From the NCBI RefSeq assembly GCF_012910715.1, contig NZ_JABBHF010000007.1:129001-193000 (forward strand): a stretch of 64,000 nt of DNA, in the 5' to 3' direction. Origin of the DNA: Flavivirga algicola (GTDB taxonomy: Bacteria; Bacteroidota; Bacteroidia; Flavobacteriales; Flavobacteriaceae). Of this stretch, positions 1-64,000 are shown piece after piece; within the stretch, counting starts at the first letter, position 1, and each line of letters begins with the position of its first letter. A program made the translations under genes and the position numbers. The notes below the pieces were generated by a model that did not search any database, was not told the origin of the DNA, and saw only the letters and a program-made list of their open reading frames with translations.

Positions 1-1
1 G

Positions 2-1618
2 GCTAGAGAATTAGACATTTTAACAGTAGGTATTGTAACCATGCCATTTCAATTTGAAGGGAGAATGCGTATCGAACAGTCTCAAAAAGGAATTGAGAAA
101 TTAAGAGATGTTGTAGATTCGTTAATTGTAATAAATAATAATAAACTTCGTGAGGTTTATGGAAATCTTGGTTTTAAAGCAGGATTCTCTAAAGCAGACG
201 AAGTGCTATCAACTGCTGCTCGTGGTATAGCCGAAGTTATTACACACCATTACACACAAAACATCGATTTACGAGATGCTAAAACAGTATTAAGTAACAG
301 TGGAACTGCTATTATGGGATCTGCTTTGGCTTCAGGACAAAATCGTGCTCAGGATGCTATCCGTAAAGCTTTAGACTCCCCATTATTAAACGATAATAAA
401 ATTACAGGCGCAAAGAATGTGCTGTTGTTAATTGTTTCAGGTTCTCAAGAAATTACTATTGATGAGATTGGAGAAATTAATGATCATATTCAGACCGAAG
501 CAGGCCATGGCGCCAATATTATTATGGGGGTTGGTGAAGATGAAGCATTGGAAGAGTCTATTGCAGTTACTATTATTGCTACAGGGTTTAACCTAGAACA
601 ACAAGACGAAATTTCTAATACAGAAACTAAAAAAGTAGTGCATTCACTTAGTGAAGACCAAGACTTAAACCCCAAAGAAAAAGATCCGGTAATTATTGCT
701 CCAACAATAGAACTGGAAGAAAAAAAAGAAGCGCCTATAGTGCGTCATACCTTGGATTTGGAAGCGGAAGAAGAAGGACTTAGTAATTTAGAAAAGAGTT
801 TTATTAATAAACAAAAACTTGCTAAACCAACTAAAGATATAGATTTAATACCAACCTCAGAACTTATAAAAAATATTGATGTAGTATATGATGAGGTAAA
901 GGCAGATTTTGAAGAAGAGGAAGATTTTATTATCAAACCAGTTACAAGAATGTCTGACGATGTTGAAGATATTACCGATGTAGAAATTATTTCAGATTAT
1001 ATTGAAGAAGAGCAACAAATTACTTTAACTTTTGATTTGCCACTTTCATCAAATGATGTTGACAAAGAGGAGACTGAAGAGAAGGAAGATGTTATTTCAC
1101 ATCAATTAATGGCGGATGAGGATATTAAAGAAATACCAGTTAATGATTATGTTGAGCTTATAACGGTAACAGAAACTAATGAAGAGGGTGATGTTCGTTA
1201 TGCATTGGATGATTATGTTGAGGTAGAATCTTCAATGAATAAAAAGCAACCAGTATCTAATGAAGCTGTAGAAGAAATAGATAATGATATTGTGTTTGAA
1301 AAAAAGACCTCTCAGGAGCCTACTCCAAAAGAAGAAGCCGAAGAAAAAGTAGATCCGATGAATACGCCTATTTCTGAGCTGCTTAAAGAACGTGCAGAAG
1401 AGCGTAGACGAAAAATGAAGGATTTTAATTATAAATTCAACAATGCAAAAATAGATGATATAGAAAAGGTGCCAGCTTATAAACGTCAAGGTGTAAACTT
1501 AGATGAGGCTAAGCATTCTTCGGAAACAGATATGTCTAGAACCAGTATTGGGTTGGATGATAATGATGATATTCAATTAAGAAGCAATAATTCGTTTTTA
1601 CACGATAATGTAGATTAA
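2..1618 (+). CDS. ftsZ: Cell division protein FtsZ, 3' part
   Basis: The frame is open from the window edge, so the start and the N-terminal GTPase signature lie upstream. The visible part begins in the core (RELDILTVGIVTMPF) and continues through the polymerisation half of the tubulin fold, including the conserved stretch with NLGFKAGFSKADE. A very acidic, low-complexity linker follows from about residue 210 of the visible part to about residue 470. The protein ends in a basic patch (ERAEERRRKMKDFNYKFN) and a conserved-looking tail (NNSFLHDNVD), the usual place for the peptide that binds FtsA and other divisome partners. FtsZ forms the cytokinetic ring on the inner membrane. The long Glu/Asp-rich linker is normal for Flavobacteriia. 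A strong terminator follows 27 bases after the stop. Identity is certain; only the 5' end is missing. Confidence 0.97.
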   Translation, partial: ARELDILTVGIVTMPFQFEGRMRIEQSQKGIEKLRDVVDSLIVINNNKLREVYGNLGFKAGFSKADEVLSTAARGIAEVITHHYTQNIDLRDAKTVLSNSGTAIMGSALASGQNRAQDAIRKALDSPLLNDNKITGAKNVLLLIVSGSQEITIDEIGEINDHIQTEAGHGANIIMGVGEDEALEESIAVTIIATGFNLEQQDEISNTETKKVVHSLSEDQDLNPKEKDPVIIAPTIELEEKKEAPIVRHTLDLEAEEEGLSNLEKSFINKQKLAKPTKDIDLIPTSELIKNIDVVYDEVKADFEEEEDFIIKPVTRMSDDVEDITDVEIISDYIEEEQQITLTFDLPLSSNDVDKEETEEKEDVISHQLMADEDIKEIPVNDYVELITVTETNEEGDVRYALDDYVEVESSMNKKQPVSNEAVEEIDNDIVFEKKTSQEPTPKEEAEEKVDPMNTPISELLKERAEERRRKMKDFNYKFNNAKIDDIEKVPAYKRQGVNLDEAKHSSETDMSRTSIGLDDNDDIQLRSNNSFLHDNVD

Positions 1619-1644
1619 TAGTACACTGGCCTTACTTTGTTATG

Positions 1645-1680
1645 AACCCGAAAAGTGTCCCTCAACTTTTCGGGTTTTTA
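1645..1680 (+). terminator. Rho-independent terminator of ftsZ
   Basis: Perfect 11-bp stem AACCCGAAAAG / CTTTTCGGGTT (1645-1655 with 1666-1676) followed by a T-rich run, just after the ftsZ stop. A second hairpin (ATTCCCT/AGGGAAT, about 1699-1718, followed by a run of T) comes shortly after and may back it up. Confidence 0.85.
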
Positions 1681-1757
1681 TTTATTAAAATTTTGTCATT
1701 CCCTTCAAGGAGGGAATCTTTTTTTCTTATTATCTTCGCGTTTAAATTAGAATTACA

Positions 1758-2207
1758 ATGAGTTTACAAAAAGATGTTATGTCTGCTTTAAAAGAAGCAA
1801 TGAAAGCTAAAGATCAAACAGCTTTAACGGCTTTGCGAGCTGTGAAATCTGCTATTTTGTTAGCGCAAACAGAAAGTGGTGCTAAAGAAGATTTAACAGA
1901 AGAACAAGAACTTAAAATACTCCAAAAACAAGTAAAACAACGTAAGGATAGTGCAGCTGTTTATATAGAGCAAGGACGAGAAGACTTGGCTGCACCAGAA
2001 TTGGCAGAAGCCGATGTTATTGCGCAATTTTTGCCAGAAGCCTTAACCGAAGAGGAAATTGAAAAAGTGGTTGTTATGACTATTGATAAAATAGGAGCTG
2101 AAGGTATGAAAGATATGGGTAAAGTTATGGGGATTGTTAGTAAAGAGTTGGCTGGACAAGCAGATGGAAAAACGATTTCTAATATAGTGAGACATAAGTT
2201 ATCATAA
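1758..2207 (+). CDS. GatB/YqeY domain protein
   Basis: 149 residues, the usual size for stand-alone YqeY proteins. The sequence is helical and charged, with the family pattern: an N-terminal MSLQKDVMSALKEAMKAKD, a central QRKDSAAVYIEQGREDLA segment, then AQFLPEAL and a C-terminal MGKVMG. The family resembles the tail domain of the tRNA amidotransferase subunit GatB and is thought to touch tRNA; the exact role of the stand-alone form is not settled. It is cytosolic, with no signal peptide or membrane segment. It follows ftsZ on the same strand, as in many Flavobacteriaceae, but the ftsZ terminator separates the two. TATCTTCG at 1731-1738, 20 bases before the start, resembles the Bacteroidota -7 element (TAnnTTTG); this is suggestive only. 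Confidence 0.9.
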   Translation: MSLQKDVMSALKEAMKAKDQTALTALRAVKSAILLAQTESGAKEDLTEEQELKILQKQVKQRKDSAAVYIEQGREDLAAPELAEADVIAQFLPEALTEEEIEKVVVMTIDKIGAEGMKDMGKVMGIVSKELAGQADGKTISNIVRHKLS

Positions 2208-2235
2208 ATTAACAGGACCAATTATGATGACTAAT

Positions 2236-2369
2236 TTGTCATTCCGAACGAAGTATGAGGAGGAATCTCATAATCATAAGATTTCTCAAGTTTATCTTGA
2301 GTACACTTCGATTCCTCTCAGCATAAACTAAAGTCAAATGTTTCATGCTTTGCTTTGTCGAAATGACAA
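2236..2369. repeat. Palindromic intergenic repeat, MITE-like
   Basis: A 134-base non-coding stretch whose ends are imperfect inverted copies: TTGTCATTCCGAACGA at the left, and the complement of TTTGTCGAAATGACAA at the right. The interior carries internal pairings such as GAGGAATCTC with GATTCCTCTC. Short elements with these ends are scattered between genes in many Flavobacteriaceae; I recognise the pattern but cannot count copies here. No protein is supported. Confidence 0.6.
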
Positions 2370-2388
2370 CTAATAAAAAAATTAAAAG

Positions 2389-2408
2389 ATCCCTGCCTAC
2401 GCAGGGAT
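2389..2408. repeat. Short hairpin repeat
   Basis: Perfect 8-bp inverted repeat ATCCCTGC-ctac-GCAGGGAT, four bases upstream of the tRNA gene. No T-run follows, so it is more likely a dispersed palindrome than a terminator; it could also act in processing of the tRNA leader. Confidence 0.5.
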
Positions 2409-2412
2409 GTAA

Positions 2413-2486
2413 GGCTGCGTAGTTCAACTGGATAGAATATCAGATTTCGGCTCTGAGGGTTGGGGGTTCGAATCCCTCCGCGGTCA
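2413..2486 (+). tRNA. tRNA-Arg (anticodon TCG)
   Basis: Folds as a full cloverleaf of 74 bases. The acceptor stem GGCTGCG pairs with CGCGGTC (two G-U pairs). The D stem is GTTC/GAAT. The anticodon stem TCAGA/TCTGA encloses the loop TTTCGGC, giving anticodon TCG, which reads CGA arginine codons. The T arm is GGGGG-TTCGAAT-CCCTC and the discriminator base is A. CCA is not encoded (CTAG follows). It is flanked downstream by recombinase remains, so it probably served as an integration site. Confidence 0.93.
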
Positions 2487-2512
2487 CTAGAATACATTCA
2501 ATTAAATTCGTT

Positions 2513-2546
2513 ACCCCGTAGTTTGTAGGAACTACGGGGTTTTTGT
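2513..2546 (+). terminator. Terminator downstream of tRNA-Arg
   Basis: Perfect 11-bp stem ACCCCGTAGTT / AACTACGGGGT (2513-2523 with 2530-2540), loop TGTAGG, then a T-rich stretch. It ends the tRNA transcript 26 bases after the gene. Confidence 0.88.
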
Positions 2547-2639
2547 TTTCAGTTGATTTCGAAACAATTCGTTTAATGTCATTTTTTTGTTCCACCAATA
2601 TTTCACTAAAAATCATATGTTTCACCAAAAGAAAAAACT

Positions 2640-3501
2640 ATGGGTACAACACTAAAATTTTACATTAATGAAAACAAAAAAAGTATTATCGACAGTCGTT
2701 ACCCAATGTACCTCAGAATTGTACATGAAAGAAAAAAATCTGAAGGCAGAATTAGAGCGACACCGATAAGTGAACATGATATTCGAGACCATTTATTAAG
2801 TAGAAATAAATTGTAGATTATAATAACCATACAAGCTACCAATGATTTCTACACCAACCACATAATCCCCAGTGTTGATAAAGCACCTGGAATCAAAAGG
2901 AACTATATGATAATCCATTAATCATTTTAGTAGCTTTTTAAAGTACAGTGGACTGGAGTATTTAAATATTAGAGATTTTAAGAGAATGCATGCGTCCCAA
3001 TTTGTAGATTATTTAAAAACCCCGTATCAGAATTAAATAAAATTGGATTAAATGGGCAATCCGTGAATAGTATAGTTAAGAATATAAAAACCAGTCTTCA
3101 ATAAATTACTATTAGAAGAAAAAATAATGATCAATCCGTTTTTAGGAGTTAAAACCCCATTTAAACGTACAGAAAAACCTAGGTTAAGTAATAAGCAGTT
3201 TAAAAAGATAGTCAAACTTGATTTGGAAGAGAGTCCAACTTTGGAAGTGTATCGTGATATATTTTTGTTTCTGTGTTATACTGGATTTAGTTATTGTGAT
3301 ACATTGGATATTAGGTATAACGATATAACTTCGGGATTTTTAAAAATTCATAGAAAAAGTCTAAAGTACGTACAAATTGGATTAGATACCGAATATACTA
3401 TCGTTAGAAAAGCTAATACTTATAATGAGGTCATTCGATTAGAAACTCAATCAAGAATCCCAATCCAGTGTCCCCAAAACGAGATAATACCTATTTCGTA
3501 G
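2640..3501 (+). pseudogene. Broken tyrosine recombinase (phage/transposon integrase)
   Basis: Three fragments in different frames line up with one Bacteroidota integrase. First, 2640-2816 (58 codons) has the N-terminal arm-binding pattern LKFYINENKKSIIDSRYPMYLRIV and ends in a stop. Second, about 2935-3105 reads the core-binding helices (FLKYSGLEYLNIRDFKRM, then GLNGQSVNSIVKNIKTSL), with a stop and a frame change inside. Third, 3127-3501 reads the start of the catalytic domain (NPFLGVKTP, LSNKQFKKIVKLDL, RDIFLFLCYTGFSYCD). The catalytic His-x-x-Arg and Tyr boxes are absent because the sequence switches to kinase remains near 3480-3500. It sits 154 bases from tRNA-Arg. It is clearly non-functional; the original element type cannot be told. 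Confidence 0.85.
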
Positions 3502-4327
3502 CATTAAGTTTAGGTTTGGTAATCCCGTTTATCTTTTTTTGCGTTTTATTTTTCTTAGATTTAAAGTCAATGTTAAGGATGATATTGTATCTCAAAACCC
3601 CAAAAGACCTGTTAATGAAGAGATATCATACGTTAAAGATAATAAACTTATAACCAGTATCGTAGATAGGTCGGTTTTATCTGAAGTATTTAGAGTACAA
3701 AGAACTAATATAGATCATCACCTTAGAGACGAGTCGTCTGATACTTTAGAAACAGGGAAAGTTATTTATGTAATAACATCAACAATAAAAGGAGAAGGAA
3801 AACATATACCGCTACAAATTTAGCCTTGTCTTACTTGGGATTAAACAAAAAGGTTATACTTATTGAGGCAGATTTTAGAAACCCTCAAATTCATTTTTGT
3901 TTTAATTTTTCAAGAGCAAAAAAGGATTGTCTTGTTTTTTGAATGAAGAAGAGGTTGATTATAAAGATTTGATAATGGATTATAAATGGTTCAAAATTAG
4001 AGATTTTATTGTCTGGTAACTTACAGCCTAATCCTGCGAAACTAATTTCAAATGGTAGGTTTGAACTGTTATTAAGCAAATTAAAAAGAGAGTATGATTG
4101 TATTATAGTAGATACAGCACCAACCATTTAGTTACAGATATGGTGTTAATTGCTTCATTTTCAGACACGACACTATACATTGTTCGTTCGCGTTTTACGG
4201 ATAAAAAATTATTAAATTTCTCTAATAAGCTGGTAAATACCAGTTACCGTTATAAACGTTTTAGAGCCAAACAGAAGGTATGGCTACAATTATGATTATG
4301 GTAGTAATAATGTCAAGAGGTCATTGT
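3490..4327 (+). pseudogene. Broken 3' part of a Wzc-like tyrosine autokinase (BY-kinase)
   Basis: Read across frames, this matches the C-terminal half of an exopolysaccharide/capsule tyrosine autokinase. It starts with the second membrane helix (ALSLGLVIPFIFF). The kinase lead-in follows (DRSVLSEVFRVQRTNID), then Walker A (VITSTIKGEGK, broken there by a one-base loss near 3800) and Walker A' (NKKVILIEADFRNPQIH). After that come Walker B (YDCIIVDTAP, frameshift near 4130), ATLYIVRSRFTDKKLL-like sequence, and finally a tyrosine-rich tail (YGYNYDYGSNN near 4276-4310). Such kinases control polysaccharide chain export at the inner membrane. The N-terminal Wzz-like part is missing, replaced by the recombinase fragment. 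No intact capsule genes are nearby, so it is probably a leftover of a lost polysaccharide island. Confidence 0.82.
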
Positions 4328-4569
4328 TGGCCAAATACTTCACTAAATAAGTGTTGATAAAATAAAAGAATAACCTTTTTCTTTTATCTCTTTTTTCATC
4401 AATTAAGTTGATTTTTTGTAGCTTAAAAGCCTCTTTTAAGTAATCTTTTTTTTATTAAAAAATGCATTTTGTCGTATTTTATTTGCGTTTAATCGATAAA
4501 AAATGTAAAATTGCACATAATTGTAAGAAAGTACAATTTAAATTGTATAAAAATACTCATTATATACAG
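4328..4569. other. Intergenic leader of the giant adhesin gene
   Basis: AT-rich stretch of about 240 bases between the kinase remains and the signal-peptide start of the adhesin. The adhesin reading frame stays open back to 4462, but that extension ([16 protein letters not shown]...) precedes a good signal peptide and is best read as leader. I see no convincing terminator or operator. Confidence 0.4.
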
Positions 4570-7500
4570 ATGAAAAATAACCAACTTACCCAAAAAGGCA
4601 ATAGTTTTAAGTTATTGATTTTTATAACTTTTCTATGTTCCATTAATTTCATAAATGGACAATCATGCACTATTAATGCAGGTTTAAACCAAACCATATG
4701 TGCAAATGATGTATTTCAATTAGATGGGAATACACCAGACACTTATATGGTTGCTCCATCCTGGAAACAAATTTCGGGACCTTCGGTAATCATAAGTGAC
4801 CCGACTATTGATGATCCTATTATTACAGGAGCCATTCCTGGTAATTCATATGAGTTTGAACTTAGTGCCACTTGTTTTAATGGTGATGAACCTGTTCAAA
4901 CAGTCATTATAACAGTACAGCCCATAACGATTGCAGATGCGGGTTTTGACGTAACATCATGTCCGGATAGTAGCGGCTCTATAGTAATAAATGGAAACAC
5001 ACCAATAAATTCGGGAGAAACTGGGCAATGGACCATAGAAGGCAGTAACAATGCAGGTGTTGTTATAAATCAACCCAACTCTGCGACGTCTACAATTAAT
5101 CTACCTGAGACCAGTGCAGGAACTACTACATTACGTTGGACGATTACGGGACTTGATTATGCGCCAAGTCAATTCTGTGAATCGTTTGATGAGGTAATAA
5201 TAACAAATTATGGAGGGACGTCTCCAGTTGATGCAGGATCAGATCAAACACTCAATAGCTGTTATACTGTAAGCCGTTCTACAAATTTAAATGCAAGTTT
5301 TGGAGGAAACGGTTTAAGCGGACAGCAAGGTACATGGTCGTTTGTAAGTGGGCCATCAACCCCAACTTTTGGAAATGTTAATAGTAATACATCATCAGTC
5401 AGTAATTTAATTGAAGGCGTTTATGTGTTTAGATGGGATGTTGTTGGTTCATGTGTTTCAGGAAGTGATACGGTAACTATTACGGTGGCACCAGCAACTC
5501 AGGACGTTACTGTAGCATTTATATCAAATGATAACCAGCGTTTTTGTGATCCGTCGATTACGCAAACAACGCTAGTGGGATCAGTACCAGATTTCACCAA
5601 TGAAACAGTACTTTGGGAACAAATTGACCCTGGAACAGGAAACGTTATAACTCCTCCAACAGTTACTATTGTCGCCCCAACCAACAGTACTACACAGGTA
5701 ACAGGATTAAGTTCTCCAACGGCTTACAGATTTAGATATACTATTGAAAATACAGTCACTGGTTGTACAACCAGTGATATTGTAAATGTAAGATATAACG
5801 TGAATCCCGTTAGTATTATTGTGAATTCGGGTAACGATATAACAGGTACCTGTGGAGATACTTCCATTCCTGTTCCCTATACGTCAACCAGTGGTAACAG
5901 AACAGAATACAGTATTATAAGTGGTCCTTCAGCTTCAGTTTTAACTTTTCCAACCTCCTATGTTAATTTAGGAGGCAGTAATAATGGAACAGCAAACATC
6001 AATAGTTTTGATGTCGCTGGGATATATACTGTGAATTTTAGGCGAAGAAGGTTAGGTAATCTTTTATTGAGTTGTGATGAGGCTAATGATGCTATCAATA
6101 TCTACATATCTACGGCACCAGCGGGAGCAAATGCAGGTTCAGACCAGACTTTTACATGTGGTCAGGTCAATGGAAATTTGGCAGGTAGCGCTGTGGGTTT
6201 AGGAGAAACATCTATATGGTCTTTAGTTAGTGGGCCGGATGGCATGACAAATAGTATTATTGGCGATCGATATGCACAAAATTCATCACTTACAGGTTTG
6301 ATACCAGGAGTTTATGAGTTTAGTTATACCGTATCGGCCGGGCCGGATTGTCCAATTTCAACCGACATCACAGAGGTAACGGTGACACCGGTAAGTAATT
6401 TACCTATAGATGCAGGTGTTAATCAGTTAGTTTGTTTCAATGCGCCTGTACAATTAGCAGCCGACTCGCTTTTAGACAGTCAAATAGGAACCTGGTCAGC
6501 ATCAGATCCAGGAATAACATTTTCAGATGTTAACGATCCCAATGCGATTGCAGAAGGGTTTACAACACCTGATGCCACAGTTGGTAATGGCAATGCCTAT
6601 ACCTTAACATGGACGGTTGATGAACGGACCGGGTTCCCGGATTGTGGCGCAGCAGAAGTAGATACAGTCATTATAGAAACGTTGTTGGATGGATCGCCTA
6701 CTACAGCAGATGCTGGAGCAGATCTTTGTTTTGCCACAGGTACCAGTACAATTCCCAATTTAGCAGCTAATGCCCTTGGAGCAGGAGAAGAAGGCACCTG
6801 GACCCAGTTATCAGGACCAAATACAGCAAGTTTTACTAATCCGAATAGTCCAACATCAGAAGTTACAGGACTTATTGATGGGCAATACGTGTTTACATGG
6901 ACCATTTCATATACAGCTCCTGCACCAAATGCATGTCCGCCTACTTCAGATGATGTAGAAGTTGTAGTTGCAGATACGGCAACAACAATTAGTGCCGGTA
7001 CAAATCAAACATTATGTTTAGCGCCTGGATTATTATCTTTTACAATGAATGCCGATGACCCTGCACCATTTGGAGGCGTGGGAACCTGGAATTTAGTTTC
7101 GGGCTTAACAGGTTTCACAGTGGACGATATAAATAGTCCAACAGCTACCTTTAGTAACCTACTGGATGGTTCTTATGTTTTCGAATGGATAATTTCTTAT
7201 GGTAACTGTACAACGTCTAATACGTCCGATCAGGTGACCATTGAAGTCGGTATTCCGCCTACACCGGCAGTGATTCAGGGAGTTAACCCACAAACAATTT
7301 GTGCCGCAACGAATACAACAATTACAGCCGATCCTTTAATAAATCTGGGTATAGAAACTGGAACCTGGACGGTAGTTTCAGGGCCTAATACGCCAACAAT
7401 AAATGATCCGAGTAGTAACTCAATAAATGTTACGGGTTTAATTACAGGAACTTATGTGTTTAGGTGGACAACCGTAAGTGGTTCTCCGCTTTGTCCAACA

Positions 7501-10500
7501 TCAGCAGCAGATATTAATGTAGATGTTTTTGCACCGTCATCAGCTGGTTCAGATCAACAACTTTGCGAAGTAAATAGTGTTTTTTTGGAAGCTACCGAAG
7601 GAACTACAGGAACCTGGAGTATTGTTTCTGTTGATGGCGATACGACCCCAGGTGTGATAGCACCATATACACCAACCCAATCACCCAGTAACGGTAACAC
7701 AGCGAATGCTCCGGTAGATCCAGGCTCTGTATATGTATTTGAGTTTACAACAGATTACCCGACTCTGGCATGTAATAATAGCGATCAAGTGACCATAACT
7801 GTGAGTAGTGGTCCTAGTGAAGATGCATTGGCGGGGCCGGATCAGGAAATTTGTATGGACGATCCCACTACAGGAGCGAATACCACGGTGTCTTTAACCT
7901 CAGGTAATGCAAGTATTCCTGTAGATGTAACCTCAGAATGGCGATTGCTGTCCCAGCCAGGAGGTGCTACAGTAGGTTTTACAACACCTAATAATAGTAC
8001 CACAACCGATGTTACTGGTTTAACAGTGCCTGGCGTATATATTATAGAATTAAATTTTCAATCAAACTCCTGTATTGATAATGCAGATATCGTTAGAATA
8101 GAAGTGTTTCAAGCACCGACTCCAATTAATGCAGGGCCAGATCAAACCAATGCCTGCCAATTAGATTTCCTTACGGCAGCAACACCGCCTACCGTAGGCA
8201 TAGGAACCTGGACGATAACAAGTCATCCGGTAGGTTCTTCTAATACAGCAACAATTGACAATCCAAATAACCCAGCTACGAGTCTATCAGATATAGAATT
8301 AGGAACCTATGAATTAACCTGGACGGTATCCAATGGCCCTTTTGCTTCAGGACCATGTTCCCCGCAAATGGATACAGTAGAAATAACATTTACAGATAAT
8401 CCACCGTCACAAGCCATGGCTGGTCCCGATCAGGATTTATGTGATGAAACAGAAACATTTTTAAGTGCAACACCTTTGAGTTCCGGAACAGGAACCTGGT
8501 CACAAACAGGAGGTAACCTGGCAACAATTGCAGCAGCCAATAATCCGAATAGTTTAGTATTAGGACTTTCTGCTGGTATATATGAATTTACATGGACTGC
8601 CACTGGAGGGGGATGTACATCCGACGATGTCGTACAAATCATCATTCATGCAGATCCTGTAAGTGCAGAAGCTGGGGCCAATCAATCATTACCTGAATTC
8701 TCTTCTGTGACTTTAGGCGCAACATCACCACCAGTAGGATCAGGAGTTTGGATACAGCTTTCCGGGCCAACCTCTGTTGGTTTTGTTAACGATACAGACC
8801 CAGGAACAGCAGTAACAGGTACTACTGTTGGTACCTATGTTTTTGAATGGACTGTTAGTAGCGGAAATTGTAATATGGCCGCAGATCAGGTTACAGTGAC
8901 GATAAATCCTATATCCGATCTGGAACTAACAAAAAGTGTATTATCTTCCAGTGTTAACGCAGGAGATGTGGTAACATTTACAGTCGCTATTTTTAATAAT
9001 GATGCAAGTGCTACTAATTCTGATGCTACAGGTGTTACCGTCGAAGACGTCTTACCCTTAGGATATTCTTTAGTTCCAGGAACGGTATCAAATGGAGGTT
9101 CTTTTGACCTGGGGACACAAACTATAACGTGGTCTAACCTGTCCATTGTGAGCGGAACAACACTGAACTTAACATTTGATGCTACGGTTAATGGAACAGG
9201 TTCTTATGTAAATACTGCTCAAATTACAGCAAGTGACAATTTAGACCCGGATAGTGATCCTAGCACAGATAGTTCAGTAGATGAAGATGGTGATTTAGAC
9301 GGTGACGATGATGACGAAGACACCGCATCCGTAACTATACAATCCTCGGATTTGTCTATTCAAAAAGTAGCTAACGTCACTAATGTTAGTATAGGCGATA
9401 CGGTTATCTTTACATTAACTGTAACAAATTCGGGAGCAGATACCGCCACCAATGTTAGTGTTTCAGATCAATTACCTGTAGGTTTTACCTATCAAAGTGA
9501 TGACTCAGGCGGTAGCTATAGCTCGGGGACAGGCGTATGGAATGTCGGCAGTGTTACAACAGCAACACCTCGGGTATTAAACATTACAGCTACAGTGAAT
9601 GCACCAACAGGAGCAGCTAATGAATATCTGAATATAACCGAAATAATAGCAAGCGATCAACACGATCCAGATAGCACACCCAATAATGATGATGGAGACC
9701 AAAGTGAAGATGACGAAGACAGTGCTCAGGTCACTCTAGAGTTAGCGGACCTTCAGTTAACGAAAACCGTATTACCAGTTTCTGGTTCTGTGGGAGATAC
9801 AGTAACATTCTCTCTTTTATTGGAAAACTTTGGGCCTGGAGATGCTACAGGAATAGCTATTGAAGACTTATTGCCTACAGGATTCGAAGTCGTTCCGGGA
9901 ACCATTTCCGATTCAGGTATTTACGTCGTAGGAAACAAATCTATTGTATGGAATGATCTTTCTTTAAATAATGGACTTTCCAGAACGCTGACTTTCGATG
10001 CTACTGTGAATACATCTGGAAATTATACCAATAGTGCACAAATAACAGCCAGTGACCTGGATGATCCCGATAGTGATCCAGCTACAGACGAAACTGTGGA
10101 TGAAGATGGAGACTTGGATGGTGATGATGATGATGAAGATACAGTAACTTTTACAATATTACAATCCGACCTATCCTTGACCAAGGGCGTACAGAACGCC
10201 GTTACGGTCCTACCACCTAATATCGGTGATGTGATAACCTTTGAAGTCACGATAAGCAATGGCGGCCCAGACAATGCCACGGGCATATCGGTATCTGATA
10301 TCGTCCCATCGAGCTATGGCAACATCACCAATATCAGTAATGGCGGGGCGTTGATAGGGAGCACTATAAACTGGGGTGGCCTATCCGTAAACAACGGAGG
10401 AAGCCTGACGTTGACCTACGATGTAGAAGTGCTGGCCCCAACAGGCGCGGGAAGTGAGTACTTAAATATTGCAGAGATCACTGGTAGTGACCAGTTCGAT

Positions 10501-13500
10501 CCAGACAGTACCCCGAACAACGACGATGGCGACCAGAGCGAAGACGATGAGGCGAACTTTACAGTAACGCCCCAACAATCCGATTTAAGTATAGAAAAAG
10601 TAGTCAGCAATGAGACGCCAAATGTAGGCGGTACGGTAAGCTTTACGATCACAGTGACCAACTCAGGTCCATCAGATGCTACTGGGGTATCGGTAGCCGA
10701 TGTGGTACCATCCGGATATAGTGGCATCACCAATATAAGCGTTGGCGGTAGTTTGGGCGGCAGCACGATTACGTGGACGGGCTTAAGCGTCAGCACGACA
10801 GTACCAGTGGTATTGAGCTTTGATGCTGTGGTAGATGCCCCAACAGGAACAGCAGGTGAGTATGTAAACCAGGCACGTATCACTGCGAGCGATCAGTACG
10901 ATCCTGATAGTGACCCGAGTACTGATGAGACAACAGACGATCGAGGAGACGGTATTCCCGATGATGATGAAGACACGGCAAACGTTGTCCCACAATCTTC
11001 CGACCTAAGCATAGAAAAGACGATAAACGACACGACACCAGATGTAGGCGATACGGTCACATTTACCCTAACGGTCACCAATGCAGGTCCAGATGCAGCC
11101 ACTGGCGTATCGATAGAAGATGCCTTACCAAACGGATATACCTTGGTTACGGTCAACGATGGTGGTACAGGCGCTGCAAACACAGCAAGCTGGACAGGGT
11201 TGAGTATAGCAGCGAACAACGGGTCTATAAGTGTCACTTACACAGCCACGGTAAACGCACCTGGAGCAGGTGTTGGTTATACGAACGTCGCACAGATCAC
11301 AGCCAGCGATCAACACGATCCAGACAGTAGTCCGAATAATGACGATGGCGATCAAAGCGAAGATGACGAGGACAGCTTAACCATAGCACCCAATCAGGCA
11401 GATTTGTCACTTACAAAAATGGTTGTAGATAGCGATACTACCCCATTAATGGGCTCTGAAATTACATTTGAAATTAGAGTTTTTAATGATGGGCCTCAAA
11501 ATGCTACGGGTGTTCAGGTAAGAGACCTTTTACCATCAGGATATGACTATGTATTATATAGTTCAACAGCTGGTATATATGATGAAACCACAGGAGTTTG
11601 GGATGTTGGTAATGTGATAGCAGGTGGTTCACAAACCCTATTAATAGATGTACTGGTAAATGAAACAGGAGATTACCTTAATATAACAGAAGTGATAGCC
11701 TCTGATGTGTTTGATATAGACTCAAATCCTAATAACGATGATGGTGATCAAAGCGAAGATGATGAAGCTAGTGCAGTAACAGCACCAGTACAGCCTATGG
11801 CCGACCTGTCATTAACAAAAATAGTAGTAGATGGTGATACCACACCACTAATTGGTACGGAAATTACATTCCAGATTACTGTGACAAATGATGGACCACA
11901 AGATGCTACTGGAGTAGAAATTACGGACCTTTTACCATCTGGGTACGACTTTGTATTATTCAGTTCTACAGAAGGATCATATAATGAAAACACTGGCGTA
12001 TGGACCGTAGGTAATATAGCCAATAGTACCTCGGAGACTTTGTTAATAGATGCTCTGGTTAATCCGACAGGAGATTATTTAAATATTACTCAGATTACAG
12101 CTTCAGATGTTTTAGATATCGATTCAACACCAAATAATGATGATGGCGATCAAAGTGAAGATGACGAAGCTAATGCCATCGTAACACCAGTTGCATCGGC
12201 TGCCGATTTATCATTGACGAAACGTGTTGTAGATGGAGACGTTAATCCGGTAGTAGGTTCAGAAATTACATTCATCATTACAGTAACAAACGACGGACCA
12301 GAAGATGCTACAGGTGTGCAGGTGATCGATTTATTACCATCAGGATTCGACTTTGTATTATTTAGTTCTACTTCGGGAACATACGATGAAACAACTGGAA
12401 TTTGGAACATAGGAAATATTGCCAATGGTGGTACTGAAACCCTTTTAATTGATGTTTTGGTAAATGGAACAGGCGATTACTTAAATGTTGCAGAAATAAC
12501 AGCATCAGATATATTAGATCTGGATTCAACACCAAATAACGATGACGGTGACCAAAGCGAAGATGATGAAGCTAATGCCGCAGTGAATCCTGTAGATGCT
12601 GTTGCAGATTTATCGATACAAAAAACAGTAGTCGATAATGATATCATGCCTAATGTGGGTGATGAGATTACATTTAGAATTACAGTTAATAACGACGGAC
12701 CCGATGCGGCTACAGGCGTGGAAGTGATCGACGTTTTACCACATGGGTTTGATTTTATTCTTTATAGTTCTACCTCGGGGACTTATGATGAATCTAGTGG
12801 ATTGTGGACTGTTGGTACAGTACCAGCTAATGGGTCTCAAACATTATTTATCGATGTGTTGATTAATGACCCAACGGGAACTTCTGGAGAGTACTTTAAT
12901 GTCGCTCAAATAACAGGAAGTGATGTTTTAGATCCAGATAGTACACCTAATAATGACGATGGTGACCAAAGTGAAGATGATGAAGATGGGATCTTAATCT
13001 TAGTAGAAACAGCAGACTTAAGTTTAAACAAATCTGTTAGTGATGCCAATGCGAATGTTGGAGATATTATAATATTTACACTACAAATAGATAATACAGG
13101 TGTAAGTGTAGCAACAGGTGTTGCCGTTGAAGATATACTTCCGATAGGTTATAGCAATATATCCAATATTAGCAATGGTGGAGTACTATCTGGTAACACG
13201 ATTAATTGGACCAACTTAAGTATTCCTTTAACTGGTTTAACGCTTACTTATGAAGCAACCGTAAACATGCCAACGTTGCAAGACGATGAATATTTAAATA
13301 TAGCTCAAATTACTGCCAGTGATCAGTTTGATCCTAATAGTACACCAAATAATGATGATGGAGACCAAAGTGAAGGTGATGAAAGTGCTGTTAGAATCAA
13401 TACACCAACGGCAGATATTGCAGTATCAAAAGTGGTGAGTAATGCGAATCCAGCAATAGCCGAAACGATTGTATTCACTATTACAGCAGAAAATATAGGA

Positions 13501-14052
13501 AGTATGGATGCTACCTCTGTCGAGATTATGGATGCCTTACCGCAAGGTTATGGGTTTATTTCAGCATCAGCATCCTCCGGTACCTATAGCAATAATACGG
13601 GCATATGGAACATCCCTTTAATATCGGTTGGAACTACCGAAACATTGGAGATTACAGTTGAAGTTTTAGATATTAATGATTATGAAAACACAGCATCATT
13701 GGAGTTTTTAGATCAAATAGATTCTAATGAAAATAACGACACAAGTACCGTATCTATAATACCACAATGTTTAAGAATTTACAACGAGTTTTCACCAAAT
13801 GGTAACGGTAAAAATGAGGTGTTCTACATAGACTGTATCGCTAATTATCCTAATAACAAACTTCAAATATTTAATAGATGGGGTAATCTGGTTTATTATA
13901 AAGAGGGGTATGAAAATAGTTTTGATGGTGTTTCGAACGGAAGAGCCGTGCTAAACAAAAATGAAAAACTACCAGTAGGTACATACTATTACATATTAGA
14001 CTTAGGAGACGGTATGGAGCCTAGATCAGGGTGGTTATACATAGTCAGATAA
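4570..14052 (+). CDS. Giant secreted repeat protein (SprB-like adhesin, T9SS type B tail)
   Basis: About 3160 residues. I place the start at the ATG at 4570, where a signal peptide begins ([31 protein letters not shown]). The first half (to about 8.9 kb) holds about 15 Ig/PKD-like repeats of 85-110 residues. Each opens like NAGPDQT..C and closes like [10 protein letters not shown]. From 8.92 to 13.76 kb there are 12 DUF11-like repeats (opening SDLSLTK.V....VGD.VTFT.TV.N.GP). Most end in an acidic stretch such as [18 protein letters not shown] that probably binds calcium. The last 95 residues are a gliding-motility/T9SS type B C-terminal domain ([13 protein letters not shown]...[12 protein letters not shown]...[14 protein letters not shown]...GWLYIVR). 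Proteins of this build cross the outer membrane by T9SS and act as long surface adhesins. PorP/SprF and OmpA genes follow, the usual partners. Repeats 4-6 have much higher GC than the rest. Confidence 0.92.
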
Positions 14053-14099
14053 TTTAAAAATTAAAATAAGACTTTCTAGCAAACATAAAAGAATATAAG

Positions 14100-15017
14100 A
14101 TGAGCTTTAAATTAAAAACAATAATGGGTTTTGTTTTAATGTTGAATTTGTTAAAAACACAAGCACAGCAGGACCCGCAGTATACAGACTATATGTTTAA
14201 TACATTGACTGTAAATTCTGCTTATGCAGGTTCAAGAGGACATTTATCTATAACTGGGTTACATAGAACGCAATGGGTTGGTTTGGATGGTGCGCCAGAA
14301 ACACAATCCTTTAGTATAGAATCTCCAGTAGGCAAAAATGTAGGACTCGGTTTTTCTGTAATAAATGATAGACTCGGGCCTTCTGATGAGTTTTATTTTG
14401 ATACCAATTTTTCATACACAATCACACTTTATAATGAAAGTAAGTTTTCTTTTGGAATAAAAGGGGGAGGAAGGATGCTAAATGTAGATTGGTCGAGAGG
14501 TTCTTATCAGGAGCAAGAAGACGTTTTTCAACAGAATATAGAGAACAGGTTTTTACCAACGATCGGGGCTGGAGTGTTTTGGCACAATACGAATACCTAT
14601 GTAGGGTTATCAGTTCCAAATTTTCTAACCAACGAGCATTATGATGGCGTACAAAATGCTGTAGCGGCAGAGCGTTTGCATTACTTCTTAATAGCTGGTA
14701 AAGTTTTCGATTTAAGCCCTACAATCAAGTTTAAACCTGCTTTTCTCGGAAAGTTTGTCGTAGGAGCTCCTATTATTGTAGATCTGTCAGCTAATTTCCT
14801 GTTTCGGGACGCGCTAAGGTTGGGAATTGCTTACCGCTGGGATGATTCTGTTAGCGGACTCATTGGGTTACAACTATCACCTAAATTAATGCTGGGTTAT
14901 GCATACGATTACACGACAACCGATTTGCAGAGCTTCAACTCGGGAACTCATGAGATCATGTTGCGTTTTGAATTGAAATCAAAAGAAAAACAATTAAAAT
15001 CACCACGTTTCTTCTAA
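14100..15017 (+). CDS. PorP/SprF family outer-membrane protein
   Basis: 305 residues with signal peptide (MSFKLKTIMGFVLMLNLLKTQAQ) followed by the family hallmark QQDPQYTDYMFNTLTVNSAYAGSRG. The rest is alternating beta strands as expected for an outer-membrane barrel (for example AYRWDDSVSGLIGLQLSPKLMLGYAYDY). PorP/SprF proteins are needed for secretion or surface attachment of the T9SS type B adhesin encoded beside them; SprF does this for SprB in Flavobacterium johnsoniae. The gene starts 47 bases after the adhesin stop, and the OmpA-family gene follows after 14 bases, so the three are likely one transcription unit. Confidence 0.93.
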   Translation: MSFKLKTIMGFVLMLNLLKTQAQQDPQYTDYMFNTLTVNSAYAGSRGHLSITGLHRTQWVGLDGAPETQSFSIESPVGKNVGLGFSVINDRLGPSDEFYFDTNFSYTITLYNESKFSFGIKGGGRMLNVDWSRGSYQEQEDVFQQNIENRFLPTIGAGVFWHNTNTYVGLSVPNFLTNEHYDGVQNAVAAERLHYFLIAGKVFDLSPTIKFKPAFLGKFVVGAPIIVDLSANFLFRDALRLGIAYRWDDSVSGLIGLQLSPKLMLGYAYDYTTTDLQSFNSGTHEIMLRFELKSKEKQLKSPRFF

Positions 15018-15031
15018 AAATATTGAGACAT

Positions 15032-17032
15032 ATGAAAACTATAGTTACTATAATAATGTTTTGTGTAATAAGCTTTTCTTTTTCACAAAACGCCGTAAAA
15101 AAAGCAGACAGATTATTTGATACCATGTGGTATAAAGAGGCTGCAGTATTGTATGAGTTGGAGCTTAATAAGATAGAACGAAGAAATCAAGGAGGTGATG
15201 CCAATCATATCAGTCTTTTAAAGCGTGCTGGTGATGCTTATTTCTTCAATACTGATATGGATAATGCTTACAAATGGTATGATAAATTAGTATCAGGCTT
15301 TTACTCTGAAGTTGATGCCGAATATATATTCAGATATGCACATGCGTTAGAAGGTGTTGGGAAATATAGAGAAGCAAAACGTTGGATGAAGGAGTTTTCA
15401 AAAAGAACCCACAAAAAAGACAATAGGTCCCCTAAGTTGGATCAGAGAGGGTTAACTGTGGATGATATTTTAGATATTGCACCTAGGTTTACACTTAAAA
15501 ATGTATCTGTTAATACAAAATACTCAGACTTTGGGCCTATGTATTACAAAGATCAGTTAATTTATGCTTCAGCGGTGGACACGTCATATTATCACACACG
15601 AATATACCATTGGAATGAGCAACCGTTTTTAAACATGTATGTAGGTGAGCTTAATGAAATGGAGTCTGACCTTAAACACATCGATCAGTTTTCAAAGCTA
15701 ATAAACACAAGATATCATGAAGCCACTCTGGCCTTTTCACCAAATCAAAAGAAAGTATATTTCACAAGAAATAATTATAATGGAGATTTAAAAAGAGATA
15801 AAGAGGGTACAAATCATTTAAAACTTTATAGTGCAGAATTGTTAAAAGGTGAAGATAGTTTACATACATGGCAAAATATAAAAGAACTACCGTTTAATAG
15901 TGATGATTATTCGGTAGGCCATCCAGCTATTAGCAGTGATGGTAAATTACTATATTTTGTATCGGATATGCCAGGTTCAATAGGTGGTACGGATATTTTT
16001 GTAGTAGATATATTAGATGATAATAATAAGGATCTTACAGAATACTCAGGATATTCACAACCCCGAAATTTAGGAAAACATATTAACACGCCTGGTCGGG
16101 AAATGTTTCCATATATCACAGATAATGCTTTATATTTTGCATCAGATGGATATCTGGGTCTTGGAGGACTGGATGTTTATGAAAGTCGCATCGTAAATAA
16201 TCATTTTAATGAACCTGAAAATCAGGGAGCTCCATTAAATAGTGAGTTGGACGATTTTGGGTTTATTGTTAATGAAGAAAAAAATAGAGGTTTTGTCTGT
16301 TCAAACAGGTTATCCGGAAAGGGAGACGACGATATTTATTCCTTTGTTAGATATCCAAAAGGAGAGGCCTCCTGTTATCAGGCTATTAAAGGCTATATTT
16401 CCCATAATATTACAGGAGAACGTATAGCAGGTGTTCATATGTTTTTATTTGATGAGAATGGAAGGGAATTGGAAAAGACAACCACTAACATTAATGGGGG
16501 CTATGCGTTTAATACTTCATTAGATTGCTCAACAAAATTTATGATTAAAACAGAAAAAACAGGATATGGTCCTAGGGAAAAAGACGTACTCACACTGTCC
16601 AAAAGTGGAGAAACAGTTGTTCCTTTAGGGCTTGAAACGTTAAGCCGTTTAATTGTCGAGGAAGCAGGTGTCTTAAAAATTAAGATAGGCATTATCTACT
16701 TTAATTTAGATAAATCTTATATTCGACATGATGCTTCTGTAGAATTGAATAAAATTGTATTGCTGATGATGCAATATCCAAATATGGTCATTAAAATAGA
16801 GTCTCATACAGATTCTAGAAATACTGATGCTTACAATTTAGACTTGTCAGATAGAAGAGCCAAATCTACGAGAGATTATATAATTAGTCAGGGAATAGAA
16901 GCCAGTCGCATTGAAAGTGCAAAGGGCTATGGTGAATCACAGTTAATTAACGATTGTAAAGATGATGTCAATTGTTCGGAAGAAGTACATCAAGAGAATA
17001 GAAGGTCTGAGTTCATTATTATTAAGATGTAA
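15032..17032 (+). CDS. OmpA-family protein with TPR and PD40 repeats
   Basis: 666 residues. The ATG at 15032 is preferred over an in-frame TTG nine bases earlier because it opens the signal peptide (MKTIVTIIMFCVISFSFSQ). Order of domains: TPR-like helices to about residue 115; PD40/WD40-like beta-propeller blades at about 150-440 (repeated patterns such as SPNQKKVYFTRNNY, SSDGKLLYFVSDMPGSIGGTDIF); a carboxypeptidase-regulatory-like domain at about 450-535; an OmpA peptidoglycan-binding domain at about 555-665 (IESHTDSRNTDAYNLDLSDRRAKSTRDYI). It probably ties the adhesin/PorP assembly to the cell wall. It is third in the adhesin-PorP-OmpA unit and converges with the ATPase gene 61 bases downstream. 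Confidence 0.92.
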   Translation: MKTIVTIIMFCVISFSFSQNAVKKADRLFDTMWYKEAAVLYELELNKIERRNQGGDANHISLLKRAGDAYFFNTDMDNAYKWYDKLVSGFYSEVDAEYIFRYAHALEGVGKYREAKRWMKEFSKRTHKKDNRSPKLDQRGLTVDDILDIAPRFTLKNVSVNTKYSDFGPMYYKDQLIYASAVDTSYYHTRIYHWNEQPFLNMYVGELNEMESDLKHIDQFSKLINTRYHEATLAFSPNQKKVYFTRNNYNGDLKRDKEGTNHLKLYSAELLKGEDSLHTWQNIKELPFNSDDYSVGHPAISSDGKLLYFVSDMPGSIGGTDIFVVDILDDNNKDLTEYSGYSQPRNLGKHINTPGREMFPYITDNALYFASDGYLGLGGLDVYESRIVNNHFNEPENQGAPLNSELDDFGFIVNEEKNRGFVCSNRLSGKGDDDIYSFVRYPKGEASCYQAIKGYISHNITGERIAGVHMFLFDENGRELEKTTTNINGGYAFNTSLDCSTKFMIKTEKTGYGPREKDVLTLSKSGETVVPLGLETLSRLIVEEAGVLKIKIGIIYFNLDKSYIRHDASVELNKIVLLMMQYPNMVIKIESHTDSRNTDAYNLDLSDRRAKSTRDYIISQGIEASRIESAKGYGESQLINDCKDDVNCSEEVHQENRRSEFIIIKM

Positions 17033-17093
17033 TTAAACTGAAATTATTTGGATTTAATTATATTTGAAACGGTAATGAAAAATTAATGTTTTC

Positions 17094-20000
17094 CTATTTA
17101 TCTAAACCACGTTTCAAAACATTCTGTATACCCTCTAAATGTTCGCTAAATTGCATCATTTGAGCAAGAACTTGAGCCATTTCATTTTGATTTCCAAAAC
17201 CTTTAAGTTTATTGTTTTTGGCAAAAGTGTCTTTAATAGTCTGCCAGCGTTCAATTTCTGTAGCCTCTAAAGTTTTAGTTAGTTCTTTGTATTTTAATAA
17301 ATTAGCCTCAGCAGCACTTGTAAGTGTTTGCGATTCATTTTCGTAATGAGACAATAAAAGGGTTTCTAGCTCTTTATTATTCATAATGGGTACTACTTTA
17401 GCGACTAATTTACTCATATCCCGATAAGACCCCTGTAGTTTAAAGGAAGGCTCGGTGCGGTAATTGTCATCCATGGCTGCCGATTTGATATAGGTTTCAT
17501 TGACCTTTAATACGGTATCGCGAATGGTAACAACTTTATCTAATACTGCTAAATAATCCTGAATTTCTTGTTTTGTGTGATTACCCTTAAGTGCTAAATT
17601 GTCACGATTTCCAGATTCTACAACGTCTATTAACTGATAGATATCTTCAAAATATTTACTGCTTAATTGATGGAGAATAGGGTTGGAGGTTAGTGCGTTT
17701 TCAATTAGACTAAGTTTAAATAAATCTGCAGTATCACCAATAATATCTCCTAAATTATAAATATCTGCACGATTAGCCAACATATCTGGTATTTGAAATT
17801 TTTCTCCACTTTCTGTATAGGGGTTACCAGCCATTATAACACAAAACTTCTTACTGCGTAAATCGTAAGTTTTTGGCTTGCCATGATATACCCCTTCAAT
17901 TTTACGAGTACCATCGGCCAATGATATGAATTTTTGTAAAAACTCTGGATTACAATGCTGTATATCATCTAAATAGAGCATAACATTATTACCCATTTCA
18001 AAAGCCAAATTAAGCTTGTTCAGTTCTTCACGTGCTGCGGAGTTATTTGCGGTTAAAGGATCTACAGAGGTAACTTCATGGCCTATAGCAGGGCCATTTA
18101 TTTTCATAAATATAAGCCCTAAACGATTTGCCATATACTCCATCAAAGTCGTTTTTCCATAACCAGGAGGTGATATGAGTAATAACATTCCCATACGATC
18201 GGTACGTTTGTTATCTCCTACACTTCCTAATTGTTTGGATAAATTATCACCAAATAAGGGCAAATACACTTGATCTATAAGTTTGTTTCTTACAAAAGAG
18301 GAAAGTACTCTTGGTTTAAATTCCTCTAGTTTTAAATTTTCTTTTAATGTTTCAGTAACAGTATGCTTTGCTTCTCGATATGCATCGAATGCTGGTACTT
18401 CTATCGATGTGAAGTGTTGTAATTGACTTATGAAATGATGATAATTAAATTGAAAACGACCTTGGTTAATGGTAGGGTGACTGCCTTTCAAATTTTCAAT
18501 AAGAAATGAAGGACTTATTTGAATGGTTTCTGGGCTTGTCTCTCTTTTGTATAATATAATGGCAACAACTTCATAAGCATACTTTATATATTCGGGGGCT
18601 TGTAATTTTATAAAAGAACTTACCCATTGCATAACTAATTGTACGGTATCGGTAATTGTATATTTATCGTCTAAAGCAATTTCAAGAGATGTTTTAAAGG
18701 TAGAAACGGCATTTTTATTTTCTAAGGACTTTGAAAAGCTCTCATATAGTTCCTGGGCTGTTTTACTTACACAAAAGGTGTTGTTGCTTTGTAATTCATC
18801 AAATAAGTAGGAGGCTGTTTCAAACTCAAGTGTATTGTTGCGTTCTTCATAATCTTTAGAAATGATGCTATGAAGTGTAGATGCGCTTAATTCATGGCTT
18901 AGTGCCTCTATAACAATTTGATATTCTTTACTACTAGGAAAAGTAGCTAAAACCCCTCCTGAGGCTTTTATTTTTTGGTTCCACGATTTTTTGCTATCGA
19001 TATCTAGAGTATTCCAAAAGAACTGTCCGTAGGCTCTAACCATAGCTTCATAACGAAGTAGACCTAAATCTTGATGTTTACTAATTAAAATTTTTAAAAT
19101 TTTGGTTGCATCTTCATCATGAACACCTTTAATATAGCCTTCGGAATAGTTTTTACTGCTTTCGGTTTTTACAAGTTGAAACAATTCCGTTTCGTTAAGT
19201 TTGTCTATGTTTGGATACGAATTTGTGAAAATCTTATAAGCCAAATAAGACGATCTATATATGTTTTGGTTTTCTGATATTAATTCTTGATTCCAATATT
19301 TTTGAGATGTAATTAATGTGTCGTCTTCAATAGTTTGATAAAAATCGGTACCTGTAAGGTGGTATTTTAAAGTATCGTCTTTATAAACTATGGTTAGGTC
19401 TAAGGGCTGTTTGTTAACTCCAAATTTGTGTTTCCCTAGTTTGATAATATTTTCACCATCTTCATATAAATCTTGGGTATCTTTTAGTTTTCTAATAGCA
19501 TCCTCTTTGGCTACTTTAATCCCTGTTTCAATGGATTCGGCTTTTCCAGCATCATCTAAATCTTTAAGATTGGTTATGATATCGCGAAGTTTATTAATCA
19601 TTAGGTCTGAAGCAAAATACCCATTTATTTCAACCGTAGATTTAAAACTTAAGGCTTTTTTTGTGACCCCTTTTAAAATACGATTAGCAGCTGTCTCTAG
19701 GGTTATGGCTTTTTTATTTCTGGCTTCAATAAGACTGTTTTTTCTAGCTTCAAAAGCATTGTATACTTCTTCTCTTTTTTCAATGATTTGAGAAATAAAG
19801 TCTTCGAAATTTGCAAATCTGCCTTCTAAATCTTCTAATTGAACAGACACTTTGTTTAACAGCTCGTCTGTTTTTTCTGGAGTAGTAGCAATATCTAAGT
19901 AATTAATAATGCTTTGATCTATCAACTTTAGTTGTGCAGTAAATTCGGCTGAGGCTTCTTTTTCACCTAAAGCTTTCAATTTGTTTTTTAATCCTGCTTT

Positions 20001-21986
20001 AAGTTGGTTAATAGTAGCAAAGATTAGTGAAATATTATCAATGATTTGTGTGGAATGTGAGGCATCTTCTATTTCTAGGTTAGATACAATATCAATGAGC
20101 ATTTCCAAATCAGTAGCTATTTGGTTGACCTCTTCTTCTAATTTTTTTGCATCGATAACTTTTTTAATGTCCTCTAAAGCGATTTCTTTTTCTGCTACAC
20201 GCTTGTGGTAGGGTATAAGAGCCTTGTCGTTTAGTAGAAATTGAACACAACGTTGGGAAATTTTATCATTTTGAACTACAATATCTTCTTCTAGAGTCTT
20301 TATAAATGTAGTGTTTACATAGCGAATATCGTTTAAGCCAATAACTTCACCTCTAAGTGTTCTTAATTGTGATAGTACGGAGACGAAATCTTCTATAGAT
20401 TTGAATGTACTGCTTTTAATTTTTCCAAAAATACCATCTGCTTTAGCCTGTATGTCTTGGGTAATATCTGCTGCGGTTTTACGAAGCTGTACTACTTTTT
20501 CAAATTCATCAACAGCAGCGTTGGCAGCAGCATTTAATTCTTTTAAAGGTTCGTTAATAAGAAAGGTCTCTGGCTCTGTAATCCAATAATAGCTATTTAA
20601 AATATCATTAGAGAATTTACTAATGTCTGTATACAAACCGTCATAACTATCTTCTTTATTTAGAAGGGTTATCAAAGCTTGGCATTCGGCCATAGCCTTA
20701 ACAATGTCTTTGTTTCCTATTTTATATAATAGGGTATCGGTATGCTCAGAAGGAATAACATCTCCTTTAATAAACGGCGTTTGCCATATTTGAATTACAT
20801 GGTGTTTGGTCTGCTCGTCTTCGGTTTTAAAGTAGCAAAGTTCGCCACCATTTAGAATGGTGTAACCATTACAGATGATGGGCGTTTTTACCTGTTGTTC
20901 TATAACATTGTAAGACATCAATACATATAGACCTTTCTGGCTTTCATAAAACACATAAAGGAAATCTTCACCATTAGGAGAGCTTACCTTCTTTTTAAAC
21001 TTAACGTTGGAAATACCATTATCGAACAACTTAAAATCTCCGGACTGCAAATAATAGCCATCAGCAAAAATAATACCTTGGTCGTCTGGTAGTAACACGC
21101 ATGCATCTGCAATACTTTCTATCTTTTTTACTTCTTGTATTTTATGATTGTATACAAAATATCTTGGTTCTTCTTGAAACGGCTTAATTTCTAAGGCAAT
21201 TAAATTACCAAGGTCTGCATATTTATATTGGCCGTCGTCTAAGGTTTGGTCTGGGTGTGTTACGGGCTCGTCATAAATACCTTTACCATCATCTGTGTTA
21301 TCTTCTATTTTGATGGTTAAATCGCCTCCAACTGTTTCTACAAATATTTTGTCTAATATTGATATGTGTGGATGCGTGCCATATACATGATTCTCTCGTG
21401 TTGGTTCTACCCAATTAAATTCATGCTGATTTGGGAATTTAAACTCATGTTCACTTCGGTTATCGATATACTCAAGTGTACCGTCATTAATTAACCATTT
21501 AAATGTTTTTATATCTGTGATGCTTTCACTTAACTGAAATACCATATGCAGATAATTTCCAACGATGGCAAATTTTGTAAAAACTGTATTTCTATAATAT
21601 TTATAGAGATTGGTAAAATCATTTATAAAAGTATTGTCTTCTAACAGGTCTAAGGGTTGAATACTAAAGCGATCGTTGTCATAAATATAAATACTAAACA
21701 CGTCGGCAAGTGTTATGTCGGTACGAAGCCCAAAGTGTACATTATAACCAAATAAACAAATATCTCCTATGGTAACAATATCTCTTGCAATACAATTGTT
21801 TTCGGTATTAATGCGATTATTGGCAATCAGTTTAGTTTCAACATTACCAAAAACGTTTTTACGAGCATCATTTAATTGAGATAACCTTGAAAGAAGTTCG
21901 CTTTTTTGTTTTTGTAAGCGCCCTTGAATAATCTCATAAGTGCCTCCGTCTAGTTGTATATTATTGTCTGTATTGGTTTGTTCCAT
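17094..21986 (-). CDS. Giant coiled-coil AAA+ ATPase (annotated in relatives as DNA repair ATPase)
   Basis: 1630 residues, cytosolic, no signal peptide. Residues 1 to about 430 form a beta-rich domain (propeller-like, related to the DUF3686-type N-terminus of so-called DNA repair ATPases). Residues about 500-880 are long coiled coil. About 900-1230 is helical. The C-terminal AAA+ core has a Walker A at about 1271-1280 (LLLISPPGYGKTT), Walker B at about 1338 (VMLYLDDIQ), and a sensor-1-like VIMAGNPYT, giving it a MoxR-like look. The usual first Gly of Walker A is Ser here. It is the last gene of the minus-strand flotillin operon, 87 bases after the small gene. The 'DNA repair' name is traditional; a remodelling role at flotillin membranes is my inference. 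Family match confident, function open. Confidence 0.8.
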   Translation of the reverse strand: MEQTNTDNNIQLDGGTYEIIQGRLQKQKSELLSRLSQLNDARKNVFGNVETKLIANNRINTENNCIARDIVTIGDICLFGYNVHFGLRTDITLADVFSIYIYDNDRFSIQPLDLLEDNTFINDFTNLYKYYRNTVFTKFAIVGNYLHMVFQLSESITDIKTFKWLINDGTLEYIDNRSEHEFKFPNQHEFNWVEPTRENHVYGTHPHISILDKIFVETVGGDLTIKIEDNTDDGKGIYDEPVTHPDQTLDDGQYKYADLGNLIALEIKPFQEEPRYFVYNHKIQEVKKIESIADACVLLPDDQGIIFADGYYLQSGDFKLFDNGISNVKFKKKVSSPNGEDFLYVFYESQKGLYVLMSYNVIEQQVKTPIICNGYTILNGGELCYFKTEDEQTKHHVIQIWQTPFIKGDVIPSEHTDTLLYKIGNKDIVKAMAECQALITLLNKEDSYDGLYTDISKFSNDILNSYYWITEPETFLINEPLKELNAAANAAVDEFEKVVQLRKTAADITQDIQAKADGIFGKIKSSTFKSIEDFVSVLSQLRTLRGEVIGLNDIRYVNTTFIKTLEEDIVVQNDKISQRCVQFLLNDKALIPYHKRVAEKEIALEDIKKVIDAKKLEEEVNQIATDLEMLIDIVSNLEIEDASHSTQIIDNISLIFATINQLKAGLKNKLKALGEKEASAEFTAQLKLIDQSIINYLDIATTPEKTDELLNKVSVQLEDLEGRFANFEDFISQIIEKREEVYNAFEARKNSLIEARNKKAITLETAANRILKGVTKKALSFKSTVEINGYFASDLMINKLRDIITNLKDLDDAGKAESIETGIKVAKEDAIRKLKDTQDLYEDGENIIKLGKHKFGVNKQPLDLTIVYKDDTLKYHLTGTDFYQTIEDDTLITSQKYWNQELISENQNIYRSSYLAYKIFTNSYPNIDKLNETELFQLVKTESSKNYSEGYIKGVHDEDATKILKILISKHQDLGLLRYEAMVRAYGQFFWNTLDIDSKKSWNQKIKASGGVLATFPSSKEYQIVIEALSHELSASTLHSIISKDYEERNNTLEFETASYLFDELQSNNTFCVSKTAQELYESFSKSLENKNAVSTFKTSLEIALDDKYTITDTVQLVMQWVSSFIKLQAPEYIKYAYEVVAIILYKRETSPETIQISPSFLIENLKGSHPTINQGRFQFNYHHFISQLQHFTSIEVPAFDAYREAKHTVTETLKENLKLEEFKPRVLSSFVRNKLIDQVYLPLFGDNLSKQLGSVGDNKRTDRMGMLLLISPPGYGKTTLMEYMANRLGLIFMKINGPAIGHEVTSVDPLTANNSAAREELNKLNLAFEMGNNVMLYLDDIQHCNPEFLQKFISLADGTRKIEGVYHGKPKTYDLRSKKFCVIMAGNPYTESGEKFQIPDMLANRADIYNLGDIIGDTADLFKLSLIENALTSNPILHQLSSKYFEDIYQLIDVVESGNRDNLALKGNHTKQEIQDYLAVLDKVVTIRDTVLKVNETYIKSAAMDDNYRTEPSFKLQGSYRDMSKLVAKVVPIMNNKELETLLLSHYENESQTLTSAAEANLLKYKELTKTLEATEIERWQTIKDTFAKNNKLKGFGNQNEMAQVLAQMMQFSEHLEGIQNVLKRGLDK

Positions 21987-22073
21987 AGTTTTTACTTTAA
22001 TTGTAGCTCTATTTGTTAAGAATTACTCTTAAAATTTCTTTGTTTTGGCAGGAAGCTGATATCAAGTTTAAAA

Positions 22074-22508
22074 TCATTTTTTAGTCCTAAAAAGCTTTTC
22101 TAAAGGTGTTAAGTTTTTATCAGAAGACTGTTTTCTGCTTCTTGTATTAGGTATTATTTCTACAATAGCTGAATTCCAAATTCTATTTGTGAAAAAACCT
22201 TTAGAAAGACGATATTTTATAGAGTCACCTTCATAGGATGTCTTATAGGTATCGTAATTGCCTCTAATGATTATTTCGTCATCTGATTTATCTTTAATAA
22301 AAAACAAAAAACCATTCGGATCATATTCATTTACAGGAAAAACAATATTATGTCCTGAACGATTATTTCCTGAATAAGTTATTTTATCTACATATTTTTT
22401 TCCAATAATGATTCCACGATGATACTCGTTCTTTAAAAAAGAGCTATCGGCTAAGTAGAATAATATTGTAGCTGTAATTAATATTAAAATGATTTTTGTT
22501 TTCGACAC
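22074..22508 (-). CDS. Small membrane-anchored protein of unknown function
   Basis: 144 residues. A single N-terminal hydrophobic segment (residues 5-22, IILILITATILFYLADSS) is followed by a soluble, beta-rich, basic-tailed part facing the periplasm or cytoplasm (signal anchor rather than cleaved peptide). The soluble part contains a motif resembling a small barrel (RGIIIGKKYVDKITYSGNN, IRGNYDTYKTSYEGDSIKYRLSKG). I do not recognise a family. It lies between the flotillin gene and the giant ATPase on the same strand, which suggests a job in that system. A strong hairpin precedes it, so it may have its own expression level. Confidence 0.7.
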   Translation of the reverse strand: MSKTKIILILITATILFYLADSSFLKNEYHRGIIIGKKYVDKITYSGNNRSGHNIVFPVNEYDPNGFLFFIKDKSDDEIIIRGNYDTYKTSYEGDSIKYRLSKGFFTNRIWNSAIVEIIPNTRSRKQSSDKNLTPLEKLFRTKK

Positions 22509-22547
22509 GAAATACTTGAAGCTTCAAAAATTAAATTTCTTAGATAT

Positions 22548-22589
22548 ATCGTAGTCAAAACATACGTTTTTATAAGTTTTGACTACGAT
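22548..22589 (-). terminator. Strong intercistronic hairpin after the flotillin gene
   Basis: Perfect 14-bp inverted repeat ATCGTAGTCAAAAC / GTTTTGACTACGAT with a 14-base loop, beginning 17 bases after the flotillin stop on the minus strand. There is no clean T-run, so it may be a partial terminator, a processing site or an mRNA 3'-end stabiliser that sets flotillin above the downstream ATPase. Confidence 0.55.
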
Positions 22590-22605
22590 TTAGTTTGATA
22601 TGGGG

Positions 22606-24672
22606 CTACCCTAACTTCTTATCAGATAAGCCAAGTCCTTTAGCAAGGTTTGCTAGGTTATTGAATAAAGTTTCTTCATTGGTATCTGCGGTTTTAGATT
22701 TTAAATCCACTAGAAGATTAGCAACGGTTAGGTTTTTGATGTCTTCTGAAGAGATACCGTATTTAGTAGCAAAATCTTTTATTTTATCTAAAAGATTTCC
22801 CTTAACGTCTTCGCTCCCTAAAATAGCATCTTTAACCTGTGTAATATTATCTGAATGATTTACTAAGCGATCTATACCTTTAGACTTTGTAATTTGTCCG
22901 ATAATTTGATCGAAGAACATCGTTTCTCCACCAACAATATCAATATTTGCAGCTTTAAGAGCCGCACCAATCACATCAGCTTGTGCATCTGCAATTTCTT
23001 TTTGGATGTTAATTTCGGCTAAATCTACTTGTAATTCCTTGTCTAAACGTAATTTAAACTCTTCATGCTCTTTACCAACACCATCTAATTTTTTCATGGC
23101 GTTTGCTTTTTCTTCAATACCAGCAGCTTCGGCCAGGGCTTGTTCTTTTATTACTTCGGCTTGGGCGACACCTTCTTCTTTTACGGCTTCTGCTTTAGCT
23201 AAAATACCAGCAGCTTCCGCTTTGGCTTTTTCTTCAATAATAGATGCTTCTACCAGACCTTGACGTTCATTAGCGTCAGCTTTTGCATGCATCACTTGTG
23301 CTTCAGACATACCAATAGTTGCTTCTTCTTTAGCTTTGGCTTCGGCTAGTGTTTTTCTAGCTTGAGCTTCTTTTTCGCTGGCTTGTTTCTTCGCCTCTGC
23401 TTCAATATTAATTTCTTCTGCTTTTTGTTTTGCAGCTTCTTTTTCAGCTTCGGCAGCTTTTATTGTTTTAATTAATTCTTCTTGTGCATTCGCTTCTGCG
23501 ATTGTAATTTTTACTTGTTTTTCTCTATCGGCAGTTTTGAAAGCTTCAATATCTTTCATACTCTCTCGCTCTTCTACGACCCCTTTTTCTAACATCACTC
23601 TATCTCGAATAACGTCTTGAATATTTTTCTTTTCAACCTCTACAACTTTTTCTTTTTCAATTTGAGCCAGAGTGACAATACGTTCTCTTTCTGTAGCTTC
23701 CAGCATTCTATCTTTTTCTACGCGTTCTGTTTCTACCACATCGGTGCGCTGTTTGTTTTTAGCGGCTACAATTATTTGACGCGCCATGTTCTCTTCGGCT
23801 ACTTTTACTTTTTCTTCTGTGGAAATTCTGGCGCTTTCAGATTTTAAACGTTCTTCTTCGGCAACTTTCAAGGTTTCAGCATTTTCTCGAGCCTTTATAT
23901 TGGCAATTTCTCTTTTTTGTTGTTCTTCTTTTTCTGCTAATTGTTTGTCCAGCTCCAGTATGGCTTCACGAGCTTCTACATCTTGTTTGCGAATTACTTT
24001 CTCCTCATCACGTTTAATAAGGTTCGCTTTCATGTTTTGTTCTGCAGTGAGTTCTGTAATTTTTTTAATACCCTCGGCATCAAGAATGTTATCAGACTTT
24101 AAAAAACCAACAGGTGTTTGTTCTAGGTAATCGATAGCACAATCTTCTAAGGTATAACCGTTGAGGTCGGTACCAATAATATCTACAATTTCATCACGAA
24201 ACTCTCTACGTGCTTCATATAATTCAACAAACTGGAATTTTTTACCTACTGTTTTTAAAGCTTCAGAGAATTTAGCCTCAAAGAGTTCTTCTAAAGTCGA
24301 AATATCTGAGGCTCTTTCGCAACCTACCGTTTGTGCTACTTTTTTAATAAAATCTACTTCGTTATTTACTCTTACAAAAAATGCAACCTTAATATCGGCA
24401 CGCATATTATCTTTACATAATAAGCCATTATCTCCAATACGCTCAATTTGGATTTTCTTTACCGAAATATCCATGATTTCCACTTTATGAAATACAGGCA
24501 CCACATATAAACCCTTATCTGTTGCTACTTTTGTACCCTTAAAGCCTGTTCTTACCAAAGCTTCTCCCTGAGGAACTTTTTTATAGAATAAGGCAATAAT
24601 TGCAAAATAAATTATAATTAAGAAAAGAATAAGTCCAATGCCTATTCCAATAAATTGTGTGATGTGTTCCAT
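22606..24672 (-). CDS. Flotillin/SPFH family protein, YqiK type
   Basis: 688 residues. One membrane helix at residues 5-30 is followed by an SPFH/band-7 domain (about 32-215, including VPQGEALVRTGFKGTKVATDKGLYVVPVFHKVEIMD). A very long Ala/Glu/Lys-rich flotillin coiled coil runs from about 215 to 560 with many EAxA repeats. A helical tail at about 600-688 ends in LANLAKGLGLSDKK. Bacterial flotillins oligomerise on the inner membrane and organise ordered membrane patches. The gene follows the YqiJ-like gene by 69 bases, the order known for yqiJ-yqiK in Escherichia coli. It is longer than typical YqiK (about 550 residues) mainly through its coiled coil and tail. Regulation is not visible beyond the shared operon. 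Confidence 0.92.
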   Translation of the reverse strand: MEHITQFIGIGIGLILFLIIIYFAIIALFYKKVPQGEALVRTGFKGTKVATDKGLYVVPVFHKVEIMDISVKKIQIERIGDNGLLCKDNMRADIKVAFFVRVNNEVDFIKKVAQTVGCERASDISTLEELFEAKFSEALKTVGKKFQFVELYEARREFRDEIVDIIGTDLNGYTLEDCAIDYLEQTPVGFLKSDNILDAEGIKKITELTAEQNMKANLIKRDEEKVIRKQDVEAREAILELDKQLAEKEEQQKREIANIKARENAETLKVAEEERLKSESARISTEEKVKVAEENMARQIIVAAKNKQRTDVVETERVEKDRMLEATERERIVTLAQIEKEKVVEVEKKNIQDVIRDRVMLEKGVVEERESMKDIEAFKTADREKQVKITIAEANAQEELIKTIKAAEAEKEAAKQKAEEINIEAEAKKQASEKEAQARKTLAEAKAKEEATIGMSEAQVMHAKADANERQGLVEASIIEEKAKAEAAGILAKAEAVKEEGVAQAEVIKEQALAEAAGIEEKANAMKKLDGVGKEHEEFKLRLDKELQVDLAEINIQKEIADAQADVIGAALKAANIDIVGGETMFFDQIIGQITKSKGIDRLVNHSDNITQVKDAILGSEDVKGNLLDKIKDFATKYGISSEDIKNLTVANLLVDLKSKTADTNEETLFNNLANLAKGLGLSDKKLG

Positions 24673-24741
24673 AAGTTAATATTTGATTTTTAAATTGATT
24701 TAAAATTATTATATATATTTTGTTAATTGACTTTGTTTGAT

Positions 24742-25473
24742 TTAAACAGGCTTTGTCTCATCATCTTCGTAGGGAAACACCCAATAAAAATTTTTATCTT
24801 CAGACTGCCTAACAATGACAATGTTTTGTCGGTAGCTAATTGTTTTACCATCAAAAGATTTTGCATATATAGACATAGGGTTTCCATCTGCCACCACTTC
24901 TGCGGCTCCCATTTTTTCTCCAGAAATTTTTGATAACATAATACCTTTTCTGCCCGTTAAATTTATAGGCAAATCACCGTCTTTATTTAAGTTTTTAAAA
25001 AAGCTTTTAAAAGGAGTCGTAATAATTTTAGTTAGAATTAAGGAAGGCAATATGCCTGCTAATAATAATGTATACCCAAAACTAGTATTGTAGGATCCCG
25101 TAATGCTTGTAGAAATGACAGTGCATAGCCACCATATAAAAACCCAACAGGTAAATGTGAACATAAATGGTAGGCCTACAAAATTAAAGTAGATTAATAC
25201 CATTTGCCACCATTCCAATTTTTTTCTTTGGTCTCTAACAATATCTTCTTTATTGATTTCAACATTAGCAATATCGGGAAGGTTTGTAATGCTACCTAGA
25301 TTGGTATTTACATCGACATCCACATCTGCATCAATATCTACATCGATGTCTACATCTACATCAAAATCAATTCCAGAAATCATGGTGAATAGCCAATAGA
25401 TGATAAGTAATATAACAAGGAGGCTTAAAACAATATTTACAGAAGAAAAAGCAATTTCAATAATCGAGTTCAA
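24742..25473 (-). CDS. OB-fold inner-membrane protein, YqiJ/NfeD-like
   Basis: 243 residues. TM1 lies at about 8-33, then a striking alternating Asp/hydrophobic run (DFDVDVDIDVDIDADVDVDV, about 36-55). Two or three further membrane helices follow at about 90-160 (MVLIYFNFVGLPFMFTFTCWVFIWWLCTVI; YTLLLAGILPSLILTKII). The C-terminal beta domain (about 175-240, INLTGRKGIMLSKISGEKMGAAEVVADG...) fits an OB fold. YqiJ/NfeD proteins are the standard partners of YqiK flotillins and are thought to tune the flotillin assembly at the inner membrane. It is the first gene of the four-gene operon; the promoter should lie between 25474 and about 25650. Confidence 0.82.
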   Translation of the reverse strand: MNSIIEIAFSSVNIVLSLLVILLIIYWLFTMISGIDFDVDVDIDVDIDADVDVDVNTNLGSITNLPDIANVEINKEDIVRDQRKKLEWWQMVLIYFNFVGLPFMFTFTCWVFIWWLCTVISTSITGSYNTSFGYTLLLAGILPSLILTKIITTPFKSFFKNLNKDGDLPINLTGRKGIMLSKISGEKMGAAEVVADGNPMSIYAKSFDGKTISYRQNIVIVRQSEDKNFYWVFPYEDDETKPV

Positions 25474-26093
25474 TAGATTTTGGTTTTTAGGCGAGTAGGT
25501 TTATGCTAATCAATTACTCACAAACAATATTAGGTAATTTTTTTATATTTTTAGTTAGTAAATTATTATTTGGTTTTTACTTTACCGTAGCTATAATTCT
25601 ATTTATATGTAACCAAATAATTATAAATGTTACAATAAACTTTAAATTTATTGATTTATAGATAATATTTGTATCCATGGTTATACTTGAACCAGGTATG
25701 TTGCTGTTTGAACTAAAAATAAAGCAAAAAGAAGACGTCTAATAAAATATTTAGAAAGCCAATAATTTGCTGGATAAAAGAAACTTTTTTAGCTATAAAT
25801 AATTATTAAATTTATGTTAACGCATTTTGTGCTTTAGAGAGAAAAACTACTTTTGTTTTTTTTAGCTTATAAAAAAATACATTGGGGGGTCAAATCTTTT
25901 TATAGTCTCTTAAATTATTGGTAAAGTAAAACTAACTAAAACTTGATATAATCTGTAGGTGTTGAGTTTTGGAAATGTTTTATAGTAATTACAGGTCAAG
26001 TATCTGTTCTTTCTGGCTTCTTGAATAATTTGTGGTTCTATTATTATATATTTAGACTTTACCATATTATTCAATCAAAACCAAACAATTTAA
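25474..26093. promoter_or_regulatory. Divergent intergenic region, flotillin operon / MFS transporter
   Basis: 620 AT-rich bases with no plausible gene. It must hold promoters for the minus-strand flotillin operon and the plus-strand transporter-dehydratase pair. I see a perfect inverted pair of the 10-mer AACCAAATAA: complement at 25566-25575 and direct copy at 25611-25620, with a 35-base spacer. A related AACCAAACAA lies just before the transporter start (about 26080), and another exact copy follows the dehydratase gene (28626-28635). These are candidate regulator sites but the evidence is weak. No terminator or ncRNA is evident. Confidence 0.45.
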
Positions 26094-27389
26094 ATGAGTG
26101 TAAGATCAATCAAATTAGAAACCAAAAAGCGGTATAATATTCTTGTAATGATATTTATTACTGTTGTAATAAATTATTTAGATAGAACCAATATATCCGT
26201 TGCGGCTTTTGCACTCCGAAAAGATTTAGGAATAGATACGGTTCAAATGGGCTATGTGTTTTCTGCCTTTGGTATATTTTATGCCAGTCTTCAAATTCCT
26301 GGAGGTATTGTTGCGGATAAAATTAAATCTCGAATACTTTACGCATTTATTTTAGTGTTTTGGTCAGTTGCCACTTTGTTACAGGGTTTAGTAAACTCTT
26401 TTGGAGCTTTGTTAGGTTTAAGAGCTAGTATTGGTATTTTTGAAGCGCCTTCGTATCCTATTAACAATTTAGTGGTGAGCAGATGGTTTCCAGAAAGGGA
26501 AAGGGCTTCGGCTATAGCAGTGTATACATCTGGTCAGTTTTTAGGTTTAGCTTTTTTAATACCGTTATTAACCCTTATTCAAGATGCGGTAGGTTGGCGC
26601 GGGTTATTTATAATCTCTGGAATTATAGGGATTGTTTGGGCAGCGATTTGGTATATATTTTACAGAGATCCGAGGGATCATAAAAGTGTTAGTGAATCTG
26701 AATTGGAATATATTGAAAAAGGAGGAGGTTTAGTTGGAGCTAAAAATAAAGATGAAGTTAAGAAAAAATTTGAATGGTCAGATTTTATACAAGCGTTTAT
26801 TTATAGAAAGCTATGGGGTATTTATATAGGCCAGTTTTGTTTAGGAGCAATTACCATGTTCTTTTTAACTTGGTTCCCAACTTATTTAGTAGAGTTTAGA
26901 GGATTCGATTTTGTAAAATCAGGGTTTTATGCTTCGGTACCTTATTTAGCAGCATTTTGTGGGATTTTATTATCTGGTTTTACATCCGATTTTTTAATTA
27001 AAAAAGGGTATTCAGCCGAAATCTCTAGAAAATTACCCATTCTTGTTGGGATGCTATTGTCAACGTGTATTATTGGGGCTAACTATACTAATGACACGTT
27101 TTTTGTAATATTCTTCTTGGCGCTTGCTGGTTTTGGAATGGGATTAGCTAGTATTGCTTGGGTATTTGTATCTTTAATAGCTCCTAAAGATAATTTAGGC
27201 TTAGTAGGAGGTGCCTTTAACTTTATTGGTGGGCTATCTAGTATAGTTGTACCAACTGTTATTGGATATTTGGTGCAAGATGGAGATTTTAGCCCAGCAC
27301 TACTATTTATTGCAGCTATTGCTTTCTTGGGCTTTTTCTCATACATATTTTTAGTTGGGAAAGTAGAGCGTATTGTTCCAAAGGAGTAA
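26094..27389 (+). CDS. MFS transporter, ACS family (acid-sugar / galactonate-glucarate type)
   Basis: 431 residues and about 12 membrane helices. The helix-1 motif INYLDRTNISVA, the loop between helices 2 and 3 (GGIVADKIKSR) and helix 4/5 (GLRASIGIFEAPSYPINNLVVSRWFPERERASAIA) are typical of the anion:cation symporter family (DgoT, GudP, ExuT). These proteins take up hexonates, hexarates or hexuronates with protons across the inner membrane. The gene starts the sugar-acid locus and precedes an enolase-superfamily dehydratase by 20 bases, so transporter and dehydratase are surely co-transcribed. Substrate is inferred to be an aldonate (galactonate-like) from the DgoD gene further down; sequence alone cannot separate aldonate from uronate. 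Confidence 0.9.
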   Translation: MSVRSIKLETKKRYNILVMIFITVVINYLDRTNISVAAFALRKDLGIDTVQMGYVFSAFGIFYASLQIPGGIVADKIKSRILYAFILVFWSVATLLQGLVNSFGALLGLRASIGIFEAPSYPINNLVVSRWFPERERASAIAVYTSGQFLGLAFLIPLLTLIQDAVGWRGLFIISGIIGIVWAAIWYIFYRDPRDHKSVSESELEYIEKGGGLVGAKNKDEVKKKFEWSDFIQAFIYRKLWGIYIGQFCLGAITMFFLTWFPTYLVEFRGFDFVKSGFYASVPYLAAFCGILLSGFTSDFLIKKGYSAEISRKLPILVGMLLSTCIIGANYTNDTFFVIFFLALAGFGMGLASIAWVFVSLIAPKDNLGLVGGAFNFIGGLSSIVVPTVIGYLVQDGDFSPALLFIAAIAFLGFFSYIFLVGKVERIVPKE

Positions 27390-27409
27390 TATTAAAACTT
27401 TTATTGTAA

Positions 27410-28567
27410 ATGAAAATTACGGCAGTTAAACCGTATCCAATAAATATTGGTACAGGAAGTCAGTTAGTTGTTAAGGTAGAAACCGATTCTGGTATTTACG
27501 GTTGGGGAGCCTCTGGTTTGTCTGGTAGAGAGTATGCTGTTATAGGTGCACTCAAGCATTATGCACCCTTAATTATTGGAAAAGATCCTATGCAGATTGG
27601 GGCCATATGGCAGGATTTGTACAGAGGGCAATACTTTGAAGGAGGACGTGTTTTAACAGCAGCTATATCTGCTATAGATATTGCACTTTATGATATAAAA
27701 GGAAAGACCCTGAAGGTGCCTGTTTATGAATTGTTAGGAGGTAAACAACGTGATTTTGTTACATGCTTTGCTTCAATTCGCTTTTCAACTTTGGAGGAGC
27801 TGATAAATCAATCTAAAAGATTGGTAAATGAAGGGTGGGATATGCTAAGACTTGCTCCAGCTGAATTTGAAGAGCAAGAAGACACGTCTCGTTTTGAACC
27901 AAGAGAATCTATAGCCATAATTGCCGAGTGGATGCTTGCACTAAGAAAAGAAATCGGTAATAAAATCACTATAGGGATTGATTATCACTCAAGGTTAAGT
28001 TTGGCTGAGACCTATTCGTTTATGAAACGTATGCCAGAAGGAACCTTAGATTTTATAGAAGAGCCTATTCGTGATGAAACCCCAGGCGCCTATGAAGCCT
28101 TGCGGAAAATGATAGATATTCCTTTTGCAATAGGAGAAGAATTTTCAAGCAAATGGCAATTTTTACCATTTATAGAACGAAATATTGCTCAGTACGCCCG
28201 TGTAGATGTATGCAATGTAGGGGGAATTACGGAAGCCATGAAGGTAGCTTCAATGGCTGAAGCTCATTATATAGATTTAATGCCGCATAACCCTCTAGGA
28301 CCAATTTGTACAGCCGCTACAATTCACTTAGCAGCAGCCAGTCCTAATTTTAGTTGGTTGGAAGAGTTAAATACCGGAGCTCATGGCTCAACAAACGATT
28401 CAAAATTTTATCCAGTACAACCAAAATTGCAAGGGGCAAGGTATCCAGTTTTAGACACACCTGGTCTTGGTGTTGAAGTAAATGAAGCGTTAGCTCAAGA
28501 AAGTAAATTTATTCCAGTCGAAATTCCAAGGTTGAGAAAAACCGATGGCTCTTTTACTAATTGGTAA
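27410..28567 (+). CDS. Enolase-superfamily acid-sugar dehydratase, copy 1
   Basis: 385 residues of the mandelate racemase/muconate lactonising enzyme fold: an N-terminal capping domain (1-125) and a TIM barrel. The catalytic layout matches D-galactonate dehydratase: metal ligands Asp191, Glu217 and Glu243 and the acid/base histidines His193 (in DYH) and His293 (in MPHNPLGP). It therefore probably removes water from an aldonic acid to give a 2-keto-3-deoxy acid. It is not DgoD itself: the loop EFEEQEDTSRFEPRES and capping domain differ from the true dgoD product encoded at 46.8 kb. It is about three quarters identical by eye to copy 2 (44009-45172). It pairs with the MFS transporter 20 bases upstream. 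Substrate unknown; galactonate, gluconate or an epimer are candidates. Confidence 0.85.
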   Translation: MKITAVKPYPINIGTGSQLVVKVETDSGIYGWGASGLSGREYAVIGALKHYAPLIIGKDPMQIGAIWQDLYRGQYFEGGRVLTAAISAIDIALYDIKGKTLKVPVYELLGGKQRDFVTCFASIRFSTLEELINQSKRLVNEGWDMLRLAPAEFEEQEDTSRFEPRESIAIIAEWMLALRKEIGNKITIGIDYHSRLSLAETYSFMKRMPEGTLDFIEEPIRDETPGAYEALRKMIDIPFAIGEEFSSKWQFLPFIERNIAQYARVDVCNVGGITEAMKVASMAEAHYIDLMPHNPLGPICTAATIHLAAASPNFSWLEELNTGAHGSTNDSKFYPVQPKLQGARYPVLDTPGLGVEVNEALAQESKFIPVEIPRLRKTDGSFTNW

Positions 28568-28692
28568 GCTTTATTGAATTATCTTTTGGTTTAATAGAAG
28601 CATTTTATAAGGTAATTGTATTTGAAACCAAATAAATGTAAGTGTTGAGGAAAGTTTATGTATTGTAAGTTAATTGTTTGTTTATCAAATAA

Positions 28693-30519
28693 TCAACTCT
28701 TTAAAACAACTTTCCCAGTCCAAGTTTTGTTATCTAGTTTAATTTGATAAATATAGAGGCCAGCAGGGAAGTGGTACCCGTTTTGATTTTTACCATACCA
28801 TCTTTCTGCCCATTCGCCTTCTGGAATGTTTTCTCTGTAAAGATTCCATACTTGAAGTCCAGAAATAGAGTAAATATTAATTTCTAATGATGTCTGGGAA
28901 ATAGTATTTATTTTAAATTCAGTAAAAAATGAAAAAGGATTAGGAATACAAGAGAGACTAATTTCTTCAGATAGAGGTTCGGGGTTTTCTTCATTGTTTT
29001 CTTCTTCATTTTCAGTTTCTTCAAAAGTTTTCCCTTCGGTCATTCCCGAACCTTCAACAATATTAATTTTTTGATTCTTGTCGATATTGTAAATGATTTC
29101 CTTTGAACTATTAGGCCATTTAACGATAAGACTGTCTATTTTTTTAACTTCCCCAAGTCCAAAATGTATGGGTTTAATACTTTGCCCCATAATAGCAGCG
29201 CCATGATTGAGCCTATGGACAGCTTTGCCTTCTGAAAAAGCCGATAAAGTTGCACCAAATGCATCTCTGTTTACCGTGGTCCCTTGCAGATTTACTTGAA
29301 GCCATGAATTGGGATTCGCAACTATATTTTCATATAAGTAAGGAGCGCTATTGGTGTTGCTTACCAGAATATCGAGATCACCATCATTGTCAAAATCAAA
29401 AACTTCAGCCCCCATACCATTAGCAATACCATCTGCTTCAGATTCATTTGACCATTCTTCAAAACTATTGCTGCCTTCACTTCGTAAATTTTTAAAGAAT
29501 ACGTTTTTATAGCGCAAGTCATTGTCTCCATTAACAACGTATATATCCTGATCTCCGTCATTATCGGCATCAAAAAGTCGTGTACCCCAGCCAAAATGAC
29601 CATTTCCTACTTTTTCAACTTCTGTTTTATTTTCAAATGGAGCTCCAGGAGTTCCCATAAAAAGTGGGTTGCTTTTGCCTTCAGCAATGTTAGTAACATA
29701 GATGTCAAAATACCCATCGTTATTATAATCGCCAATATCTGAACCCATGCCACATCCTAGATTAGTTAAATTATAGGCTACTGTAGACTCAACAAACGAT
29801 TTTCCTTCTTGGCTCAAGTAAAATTTGCTTAAACCAAAATCGTTTACAACGTAGATGTCTATCCAGCCATCATAGTTTACATCAATTGGGAGGCAAGACC
29901 ATGTTCTGTTGCCATCGTCAAGATTAAGTGCGCCTTCAATCTCTGTAAATGTGCCATCATTATTGTTGGTAAATAATCTATTGGCAGCGTCTAGATATTG
30001 CAAGTACAGGTCCAGGTCACCATCGTTATCATAATCCCACCATAACCCTCCAGTGTTACTGCAATTATCCTTACAGGAAGTTATATTGGCTTGTACACTA
30101 ACATCTGTAAATGTACCATTACCCGTGTTTTTATATAGTTGCGTACCATTTTGGTGAGCGAGCAATAAGTCTGGATAGCCATCATTGTTGTAGTCTCCCC
30201 AAGCAGCACCAAGTTTTAAGTCTAATTTATTAGCTTTAGAATGTTGATTTGCGAATCCAGCATCTTCTGTTACATCTTCAAATCGTCCCCCCCTATTGTT
30301 TAAAAGTCGACTCCAGGTATTTGGATTGTTTTTATCGAAGGAGTTATACGCTACAATAAAAACATCTAAATCGCCATCCAAATCGTAGTCTGCAACAGCA
30401 TTTCCATAATTTACTTCCATTTCGGAAAAAATGGAAATATTCTTTTCAAAAAATCTCTGAGCCTCTACAGTTGTAACGCTAAATATTAAAAAAAGTACTA
30501 GTAATTTAGAAGTATGCAA
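28693..30519 (-). CDS. FG-GAP/VCBS surface protein with ASPIC/UnbV domain and T9SS type A tail
   Basis: 608 residues. A cleavable signal peptide (MHTSKLLVLFLIFSVTTVEAQ) precedes seven or so FG-GAP/VCBS blades with calcium loops of the DxDxDGxxD type (for example DYDLDGDLD, DYNNDGYPD, DADNDGDQD). An ASPIC/UnbV segment follows at about 390-460 (FGATLSAFSEGKAVHRLNHGAAIMGQSIKPIHFGLG, WPNSSKEIIYNI). A Glu-rich linker and a type IX type A sorting tail (NPFSFFTEFKI...INIYSISGLQVWNLYREN...GLYIYQIK...GKVVLKS) end the protein. It is probably a beta-propeller displayed on the cell surface that binds sugar chains or proteins. It lies in the sugar-acid locus but on the opposite strand, next to the larger lipoprotein relative. 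Confidence 0.9.
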   Translation of the reverse strand: MHTSKLLVLFLIFSVTTVEAQRFFEKNISIFSEMEVNYGNAVADYDLDGDLDVFIVAYNSFDKNNPNTWSRLLNNRGGRFEDVTEDAGFANQHSKANKLDLKLGAAWGDYNNDGYPDLLLAHQNGTQLYKNTGNGTFTDVSVQANITSCKDNCSNTGGLWWDYDNDGDLDLYLQYLDAANRLFTNNNDGTFTEIEGALNLDDGNRTWSCLPIDVNYDGWIDIYVVNDFGLSKFYLSQEGKSFVESTVAYNLTNLGCGMGSDIGDYNNDGYFDIYVTNIAEGKSNPLFMGTPGAPFENKTEVEKVGNGHFGWGTRLFDADNDGDQDIYVVNGDNDLRYKNVFFKNLRSEGSNSFEEWSNESEADGIANGMGAEVFDFDNDGDLDILVSNTNSAPYLYENIVANPNSWLQVNLQGTTVNRDAFGATLSAFSEGKAVHRLNHGAAIMGQSIKPIHFGLGEVKKIDSLIVKWPNSSKEIIYNIDKNQKINIVEGSGMTEGKTFEETENEEENNEENPEPLSEEISLSCIPNPFSFFTEFKINTISQTSLEINIYSISGLQVWNLYRENIPEGEWAERWYGKNQNGYHFPAGLYIYQIKLDNKTWTGKVVLKS

Positions 30520-30629
30520 AACGTATATTTTAGTCTCATTAAATTTAAAATATACATAGGATTAAAAAGAGTAATCCCAAATCAAATAGAAGTAAATTTT
30601 AGTTTATGCCAAGAGTAATGAGAACAGTG

Positions 30630-33600
30630 CTAATATTTGAAGACCTGTAAACTGTCATTATTGTTGCCAACTAAAATAGCTTGAGCATTTTTAATTTTAA
30701 TCTTTGCCATAGATTTTGCATTATGGGGCACGTAAAACCCGCTTTCTGTTACAGGAATGCTATTAAACTTACCTTTACCATTTCCTTTTAAATATAAACC
30801 TATTCCAGCATCATTTCTAGGTGTTTCTATTTCAGATCCATATAAATTTCCTGATATGACTATATCTTTATTACCATCATCATCAAAATCGTCAACAATA
30901 ATATTGTTAATACTTGATATTTGTGCTAATTGAGGTAATTTATGTAACTTGAAATCTTCTCCTTCAATATTTTTAACATAATATGAGGCAAAGTCGTGTG
31001 CTCTGAAGTGTAATGCATTATCTAGATTATCACCATAGATATCTTTTAAATTAGAGTTTCCAAAGGATTCGAAATTTGGAAATTTCTTTTCCAAAGAAGG
31101 AATTTGTTCTAGAGAGCAAGATCTGCCACGTACAGGGTACACCTGTCCGTGATCATAATAACTTAAAACAATGTCATTAGAACCATTTTTATCAAAATCA
31201 TAACTATGAACTTGAAACGGATGATCTTCTGAGGCTTTATACTTGTAGTTAAGTCCTAAGTTACCAACAATAAGATCGTTGTATCCGTCTTTATCCATAT
31301 CAGCACTAGTCACTTGAAAGTACCACCCTTCGGTGTTTTTGAGCCCTTCAAATTCTTTTCTTGCAAAAGAACCATTTTTGTTTACGAAAACTATAATAGG
31401 CATCCATTCTCCTGTAACAACCAAATCTAAAAAAGAGTCATTGTTAATATCGGTCCATGTTGCAGATGTTGTTAATCCTAGTTTGTTCAAGCCAGGTATC
31501 ACGGTATTAGTTACATCTACAAAAGAGCCATTTCTATTTTCAAGTAACTTGCTATTTGTTGGGTGTGGGTATTTTTGAGGCGTAAGTCTTCCTCCTATGA
31601 AAAGGTCGAGGTCGCCATCATTATCATAATCAGCTTGTTCAACCACTGAACTGCTAATATAGTATTTTGGGACTCTAGTTTTGTCTTTCTTAAAGGAGCC
31701 CATACCATTATTTATATATAATCTATCTTGAAAAAGTCTATGGTTTTCAGGGAATTCATTACCGCCACTAGCTACAAATAAATCTAGATCACCGTCATTA
31801 TCAACATCTATAAAAGTGCTTCCAGCATCTTCGGCGTCTTTATCCTGGATCCAGGCACCATCCTTTTTTTCTGAAAAAGTACCATCTTCTTTTTGTAGAA
31901 ATAACACACCTGGATTACCCGCTGATCCGCCAATAAAAAAATCTTCTAGACTGTCATTGTTAACATCGCCAACAGAAAGATAAGGGCCAAATTGAGACAT
32001 TTTATGAGGTAATAAAACTTCTCTTAAATAATCATTATAGGCATTCTCTTTGTGCTTGTACAGGAGTTTAGTATCTTGAATAATATCTTTAAAAACAAGG
32101 TCAGTCTTTTTTTGCTTTGAAATAAGTTGGTTTACTGTGATATTTTTAGGCGAAACCTGAATTGTTTGCTTGCCTTTAACATTTTCCAGTAATGTTGTTT
32201 CTCCGTTAGGCCATTTAATTTCAACTTTTTCTACCTGATTGGCATCGCCAATTCCGAAATGTGCAATGTCTTCACTTTTAGACATGTAGCCTCTGTTGTT
32301 AGAAAGCTCTACGATCTGCCATAGAGAATCGTTTTTATATAAGCTCACTCTTGTTCCATATATATTTGAGTTGTTTTTGATGCTTAATTTAAATCTAATA
32401 TAATTTCCTATGTTTCTTTCTGTAGTATTATTTCTGTATATAAATGCTTCTTCATCTACATTGTTAATCACAATATCTAGATCGCCATCTAAATCTAAAT
32501 CGGCATAGCAAGCACCATTTGACAATGTCGGTAAATCAAAACCCCAGTCTTCAATTTTGTTCTCAAATGTTAAATCCCCTCTGTTTTTATAGATGTAATT
32601 ATTTAGCTTATCTTCTGGTGCCATTTGTGCTAGGGCCAAAACATTTACGACATCTTGAAACCTTTTGTTTTGTTTTTTTGCTTCAATTTCAATGCTATCT
32701 AAAATGATTTCGTATTTGTTATTTACATCACTGTAGCGCATATTTCTTTTAATACCATTAGTAACAAAAATATCTTTGAGGCCATCATTGTCAAAATCTG
32801 CGATTAGTGGCCCCCAGCTCCAATCTGTATTTGAAACCCCAGCAATTTGCGCAAGATCACTAAAGGTACTGTTGCCATTATTTCTCTGTAATGTATTAAA
32901 CATATATTGGTAGTGCCAACCTCTATCTACGATGGCCCAGAAATCTTCAGGCCTCATACCTCCCATGTTTGTTTTTATACGCTTGTGGTCTTCGGCTACC
33001 ATATCAACGACCATCATATCTAGATGACCATCATTATCAAAATCGGCTATATCACTTCCCATGCTAAAATTAGAAATATGCTTAAAGGATTTATTCGTGG
33101 TATTGCTAAAAGTCCTATTGCCATTATTTACATATAAATAATCAGGTTTATCATAATCGTTGGTAATGTATATATCGGGCCAGCTATCATTATTAATATC
33201 TCCAACACTAGCAGATAATCCATGGGCTAAATTTTTTGTACCAGCCATATGTGATACTTCTGAAAAGCCTTTGTTTGACCCAAGGTTTAAAAAAAGTTTA
33301 TCACTGTAACGTGGATTTGCATATTTTAAAGGTGTTTGTCCACTAGACCTGTTTCCGTATCCAGGAGGTTGGTTGACCAGATATAAATCTACCCAGCCAT
33401 CTTTGTTGAAATCAAAAAAATTAGCTTGAATTGAATGCCCAGGGTCGTTGATACGATAAGCTTGAGCGCTTTCTGTAAAACTTAAATCCCCATTATTTAT
33501 ATAAAGTAGATTATTGCTGCTGCCTCTTTTTTTGAGACTAGCATTTTTACAAACATAAATATCTAGGTACCCATCTGCATTTACATCGGCAAAGGTCACG

Positions 33601-33962
33601 CCAGTAGACCAAGAATTAATGGTATTTATTCCAGATTTTAAAGAAATGTCTTCGAAAGTTAAATTCCCTTTGTTTAGGTATAATTTGTCTTTAACTTGAT
33701 TTCCTGAAAAATAAATATCAGGTAAACCATCATTATTAATATCTCCAATAGCAACGCCAGCCCCATTCACAAAACCTTCATTAATAAGGTGGTTCTCGTC
33801 TTTTGTTTCGGTAAGTGTGTTTGAAAATGTAATTCCTGTGTGATTTGAGCTAATTAAACTAAAATGTTTATCCGATGCCCTCAAAATAGGTGGGTGATTT
33901 TTAGTACAAGAATTTATACTTAACCCAATCAAAAATATAATACCGTAACTTTTTTTCAACAT
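30630..33962 (-). CDS. Large FG-GAP/VCBS lipoprotein with ASPIC/UnbV domain
   Basis: 1110 residues. A lipoprotein signal (MLKKSYGIIFLIGLSINSC, lipid site Cys19) is followed by two blocks of FG-GAP/VCBS beta-propeller repeats (about 40-500 and 660-1100). They are rich in calcium loops such as DINNDGLPD, DFDNDGHLD and DVDNDGDLD. An ASPIC/UnbV domain lies between them at about 535-605 (IYGTRVSLYKNDSLWQIVELSNNRGYMSKSEDIAHFGIG). Such 'CRTAC1-like' lipoproteins are very common beside SusC/SusD genes in marine Bacteroidota, where they are thought to be surface glycan- or protein-binding accessories. It is transcribed away from susC (338-base divergent region) and towards the smaller relative, 110 bases downstream, probably as one unit. 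Confidence 0.88.
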   Translation of the reverse strand: MLKKSYGIIFLIGLSINSCTKNHPPILRASDKHFSLISSNHTGITFSNTLTETKDENHLINEGFVNGAGVAIGDINNDGLPDIYFSGNQVKDKLYLNKGNLTFEDISLKSGINTINSWSTGVTFADVNADGYLDIYVCKNASLKKRGSSNNLLYINNGDLSFTESAQAYRINDPGHSIQANFFDFNKDGWVDLYLVNQPPGYGNRSSGQTPLKYANPRYSDKLFLNLGSNKGFSEVSHMAGTKNLAHGLSASVGDINNDSWPDIYITNDYDKPDYLYVNNGNRTFSNTTNKSFKHISNFSMGSDIADFDNDGHLDMMVVDMVAEDHKRIKTNMGGMRPEDFWAIVDRGWHYQYMFNTLQRNNGNSTFSDLAQIAGVSNTDWSWGPLIADFDNDGLKDIFVTNGIKRNMRYSDVNNKYEIILDSIEIEAKKQNKRFQDVVNVLALAQMAPEDKLNNYIYKNRGDLTFENKIEDWGFDLPTLSNGACYADLDLDGDLDIVINNVDEEAFIYRNNTTERNIGNYIRFKLSIKNNSNIYGTRVSLYKNDSLWQIVELSNNRGYMSKSEDIAHFGIGDANQVEKVEIKWPNGETTLLENVKGKQTIQVSPKNITVNQLISKQKKTDLVFKDIIQDTKLLYKHKENAYNDYLREVLLPHKMSQFGPYLSVGDVNNDSLEDFFIGGSAGNPGVLFLQKEDGTFSEKKDGAWIQDKDAEDAGSTFIDVDNDGDLDLFVASGGNEFPENHRLFQDRLYINNGMGSFKKDKTRVPKYYISSSVVEQADYDNDGDLDLFIGGRLTPQKYPHPTNSKLLENRNGSFVDVTNTVIPGLNKLGLTTSATWTDINNDSFLDLVVTGEWMPIIVFVNKNGSFARKEFEGLKNTEGWYFQVTSADMDKDGYNDLIVGNLGLNYKYKASEDHPFQVHSYDFDKNGSNDIVLSYYDHGQVYPVRGRSCSLEQIPSLEKKFPNFESFGNSNLKDIYGDNLDNALHFRAHDFASYYVKNIEGEDFKLHKLPQLAQISSINNIIVDDFDDDGNKDIVISGNLYGSEIETPRNDAGIGLYLKGNGKGKFNSIPVTESGFYVPHNAKSMAKIKIKNAQAILVGNNNDSLQVFKY

Positions 33963-34300
33963 GAAGAATAAGATGTTTTTCTTAAAAATATATTAGAGAT
34001 CCATTATCAAAATATGTAGGAGTTTAAGAGCGATATTTAGAAATATTTAAAATACCTCTCTAAAAAAGACCAAGTTAATAATTATTTGCTCATCTATTGA
34101 TAAATATGGAATCTTAAGTGGCTTTTGATTGATTTTTACTCTTTGTTGAATTCCGTTTACTCACCTGCAAGTATGCTTAAGATGTAATTTGCATACCTGT
34201 TTAAGACGTGTGGTATGTGTCATATATATAATAGGACTGACGATACTGCAAATACAGGTCTTAAGAAAACTAATTTATTAACTAAACTAAACTTAAAATT
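33963..34300. promoter_or_regulatory. Divergent control region upstream of susC
   Basis: 338 bases between the FG-GAP lipoprotein and susC. A direct repeat TTAAGATGT (34177-34185) and TTAAGACGT (34201-34209) is spaced exactly 24 bases, with a third TTAAGA at 34261. Regulators with an AraC-type output, such as the sensor encoded downstream at 39.5 kb, bind direct repeats near susC promoters, so this is a candidate operator. TATATATAATA at about 34222 could be the -7 region. AT richness makes chance matches possible. Confidence 0.4.
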
Positions 34301-37300
34301 ATGAGGAAAATTTATTTTTTCAAATGCTTATTCGACAGATTTAGGTTGTTGGGCAAAAAGAAAGGACTGTTATTGCTCTCTCTTTTCAGTGCTTTTTTGT
34401 TACAAGCGCAAACGACTAATGTCTCGGGGGTGATTACAGATGAGTCTAATCAGCCTTTAATAGGCGCCAATGTCTTGGTAAAAGGAACCAGTAGAGGGGC
34501 GTATACAGATTTTGACGGTAAGTATACAATTGATGTAAACGCTGGAGAGGTTCTTGTATTCTCTTACACAGGATTTGAAACTAAAGAAGTTACAGTTGGT
34601 GCTAGTTCTACAATTGATGTCATCTTAGCTGAAGATGCCGCGTCTTTAGATGAGGTTATTTTAATTGGGTATGGTACTAGAAAAAAAGCTGATGTAGTGA
34701 GTGCTGTAAGTACGGTAGACAGGGACTTCTTGGAACAACAACCTTCTTCAGATGCCACGAGAGCATTACAAGGTAGTGCTTCGGGTGTGACGGTTGTTGC
34801 TTCTGCACGGCCAGGGCAACAAGCCCAAGTTAGAATTCGTGGTCTGGGAAGTATTAATGGAAATTCACCACTGTTTATTGTAGATGGTGTCACTGGGGGA
34901 GCTGTTCCACCACCGGATCAAATCGAATCTATTCAAGTGTTAAAAGATGCGTCTTCTACAGCTATTTATGGAGCTAGAGGTGCAAGTGGTGTGATTTTGA
35001 TTACAACTAAAACAGGAAGAAAAGGTCAGGCAGCTAAAATTCAATTTAATGTTAGAACTGGTATTGGTAGAAATAATGCGAAATATGATTTAGTTACCGA
35101 TCCTAATTTAATTGGGCAAATGCTCTGGTTAGAGCAAACAAATGATGGTATTACGCCTAGTCATCCACACTTTCAATTTGACCCAAATGACATTATGGGT
35201 ACGAGGGTGAATGATTATTTATTCCCTAATGGAGCCTCTATTGGAGATCCTTCAACAGATCCTTCTTTATATGAAGAGCGAAACTACCCTATCACGTTAA
35301 CTAATCAAAATGGTACAGATTGGCTAGATGAGTTGTATAGGTCTGCACTATTACAGGATTATAATTTAGGTATAACTGGTGGGTCAGAAAAAACAGCTTA
35401 TTCGATAAATGCAAGTTTTTTCAATGAAGAAGGTGTTTTTAAATATAATGGGTTTAAACGATATGCTTTTAGATCTAATATTGATTCAGAACTTACAGAT
35501 TGGTTAACAGTTGGCCAAAGATTAGGAGCTACATTAAGTGAAAGTAGTGGTAATACAGTAGGTTTTAACGCTATAGCAGAAACAAGTCCGCTAATTCCAG
35601 TATTTGATATCGCTGGAAATTGGGCTGGTGGTATTGTTGGAGGTAACCTGAATGATGGTCCGAACCCGTTAGGTAATAACTTCCGTGAGCGCAAAGATTT
35701 GAGAAAAACTTTAAACGTGCAGGGTAATTTCTACATTGAAATTAGTCCTTTAAAAGATTTAAAAATTAAATCTTTATTTGGTTATAATATGAATTGGTTT
35801 AGTGGTAAAGATCCTAGATTTGGAGATCCAGAAAATACCAATGGTTCTTTTACCAATACATTAAATGAAACCAGAAATAATAGTTTAACGTGGAACTTTA
35901 CAAATACAATAAACTATACGAAGACATTTTCAGACCTTCACAACTTAGATGTTTTAGTGGGTATGGAGTCTACCAAAATGGATTTTGATATTATAACAGC
36001 AGGACGAGCAGGTTTTATTTCAACAAATGATGATTTTTATTTTTTAAGCTCAGGAGCTGATGCCATAACTAATGGCTCGATAGTAAATAATTCCAGTCCT
36101 TTTACTTGGTCGTTATTCTCATTATTCTCTCGAGTATTTTATTCTTATGATGATAAGTATATCTTAGAAGGTACTATTCGTCGTGACGGTTCATCAAGAT
36201 TTGGTGCCAACAACCGTTACGGATATTTCCCAGCAGCCTCAGCAGGATGGGTAATCTCTAAGGAGAATTTTATGGAAGGTTCTAGCAATTGGTTAAATCA
36301 ATTAAAGTTAAGAGCTGGATGGGGATTGTCAGGTAATGATCAAATAGGTAACTATAATGGATTTACAACCTTTGGTTCAGGCTTAGGTAATTCGTACTAC
36401 GGTATAGGTGGTGGTGATAACACCATTTCTCTTGGATACCAATCTACAGCATATGGCAACCCAGATGCAAAATGGGAAACTACAGAATCAATCAACTTTG
36501 GTCTTGATGCATCTATTAGAGGAGGTTTATTTGTAAGTGTTGATTTTTGGAAAAAAACAACAGAAGATATGTTGTTTAGAACGACTATCCCTGCTATTGA
36601 AGGACAGGCTACGGCACCATTCGTAAATGTTGGAACCATGGACAATACTGGACTTGATATAGAAATAAACTATAATAAAAGTGTAAATGAAGATTTTAGT
36701 TATAATATTGGAGTTAATTTAACGACTTACACAAATGAAGTTACAAAATTGTCTGCAGAAGAAGGGGATGCACTTATAGGAAGAAGTGAAAGAGGCCAAA
36801 CATATACAAGAGCAGAAAGTGGTAGAGCTTTTCCAGAATTTTATGGTTATATAGTAGATGGTATTTTCCAAACACAAGCAGAAGCTGACGGACATCCTGC
36901 AAATGGAAATTATAACGAACCTGGTAATCTTAAGATTAGAGATGTTGATGGCGATGGAGAAATTACACCAGATGATCGTACTTGGATTGGTAATCCGCAC
37001 CCAGATTTTACGGCAGGTTTAAACATTGGGGCGAAATATAAAAATTTCGATTTAACTTCAATCTGGTATGCTAGTGTAGGTAACGATATACTTAACTACT
37101 ACAATCGTTTTACGCGTTATGGTCTTTTTCAAGGGCCTAAGGCTGCAGACCGTTTATTCCGTTCATGGGGAAGCCCATATTTAGCGAATAATGCTGATGC
37201 AGTATTGCCTAAGGCCTCTAGTACAACAAGTTTTGAGCAAAACACTAATTCTGATATGATAGAGGATGGTTCATTCTTAAGACTAAAGTCTATTCAGTTA

Positions 37301-37510
37301 GGTTATAATGTGCCTTCTAAAGTATTGGATAAATTTGGTTTATCTAACATGAGATTATATGTTATGGGAACAAACTTAATTACTTTATTTGATACCTATT
37401 CTGGATTAGATGTAGAGGTATCGCCTACTACTGAAATAAATAGAGGTTTTGATTTTGGAACATGGCCACAACCGAAACAATTTATATTTGGAGTGAATAT
37501 TGGTATATAA
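34301..37510 (+). CDS. SusC/RagA-family TonB-dependent outer-membrane transporter
   Basis: 1069 residues. The signal peptide (hydrophobic part KKGLLLLSLFSAFLLQAQ) is followed by a carboxypeptidase-regulatory-like domain at about 40-115 (VSGVITDESNQPLIGANVLVKGTSRGAYTDFDGKYTI). A TonB-dependent plug comes next (DEVILIGYGTRKKADVVSAVS, then IRGLGSINGNSPLFIVDGV), then a large barrel to the C-terminus. SusC proteins pump oligomers bound by the SusD lid through the outer membrane using TonB energy. SusD follows after 16 bases. The ligand is unknown because no degradative enzyme is encoded nearby; the neighbouring sugar-acid catabolic genes suggest an aldonate- or uronate-yielding substrate. Confidence 0.95.
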   Translation: MRKIYFFKCLFDRFRLLGKKKGLLLLSLFSAFLLQAQTTNVSGVITDESNQPLIGANVLVKGTSRGAYTDFDGKYTIDVNAGEVLVFSYTGFETKEVTVGASSTIDVILAEDAASLDEVILIGYGTRKKADVVSAVSTVDRDFLEQQPSSDATRALQGSASGVTVVASARPGQQAQVRIRGLGSINGNSPLFIVDGVTGGAVPPPDQIESIQVLKDASSTAIYGARGASGVILITTKTGRKGQAAKIQFNVRTGIGRNNAKYDLVTDPNLIGQMLWLEQTNDGITPSHPHFQFDPNDIMGTRVNDYLFPNGASIGDPSTDPSLYEERNYPITLTNQNGTDWLDELYRSALLQDYNLGITGGSEKTAYSINASFFNEEGVFKYNGFKRYAFRSNIDSELTDWLTVGQRLGATLSESSGNTVGFNAIAETSPLIPVFDIAGNWAGGIVGGNLNDGPNPLGNNFRERKDLRKTLNVQGNFYIEISPLKDLKIKSLFGYNMNWFSGKDPRFGDPENTNGSFTNTLNETRNNSLTWNFTNTINYTKTFSDLHNLDVLVGMESTKMDFDIITAGRAGFISTNDDFYFLSSGADAITNGSIVNNSSPFTWSLFSLFSRVFYSYDDKYILEGTIRRDGSSRFGANNRYGYFPAASAGWVISKENFMEGSSNWLNQLKLRAGWGLSGNDQIGNYNGFTTFGSGLGNSYYGIGGGDNTISLGYQSTAYGNPDAKWETTESINFGLDASIRGGLFVSVDFWKKTTEDMLFRTTIPAIEGQATAPFVNVGTMDNTGLDIEINYNKSVNEDFSYNIGVNLTTYTNEVTKLSAEEGDALIGRSERGQTYTRAESGRAFPEFYGYIVDGIFQTQAEADGHPANGNYNEPGNLKIRDVDGDGEITPDDRTWIGNPHPDFTAGLNIGAKYKNFDLTSIWYASVGNDILNYYNRFTRYGLFQGPKAADRLFRSWGSPYLANNADAVLPKASSTTSFEQNTNSDMIEDGSFLRLKSIQLGYNVPSKVLDKFGLSNMRLYVMGTNLITLFDTYSGLDVEVSPTTEINRGFDFGTWPQPKQFIFGVNIGI

Positions 37511-37526
37511 AATAAAAAAATAGAAA

Positions 37527-39281
37527 ATGAAAAAATTTAAAATAACAATCAGTCTATTAGTAATTCTAGGAATTGCTTTTAGTTCTTGTAAAGAAGACTT
37601 TTTAGAAGAGTTTCCAAAAGGCGTGGTAACAATCGATACGCTTTCTGATGAAGACGGTGCAGACCTTCTCTTAATAGGGGCTTATTCTTTAATTGATGGT
37701 TTTTCAGCTGGAGGACCTGGTGGAGCTGGTGAAGCATCTGCAACCAATTGGGTTTGGGGAGATGTACCATCTGATGATATGCACCGTGGAGACCAAACAG
37801 GTGGATGGAGTGCTATTAACTTGATTGAACGATTTGAAGTAGATCCTACCAACCCATGGGTTGGCGGATTATGGGCCGCAAACTATGATGGTGTTTCTAG
37901 AGCCAATGATGTTATAAGAGTTATAAGAAACGCGGGAGATGCTATTTCTGCAGACAGAGCTACGCAATTAGAGGCCGAAGCGAGATGGTTACGTGCATGG
38001 TTCCATTTCCAATTAAGAACTAAAATTGAAAGAATACCATATATTACAGAAGATGTAACTGCTAGTGAAGTTCCTAATGATAGAGAAGTTTGGGATGATA
38101 TTGAAGCAGATTTACAATGGGGTATTGATAATAATATGGCAGAAACACCTTCAGATGTAGGTAGAGCTTCACGCTGGGCTGCTAAGGCTTTAAAAGCTAG
38201 AGCACACATGTTCCAAAATGAATTTGCTCAAGCGAAGCCTATATTGGACGACATATTGAATAATGGACCATTCGTTTTAATGGATCATTTTTATGACAAT
38301 CATGACGAAGAAAAACAAAACAACGCTGAGAGTATCTTTGAAGTACAATATACTGTAAATGATGGTGCTGCTGGAGGTGAGAATGCAGGTTCAGATCACA
38401 GAACATTATTCCCAAGGGGATCAGATGTTGGGTTATGCTGTGCTTATAGTGCACCTAGTTTCGATTTATTTAATGCTTTTAAAGTAGATGCGAACGGGTT
38501 ACCATTATTAGACACTTTTCAAGATGATTTATTGTTAGAAGATTATGGCTTATTAGATACCCAAGCTTTCACACCAACAGATGTTGATCTTGACCCTAGA
38601 GTTGATTGGACTATAGGTAGACGTGGTATTCCATTTTTAGATTGGGGACCAATGAGTGGTGGTGATTGGATGCTTGATCAAGCTGGTATGGGACCATTTA
38701 TGAACAAAAAAATCATGTTTTACAAAAGAAATTTCAGAACTATTTCTATTTCAACTCCAACTTGGTCTGCAGGTTTAAATGGTAATAACTGGAGATTGTT
38801 TAGATTGAGCCATATTATTTTATGGAGAGCTGAAGTTGCTGTTGAAGAAAATGATCTAGGCACAGCCATGACACTTGTTAATAGAATACGTGAAAGAGCA
38901 CAAGACGATATTGTAATGGGTAGAGTAAGTAACACTACTTTTGGTGCTGGTGATCCAATAGTAATTGATGAAAATCAACCTGCTGCAAATTATAATCTTG
39001 GATTGTATACATCGTTTCCAGATCAAGATTATGCTAGAAAAGCAGTGCGTCATGAAACACGTTTAGAGTTTGCATTAGAAGGCATGCGTTTTCAGGATTT
39101 AGTACGTTGGGGAATCGATGGAGAAACTATAGGGGCATATTTACAGTCAGAATTATCAAATGGTAAGTTGCCTTGGATTCAAGGAGCGAGTTATGCTGCT
39201 GGAAAAAATGATCATTTCCCAATTCCTCAATCACAAATTGATTTACAGCCAGAAGTCTTAACACAAGACCCACAATATTAG
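37527..39281 (+). CDS. SusD/RagB-family surface lipoprotein
   Basis: 584 residues with lipoprotein signal MKKFKITISLLVILGIAFSSC (lipid site Cys21). The mature protein begins KEDFLEEFPKGVVT, typical for SusD, and is helical with TPR-like repeats (for example EARWLRAWFHFQLRTKI, KALKARAHMFQNEFAQAKPILDDIL). It has the C-terminal RagB/SusD pattern (RHETRLEFALEGMRFQDLVRWGI). SusD forms the lid over the SusC barrel and captures the ligand. Aromatic residues (Trp pairs in ATNWVWGDVPSDD and GGWSAINLIERFEVDPTNPWVGGLW) could line the binding face. It is directly downstream of susC, followed by a terminator. Confidence 0.94.
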   Translation: MKKFKITISLLVILGIAFSSCKEDFLEEFPKGVVTIDTLSDEDGADLLLIGAYSLIDGFSAGGPGGAGEASATNWVWGDVPSDDMHRGDQTGGWSAINLIERFEVDPTNPWVGGLWAANYDGVSRANDVIRVIRNAGDAISADRATQLEAEARWLRAWFHFQLRTKIERIPYITEDVTASEVPNDREVWDDIEADLQWGIDNNMAETPSDVGRASRWAAKALKARAHMFQNEFAQAKPILDDILNNGPFVLMDHFYDNHDEEKQNNAESIFEVQYTVNDGAAGGENAGSDHRTLFPRGSDVGLCCAYSAPSFDLFNAFKVDANGLPLLDTFQDDLLLEDYGLLDTQAFTPTDVDLDPRVDWTIGRRGIPFLDWGPMSGGDWMLDQAGMGPFMNKKIMFYKRNFRTISISTPTWSAGLNGNNWRLFRLSHIILWRAEVAVEENDLGTAMTLVNRIRERAQDDIVMGRVSNTTFGAGDPIVIDENQPAANYNLGLYTSFPDQDYARKAVRHETRLEFALEGMRFQDLVRWGIDGETIGAYLQSELSNGKLPWIQGASYAAGKNDHFPIPQSQIDLQPEVLTQDPQY

Positions 39282-39328
39282 TATTAGTTTGTTGAATTAG
39301 TCACAATTATTTTTAATTGTTTAGTTGT

Positions 39329-39368
39329 AAACGGCGATTATTCTACTACAATAGATAATTGCCGTTTT
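39329..39368 (+). terminator. Terminator of susC-susD
   Basis: Inverted repeat AAACGGCGATTAT / ATAATTGCCGTTT (39329-39341 with 39355-39367, one G-U pair) with a 13-base loop, 48 bases after the susD stop. It separates susCD from the sensor gene. Confidence 0.7.
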
Positions 39369-39545
39369 ACTTTCATATTTAAACAAATTAAAGAGTTATA
39401 TTGAAAATGACTTCTCTATAAAATATATACAAGCGATTAGTTTAAGTAAAGTTAATTTTTTAACTTGTATTATGTCTTATTGTTGATTTATAGGCGATTG
39501 AATCGTTAGTTGCTCTTTTGAAAGCTAAATTAATTTACCATAATT

Positions 39546-42500
39546 ATGGATGAAAATAATTTTTTAGTGTCCCCAATTAGGAAGTATTTATTGTTAATAC
39601 TAATCGTTTTTGGTGTTAGTAGTACTAGGGTATTTCATGCGCAAAATATAGATTTAAAGTTTGAACACTTTATTGATGAGAAGGGATTTACTCAAAACTC
39701 CGTAATGAAGGTTATTCAAGATCTAGATGGTTATATTTGGATAGGGACACTTAATGGTTTGTATAAGTATGATGGACAGCGATTTACGGTTTTTAGACAT
39801 CAGTTTAATAATCCAAATAGTTTGGTAAGTAACTCGGTATATGAGTTAGAACTTGATGTTGAAGGTAATATACTAATAGGTACAGGTAAGGGGGTAAGTA
39901 AATATCATAGGCTTACCCAAACTTTTTCAACATATCCAATAATTTTACAAAATGCAAGAATTACGGCTATTTACCCAGAATTAAACGGGGGATTATGGGT
40001 AGGAACATTACACTCTGGTTTATATTATTTTGATAGCGCAGATCTTGAAGGGAATAACCCTGTAAATTATATACATAAGCCTAATCTTGAAACGAGTATA
40101 ACGAGCAATCAAATACACTCAATTGTTAAGGACAAATCAGGTAATTTATGGGTAGGAACCTTAAAAGGTTTGAATAAAGTCGTTTTTAAAAATGGGATTG
40201 CTGAGTTTCTTCATTTTGAAAAAATGAAGGAAAGTATCAAATTGCTATTTGTAGATAAAAAAGGAACGCTCTGGGCATCAAAAGTAGGGCATAAACTAAT
40301 AAAAATTGCTGACCCAGGAAATTTTACATCAACGAAGCAAAAAAACTTTGAAGAATATAGGATTGATACAGCCAAATCCGATACCGATGAATCTGGAGGT
40401 TTGCTTACCATGTTTGAAGGAAAAGACGGAAGCCTATTATTTGGGATCCATGGTTTTGGTCTTTATGTTTTTGATACAAAAACATGTAAGTACAGTGCTT
40501 ATGTCCATGACCCTTCAAAACCAGAAAGTATAAGTAGTAACAATATAGAGTCCATACTAATCGATAATACAAATGTACTTTGGGTGGGCACAGAAGAAGG
40601 TGGGTTGAATAAATGTGATTTAAAACAAAAAGAGTTTCTCTTTTTTAATGAAAAGGTGCTTTCTGAGAATTCTTTGAGTAACTCCTCTGTTAATGTCATC
40701 GCTAAAGAAAATAATAATAGTTTCTGGGTAGGAACGCAAGATGGGTTAAACAAAGTAACCTTTAAAAATGATAATTATGAAGCCCCAACGTTTAAGCATT
40801 TTTATTTTAATGATGATGGCTCCAAGTCAAGTCAAAGAGCGCAAGAACATGTATGGTCTATTTTAAAAGACAATGACGCAGATTATTGGGTAGGTACTAC
40901 AGATGGTATCGTCCATATGCGTCAAGATTATAAATCTGAAAAGATTTCCTCAAATCTAACCGAGCTTGATATGTTAGAGGTTTTTTCTTCTTTACAGGAC
41001 AGGAATGGCGTTTTGTGGTTTGGATCATTGATAGATGGATTGGTAAAATGGACTAAGACTAAAAAAGACAATGGTAATGAGTTTGACTTTTCAAATCGCG
41101 TACATTATTTACCAGATAGTAACGATAAATATAGTATTAGTGCGAAAGAAGTTAGCTGTCTTTATGAAGATAAAAATGGGAATATATGGGTAGGAACATT
41201 ACAAGGCGGTTTAAATTTAATTGTGCCAAGTGCAGATAACCAACATGATCAATTTGTATCCTATCAACATGATCCAGATAACCCTAGCACACTAAGTCAT
41301 AATTCGGTTTTTTCAATACTTGAAGATAGAGAAGGTAATTTTTGGATAGGTACATTTGGAGGCGGTTTAAATAAAATGACTTTGCCTTCTAAAGGTAATA
41401 CAGATCCTGTTTTTAAACATTTTACTGAAGATGATGGCTTGGCGAACAATGCTGTATATGGCATTTTAGAAGACAATAATGGAAATTTGTGGATAAGCAC
41501 AGATAATGGGATTTCTCATTTTAATCCTAAGACAGAGACCTTTCAAAATTTTAGTAAAGATGATGGGTTACAAAGTAATAATTTTAGGATGAATGCTTAC
41601 TATAAAAACAAAGACGGCTATTTGTTTTTTGGAGGCTTAAGAGGATTGAATATTTTTAACCCTAATCATTTAAAAGAAAACGATATTCCTGCTCCTGTAA
41701 AATTAACAGGTTTTAAAATAAAGAATGAAGACATAAATATAGGCGAAAAATATAATGGTAGAGTTTTATTTGATAAAACCATATCGTTAATTTCTAAACC
41801 TATAGATTTAAAATATCACGAAAATACATTAACCTTTGAATTTGCGGCATTACATTATGCAGCCCCAGAGAAAAACAGATTTAAATTTAAACTGGAAGGA
41901 TTTGATAAGGATTGGGTTGATTCTAAAAAATTACCCTTTGCACATTATACAAACCTATCGCCTGGTAATTATACCTTCAAAGTCAAGGCGTCTAATAATG
42001 ATGGACTATGGAACGAAGATTCTGCAAATATAAAATTGAGTATACATCCTCCTTTTTGGTTAACTTGGTGGGCTTATTTGGTATATGGTTTTATAATTTT
42101 AAGTGTTTTATGGGGGGTTCAATCGTATCTTAATTTACGTTCTCAACAACGAGCTTCGCTTCAAGTACAGAAAGAAATTGAAGAGGTGAATAAATTAAAA
42201 CTTCAATTTTTTACTAATATATCTCATGAATTTAAAACACCTATAACACTTATACTTAATCCTATAGAAGAGCTTTTGGAATCTGTTGGAGATAGTTTGT
42301 CAATACAATCAAAATTAAAAGTAGTACAACGGAATGCGAATTCGTTATTAAGATTGGTACACCAACTTATGGAATTTAGAAAGATAGAAGTAGGGGAAAC
42401 AAAGTTGGGAACTACAAAGGCGAATATTATAAACTTTATTAGGGAAATTACATTTTCATTTAGGGCATCAGCAAAGAAAAATGAAATCAACCTTTCCTTT

Positions 42501-43814
42501 GAAAGTGAATTATATTCAGCCGACGCTTGGTTTGATTGGGATAAATTGGAAAAAATTCTTAATAATTTAATATATAATGCCATAAAATTTACGCCATCAG
42601 GCGGACAGATTACGGTTAGGGTAAGTAAACCTGAAGATAATGATGAGCTTTATATCGCTGATAGAGATATAAAAACGCAATATCTACAAATAGAGGTCAA
42701 GGATAATGGCGACGGTATAGATAAAAACCAATTGCCTTATGTTTTTCAGCGTTTTTATCAAGTCAATAAGCCTAAAAGTAAAAGAGGGGCTGCTAATAAG
42801 GGGTCTGGTATAGGTTTAGCAATAACTAAAGATTTGGTTGATTTACATCATGGTGTGATAGAGGTAGAATCTGAAAAAGGAGAAGGGACCTGTTTTATGA
42901 TAAAATTACCCTTAGGCAATGCTCATTTACTCCCAGAAGAAATGATTGAGATGACAGTTCCAGACCCTTTAAGTGAACAGGATATGGATTCAGATTATGT
43001 AAATGAAGATGAAGAGTTGGATAAAGACCAACAAGAAAGTGCGTTTAAGAATAGTATATTGATAGTTGATGATAATGAAGAAATAAGAGAATTGGTAAAA
43101 GAAGGGTTTATTAAAGGATATAATATATTTGAAGCAGAAAACGGCAAAGAAGCTTTAAATATAGCTTTAAAAGAAATGCCAGATATCATTATTAGTGATG
43201 TATTGATGCCAGAGATGGATGGTGTTGAATTTTGTCATAGTCTTAAAACAAATATTCGAACAAGCCATATTCCTATCATTTTACTCACAGCTTTAAACTC
43301 TGTGGAACATCGTATAAAAGGTTTAGAGTCTGGAGCAGATGCGTATATTCCAAAGCCTTTTAAAATGAAATTATTATCTGTACGCGTTGAAAAACTAATA
43401 GCTTCTAGAGATTTAATGCGCAAACGCTTTCAAACAGAGAAAGAACTAACCCCGGAAAAAATTACGTTGAATTCTATCGATGAAGAATTCCTCAAAAAGA
43501 TAATGGATTTTATGGAAGCTAATATGGGTAGGGAATCCTATTGGGTTGACGAATTGGCATCAGATATGAATACAAGTCGTTCAACCTTTTTTAGAAAACT
43601 GAAGAAATTAACAGGTCAAGCTCCAAATGATTTTATGAGAATGATACGCTTAAAACGAGCTGTACAGTTATTAGAGCAGAATGAATTAACAATATCGCAG
43701 GTTAGCTACATGGTTGGTTTTAATGATCCGAACTATTTCGGTAAGTGTTTCAGAAAATTTTATGGAGATACACCTTCAAATTATATAAAAGAAAAACTTC
43801 AGTACAAAAAGTAA
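39546..43814 (+). CDS. Hybrid two-component sensor/regulator (HTCS)
   Basis: 1422 residues, one-protein two-component system. A signal/anchor (residues 12-35) leads to a periplasmic part of about 14 Reg_prop propeller repeats (GYIWIGTLNGLYKYDG, GNLWVGTLKGLNKV and similar). A Y_Y_Y domain (about 770-835) and a membrane helix (about 838-860) follow. The histidine kinase has His894 in NISHEFKTPITLI, with N, G1 and G2 boxes NNLIYNAIKFTP, VKDNGDGI and GSGIGLAI. The receiver has Asp1218 in SDVLMPEMDG and Lys in PKPF. The C-terminal AraC-type HTH spans about 1310-1420. Such proteins bind a breakdown product in the periplasm and switch on the adjacent Sus locus. All phosphorelay residues are present, so it should be active. 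It lies between susCD and the catabolic operon. Confidence 0.95.
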   Translation: MDENNFLVSPIRKYLLLILIVFGVSSTRVFHAQNIDLKFEHFIDEKGFTQNSVMKVIQDLDGYIWIGTLNGLYKYDGQRFTVFRHQFNNPNSLVSNSVYELELDVEGNILIGTGKGVSKYHRLTQTFSTYPIILQNARITAIYPELNGGLWVGTLHSGLYYFDSADLEGNNPVNYIHKPNLETSITSNQIHSIVKDKSGNLWVGTLKGLNKVVFKNGIAEFLHFEKMKESIKLLFVDKKGTLWASKVGHKLIKIADPGNFTSTKQKNFEEYRIDTAKSDTDESGGLLTMFEGKDGSLLFGIHGFGLYVFDTKTCKYSAYVHDPSKPESISSNNIESILIDNTNVLWVGTEEGGLNKCDLKQKEFLFFNEKVLSENSLSNSSVNVIAKENNNSFWVGTQDGLNKVTFKNDNYEAPTFKHFYFNDDGSKSSQRAQEHVWSILKDNDADYWVGTTDGIVHMRQDYKSEKISSNLTELDMLEVFSSLQDRNGVLWFGSLIDGLVKWTKTKKDNGNEFDFSNRVHYLPDSNDKYSISAKEVSCLYEDKNGNIWVGTLQGGLNLIVPSADNQHDQFVSYQHDPDNPSTLSHNSVFSILEDREGNFWIGTFGGGLNKMTLPSKGNTDPVFKHFTEDDGLANNAVYGILEDNNGNLWISTDNGISHFNPKTETFQNFSKDDGLQSNNFRMNAYYKNKDGYLFFGGLRGLNIFNPNHLKENDIPAPVKLTGFKIKNEDINIGEKYNGRVLFDKTISLISKPIDLKYHENTLTFEFAALHYAAPEKNRFKFKLEGFDKDWVDSKKLPFAHYTNLSPGNYTFKVKASNNDGLWNEDSANIKLSIHPPFWLTWWAYLVYGFIILSVLWGVQSYLNLRSQQRASLQVQKEIEEVNKLKLQFFTNISHEFKTPITLILNPIEELLESVGDSLSIQSKLKVVQRNANSLLRLVHQLMEFRKIEVGETKLGTTKANIINFIREITFSFRASAKKNEINLSFESELYSADAWFDWDKLEKILNNLIYNAIKFTPSGGQITVRVSKPEDNDELYIADRDIKTQYLQIEVKDNGDGIDKNQLPYVFQRFYQVNKPKSKRGAANKGSGIGLAITKDLVDLHHGVIEVESEKGEGTCFMIKLPLGNAHLLPEEMIEMTVPDPLSEQDMDSDYVNEDEELDKDQQESAFKNSILIVDDNEEIRELVKEGFIKGYNIFEAENGKEALNIALKEMPDIIISDVLMPEMDGVEFCHSLKTNIRTSHIPIILLTALNSVEHRIKGLESGADAYIPKPFKMKLLSVRVEKLIASRDLMRKRFQTEKELTPEKITLNSIDEEFLKKIMDFMEANMGRESYWVDELASDMNTSRSTFFRKLKKLTGQAPNDFMRMIRLKRAVQLLEQNELTISQVSYMVGFNDPNYFGKCFRKFYGDTPSNYIKEKLQYKK

Positions 43815-44008
43815 ATTACTGAAGGTTTTAATTAAATTTACTCGCATAATAATTGATATCCTATGAATCTTAAGAATATTTTGAATAAAGCAATATGAGT
43901 TGGTATTGCTACATTTTTTATGGAATATATGATTTTATGGGGCTTTATTTCTATGCGTTAATAATTGAAAAAAAAGACATACAGTCGTTAAAGAATAAAA
44001 TTTAAATT

Positions 44009-45172
44009 GTGAAAATAACAGATATCAAAACATATCCAATTAATATTGGTACAACTGGTATTCAATTGGTTGTAAAAGTAGAAACAGATTCAGGTATTTA
44101 TGGTTGGGGAGCTTCGGGACTTTCTGGTAGAGAACTGGCAGTAGTAGGTTTAATAAAACATTTCAAAACATTTTTAATAGGAAAAGACCCAAGGCAAATT
44201 GGTGCTATATGGCAAGAGCTATATCGTGGACAATATTTTGAGGGTGGGCGTGTTTTTACTGCCGCCATATCTGCTATCGATATTGCTTTGTATGATATTA
44301 AAGGAAAAGTACTAGGCGTGCCCGTTTATGAATTGCTAGGAGGTAAACAGAGAGATTATGTAGAATGTTTTGCTTCCGTGCGTTTTGCTACTAAAGAAGA
44401 GTTGTTAGACTATTCTAAAACTTGTGTAAAAGAGGGCTGGACCGTTTTAAGATTAGCTCCAGCCGAATTTGAATCGCAAGAAGACACGGGGAGGTTTGAA
44501 CCTAGAGAATCTATTGCCAAATTATCTAAATGGGTTACCGAACTTAGAAAAGAAGTGGGCCCAGATATTACTATTGGTATTGATTACCATACCAGGCTTA
44601 CAGTAGCCCAAACGTATTCTTTTATGAAACGTATGCCTCCAGGAACTATAGATTTTATAGAAGAACCTATTCGCGATGAAAACCCAGAAGCATACCAGAA
44701 TTTGCGCAATATGATAGATGTGCCCTTTGCGATAGGAGAAGAGTTTTCCAGCAAATGGCAATTTATGCCCTTTATAGAAAAAAATATAACACAATTTGCC
44801 CGTATAGATGTATGTAATGTGGGCGGTATTACTGAAGCTATGAAAGTTGCGGGCATGGCAGAAGCTCATTATATAGATTTGATGCCACATAATCCATTAG
44901 GGCCTATTTGTACAGCTGCGACCATTCATATAGCTGCTGCTTGTCCTAATTTTAGTTATTTGGAAGAAGTTAATACGCCTGCACAGTATATGGGAACCAA
45001 TGCCCCCGAATTTTACCCTGTACAGCCTCAGCTGGAAGGTACAAGATATACTGTTACAGATGCACCAGGCTTAGGCGTTGAGTTTAACGAAGCATTAGCG
45101 ATGGAGAGAGCGTTTGTTCCAGTAGACATTCCGAGATTAAGAAGAAATGATGGATCATTAACAAATTGGTAA
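44009..45172 (+). CDS. Enolase-superfamily acid-sugar dehydratase, copy 2
   Basis: 387 residues starting at GTG (MKITDIKTYPINIG). It is highly similar along its full length to copy 1 at 27.4 kb (same loop QEDTGRFEPRES, same closing pattern RLRRNDGSLTNW). Catalytic residues are conserved: Asp192, Glu218 and Glu244 for magnesium, His194 and His294 for acid/base steps. It differs mainly near residues 330-340 (TPAQYMGTNAPEF) and lies in a different transcription unit. It heads the catabolic operon, with the KDG-type kinase gene 6 bases downstream, so its product is presumably the 2-keto-3-deoxy acid that the kinase phosphorylates. Exact acid unknown. Confidence 0.85.
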   Translation: MKITDIKTYPINIGTTGIQLVVKVETDSGIYGWGASGLSGRELAVVGLIKHFKTFLIGKDPRQIGAIWQELYRGQYFEGGRVFTAAISAIDIALYDIKGKVLGVPVYELLGGKQRDYVECFASVRFATKEELLDYSKTCVKEGWTVLRLAPAEFESQEDTGRFEPRESIAKLSKWVTELRKEVGPDITIGIDYHTRLTVAQTYSFMKRMPPGTIDFIEEPIRDENPEAYQNLRNMIDVPFAIGEEFSSKWQFMPFIEKNITQFARIDVCNVGGITEAMKVAGMAEAHYIDLMPHNPLGPICTAATIHIAAACPNFSYLEEVNTPAQYMGTNAPEFYPVQPQLEGTRYTVTDAPGLGVEFNEALAMERAFVPVDIPRLRRNDGSLTNW

Positions 45173-45178
45173 GTAGTT

Positions 45179-46186
45179 ATGGGTTTTACAACTTTTGGAG
45201 AAATTATGTTACGGTTAACCCCAAGCGAACACGCTGGGAAAATAAATTCAGCACAAAACTTTGGAGTGCATTACGCTGGCTCAGAATCTAATGTAGCAAG
45301 CTCGTTGGCAATTTTAAAGAATCAAGTACAATTTGTAACAAAACTACCTTTAAATGCCGTAGGAGATGGTGCTATGAGATCCTTACAAAGTTTTGGTATT
45401 TCAACAGGAAACATTGCTAGGGGAGGTCATAGGATAGGAACTTATTTTATAGAAATAGGATCTTCTATAAGACCTTCTAGTGTTGTTTACGATCGTGCGC
45501 ATTCGGCTATCAGTGAGATGACGTTTGGAGAATTAGATTGGGAAACGATTTTAAAAGGTCAAAAATGGTTATTCATTTCGGGAATTACACCAGCACTATC
45601 TAAGTCATGTGCAGAAGCGACCTTACTTGTGGCAAAAACAGCCAGAAAAATGGGAGTTAAAGTAAGTTTTGATATGAATTTTAGAAGAACCCTTTGGAAA
45701 GATAAGAAGGACGCTAGAAGTATATTCGATGCCATATTGGAAAATACGGACCTGCTTTTTGGAAATACAGGCGTTCTAAAAGATGTGTACGATATGGAAG
45801 TTAGTGGGGCCAACCCTATAGATCAAACGATTAGTGCCATAGAAAAAGCTAAAAGTACTTTTGGTTTAGAACAACTGGCTTTTACGGTAAGAGAGCACCA
45901 TTCAGCTAGCGAAAATAAATTATCTGGGGTGGCACTTTTAAACGATAAAACAACTATTTCCAATAGCTATAATGTTGAAATTATAGATCGTTTTGGAACA
46001 GGTGATGCTTTTGCTGCAGGTTTTTTACACGGTTTAGGTCAGGAATGGGGTCTGGATAAAACCTTGGGTTTTGCTACGGCAGCTTTTGCATTAAAACACA
46101 CAATAAGAGGAGATCAACATACAAGTACGGAAGAAGAAATTCTTTCAATTTTTAAAGGTAACATATCAGGACACGTATTACGATGA
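45179..46186 (+). CDS. kdgK: PfkB-family 2-keto-3-deoxy-sugar-acid kinase (KDG/KDGal kinase)
   Basis: 335 residues. PfkB features: N-terminal GEIMLRLTPSEHAGKINSAQNFGVHYAGSESNVASSLA, the central SFDMNFRRTLW (as in KdgK), and the C-terminal signature IIDRFGTGDAFAAGFLHG with the catalytic Asp in GTGDAF. It phosphorylates 2-keto-3-deoxy-gluconate or -galactonate on O6 with ATP, giving the aldolase substrate. The start is 6 bases after the dehydratase stop and the stop overlaps the aldolase start by 4 bases (ATGA), so translation is coupled. Given the DgoD gene in the same operon, the galacto epimer is the likelier physiological substrate, but PfkB kinases are often promiscuous. Confidence 0.9.
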   Translation: MGFTTFGEIMLRLTPSEHAGKINSAQNFGVHYAGSESNVASSLAILKNQVQFVTKLPLNAVGDGAMRSLQSFGISTGNIARGGHRIGTYFIEIGSSIRPSSVVYDRAHSAISEMTFGELDWETILKGQKWLFISGITPALSKSCAEATLLVAKTARKMGVKVSFDMNFRRTLWKDKKDARSIFDAILENTDLLFGNTGVLKDVYDMEVSGANPIDQTISAIEKAKSTFGLEQLAFTVREHHSASENKLSGVALLNDKTTISNSYNVEIIDRFGTGDAFAAGFLHGLGQEWGLDKTLGFATAAFALKHTIRGDQHTSTEEEILSIFKGNISGHVLR

Positions 46187-46812
46187 ATAGAAAAGAAATA
46201 GTAAATAGTATTAAAGCAGAAAAATTAGTTGTTATTATTAGATTAAAACAACAAGAACATATACCAGAAGTTGTAAAAGCTTTGGTAACTGGAGGTGTAA
46301 AGGTATTAGAGATTACTTCCAATACTCCAGGATATTTAGAGGAAATAAAACGCGTGCGTGACACCTATCCCAATATTCTTGTAGGAGCAGGAACCGTTAT
46401 AAATAAAACCTTGGCGACCGAAGCTATAAATGCTGGTGCCCAATTTTTGGTAACACCCAATACTAATATCGATGTCATTTCGGTGGCACATGAAAATGAA
46501 GTGCCCGTATTAATGGGAGCAGTTACACCAACAGAAATATGCAATGCCGTTGAAGGAAAGGCGGATGTTGTGAAGCTTTTTCCTAGCGCGGCTATGGGGA
46601 TCGACTATTTTAAAGCGGTAAAAGGCCCATTAGATACAGTGCCTTTCTTTGCTGTTGGGGGGATAGCAGTTGAAAATCTTCAAGAGTGGAAAGATGCTGG
46701 CACGGCAGGTTTTGGCTTGGGAGGAAATCTAGTAAAACCAATACAAAGTCGACAAGATTTTGACGGTATAGTTGCACTAGCAGAGCGTGTTTTGAAAATA
46801 ATTCATTCGTGA
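46183..46812 (+). CDS. eda: KDPG/KDPGal aldolase
   Basis: 209 residues, class I aldolase TIM barrel of the Eda/DgoA family. It has the substrate-phosphate and active-site patterns VLEITSNTPGYLEE (Glu of the EITSNT box), VGAGTVINK and FLVTPNTN. The Schiff-base Lys is in DVVKLFPSAAMG, and FFAVGGI contributes to the phosphate site. It splits 2-keto-3-deoxy-6-phosphogluconate or -galactonate to pyruvate and glyceraldehyde-3-phosphate. It overlaps the kinase gene by 4 bases upstream and the dgoD gene by 4 bases downstream. KDPG and KDPGal specificities cannot be told apart from sequence alone. Confidence 0.92.
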   Translation: MNRKEIVNSIKAEKLVVIIRLKQQEHIPEVVKALVTGGVKVLEITSNTPGYLEEIKRVRDTYPNILVGAGTVINKTLATEAINAGAQFLVTPNTNIDVISVAHENEVPVLMGAVTPTEICNAVEGKADVVKLFPSAAMGIDYFKAVKGPLDTVPFFAVGGIAVENLQEWKDAGTAGFGLGGNLVKPIQSRQDFDGIVALAERVLKIIHS

Positions 46813-47969
46813 AGGACGCATTAAAAATAGAAAAAATAGAGTTTTTTAAGGTGCCGCCAAGATGGCTATTCCTTAAAATTACAACACAGGAAGGCATTGT
46901 TGGTTGGGGGGAACCTGTAGTTGAAGGAAAAGCAGATACTGTATGGGCATGCGTTAAGGAACTCGAAAAATATCTTATTGGAAAGTCTGCTAATCATATT
47001 GAAGATATTTGGCAAATTCTGTATAGAGGTGGGTTTTATAGGGGTGGTCCTATTTTAATGAGTGCTATTTCTGGTATAGATCAAGCCTTATGGGATATTA
47101 AAGGTAAATCATTGGGCGTGCCTGTACATGAGCTCTTAGGGGGCGCTGTACGTCACAAAATGAAAATGTATTGTTGGATTGGTGGAGACCACCCGGATGT
47201 TGTATTAGAACAGGCCCACGAAAAAGTAAAGGCAGGCTATGAAGCGGTAAAAATGAATGCTACCGGAGGCATGGACTGGATAGCTTCTATAAAAGATGTA
47301 AAAAAAGTAGCCCATAATATTAAATTACTACGTGAAGAATTTGGAACGGATTTAGATATTGGTTTAGATTTTCATGGCAGAATACATAAAGGCATGGTGA
47401 AACGCCTAATTGATGAATTGACACCCTATGATCCTTTATTTATTGAAGAACCCGTACTTAGCGAAAATAATGAAGCACTAAAACATATTTATGGATATAC
47501 CAACATTCCTATAGCGACAGGAGAACGTATGTTTTCAAGATGGGACTTTAAACCACTACTAGAACAGGGAACAGTCGATATTATCCAACCAGACTTAAGT
47601 CATGCAGGGGGTATTTCAGAAGTCCGTAGAATAGCTGCCATGGCAGAAGCTTATGATGTGTCTTTGGCACCTCATTGCCCTTTGGGGCCAATTTCTTTAG
47701 CTTCAGCATTGCAAGTTGATTTCGTTTCTTCAAATGCTGTTATTCAAGAAAGTAGTATCGGCATTCATTATAATCAAGGGTTCGATTTGCTAGATTATGT
47801 TTCAAACCCTGAAGTATTTGAAGTAAAAGATGGTTATATAGAACTTTTTCAAAGACCAGGTCTAGGGGTAGAGATAAACGAAGAAAAATTAAAAGAAGGT
47901 GTGAAAATAGGCCATGACTGGTCGAATCCTATTTGGCGTGGTAAGGACGGGAATTTTAACGAATGGTAA
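46809..47969 (+). CDS. dgoD: D-galactonate dehydratase
   Basis: 386 residues; GTG start overlapping the aldolase stop by 4 bases. It closely resembles E. coli DgoD from end to end: PPRWLFLKITTQEGIVGWGEPVVEG, YRGGFYRGGPILMSAISGIDQALWDIKGK, the metal ligands Asp187, Glu213 and Glu239, and His189/His289 (in LDFHGR and LAPHCPLGPI). It also shares the C-terminal pattern DWSNPIWRGKDGNFNEW. It dehydrates D-galactonate to 2-keto-3-deoxy-D-galactonate in the cytosol, the first committed step of the DeLey-Doudoroff route. With the kinase and aldolase it makes a complete path from galactonate to pyruvate and glyceraldehyde-3-phosphate. It is the best clue to the locus's substrate. Confidence 0.94.
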   Translation: MKDALKIEKIEFFKVPPRWLFLKITTQEGIVGWGEPVVEGKADTVWACVKELEKYLIGKSANHIEDIWQILYRGGFYRGGPILMSAISGIDQALWDIKGKSLGVPVHELLGGAVRHKMKMYCWIGGDHPDVVLEQAHEKVKAGYEAVKMNATGGMDWIASIKDVKKVAHNIKLLREEFGTDLDIGLDFHGRIHKGMVKRLIDELTPYDPLFIEEPVLSENNEALKHIYGYTNIPIATGERMFSRWDFKPLLEQGTVDIIQPDLSHAGGISEVRRIAAMAEAYDVSLAPHCPLGPISLASALQVDFVSSNAVIQESSIGIHYNQGFDLLDYVSNPEVFEVKDGYIELFQRPGLGVEINEEKLKEGVKIGHDWSNPIWRGKDGNFNEW

Positions 47970-47985
47970 ATTTTATAATATTATA

Positions 47986-49092
47986 ATGAAACAGATTTTA
48001 AGCCTATTGATTGTAGCAACCTTCTTTTTAGCATCTTGTAAAAAAGAAAAGAAAAGCGATATTGTAAAAGAGGAGCATACAAAAGAAATAACAAAGAGTA
48101 AAGAAACATTAAAAGCAGAATCTACCCATTGGACACCAAGAACCAAGGAAGAAATGGTGTCGATGTTTAAAATTGAGATCTTTGATAACGAAGCTTTAAA
48201 TGTTATAGATCCTAATTCAAAAATCGAAATTCTAGCTAGCGGATTTACTTGGACTGAAGGTCCTGTTTGGATTAAAGATGGTAATTATTTGTTGTTTTCA
48301 GATATTCCGAATAATAAGGTTTACAAATTAAATGCTCAAAGAGATACGATTACTTATTTGCATCCGTCGGGGATTTCTGTAGATAATTTTACAGGTTCAG
48401 AATCAGGTTCTAACGGCTTATTAGTTGATGGGGAAGGAGCATTGGTGTTGATGCAGCAGGGCAGTAGGATGGTAGGTAAAATGAAAGCACCTCTATCTAA
48501 TCCTAAACCAGAATATGAATCTTTGGTTAATAACTATAAAGGAAAGAAACTTAATAGTCCAAACGATGGAGCTTTTGATAAAACTGGAAATCTTTATTTT
48601 ACTGATCCACCATATGGATTGCCTTTAAATTTGGAAGATCCTACTAAAGAATTAGATTTTCAAGGTGTTTATTGTTTGCTTACTACAGGCGAATTATTGT
48701 TGTTGGATGCTACTTTAAAATATCCTAACGGTCTTTGTGTTTCACCCGATAATTCTAAGCTTTATGTTGCTGTTTCCAATATAGAAAATGCTGCTTGGTA
48801 TGTGTATGATATTGTTGAGCCAGGTAAAGTAGCCAATAAAAAAGTGTTCTATGATGCTAATCATTTTTTACAAAAAGAAGGGTATCAAGGGCTGCCCGAT
48901 GGTCTTAAAATAGCAAAGAATAATTACATGTTTGCAACAGGGCCAAAAGGCGTTTTAATCTTTAACTTAAAAGGGAAACTCTTGGCTAGAATCCATACGG
49001 GGCAGCTAACAGCTAATTGTGCTCTGGGAAAAGAGGAGAAGACCTTATATATGACTGCACATAATTTTATTTTATCTGTCAACTTAAAGTAG
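47986..49092 (+). CDS. SMP-30/gluconolactonase-family lipoprotein lactonase
   Basis: 368 residues when started at the ATG at 47986, which opens a lipoprotein signal (MKQILSLLIVATFFLASC, lipid site Cys18); the frame is open 24 codons further up but that part overlaps dgoD. After a charged linker comes a six-bladed propeller with the SMP-30 metal-site pattern: Glu in GFTWTEGPVW, Asn in LNSPNDGAFDKTGNLYFTDPPYG, Asn in LKYPNGLCVSPDNS and Asp in GLPDGLKIAK. It should hydrolyse an aldono-lactone to the free acid with a divalent metal. The lipid anchor places it in the envelope, so the lactone would be opened before uptake by the MFS carrier. It is last in the catabolic operon, 16 bases after dgoD. 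Confidence 0.88.
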   Translation: MKQILSLLIVATFFLASCKKEKKSDIVKEEHTKEITKSKETLKAESTHWTPRTKEEMVSMFKIEIFDNEALNVIDPNSKIEILASGFTWTEGPVWIKDGNYLLFSDIPNNKVYKLNAQRDTITYLHPSGISVDNFTGSESGSNGLLVDGEGALVLMQQGSRMVGKMKAPLSNPKPEYESLVNNYKGKKLNSPNDGAFDKTGNLYFTDPPYGLPLNLEDPTKELDFQGVYCLLTTGELLLLDATLKYPNGLCVSPDNSKLYVAVSNIENAAWYVYDIVEPGKVANKKVFYDANHFLQKEGYQGLPDGLKIAKNNYMFATGPKGVLIFNLKGKLLARIHTGQLTANCALGKEEKTLYMTAHNFILSVNLK

Positions 49093-49207
49093 TTTTTAAA
49101 TATAATAAGCGTATTTTGCTACGTAACTATACTTTTTATTAATTATTTTATATGAATAATTAGTAGGAAGTATATATTATAATTTAATTAAAAGCGTTAA
49201 GCAGTAT

Positions 49208-50056
49208 ATGTTTCTAATTCTAGTTGTACAACAATACACTTTGGGTAGTAAAATAATTCTTGGTGTTTTCTTTGTTGCCATGGCATATATATTTTTAAAC
49301 TATGGTTTAAAAATGATAGAAATGGGCTATGTGCTTAAAAATAAACGACCACTTTACAACCACTTTTATTTTCGTTTAAGACGCTTAAACAAAAAACAGA
49401 AGACCATTTTAACAAACCAGTTTTCTTTTTATAAGAGACTTACCTCCAAAGAAAAAAAATACTTTGAGCACCGTGTAGCATCCTTTATAAAGGATAAAGA
49501 TTTTATAGGTAGGGATATTGTAATTAGTGACGAAATAAAAGTATTGATAGCTTCAACTGCTGTGATGCTAACTTTTGGTTTTCGTGATTTTTATATCGGA
49601 ATTATTTCAAAGATTGTGATATACCCGAGTAATTTTTATTCTAATACAAATAAAGCATATCACAAAGGAGAATTCAATCCCAGGTTAAAAGCCTTGGTGT
49701 TGTCTTGGGAAGATTTTGTACAAGGTTTTGATGATGGAAACGATAATTTAAATTTAGGGATACATGAGCTTACGCATGCCATTCATATTAATAGTATGAA
49801 AGAACGTGATGTAAGTTCAATTATTTTTAGTGATACTTTTAAGGAACTATCCACCTTATTCTCTGAAAATAAATTATTAAGAGAAGAATTAAAAGCATCT
49901 GATTACTTTAGAAACTATGCTTTTACAAATCAGTTTGAATTTTTAGCAGTTGCTATTGAGAATTTTATTGAAACACCTCAAGAATTCAGATCTCAGTTTC
50001 CCGAAATCTATAATAAAATAAGGCAAATGCTTAACTTTAGAGTTAAGGGATACTAA
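49208..50056 (+). CDS. mtfA: MtfA-family zinc metallopeptidase
   Basis: 282 residues. One N-terminal membrane helix (about 14-34) precedes a cytosolic peptidase domain with the zinc motif HELTHAIH (an HExxH motif) and a downstream Glu-rich helix (NQFEFLAVAIENFIETP) giving the third ligand, as in the M90/MtfA family. The segments SYKRLTSKEKKYFEHRVASFI-like and ITLGFRDFYIGIIS-like are also typical. E. coli MtfA binds the repressor Mlc and affects glucose uptake, but Bacteroidota lack that system, so the physiological target here is unknown. The membrane anchor is extra compared with E. coli MtfA. It lies alone, 115 bases after the lactonase gene; no operator is seen. Confidence 0.85.
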   Translation: MFLILVVQQYTLGSKIILGVFFVAMAYIFLNYGLKMIEMGYVLKNKRPLYNHFYFRLRRLNKKQKTILTNQFSFYKRLTSKEKKYFEHRVASFIKDKDFIGRDIVISDEIKVLIASTAVMLTFGFRDFYIGIISKIVIYPSNFYSNTNKAYHKGEFNPRLKALVLSWEDFVQGFDDGNDNLNLGIHELTHAIHINSMKERDVSSIIFSDTFKELSTLFSENKLLREELKASDYFRNYAFTNQFEFLAVAIENFIETPQEFRSQFPEIYNKIRQMLNFRVKGY

Positions 50057-50237
50057 CCAGGGTTTCTTATTTCTTCTTTTAAATACAATACTTTAATTCT
50101 GCTGAGGAGGCTTTATTTATTTAATTTCAATGGGTTCTTTATATTTTGCTATGTTGCTTTCTAGAGACATGATTTTTATCATACTTTATTTTTTTTTTCA
50201 TACTTAATTTTAAAATAGAAATTAAAACCTATTTAAG

Positions 50238-50654
50238 ATGAAAAGAAGAACTCCAGTTTCAGAAATAATGAGCAGTGATATTATAACTTTAAGTAAATCA
50301 GATAATTTAGAAAAAGCAGAAAAGCTTTTTAAAAAACATAATATCAGGCACATTCCAGTAGTTAACGGCGAATCTATAATTGGGATGCTAAGTTACACCG
50401 ATTTACTAAGAATTAGTTTCGCAGATGCTACAGAAGATGAAGGCAACGTTGACACCATAGTTTATAATATGTTTACAATCGAACAGGTTATGACAAAAAA
50501 ACTAGTTAGTGTTTCTAGCGATACAACGATTAAGGAAGTAGCAGAGATTTTAGCTAAAAATGAATTTCATGCACTACCAATTGTGGATAAGTCTCTTTTA
50601 GTAGGTATTGTAACAACTACAGATTTAATAAACTATTTGCTTGAGCAATATTAG
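50238..50654 (+). CDS. Stand-alone CBS-domain pair protein
   Basis: 138 residues made of two CBS motifs (about 8-60: VSEIMSSDIITLSKSDNLEKAEKLFKKHNIRHIPVVN; about 80-135: VEQVMTKKLVSVSSDTTIKEVAEILAKNEFHALPIVD). CBS pairs bind adenine nucleotides such as AMP or ATP and usually regulate a partner. No effector domain is attached, so it is a small sensor whose partner cannot be named. Its stop overlaps that of the converging rpe gene by 4 bases. Confidence 0.9.
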   Translation: MKRRTPVSEIMSSDIITLSKSDNLEKAEKLFKKHNIRHIPVVNGESIIGMLSYTDLLRISFADATEDEGNVDTIVYNMFTIEQVMTKKLVSVSSDTTIKEVAEILAKNEFHALPIVDKSLLVGIVTTTDLINYLLEQY

Positions 50655-51313
50655 GAATTGGCTAGTGCTTTTAAACCTTTTACAGTTTCTGTTTGATTAT
50701 TGCTTTTAAACACATAGCTTCCGGCAACTAGTACATCAGCACCAACATCAACAAGTGCTTTGGCATTTTTATTAGTAACACCGCCGTCAATCTCTATAAT
50801 AGTTGAAGCGCCTTTACGAGTAATTAATTCTTTTAATTGAGAGACCTTGTTATAAGTGTTTTCGATAAAACTTTGTCCACCAAAGCCAGGATTCACACTC
50901 ATAATACAAACTAAATCAATATCGTTTATAGTATCTTCTAAAACATTTACATTGGTGTGAGGGTTTAATGCTACACCAGCTTTCATACCTTCAGATTTTA
51001 TAGCTTGTAGGGTTCTGTGCAAATGTGTACAGGCTTCATAATGCACCGTAAGCACATCGCTACCTAAATCTGCAAAAGTTTTAATGTATCTATCTGGGTC
51101 TACAATCATTAAATGAACATCAATGGTTTTTTTAGCATGTTTGGCAATGGCCTGTAAAACAGGCATTCCAAAAGAAATATTAGGCACAAATACACCATCC
51201 ATAATATCAATGTGAAACCAATCAGCCTCACTGGTATTAACCATTTCTATATCACGTTGAAGGTTTGCAAAATCTGCTGCCAGAATTGATGGAGCAATTA
51301 GTTTAGAAGTCAT
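50651..51313 (-). CDS. rpe: Ribulose-phosphate 3-epimerase
   Basis: 220 residues, normal length. The family's motifs are all visible: APSILAADFANLQRDIE, the metal-binding HIDIMDGVFVPNISFG (His and Asp), DVHLMI, ALNPHTN, VCIMSVNPGFGGQSF and EIDGGV. The enzyme interconverts ribulose-5-phosphate and xylulose-5-phosphate in the cytosolic pentose phosphate pathway. It is transcribed convergently with the CBS gene and downstream of the BLUF gene (38 bases), perhaps as one unit with it. Confidence 0.97.
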   Translation of the reverse strand: MTSKLIAPSILAADFANLQRDIEMVNTSEADWFHIDIMDGVFVPNISFGMPVLQAIAKHAKKTIDVHLMIVDPDRYIKTFADLGSDVLTVHYEACTHLHRTLQAIKSEGMKAGVALNPHTNVNVLEDTINDIDLVCIMSVNPGFGGQSFIENTYNKVSQLKELITRKGASTIIEIDGGVTNKNAKALVDVGADVLVAGSYVFKSNNQTETVKGLKALANS

Positions 51314-51351
51314 TGAATGTTTTGTTTATTTGGCAAAAATAACTGTTTTGC

Positions 51352-51771
51352 TCAATGTTTAGCTATTTTTTGTGCAATAAAATTTTCAACCATATTAACT
51401 ACTTTATTAGCTAACGTATTATCGGCCTTTCTTAACCATTCAAGATATTCATAAAGTCTATTTAGTTCGTTGTTATCATTGATTATAGTGAACCCAAAAT
51501 TGTAGTCTTCGAAAATGCGTTGTTGGATATCAATATTTATGACTTTAAAAATATTCCTGTGTCTGGTATCTAGGCTAATTCTTTTAAAGGTGGCATCAAC
51601 ACTTTTTTGATCGCCTTCAAGCACTTGAAGAAAATTAGCATTAGAGTAAATCAATATCCCTGTTATATTATACTTAGAATTATTTTTTTTCGCTTTTGAA
51701 TATAAAACTTTGAGAGAATTTAGTGATTCTTCCTGACAAGAATCACTAATATAACATATTGTTTTTAACAT
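51352..51771 (-). CDS. BLUF-domain blue-light photoreceptor, single domain
   Basis: 139 residues: a BLUF fold (about 1-95) and a short helical tail. The flavin-site residues are present: Tyr7 in ICYISDS, Asn in KYNITGILIY, Gln in NFLQVLEGD, plus the family pattern DTRHRNIFKVI and the later GFTII. BLUF domains bind FAD and shift hydrogen bonding around Tyr/Gln on blue light. There is no attached effector (no EAL or cyclase), so it must act through a partner protein. It lies between rpoD (divided by a terminator) and rpe on the same strand; the rpe gene begins 38 bases downstream. Confidence 0.9.
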   Translation of the reverse strand: MLKTICYISDSCQEESLNSLKVLYSKAKKNNSKYNITGILIYSNANFLQVLEGDQKSVDATFKRISLDTRHRNIFKVINIDIQQRIFEDYNFGFTIINDNNELNRLYEYLEWLRKADNTLANKVVNMVENFIAQKIAKH

Positions 51772-51893
51772 TAGGAAAAAGGTTGTTTTTTCTAAAATAC
51801 AAAAAATAATATAATGGGATAATTGAAGGGTAGCAATTTATATTAAAATAAGTCTTTAAAATAAAAAATGCTTTTATAAGAAAGGATAAAAAT

Positions 51894-51920
51894 GAACCCC
51901 CGGTAATCAGCCGGGGGTTC
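51894..51920 (-). terminator. Terminator downstream of rpoD
   Basis: Perfect 10-bp stem GAACCCCCGG / CCGGGGGTTC with loop TAATCAG. On the minus strand it is followed by ATTTTT, so it ends the rpoD transcript, about 165 bases after the rpoD stop and beyond the inserted repeat. Confidence 0.85.
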
Positions 51921-51992
51921 TTTCATCAATCAAAAAACGAACAGTTATGTGTAACTGTTTGTTACGGTAATTTAGTCGTAAAAAAATTACGA

Positions 51993-52105
51993 ACCTAAAT
52001 ATGTTTTTAAAATATCACTTAGACTACGCTCAGTGACCATTTTTTAGGGCTCAAACTAATCTTGGTAGCTGAGCGAAGCCGAAGCTAACCTAAATATGTT
52101 TTTAA
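51993..52105. repeat. Palindromic element flanked by 18-bp direct repeats at the rpoD 3' end
   Basis: ACCTAAATATGTTTTTAA occurs exactly at 51993-52010 and 52088-52105. The second copy encodes the last six residues of RpoD (LKTYLG). Between the copies lie 77 bases with imperfect 22-bp inverted arms (52018-52039 and 52063-52084, 17 of 22 pairing; core CGCTCAG / CTGAGCG). The layout looks like insertion of a small palindromic element with duplication of the target. In the distal copy the old frame would read LKTYLGS and stop; the element now supplies the stop after Gly. Together with the terminator this accounts for the 51772-52084 interval. Confidence 0.7.
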
Positions 52106-52948
52106 TATTTTGCTTCTAGAAGTATGTTTTAGTCTTCTAATCGCTTTTTCTTTAATTTGTCTCACACGTTCACGCGTTAAGTCGAATGTTTCTCCAATTT
52201 CTTCTAAAGTCATAGGGTGTTGGTTTCCTAGACCAAAGTATAAACGAATAACATCAGCTTCACGTGGTGTTAAAGTTTCTAAAGCACGTTCAATCTCAGT
52301 ACGTAAAGATTCATGCAATAACTCTCTGTCTGGATTTGGTGATTCGCCACTGTTAAGTACATCGTATAAGTTAGAATCTTCTCCTTCAACTAAAGGGGCA
52401 TCCATGCTCACATGGCGACCTGAGTTTTTCATAGACTCTTTAACGTCGTTAATAGTCATGTCCAATTCTTTGGCAATTTCCTCAGCACTTGGTGGACGTT
52501 CATGGCTTTGCTCAAGAAAAGCAAACGTTTTATTAATTTTATTAATAGAACCAATTTTGTTTAATGGTAAACGTACAATACGAGATTGTTCAGCCAAAGC
52601 TTGTAATATTGATTGACGAATCCACCAAACGGCATATGATATAAATTTAAAACCACGTGTTTCATCAAAGCGCTGTGCGGCTTTAATTAAACCTAAATTA
52701 CCTTCATTGATTAAATCTGGTAATGTTAGACCTTGGTTTTGGTATTGTTTTGCCACCGAAACTACGAAACGTAAATTAGCTTTTGTTAATTTCTCTAAAG
52801 CTATTTGATCACCAGCTTTAATGCGTTGCGCTAATTCTACTTCCTCGTCAGCTGTAATTAAATCAACCTTTCCAATTTCCTGTAAATATTTGTCTAACGA
52901 TGCAGTCTCCCTATTGGTAACCTGCTTCGTAATTTTAAGTTGTCTCAT
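52085..52948 (-). CDS. rpoD: Primary sigma factor, RpoD/SigA type
   Basis: 287 residues, the short form typical of Bacteroidota (no region 1.1 or long non-conserved insert). Region 1.2 ([28 protein letters not shown]), region 2 ([57 protein letters not shown]), region 3 and region 4 with the -35-binding helix ([29 protein letters not shown]) are complete. It directs RNA polymerase to housekeeping promoters. The ATG is preceded by a clear AGGAGA about 10 bases upstream, unusual in this phylum. The 3' end is marked by the inserted palindromic repeat. Confidence 0.97.
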
Positions 52949-53138
52949 CTAAAATTCTCCTGTGATTTTTTATTGAATATTTTGGGCATTCAGTGGTTAT
53001 ACGTATATAAGTCGCATAATGTTACAAAAAGTTTCAAATTATTTTTGTGTTCTTTTATTTAGACCCAAAATTTTAAAGAAAGTCACATACCTATATAAAT
53101 GTTCACTGTTCACATAAGTATTTAGGAATATATATTCT

Positions 53139-54107
53139 TTACTCAAAATCTAAAAGTTCTGTAGCTTCAATTAAATTGTGAAGTGCATCAATTTTCGAAT
53201 AGATTTTATTAAAAAAAGTATTCCGTTCTTTTTCCCCAGCAGTATTTAATAATTTTGAGTTCTGTAACTGTTTGTTTAAGAAAATATCAGCTTCATTACA
53301 GGTGTGTTTATCTGCCGTTTTGTAGTAAGATAATAAAGTAAAAGGGACATAAAGCATTTTTGATTCTGGGGTACTTACCAAAACATTATTATTCATTAAA
53401 TGCAACTCATTATAGAAGAGTTTAAATTCAAGGTTTTTATCAATGAGTTTAATAGCAATATCTTTTATTAATTGTTTTAATAGCTTACAAAATTGCAAGG
53501 CTGTTTCTGTTTTTACTTGTCCAGCTTGGTAGTAAAAATGAATTTGCTTTAGTGTGCTATTAACCGAAGTAATATCCCAAATCTCAATGGTATTCAAATT
53601 ATAATAAAGACTGCCCAATCTTTTTCCAGCTTCAATTAATGCTGGGTTAGCAGCAAAATTCTCAAAGCTTTTGGTAGCCAATTCTGGGTTTAATAGTTTA
53701 AGCCAAACATAATATTTAAACTGACTTAGTTTATCGCCATTTAAATTATAAAATAAGGGGATGTCTTTTGCCGAATATAAAATACGACTCTCTTTTTGCT
53801 TTAGTAAAGGATAAAGAGAGTTATAAGAGTCATCAAAGTACAATTTAAGTTCTGCTTCTGTTTCAATATGTTTTGTCTTTTCGATGGCAACAAACTCTGT
53901 ATTTGTTGTTTCAAATAGTCTATCTAAGGATATATTGTAATACTTTGCCAACACAATAGTTTCTTCAATAGAAAATTTACTTTTTAAACTTACCCGTCTA
54001 TGTGCAGCATCGTAGCTAATATCTAAAGCTGTAGATATAGCCTCAATAGTTGATGTATTTTTAGGTAGTTCTTGTTTTAAATATTGAAGAAAAGCCGTTT
54101 GATACAT
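53139..54107 (-). CDS. Helix-turn-helix transcriptional regulator
   Basis: 322 residues from the chosen start at 54107 (MYQTAFLQYLKQELP); the frame is open to 54164, but the extra 19 residues look like leader and overlap a palindrome. An N-terminal HTH (about 10-70, TIEAISTALDISYDAAHRRVSLKSKFSIEETIVLAKYYNISLDRLF) is followed by a long helical C-terminal part of unknown ligand. Similar HTH proteins occur widely in Flavobacteriaceae without known function. It is divergent from a barrel protein gene (119 bases between the starts) and two palindromes lie at and upstream of its start, so self-control and control of the barrel gene are likely (inference). Confidence 0.78.
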   Translation of the reverse strand: MYQTAFLQYLKQELPKNTSTIEAISTALDISYDAAHRRVSLKSKFSIEETIVLAKYYNISLDRLFETTNTEFVAIEKTKHIETEAELKLYFDDSYNSLYPLLKQKESRILYSAKDIPLFYNLNGDKLSQFKYYVWLKLLNPELATKSFENFAANPALIEAGKRLGSLYYNLNTIEIWDITSVNSTLKQIHFYYQAGQVKTETALQFCKLLKQLIKDIAIKLIDKNLEFKLFYNELHLMNNNVLVSTPESKMLYVPFTLLSYYKTADKHTCNEADIFLNKQLQNSKLLNTAGEKERNTFFNKIYSKIDALHNLIEATELLDFE

Positions 54108-54144
54108 GTTCAAATGTATCATTTTTTTTGTGATAATCACAAAA
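54100..54144. promoter_or_regulatory. Two adjacent palindromes, candidate operators
   Basis: TGATACAT-gttcaa-ATGTATCA (54100-54121), which covers the chosen start codon of the HTH gene, and TTTTGTGAT-a-ATCACAAAA (54126-54144), 4 bases further. A half copy TGTGATTATA lies at about 54181. Both are perfect; they sit in the divergent region between a regulator and a barrel protein, the classic place for operators. Confidence 0.5.
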
Positions 54145-54225
54145 TATAATATTAATTGTTGCATTTTAAGCCAGTTAACATGTGATTATAGCAATAATTT
54201 TGACTAGAATTCAAAAACTAAAATC

Positions 54226-54885
54226 ATGAAAAAAGAACTTATTATTATAACTGTTCTAATATGCGGCCTTAAACTGTCTGCACAAACCGATACACTTTCT
54301 GTTACCAATAGTAAAGATTATTATGATGCTTTTGATGGTTACTTAAATAAGATAACTTTCAACTTTGGAATAGGGGCTTTTGTACCCAAAGGCAACCTGA
54401 AAACATATTTTGGAGATGCTCCTTTATTTGAGATCAGTGTTAGTTTTCCGCTTAAAAAGGCGAAATCATTAGAAGCTGTTTTTCAAATTATTATTCCTGA
54501 CCAGCAAGAGGATTTTTTGTTTTTAAGAACTATAGATACTATTAATGTTAAGAGTACATCGATGTTTAATGGGTTTATAAGATTTAAAAAGTCAGTTCAG
54601 AATTCCAGAAAATCCAAGGTCAATCTGGGACTGGGTATAGGCGTATCAACCATAACAACCAATGCCAGAAATCCATTTTATAATGGTAGGAAAGATGAAA
54701 GCAAGTATGAGTTTATTTCGTCTCTCTTGTTGATTCCTGGGCTAGCATGGTCTTATACGTTTTCAGAACATGCAAAATTTACCTTAGGCTTAGACTTGCA
54801 ATACTCACCGTATAAGATAGAAGGAGCTCTACGTGAGGATATTGGACAAATAGCTTTAATTCCAAAGATTAGTTATAGATTTTAA
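54226..54885 (+). CDS. Outer-membrane beta-barrel protein, unknown function
   Basis: 219 residues with signal peptide MKKELIIITVLICGLKLSAQ. The mature part alternates amphipathic strands (ITFNFGIGAFVPKGN, LFEISVSFPL, KVNLGLGIGVSTITTNA, FTLGLDLQYSPYKI) and ends in ALIPKISYRF with the C-terminal Phe typical of outer-membrane barrels. No family is recognised. It stands alone, divergent from the HTH regulator, which may control it. Confidence 0.78.
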   Translation: MKKELIIITVLICGLKLSAQTDTLSVTNSKDYYDAFDGYLNKITFNFGIGAFVPKGNLKTYFGDAPLFEISVSFPLKKAKSLEAVFQIIIPDQQEDFLFLRTIDTINVKSTSMFNGFIRFKKSVQNSRKSKVNLGLGIGVSTITTNARNPFYNGRKDESKYEFISSLLLIPGLAWSYTFSEHAKFTLGLDLQYSPYKIEGALREDIGQIALIPKISYRF

Positions 54886-55063
54886 ATTGAAAGAGGCTAT
54901 ATTGTTAAGTAAAATAAAGGCTAAATAAAAAGTATTTACATTTCGGTTTTTTCCAAGTAACCCATATAAAAAGAGTTCTTAATAATAAGGAAAATAGACA
55001 AAACGCAAAAGTTGCTTTTTAAATAGCCTTTCTCTAACTAACTAATTTAAATCTAGCTTTTAA

Positions 55064-56542
55064 TTATTTTCTTTCTGATAAACCACGTGTTAACCATCCC
55101 CTTTTATTAGCGGTTGCGATCGCATAAGGTGTAATCCAAAATAAACCGAAAGTGTATAAAATACTGTATGTATAAGCCCAAAAAGACTCTTTGGTTTCAT
55201 ACCTGTTTGCGTAGAAAATGACAGGAAACGTTGATAGTATAAGGATGCTTAAAAATGTGGAACTCACGAATAAAATAGGATGGGTACACACAAAAAATAA
55301 CATGAATATCAAAAATGGATAGGTCATTATTATTTCGAGTGATTGGCTTAAAAATAAAAGACGCGTACCTGTTTTGGAGCCTTCTTTGAAATTTTTAAAA
55401 ACATATTTAGACATTTCAATATTTTCACGAACATTGCTTCTTCCCCATCTAATGAACATTTTGTACAAACCACGATATTTTTCAGGTACATTGGTATATG
55501 CATAGGCGTTTCTTTGGAACAAAACACTGTAGCCCTGTTTTAAAATCATGTTTGTCATAGCTCTATCTTCACCAATGTCTGAAGGTTGCCCCATAAAAGT
55601 TTGGTTAATCCATTCTTCAAGGCAGGCAAAAACAGCGTCACTTCTATATGCGGCCAAGGCTCCTGGAGTACACAACACAGAATTTAGACTGCTTTCTGCA
55701 GAACGTACAAATTCAAAACTCAAAACAAAGCTCACATCCAACATTTTTGGCAGCAAGGCTTTTTCCTTATTCAATACACGAATATTTCCTGCAACGGCAC
55801 CACATTTTTCATTGGTAACAAATGGGCTAACAAGGTTTCTCAATGTATCTGGTTTCACGATGGAATCGCTATCTACTGTTACAAAAATATCTCCTGAGCC
55901 TTTATTAAATCCTCTATAAAGAGCATGACGTTTTCCCATATTTTTAGGTTGTTGGTAAATTTCCAGGCGATCACCTAATTGCTTTTTTGCATCTAGCATC
56001 CAATCCCAGGTATCATCTAAACTACCATCGTCAATGGCCAATAATTGTAATTTCTCTTTGGGGTAATTACTCTCTGTTAAACTCATCAAAGTATCCCAAA
56101 CTTGTTTGCCCTCGTTATAGGCAGGTACAATTACAGTGCAAGTTGGTAATTCATCATTTGTAGCAGATGCGATGGGTTTGTATTTAAAATAACGATATAA
56201 AGTATAAATGAAAAAGCTCCCTTTAAACAATAGCAGGGCACCAGACACGATCATGAATAAAAACCCTAATGTAGAACTCATGCGATCAGTATTAAATTGG
56301 ATAAAATCTTGTCTTAAAACAAACCCTAAATAAACGGCGTCGATCATAAGCAAAAAGGTACAGGTTAGCACTAGAATCCCCCAAATGTCTGATGTTTTTA
56401 TTGGTGCTACATATTTATTCGTAAGCATGGATTTAGAAATATTAAACATGCTATTTTTTGACGTTTTTAATAGTTTAGAAACTAGCTTTTGGATTTTCAT
56501 AAATCTGTTTTCGGCATTAGGTTTCTTACTTTTACGTAACAA
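55064..56542 (-). CDS. Processive family 2 glycosyltransferase, membrane-bound
   Basis: 492 residues. Membrane helices lie at about 53-77 and 92-115, with three or four more after residue 390. The GT2 catalytic domain between them has VIVPAYNEGKQVWDTL, DDGS (171-174), the metal-site VTVDSDS, the acceptor-site GED and a RWGRSN box equivalent to the Q-x-x-R-W motif of processive synthases (NodC, hyaluronan and chitin synthases, PgaC). It probably polymerises a beta-linked chain such as poly-N-acetylglucosamine while exporting it. No export or deacetylase partner is adjacent. An inner ATG 14 codons down is a possible alternative start. Product unknown. Confidence 0.85.
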   Translation of the reverse strand: MLRKSKKPNAENRFMKIQKLVSKLLKTSKNSMFNISKSMLTNKYVAPIKTSDIWGILVLTCTFLLMIDAVYLGFVLRQDFIQFNTDRMSSTLGFLFMIVSGALLLFKGSFFIYTLYRYFKYKPIASATNDELPTCTVIVPAYNEGKQVWDTLMSLTESNYPKEKLQLLAIDDGSLDDTWDWMLDAKKQLGDRLEIYQQPKNMGKRHALYRGFNKGSGDIFVTVDSDSIVKPDTLRNLVSPFVTNEKCGAVAGNIRVLNKEKALLPKMLDVSFVLSFEFVRSAESSLNSVLCTPGALAAYRSDAVFACLEEWINQTFMGQPSDIGEDRAMTNMILKQGYSVLFQRNAYAYTNVPEKYRGLYKMFIRWGRSNVRENIEMSKYVFKNFKEGSKTGTRLLFLSQSLEIIMTYPFLIFMLFFVCTHPILFVSSTFLSILILSTFPVIFYANRYETKESFWAYTYSILYTFGLFWITPYAIATANKRGWLTRGLSERK

Positions 56543-56663
56543 AAATGATTTCAGATTTTTTTTAATATTTATTTATGAAAATAATTGGAATTGTTACTTG
56601 ATATTTTGCGGTCTATTAAAATTTTATTGAAGAGGAAGTCTTTTATGCTTATGGTATAATATA

Positions 56664-56697
56664 AAAACCTCAATTAGTCATGACTAATTGAGGTTTT
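56664..56697. terminator. Terminator of pnp (palindrome)
   Basis: Perfect 17-bp palindrome AAAACCTCAATTAGTCA and its complement with no loop bases beyond the central pairs; A- and T-flanked on both sides. It follows the pnp stop by 30 bases on the minus strand; being symmetrical it could act in both directions. Confidence 0.85.
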
Positions 56698-56727
56698 AAA
56701 CTCTGAAAATTTATTAAAAGATTAAAC

Positions 56728-58980
56728 TTAATCTTCTTTTTTGTTTTCTCTAGGTTTTCTATCGTCACGACGGTTATCACGTCCACGATTGTCTTTACCT
56801 CTATTATTTCTGTTATCACGACCGTTATTATCTCTAGGTGGTCTTGCTACATAGCCTTCTGGTTTTGGTAAAATAGCTTTACGAGATACTTTTTCCTTAC
56901 GAGTTCTGGAGTCAATTCCAAAATACTTCACATCAAAAACGTCTCCCATATTTACAACGTCAGATACATTTTCTGTACGTTCCCAAGCTAATTCACTTAC
57001 GTGCAACAATACTTCATTTCCAGGAGCGTCCATGTATTCTACAACCGCACCAAAATCAAGCATTTTAATAACCTTTACTTCATAAACACTGCCAACTTCA
57101 GGCTTAAACATCAAAGCATCTATTTTTGCTAGAACAGTATCGATACCTTCTTGTCCTGTTCCTAAAATTTCAACAATACCTTCTTCGGTAACTGGATCTT
57201 CGTTTATAACAATCGTTGTATTGGTTTCTTTTTGTAATTCTTGAATTACTTTTCCACCAGGCCCAATTAAAGCACCAATAAATTCATTAGGAATAGTACG
57301 AGTCACCATTTTAGGAGCATGAGACTTCACATCATCATTAGGTGCAGAAATCGTATCGGTTAATTTAGTTAAGATATGTAAACGACCGTCACGAGCTTGT
57401 TTTAAAGCATTGACAAGAATTTCGTAAGATAACCCTTTTACTTTAATATCCATTTGACAAGCCGTAATACCATCAGCAGTACCAGTTACTTTAAAATCCA
57501 TATCACCTAAATGATCTTCATCACCTAAGATATCAGATAGTACAGCATATTTTCCAGAATCTGCATCAGAAATTAATCCCATGGCAATACCAGAAACAGG
57601 TTTTTTAAGTTGTACACCAGCATCCATCATAGCCATAGTACCAGAACATACTGTTGCCATAGATGACGACCCGTTAGATTCTAATACTTCACTTACAACA
57701 CGAACAGTATAAGGGCAATCCTCTGGAACCATACCTTTTAAAGCACGTTGTGCCAGATTACCATGTCCTACTTCACGACGAGAGGTTCCACGAATCGGTC
57801 TAGCTTCTCCAGTTGAGAAAGGTGGGAAGTTGTAATGTAAATAGAAACGTTCTTCACCTTCGAAGGATGGCATGTCTATTTGATTAGCTTCTCTAGATGT
57901 TCCTAAAGTAACTGTGGCTAATGCCTGAGTTTCTCCACGGGTAAAGATAGCAGAACCGTGTGTTGATGGTAAATAATCTACCTCACACCAAATAGGTCTG
58001 ATATCTGTTGTTTTACGTCCGTCTAAACGTAAACCTTCATTAAGAGTTAAATCACGAACTGCAGCTTTTTCAGCTTTGCTGTAATATTTCGAAATTAAGT
58101 CACCGAAATCTTCAACTTCTTCTTCAGAAAAAGTGGCAATAATTTCTTCTTTGATTTCTGCAAACGCAGCACCTCTTTCATGCTTAGAAGAGCCTGCCTT
58201 AGCTACAGCGTATACTTTGTCGTACGCCATGTCGTGAATTTTTTGAGCTAATTCTTCGTCTTCACGTTCTGGCTCGTATTCACGAGTTTCTTTTTTGCCA
58301 AATGCTTCGGCAAGTTTAATTTGAGCAGCACATTGTACTTTAATAGCTTCGTGAGCAAACTTAATGGCTTCGGTCATTTCTTCTTCAGAAATCTCATCCA
58401 TTTCACCTTCTACCATCATAACAGAATCAGCAGAAGCACCAATAACCATATCGATATCAGATTCTTCTAACTGCGTTAAGGATGGATTGATTATAAATTC
58501 ACCATTAATACGACCAACTCTTACCTCAGAAATTGGACATTCAAATGGAAAATCGGATAGTTGAATAGCAGCAGAAGCAGCTAATCCAGCCATAGCATCT
58601 GGCATCACGTCTTCATCATGAGACATTAATTGGATCATCACTTGTGTTTCACTATGATAATCTTTTGGGAATAATGGGCGTAAAACGCGGTCTACAAGAC
58701 GCATGGTTAATACTTCACCATCACTAGGTCTTGCTTCTCTTTTAAAGAAGCCTCCTGGATATCGTCCAGCTGCAGCAAATTTTTCTCTATAATCAACTGT
58801 TAATGGTAAGAAATCAACATCTGCTTGTTTGTAATTGGAAACAACGGTACACAAAAGCATACATTTTCCAGATTGTACTACAACGCTACCATGCGCTTGT
58901 TTTGCTAATTTTCCAGTTTCGATAGAAATTTCTCTACCGTCACCTAGGTCTATGACCTCTCTAAAAACTTTTGGAATCAT
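56728..58980 (-). CDS. pnp: Polyribonucleotide nucleotidyltransferase (PNPase)
   Basis: 750 residues. Two RNase PH-like domains (first with [47 protein letters not shown]; second with [20 protein letters not shown] and [28 protein letters not shown]) are joined by the helical linker. A KH domain ([20 protein letters not shown]) and an S1 domain ([22 protein letters not shown]) follow. The tail (about 725-750) is Arg/Asn/Asp-rich with [10 protein letters not shown], perhaps for RNA or partner binding. PNPase degrades RNA 3' to 5' with phosphate. It lies downstream of rpsO on the same strand, the classic rpsO-pnp order, though about 210 bases with the rpsO terminator separate them. Confidence 0.97.
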
Positions 58981-59049
58981 AAATTTTTTTAATTCTAATT
59001 AAACAATGGTCGTTGTGTTGTTGTAGTGTTGTGTGTGACCAATGAAAAA

Positions 59050-59085
59050 CTATATATCCCGAACTTGTTTCAGGATCTGCTTAAT
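59050..59085. repeat. Degenerate palindromic intergenic repeat
   Basis: TCCCGAACTTGTTTCAGGAT between pnp and the rpsO terminator resembles the short palindromes (CCCGAAC..GTTTCGGG) scattered in Flavobacteriaceae genomes. The arms here are imperfect. Copy number cannot be judged from this window. Confidence 0.35.
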
Positions 59086-59165
59086 CATAAATTACGTTAA
59101 TTATACTCTTACGCTCGAGTTGTATTATTATTGTATCGACCAATTTTAGGGTGATACAAAAACAA

Positions 59166-59189
59166 AAAAGAGGCCGATTAGCCTCTTTT
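59166..59189 (-). terminator. Terminator of rpsO
   Basis: Perfect 9-bp stem AAAAGAGGC / GCCTCTTTT with loop CGATTA and T-run on the minus strand, just after the rpsO stop. Confidence 0.85.
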
Positions 59190-59191
59190 AA

Positions 59192-59461
59192 TTATTTTCT
59201 TAATCCTAATTCTTTTACTATGGCACGATATCTTAAGATATCTTTCTTAGTTAAGTAATCTAGTAAAGCGCGACGCTTTCCTACTAGTTTTACTAATGAA
59301 CGCTCAGTATTGAAATCTTTACGATTGTTTTTTAAGTGTTCTGTTAAGTGATTAATTCTGTAAGTAAACAATGCAATTTGTCCTTCTGCAGAACCTGTGT
59401 CTTTTGCACTTTTACCATGTTTTTTAAAGATGGCTTCTTTTTCTTTTTGATCTAAATACAT
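59192..59461 (-). CDS. rpsO: 30S ribosomal protein S15
   Basis: 89 residues, the standard S15 length, when started at the ATG at 59461 (MYLDQKEKEAIFKKHGKSAKDTGSAEGQIALFTYRI). A longer frame upstream (19 residues) has no S15 counterpart and is leader. The protein has the conserved HLKNNRKDFNTERSLVKLVGKRRALLDYLTKKD and binds the central domain of 16S rRNA in assembly of the small subunit. Confidence 0.97.
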   Translation of the reverse strand: MYLDQKEKEAIFKKHGKSAKDTGSAEGQIALFTYRINHLTEHLKNNRKDFNTERSLVKLVGKRRALLDYLTKKDILRYRAIVKELGLRK

Positions 59462-59618
59462 GCTAATATTATTGTAAATAATTGTTATGTAAACGAAAGT
59501 TTCTCTTTCGAGCGGCAAATATAGTAATTTTTAATGATTTGCAAGAGCAATATCTTGTAAAGAAAGAAAACGGCAATTTAAACTAGGTTTATCATTTAAA
59601 TGGGATATGGTGAAAATC

Positions 59619-59657
59619 CTAAAAGCCCATCAAAGAAATGTATTGATGGGCTTTAGG
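59619..59657 (-). terminator. Terminator of the small 59.7-kb gene
   Basis: Stem CCTAAAAGCCCATCAA / TTGATGGGCTTTAGG (one bulged A), loop of about 9 bases. On the minus strand it is followed by a T-containing stretch (ATTTT), 39 bases after the stop of the gene at 59696. Confidence 0.7.
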
Positions 59658-59695
59658 ACTAACAAACTAAATTAAACTAAATCAAAAAAAATGAA

Positions 59696-60007
59696 TCAAT
59701 TTTCTACTTTTATTGTTACTATACTTTCAATTTTTAGCTTTTTATCATATAATCTGGCATTCGTTAAAAAAGATTTGGCTTCTTGCTTGGAATCAATAAG
59801 TTCAGCGATTCTGCCATTATCATATTCGCAAGCATCATTTATGTTTCCCTCTGTACGAGACAGTCTTTGTATTTTGTGAAAGTTTATCTTAACATCTAAT
59901 ATGTTATTTATAATATCTGTTGCTTCAGATGATGTAAAACAGCCATCTATAAGCTTGATTTTTTGCTCTAATTTAGAATCAATCGATGTTTTTAAAACGG
60001 TTTCCAT
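59696..60007 (-). CDS. Conserved small protein of unknown function
   Basis: 103 residues, cytosolic, charged (METVLKTSIDSKLEQKIKLIDGCFTSSEATDIINNILDVKIN...). The pattern of an N-terminal helix, IDGCFTSSEAxDII and a later FHKIQRLSRTEG is one seen in flavobacterial proteins without function. It follows the SbtA-like gene by 33 bases and has its own terminator, so it is probably the last gene of the sbtA unit. Confidence 0.7.
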   Translation of the reverse strand: METVLKTSIDSKLEQKIKLIDGCFTSSEATDIINNILDVKINFHKIQRLSRTEGNINDACEYDNGRIAELIDSKQEAKSFLTNARLYDKKLKIESIVTIKVEN

Positions 60008-60040
60008 AATGTGGTTTTTAAAATTAATATTGCGTTTATT

Positions 60041-61009
60041 TTAATTAAAATTTTGAATAATATATAAGTATAATGGCATGCCCAGCGTTATATTGAATGG
60101 GAATGTAATAGCCAGCGCCATAGGGATATATAAACTAGGACTGGCTTTAGGTACTGCTATTTTCATAGCGGCTGGTACGGCAATGTATGAAGCGCTGGCA
60201 GCAAGAATTGTAAATAATAACCTGTTACCAGTATGAGAAATAAAAGCACCGCTGGCAACAGCAACCAATGCACCATTTATAATGGGTATTATAATGGCGA
60301 ATACTAGGGCAAACGAACCTTTTTTTATAAACTCCGAGAGTTTTTTTCCACTGGTAATCCCCATGTCCAACAAAAAGACTGCTAGAAATCCTTTGAAAAT
60401 ATCTGTAGTAAATGGCTTTATGCCCTCTGCCTGGGCATCACTGGCTAGAAATCCAATGGTTAAACTTCCTATTATTAGTAGTACGCTCCCATTAAATAGG
60501 GCATGGCGTAATGCCGTTTTAATAGGGATATCTGACTTTCGTTTGCTACCTTTAAAGATCATAATTAATAAAAGGCCTACCATGATGGAAGGAGCTTCCA
60601 TAAGGGCCATTACGGCAACCATGTGACCGCTAAAGGGAATCTGTTCTATTTCTAAAAATGCAATGGCGGTAACAAAGGTTACAGCACTAACAGAGCCGTA
60701 AGATGCGGCTATGGCACCTGCATTTTCGATACTGAACTTCTTTCTAAGTATAAAGTACGTGTAAATTGGAACAGCTATGGCTAAAAAAATACCAAATAAT
60801 AAAGCCCAAACAATTTCCATATTAAATACACTATGCGATAGTTCTTGGCCTCCTTTAAAACCTATTGCCAATAATAAATAAAGAGATATAAATTTCGACG
60901 AATTCTCTGGTATTTTAAGGTCGCTTTTCAATTGAACCGCAATAACACCAAGAAAGAAAAAGAGTAATGCAGGATTGGTAAGATTATCAAATAGTAAATG
61001 TAAATCCAT
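60041..61009 (-). CDS. sbtA: SbtA-like sodium-dependent bicarbonate transporter
   Basis: 322 residues and about 10 membrane helices in two related halves. Family signatures: NPALLFFFLGVIAVQLKSDLKIPE at the start, FKGGQELS, AAASYGSVSAVTF-like GAIAASYGSVSAVTFVTAIAFLE, VALMEAPSIMVGL-like MALMEAPSIMVGLLL, and LDMGITSGK. SbtA takes up bicarbonate with sodium in cyanobacteria; homologues in marine heterotrophs probably supply bicarbonate for carboxylases. The divergent LysR gene 310 bases away is a likely regulator. Confidence 0.88.
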   Translation of the reverse strand: MDLHLLFDNLTNPALLFFFLGVIAVQLKSDLKIPENSSKFISLYLLLAIGFKGGQELSHSVFNMEIVWALLFGIFLAIAVPIYTYFILRKKFSIENAGAIAASYGSVSAVTFVTAIAFLEIEQIPFSGHMVAVMALMEAPSIMVGLLLIMIFKGSKRKSDIPIKTALRHALFNGSVLLIIGSLTIGFLASDAQAEGIKPFTTDIFKGFLAVFLLDMGITSGKKLSEFIKKGSFALVFAIIIPIINGALVAVASGAFISHTGNRLLFTILAASASYIAVPAAMKIAVPKASPSLYIPMALAITFPFNITLGMPLYLYIIQNFN

Positions 61010-61034
61010 AAAGAAGCTAGTTTTTAATAATTAT

Positions 61035-61244
61035 TTAACCAATGTGTTTATTTTGTGTACTCCATATAACCATTCCAATTATAAAACCGCATAGTAGCAG
61101 TTCTTCTAGGAGAAGATTATTGCTTCTTATCGACAGTGAAACCGTGGTTAGATAAATTGATGTAATAACGATACCATTGAGAGTGGTGGGTTTTTGATGT
61201 GATTTTTTTGTACTGTTTAATAGCTTTTCTTTCATTATTTTCAT
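61035..61244 (-). CDS. Small membrane protein of unknown function
   Basis: 69 residues with two predicted membrane helices (about 23-40 and 45-62: NGIVITSIYLTTVSLSI; LLLEELLLCGFIIGMVIW). It precedes the SbtA-like gene by 25 bases on the same strand and is therefore probably its operon partner. An inner ATG (MKEKLLNS) three codons down is an alternative start. No family recognised; the position suggests an accessory, but that is inference. Confidence 0.55.
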   Translation of the reverse strand: MKIMKEKLLNSTKKSHQKPTTLNGIVITSIYLTTVSLSIRSNNLLLEELLLCGFIIGMVIWSTQNKHIG

Positions 61245-61318
61245 ATTTGATGCAAAGTTTAATTATTTTATTCATATATTTTTATTTATATTTATTATAT
61301 AATATATAAAATATTTTT

Positions 61319-62242
61319 ATGAATTATACATTGCATCAATTAGAGGTTTTTCTTAAAATAACAGAATTACAGAGTGTTACTAGGGCTTCCGAAGCATTGT
61401 ATCTTACACAGCCAGCGGTTTCAATACAATTAAAAAAGTTCCAAGAGCAATTTAAAATTCCTTTGTTTGAAGTTGTTGGCAGAAGAATATACATCACTGA
61501 ATTTGGTGAAGAAGTAGCACAGGCTGCTAAAAAAATAATGGAAGAAGTAAAGGCTATAGATTATAAGGCTTTATCATTTCAAGGCGAACTTGCTGGTAAG
61601 TTAAAAATAGCCATTGTATCTACTGCTAAGTATGTAATGCCTTATTTTATATCAGATTTTATTAATGAAAATAGAGGTGTCGATTTAATTATGGATGTAA
61701 CTAACAAGGCTAATGTTGTTAGGGCTTTAGAAAATAATGAAGTTGATTTTGCTATGGTTTCAACAATACCTAAGAAACTTAAAATTAATAGAATTGAACT
61801 CATGAAAAATGAGTTGTTTATGGTGGGGAGAAAAGATTATAAGCATAAAGGAAAATATTTGTCTAAAACTGAGTTTCAAAAACTGCCACTTATTTACAGA
61901 GAACAAGGGTCTGCTACGCGTTTAGCTATGGAAAAGTTTATAGACTCTATGAAGATATCTACTTATAAAAAAATGGAATTAACCTCAAATGAAGCATTAA
62001 AACAGGCCGTTATTTCTGGTTTAGGATATTCTATCATGCCCTTAATTGGTATAAAAAATGCTATAAGTAATGAAGAGTTACAAATTATACCAGTAAAAGG
62101 ACTTCCTATTACCACAAATTGGAATTTGGTTTGGTTGAGCTCTAAGAATATGACCAGTATTTCAAAAAAATTGATAGAACATATTAATGAAAATAAACAG
62201 TTGTTAATAGATAAGCATTTTGGTTGGTTGGATAAATATTAA
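61319..62242 (+). CDS. LysR-family regulator (CbbR/CcmR-like)
   Basis: 307 residues. An N-terminal winged HTH (YTLHQLEVFLKITELQSVTRASEALYLTQPAVSIQLKKFQEQFKIPLFE, about 1-60) is followed by a LysR co-inducer-binding domain (about 90-295). LysR proteins of the CbbR/CmpR/CcmR kind sense carbon metabolites. It is divergent from the sbtA-like gene and its small partner (74 bases from the latter), the standard arrangement for a LysR regulator and its target. A perfect terminator follows its stop. Confidence 0.92.
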   Translation: MNYTLHQLEVFLKITELQSVTRASEALYLTQPAVSIQLKKFQEQFKIPLFEVVGRRIYITEFGEEVAQAAKKIMEEVKAIDYKALSFQGELAGKLKIAIVSTAKYVMPYFISDFINENRGVDLIMDVTNKANVVRALENNEVDFAMVSTIPKKLKINRIELMKNELFMVGRKDYKHKGKYLSKTEFQKLPLIYREQGSATRLAMEKFIDSMKISTYKKMELTSNEALKQAVISGLGYSIMPLIGIKNAISNEELQIIPVKGLPITTNWNLVWLSSKNMTSISKKLIEHINENKQLLIDKHFGWLDKY

Positions 62243-62261
62243 ATTTCTTTAAATAGCATAA

Positions 62262-62297
62262 AAAAGCCTTATCAAAATTAATTTTGATAAGGCTTTT
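62262..62297. terminator. Terminator between the LysR gene and accD
   Basis: Perfect 18-bp palindrome (AAAAGCCTTATCAAAATT and its complement, loopless centre), with A and T tracts on both sides. It serves the LysR gene and probably the converging accD too. Confidence 0.88.
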
Positions 62298-62323
62298 GTT
62301 ATTATAAAATAACGAAACACTTT

Positions 62324-63181
62324 TTACACTCTTAAAGGCTGATTGGTTATTAAATCAAGGTATTTATTTACCTTGTTTTTCAACTCATTTCTTACTGTAA
62401 TAAAATCTAAGAAGCCATGTTCTAATAAAAATTCAGATGTTTGAAAGCCCTCTGGTAGTTCTTTTCCTGTAGTGTCTCTTACAATCCGTGGGCCTGCAAA
62501 GCCAATTAAAGCTCCTGGCTCGCTAATATTAATATCGCCTAGCATAGCAAATGATGCCGTTGTACCACCAGTAGTTGGATCTGTACACAATGAAATATAA
62601 GGGATTTTAGCGTCTGCCAATTGGGCTAATTTTACAGACGTTTTAGCTAATTGCATTAGGGATAATGCAGCTTCCATCATTCTTGCTCCTCCAGATTTTG
62701 ATATCACCATTAAAGGAATTTTTTTCTTTAATGCATAATCTGCTGCACGTGCAATTTTCTCTCCTACAACGCTTCCCATAGAACCTCCAATAAACGCAAA
62801 ATCCATACAAGCTACTACTAAGTCTTTTCCTTTGGATTTTCCTATAGCTGTACGAACAGCATCTTTTAAATTGGTTTTGTCTTGAGCATCTTTTAAACGT
62901 TCTGGATACTTTTTTGTGTCAACAAATTTAAGAGGATCCTTAGATTCTAAACTAGCATCTAATTCTTTAAATTTATTGTCATCGAATAATATTTCGAAAT
63001 ATTCTTTACTTCCTATGCGAACATGATAACCGTCTTCTGGGCTTACATAGAAATTTTTCTCTAATTCTTCTGCATCAACAACTTTACCTGTAGGTGATTT
63101 ATACCAAAGCCCTTTAGGAGTATCTTTTTTCTCCTCGGTTGTTGTTGTGATTCCTTTTGTTTTTCTTTTAAACCAAGACAT
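62324..63181 (-). CDS. accD: Acetyl-CoA carboxylase carboxyltransferase subunit beta
   Basis: 285 residues. The carboxyltransferase fold is intact ([78 protein letters not shown]). It transfers the carboxyl group from biotin to acetyl-CoA to give malonyl-CoA, the first step of fatty acid synthesis, with AccA. The four cysteines of the usual N-terminal zinc ribbon are missing: [12 protein letters not shown] and [11 protein letters not shown] have Ser, Thr, Ser and Asp/Gly where the Cys normally stand. This seems to be a feature of flavobacterial AccD rather than damage. It is followed on the same strand by nothing in this window; fbaA lies upstream. Confidence 0.96.
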
Positions 63182-63397
63182 AATGATTTACTGTTTAACA
63201 TCCCCATGTAAAAAGGGAATCTTTTTAAAATTTAGTTAGCACTTAGATATTCCTGCTTTTTCTGGAATAACATTCACTTTTAAGGCTAGATTAAAGCCTG
63301 ACTACAAAATTAAGTCTTTTTTTAATTTTGTGGTAACACCCTAATGATTTTATTAATTCAATAATTGTAACTGGTTGTTTTGCAGGGGTGTAAATGT

Positions 63398-63426
63398 AAA
63401 AAGACTCTGTGTTATACAGAGTCTTT
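63398..63426 (-). terminator. Terminator of fbaA
   Basis: Perfect 11-bp stem AAAGACTCTGT / ACAGAGTCTTT with loop GTTAT; on the minus strand a TTTTT run follows, 30 bases after the fbaA stop. The rest of 63182-63397 is AT-rich leader of accD without other structure I could recognise. Confidence 0.85.
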
Positions 63427-63456
63427 GATATATTTTTGTAGTAAATTCACCTAAAA

Positions 63457-64000
63457 TTATAAGGTGTTTACATTGTTTAAATCTTCAAAAGCCTTTTTTA
63501 AACGTTCTACAAAAGTAAGCTCACCTTTACGTAACCATACACGTGGGTCATAGAATTTTTTATTTGGAACGTCATCTCCATCAGGGTTTCCTATCTGTGC
63601 TTTTAAATACTCAGATTTTTCGCCCATATAGTCGCGAATACCACTCATAAATGCGTATTGTAAATCGGTATCGATGTTCATTTTTATAACACCGTAGCTA
63701 ATACCTTCGCGAATTTCTTCTACTGTTGAACCAGAACCGCCGTGGAAAACAAAATCAATGTGGTTTGCTTCAACACCATATTTTTCAGAAATATATTCTT
63801 GAGAATTTTTTAAGATTTTTGGAGTTAATTTTACGTTTCCAGGTTTGTAAACTCCATGAACGTTACCAAATGCTGCTGCAATAGTAAATCTAGGACTTAC
63901 TTTGCTAAGTTCTTCGTAAGCGTATGCAACTTCTTCTGGTTGCGTATATAATTTAGAGTCATCGACATCTGTATTATCTACACCATCTTCTTCACCACCT
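63457..64000 (-). CDS. fbaA: Class II fructose-bisphosphate aldolase, 3' part
   Basis: The frame runs to the window edge, so only the C-terminal 180 residues are present. They include the zinc-site region FGNVHGVYKPGNVKLTP, the FHGGSGS glycine-rich motif (FVFHGGSGSTVEEI) and the substrate-phosphate motif VIKMNIDTDLQYAF, all of the class IIa FbaA type, ending FVERLKKAFEDLNNVNTL. The enzyme splits fructose-1,6-bisphosphate in glycolysis or builds it in gluconeogenesis. It is followed by a terminator, then accD. Confidence 0.96.
   Translation of the reverse strand, partial: GGEEDGVDNTDVDDSKLYTQPEEVAYAYEELSKVSPRFTIAAAFGNVHGVYKPGNVKLTPKILKNSQEYISEKYGVEANHIDFVFHGGSGSTVEEIREGISYGVIKMNIDTDLQYAFMSGIRDYMGEKSEYLKAQIGNPDGDDVPNKKFYDPRVWLRKGELTFVERLKKAFEDLNNVNTL

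What the first reader, a model, noticed from the sequence alone, without database searches (positions are those of the whole stretch)
17094..25473. Four-gene flotillin/OB-fold/giant AAA+ ATPase operon
YqiJ-like and YqiK-type flotillin proteins are joined to a 1630-residue ATPase with a beta-rich N-domain, a long coiled coil and a MoxR-like AAA+ core, plus a small anchored protein. Association of such ATPases with flotillins is seen in bacteria, but the joint function is not established as far as I know. The architecture suggests a membrane-bound remodelling or stress/defence machine: flotillin scaffold, membrane tuner, large ATPase motor. This is my main candidate for an undescribed system.
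Basis: partly seen in the sequence, partly recalled or inferred. Interest (0 to 1): 0.7.

Follow-up and report, generated by a model that had tools for sequence, protein, structure and literature searches.

The report
Flotillin–AAA+ ATPase operon without PspA
This bacterium carries a known but uncharacterised set of genes, a membrane scaffold protein (flotillin), its small membrane partner and a giant ATP-driven remodelling protein, and in its lineage the set persists although PspA, the membrane-repair protein it usually travels with, was not found, which offers a natural way to separate the two.

Summary
The genes are real and at the stated coordinates. The core is three genes: a YqiJ/NfeD-like protein, a YqiK-type flotillin and a 1630-aa ATPase with a DUF3686 propeller, helical middle and MoxR-like AAA+ module. 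The operon type is not undescribed: Ravi et al. 2024 (PMC11237479) describe it, often joined to a CesT/Tir-PspA dyad, and suggest that shorter forms use PspA encoded elsewhere. I tested that. In 199 genomes of the window's family, 15 of 19 DUF3686 genomes have PspA, against 2 of 180 others. The window genome and the three other members of its ATPase clade that were checked (a congener, Hyunsoonleella pacifica, G122) gave no PspA or CesT/Tir, yet the core stays under strong purifying selection (dN/dS about 0.05, window against congener). Of 32 loci without adjacent PspA whose genome was searched, 13 had none. Flotillin lies near the ATPase in 95 of 97 loci with enough upstream sequence. The small fourth gene is a lineage-restricted passenger in a recurrent insertion slot. 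Best reading: a flotillin-scaffolded AAA+ remodeller to which PspA is an optional module. I found no positive sign of a defence role. Client and phenotype remain unknown.

The parts
24742..25473 (-). YqiJ/NfeD-like membrane protein (243 aa): TM, acidic DxDxD stretch, further TMs (by eye), C-terminal domain in the place of the OB fold
   Evidence: ORF; family profile vs E. coli YqiJ; 7 of 20 members match YqiJ_N, 3 NfeD; PDB YuaF only at E 0.03
22606..24672 (-). YqiK-type flotillin (688 aa): N-terminal TM (by eye), SPFH region, long coiled coil
   Evidence: profile vs E. coli YqiK E 8.3e-41; Band_7 matched in 3 of 22 relatives, not in the window copy; one match to the family profile in the genome
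22074..22508 (-). small membrane-anchored protein (144 aa), judged a passenger in the flotillin-ATPase slot
   Evidence: found in window, two congeners and one Aquimarina locus, weakly in G191; diverges much faster than the core
17094..21986 (-). DUF3686 AAA+ ATPase (1630 aa): propeller ~30-467, helical/coiled-coil ~468-1220, MoxR-like AAA+ ~1221-1560 (bounds approximate)
   Evidence: in 13 of 13 aligned homologues 1272-1279 (Walker A), 1338 and 1340-1344 (Walker B), N1388, R1406 and R1522 are invariant; motif names recalled

Best explanation
This is a PspA-free form of the DUF3686-flotillin-YqiJ operon. The YqiK-type flotillin, with its YqiJ/NfeD partner, most likely forms an oligomeric scaffold at the inner membrane. 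The DUF3686 protein most likely docks on it through its propeller and helical arm and uses a MoxR-like AAA+ ring to remodel or disassemble clients gathered there (misfolded or over-assembled membrane-associated proteins), as part of envelope-stress maintenance. CesT/Tir-PspA is an optional client/sensor module that this lineage has most likely lost. Shown: gene identities, co-occurrence, intact ATPase motifs, no PspA or CesT/Tir found, continued purifying selection. Inferred: direction (loss rather than gain), physical docking, hexamer, client type, stress role.
For: Flotillin near the ATPase in 95 of 97 loci with >=3 kb upstream, NfeD-like in 92 of 95 with >=4 kb, PspA in only 58 of 93 with >=7 kb; the genomes of the two loci without nearby flotillin (L108, L154) have matches to the flotillin profile elsewhere. 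No PspA over or under cut-off with Pfam PF04012 in G000, G019, G122 and H. pacifica (G484); a profile from the operon's own PspA gave only a 44-residue hit at E 0.018 in G122; the CesT/Tir profile only E 0.15 in G019. Both profiles found 5 of 5 control genomes, one of which (G100) contributed a sequence to the profiles. The four rows form one clade (local support 100), nested among PspA-bearing relatives. dN/dS window vs congener: ATPase 0.056, flotillin 0.050, NfeD-like 0.10. Only one site conserved in >=95% of PspA-linked ATPases is changed in all six ATPases of this clade (four of them genome-checked), against 0, 0, 0 and 7 in four PspA-bearing control clades. Analogies (abstracts only): HflK/C with AAA+ FtsH, FloA-NfeD holding unfolded proteins, YdjI anchoring PspA.
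Against: In this family PspA and DUF3686 are tightly linked (15 of 19 vs 2 of 180, Fisher p 3.7e-17, not corrected for kinship), which argues that PspA is a usual functional partner. No interaction was predicted or measured. The window flotillin has no Pfam Band_7 match on its own. G000, G019 and G122 are drafts of 37, about 80 and about 120 contigs and could hide a gene in a gap; completeness of G484 is not given. Locus sampling favours close relatives (best 80 of 588). By E-value the top fold matches of the C-part are dynein heavy chains, at low TM.
Confidence: 0.5

Rival explanations
1. The ATPase is chiefly a Vps4-like disassembler of PspA (bacterial ESCRT-III) polymers, and PspA-less genomes are transitional or use an unrecognised ESCRT-III-like protein.
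For: Tight PspA co-occurrence, PspA nearby in 58 of 93 loci, spastin and Vps4 AAA domains among the structural matches; close to the reading in PMC11237479.
Against: 13 of 32 loci without adjacent PspA lie in genomes with no PspA match; no sign of relaxation of the ATPase without PspA; MoxR-type CbbQ/NorQ score higher than Vps4.
Confidence: 0.22
2. All four genes form one machine, the 144-aa anchored protein being a real lineage-specific subunit.
For: Same strand and order in window, G019 and G536; dN/dS 0.22 window vs G019, a rough value since dS is 1.5.
Against: Absent beside the same core in congener G535, H. pacifica and G122; the window copy is 55% identical to those of G019 and G536, whose ATPases are 91% and 88% identical to the window's, while those two copies are 92% identical to each other; elsewhere the slot holds DUF559, GIY-YIG, Y1_Tnp and putAbiC genes.
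Confidence: 0.1
3. Anti-phage defence system.
For: Patchy distribution (19 of 199 in the family draw, 4 of 12 in the genus), 12 of 72,556 plasmid records, putAbiC in one slot.
Against: No meaningful PADLOC match of the four proteins; no PADLOC family in more than 2 of 136 neighbours; whole-length conservation at 34-47% identity from Hymenobacter to Deinococcus and Streptomyces.
Confidence: 0.06
4. A DNA-repair ATPase, as the database name says.
For: Pfam and RefSeq naming; RuvB among weak AAA matches; a HTH + S24-like regulator beside the dyad in relatives.
Against: Membrane partners in nearly all loci; RuvB sequence matches are limited to the P-loop and below cut-off; the S24 catalytic serine seems not conserved (by eye, motif recalled).
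Confidence: 0.05

Closest known systems
CesT/Tir-PspA + band-7/flotillin + propeller AAA+ + YqiJ operon, and its abbreviated forms (Ravi et al. 2024, PMC11237479)
   Same: YqiJ-like TM protein, flotillin, AAA+ ATPase with N-terminal propeller and coiled coil in one operon
   Different: No CesT/Tir or PspA found in the operon or, as far as searched, anywhere in the genome; no HTH/S24-like regulator of the usual kind in the window; an extra 144-aa gene
E. coli YqiJ-YqiK
   Same: Homologous membrane partner and flotillin in the same order
   Different: E. coli K-12 has no DUF3686 ATPase next to them, and DUF3686 gave no hit in the 14 control genomes, E. coli among them
HflK/C-FtsH
   Same: SPFH scaffold working with a AAA+ ring (abstract)
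   Different: Different SPFH and AAA+ families; no protease domain matched in the window ATPase
MoxR AAA+ (CbbQ, NorQ)
   Same: Closest compact AAA+ folds (target-normalised TM up to 0.58)
   Different: Far larger N-terminal part; a vWA partner, usual for MoxR (recalled), was not searched for

Membership tests
DUF3686-flotillin-YqiJ operon (abbreviated form of Ravi et al. 2024) | AAA+ ATPase with N-terminal propeller and coiled coil (DUF3686 type) | tested here: met
   that the paper's ATPase is DUF3686 is my inference from its description and gene order
DUF3686-flotillin-YqiJ operon (abbreviated form of Ravi et al. 2024) | adjacent flotillin and YqiJ-like gene, same strand | tested here: met
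CesT/Tir-PspA class of that operon | CesT/Tir-PspA dyad in the operon | tested here: not met
CesT/Tir-PspA class of that operon | PspA elsewhere in the genome (suggested for abbreviated forms) | tested here: not met
   Searches (PspA; CesT/Tir): no match in G000
SPFH/flotillin (YqiK type) | SPFH domain | tested here: met
   one search aligns residues ~20-442 with YqiK; Band_7 in 3 of 22 relatives, none in the window protein itself
SPFH/flotillin (YqiK type) | oligomeric membrane scaffold | not testable with these tools
   needs biochemistry
YqiJ/NfeD partner family | TM region plus C-terminal OB fold | tested here: inconclusive
   weak profile matches; no model made
MoxR AAA+ | MoxR-type AAA+ core with Walker A/B, sensor 1, arginine finger, sensor 2 | tested here: met
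   motif roles assigned from recalled consensus; AAA_5 above cut-off, but RuvB and spastin also match
Anti-phage defence system | match to a known defence family or defence-island context | tested here: inconclusive
   no family match; neighbours not recurrently defensive, enrichment not quantified
Bacterial ESCRT-like system (PspA + AAA+) | an ESCRT-III-superfamily protein | tested here: not met
   for PspA/IM30 only; Snf7-type proteins were not searched

The most novel reading that the evidence does not exclude
The DUF3686 protein is a dedicated ATP-driven remodeller of flotillin/NfeD scaffolds, a membrane-microdomain chaperone machine analogous to FtsH on HflK/C but without proteolysis, whose ESCRT-III partner PspA is detachable; the window's clade runs it with no PspA at all.
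Probability: 0.35. Interest if true: 0.65.

Novelty: new variant of a known kind. Interest (0 to 1): 0.45.

Why it matters
How bacterial flotillins and the PspA (ESCRT-III-like) system are powered and connected is open. A lineage that kept the flotillin-ATPase core where no PspA can be found separates the two, and lets one ask directly whether the AAA+ motor serves the flotillin or PspA. It also tests the published suggestion that PspA-less operons rely on PspA encoded elsewhere: in 13 of 32 such loci no PspA was found in the genome, in 16 it was.

Tried and rejected
The 144-aa gene as a core subunit: rejected. The defence reading: no support. The PADLOC neighbour scan is not a clean test: one protein can match many models (144 families from 136 neighbours, 18 from 70 more distant genes) and the tool gives no count of proteins with any match. 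A mobile-cassette reading: only partly supported; G019 and G536 share flanks with each other but not with the window, while G535 has two genes downstream that in the window lie about 15 kb from the ATPase, so descent with rearrangement is as likely. Promoter and terminator scans: no clear excess over shuffles. PDB sequence search with the ATPase profile: no hit at E 0.01. Literature: 'DUF3686' is in 0 papers of the library; 'DNA repair ATPase' is in 48 papers, of which 20 were listed, none evidently on this protein by title or abstract start; other searches. Papers: PMC11237479 section 19 read in full plus passages; PMC2636767, PMC13086221 and PMC10936438 passages; PMC13220708, PMC8581546 and PMC11222466 abstract and outline.

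Full report
Observation. The 1630-aa protein is a DUF3686 protein (Pfam E 4.2e-183) with AAA_5 and AAA matches over cut-off. AlphaFold models made from window and named-relative sequences give a confident beta-propeller-type N-domain (residues 1-520, mean pLDDT 88.4; the leading Foldseek hits include WD40 and other propellers, with low TM-scores, so the blade number is not settled). Residues 431-1630 give a helical arm and AAA+ fold (mean pLDDT 83.1, pTM 0.55). Dynein heavy chains rank first by E-value at low TM; the best compact AAA matches are CbbQ and NorQ, of the MoxR group (target TM up to 0.58), with RuvB, spastin and Vps4 lower. Walker A (1272-1279), Walker B (1338 and 1340-1344), N1388, R1406 and R1522, which I assign from recalled consensus to sensor 1, arginine finger and sensor 2, are invariant in 13 of 13 aligned homologues.

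Partners. The 22-member flotillin alignment matches E. coli YqiK at E 8.3e-41; the 20-member alignment of the 243-aa protein matches YqiJ at 92% probability. Taken alone the window copies match no Band_7, NfeD or YqiJ model.

What is known. Ravi et al. 2024 (PMC11237479; [quoted passage not shown] So the system is not undescribed. Hinderhofer et al. 2009 (PMC2636767, passages) describe YqiJ/YqiK-type operons; 'ATPase' has 0 and 'AAA' 1 occurrence in that text.

Neighbourhoods. The named set is the best 80 of 588 relatives found, so it leans to close relatives. Counting only loci with enough upstream sequence: flotillin 95 of 97 (94 on the ATPase's strand), NfeD-like 92 of 95, PspA 58 of 93, CesT/Tir 56 of 93, a divergent HTH regulator 58 of 92. 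One Leeuwenhoekiella ATPase occurs twice (L033 and L088). The two loci lacking flotillin, L108 and L154, lie in genomes that match the flotillin profile elsewhere. On pQBR103 the set sits behind YjfI, PspA, rhomboid, DUF2491, DUF350, DUF1190 and glutathionylspermidine synthase genes.

PspA test. Two searches of a 199-genome draw of the window's family (the handles listed agree) found DUF3686 in 19 and PspA over the cut-off in 17. Fifteen have both; 4 of 19 DUF3686 genomes lack PspA (G000, G019, G122, and G079, which is 81% complete and whose locus is cut); 2 of the 180 others have PspA, or 6 of 180 if four matches below the cut-off are counted. Fisher p for 15/4/2/178 is 3.7e-17, uncorrected for kinship. 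Of the 26 DUF3686 genomes of the family and phylum draws (8 of 296 in the phylum draw, G000 counted in both), 22 have PspA. A profile from the operon's own PspA gave no match up to E 1 in G000, G019, G484 (H. pacifica), G513, G518, G510, G486, G488 and G485, and only short weak hits in G122 (44 residues, E 0.018), G504 (E 0.025) and G489 (E 0.003). The CesT/Tir profile gave no match in G000, G122, G484, G518, G504, G510, G486, G488 and G485 and weak hits in G019 (E 0.15), G489 and G513. Both found all 5 control genomes; G100 contributed to the profiles, the other four did not. Among 44 genomes of named loci (43 with no PspA seen beside the ATPase, some of these loci being cut, plus L082 as control) 22 are over cut-off, the control included, 4 only below it, and 18 have none. 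Keeping loci with at least 7 kb upstream, no PspA there and a searched genome leaves 32: 16 with PspA elsewhere, 3 with only sub-cut-off matches (L099, L152, L158), 13 with none (window, L026, L027, L083, L098, L123, L135, L137, L140, L145, L148, L153, L156). Three plasmid loci were left out because no genome was searched. Several of the 13 are metagenome assemblies, and completeness is told only for G000, G019 and G122 (99-100%). L137 and L148 have the ATPase split into two ORFs.

No decay. On a FastTree tree of 109 ATPases the window, G019, H. pacifica and G122 form one clade (local support 100) beside L082 (Aquimarina latercula) and L032 (unnamed), which carry the dyad, and L101, whose genome has PspA elsewhere. 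Loss of the dyad is therefore more likely than gain elsewhere, but the tree does not prove direction. In that tree's labels L099, L146 and L152 (sub-cut-off matches) stood under 'none', L158 (also sub-cut-off) under 'elsewhere', and L148 was too short to enter. dN/dS window against G019 by NG86 is 0.056 (ATPase), 0.050 (flotillin), 0.10 (NfeD-like); the 144-aa protein gives 0.22 with dS 1.5, and the other core-gene pairs have dS above 1 or failed, so they are rough. Only one position (464, D to N) conserved in >=95% of PspA-linked ATPases is changed in all six of the clade; control clades gave 0, 0, 0 and 7.

The fourth gene. It occurs in the window, G019, G536 and one Aquimarina locus, weakly in G191 (E 3.3e-4; 3 of 199 genomes in all), and is absent beside the core in G535, H. 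pacifica and G122. The flotillin-ATPase interval exceeds 400 bp in 26 of 100 loci; of five slot proteins tested that are not this gene, four match DUF559, GIY-YIG, Y1_Tnp and putAbiC above cut-off and one DUF3592 below it. I read it as a tolerated insertion slot.

Mechanism. The constant partner is flotillin; the optional one is PspA. The simplest model is a flotillin/NfeD scaffold that concentrates clients at the membrane and a AAA+ ring that remodels them. The analogies are HflK/C-FtsH (abstract), FloA-NfeD holding unfolded proteins (abstract) and YdjI anchoring PspA (abstract). Docking, oligomer state, client and phenotype are inference.

Neighbours and mobility. No relative was found in phage records or viral contigs; 12 of 72,556 plasmid records have one. 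The 25 of 165 Pfam families shown for 136 neighbours occur in at most 3 of 136 each and look mostly housekeeping.

Verdict. A real, conserved gene set of a type already in print. New here are a clade that keeps it where PspA cannot be found, a test and partial contradiction of the published suggestion, and demotion of the small gene. Function remains to be shown.

Noticed in passing
L025 9671-11258, L032, L033, L050, L089, L096, L101, L125, L138, L158 (between flotillin and ATPase): The flotillin-ATPase gap repeatedly holds small nuclease- or transposase-like genes (DUF559, GIY-YIG and Y1_Tnp by Pfam in L025, L033, L096; the others by eye), an apparent insertion hot spot inside an operon.
   Followed up: partly
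L028:5330-6088 and relatives, 58 ORFs in the labelled loci: A divergent HTH_3 regulator, with a S24/LexA-like C-domain in one of the two tested that seems by eye to lack the catalytic serine, sits beside the CesT-PspA dyad; it is kept in Chryseobacterium balustinum (L145) and C. aahli (L153), where the dyad is gone.
   Followed up: partly
L021 (pQBR103 82452-107326): A plasmid joins YjfI-PspA, a polyamine-related cluster and the YqiJ-flotillin-DUF3686 set in one run of genes.
   Followed up: no
G016:C20:7352-8035 and G180:C52:76293-76976: The only 2 of 180 DUF3686-less genomes of the family draw with a PspA over cut-off; context not looked at.
   Followed up: no
L024; L137; L148: The Proteus mirabilis 'plasmid' record with the operon is about 4.1 Mb and looks like a mislabelled chromosome; the ATPase gene is split in two ORFs in L137 (Dysgonomonas capnocytophagoides) and L148.
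   Followed up: no
24742-25473 (NfeD-like protein, around residues 30-55): An acidic Asp-x-Asp repeat after the first TM segment, seen in many relatives in the alignment; possibly cation binding.
   Followed up: no
flank proteins in alignment A8: Two of 136 neighbours match RlaP, an RNA-repair-associated family; the P. aeruginosa SPFH gene paFlo8 lies in an rtc RNA-repair locus (PMC13086221, passage).
   Followed up: no
4462-14052 and 14100-17032: A 3196-aa repeat-rich surface-type protein next to a 305-aa and an OmpA-like 669-aa protein, PorP/gliding-type by my own reading of the sequence.
   Followed up: no
59459-59523 and 2413-2486: S15-Flavobacteria ribosomal protein leader and a tRNA gene.
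   Followed up: no
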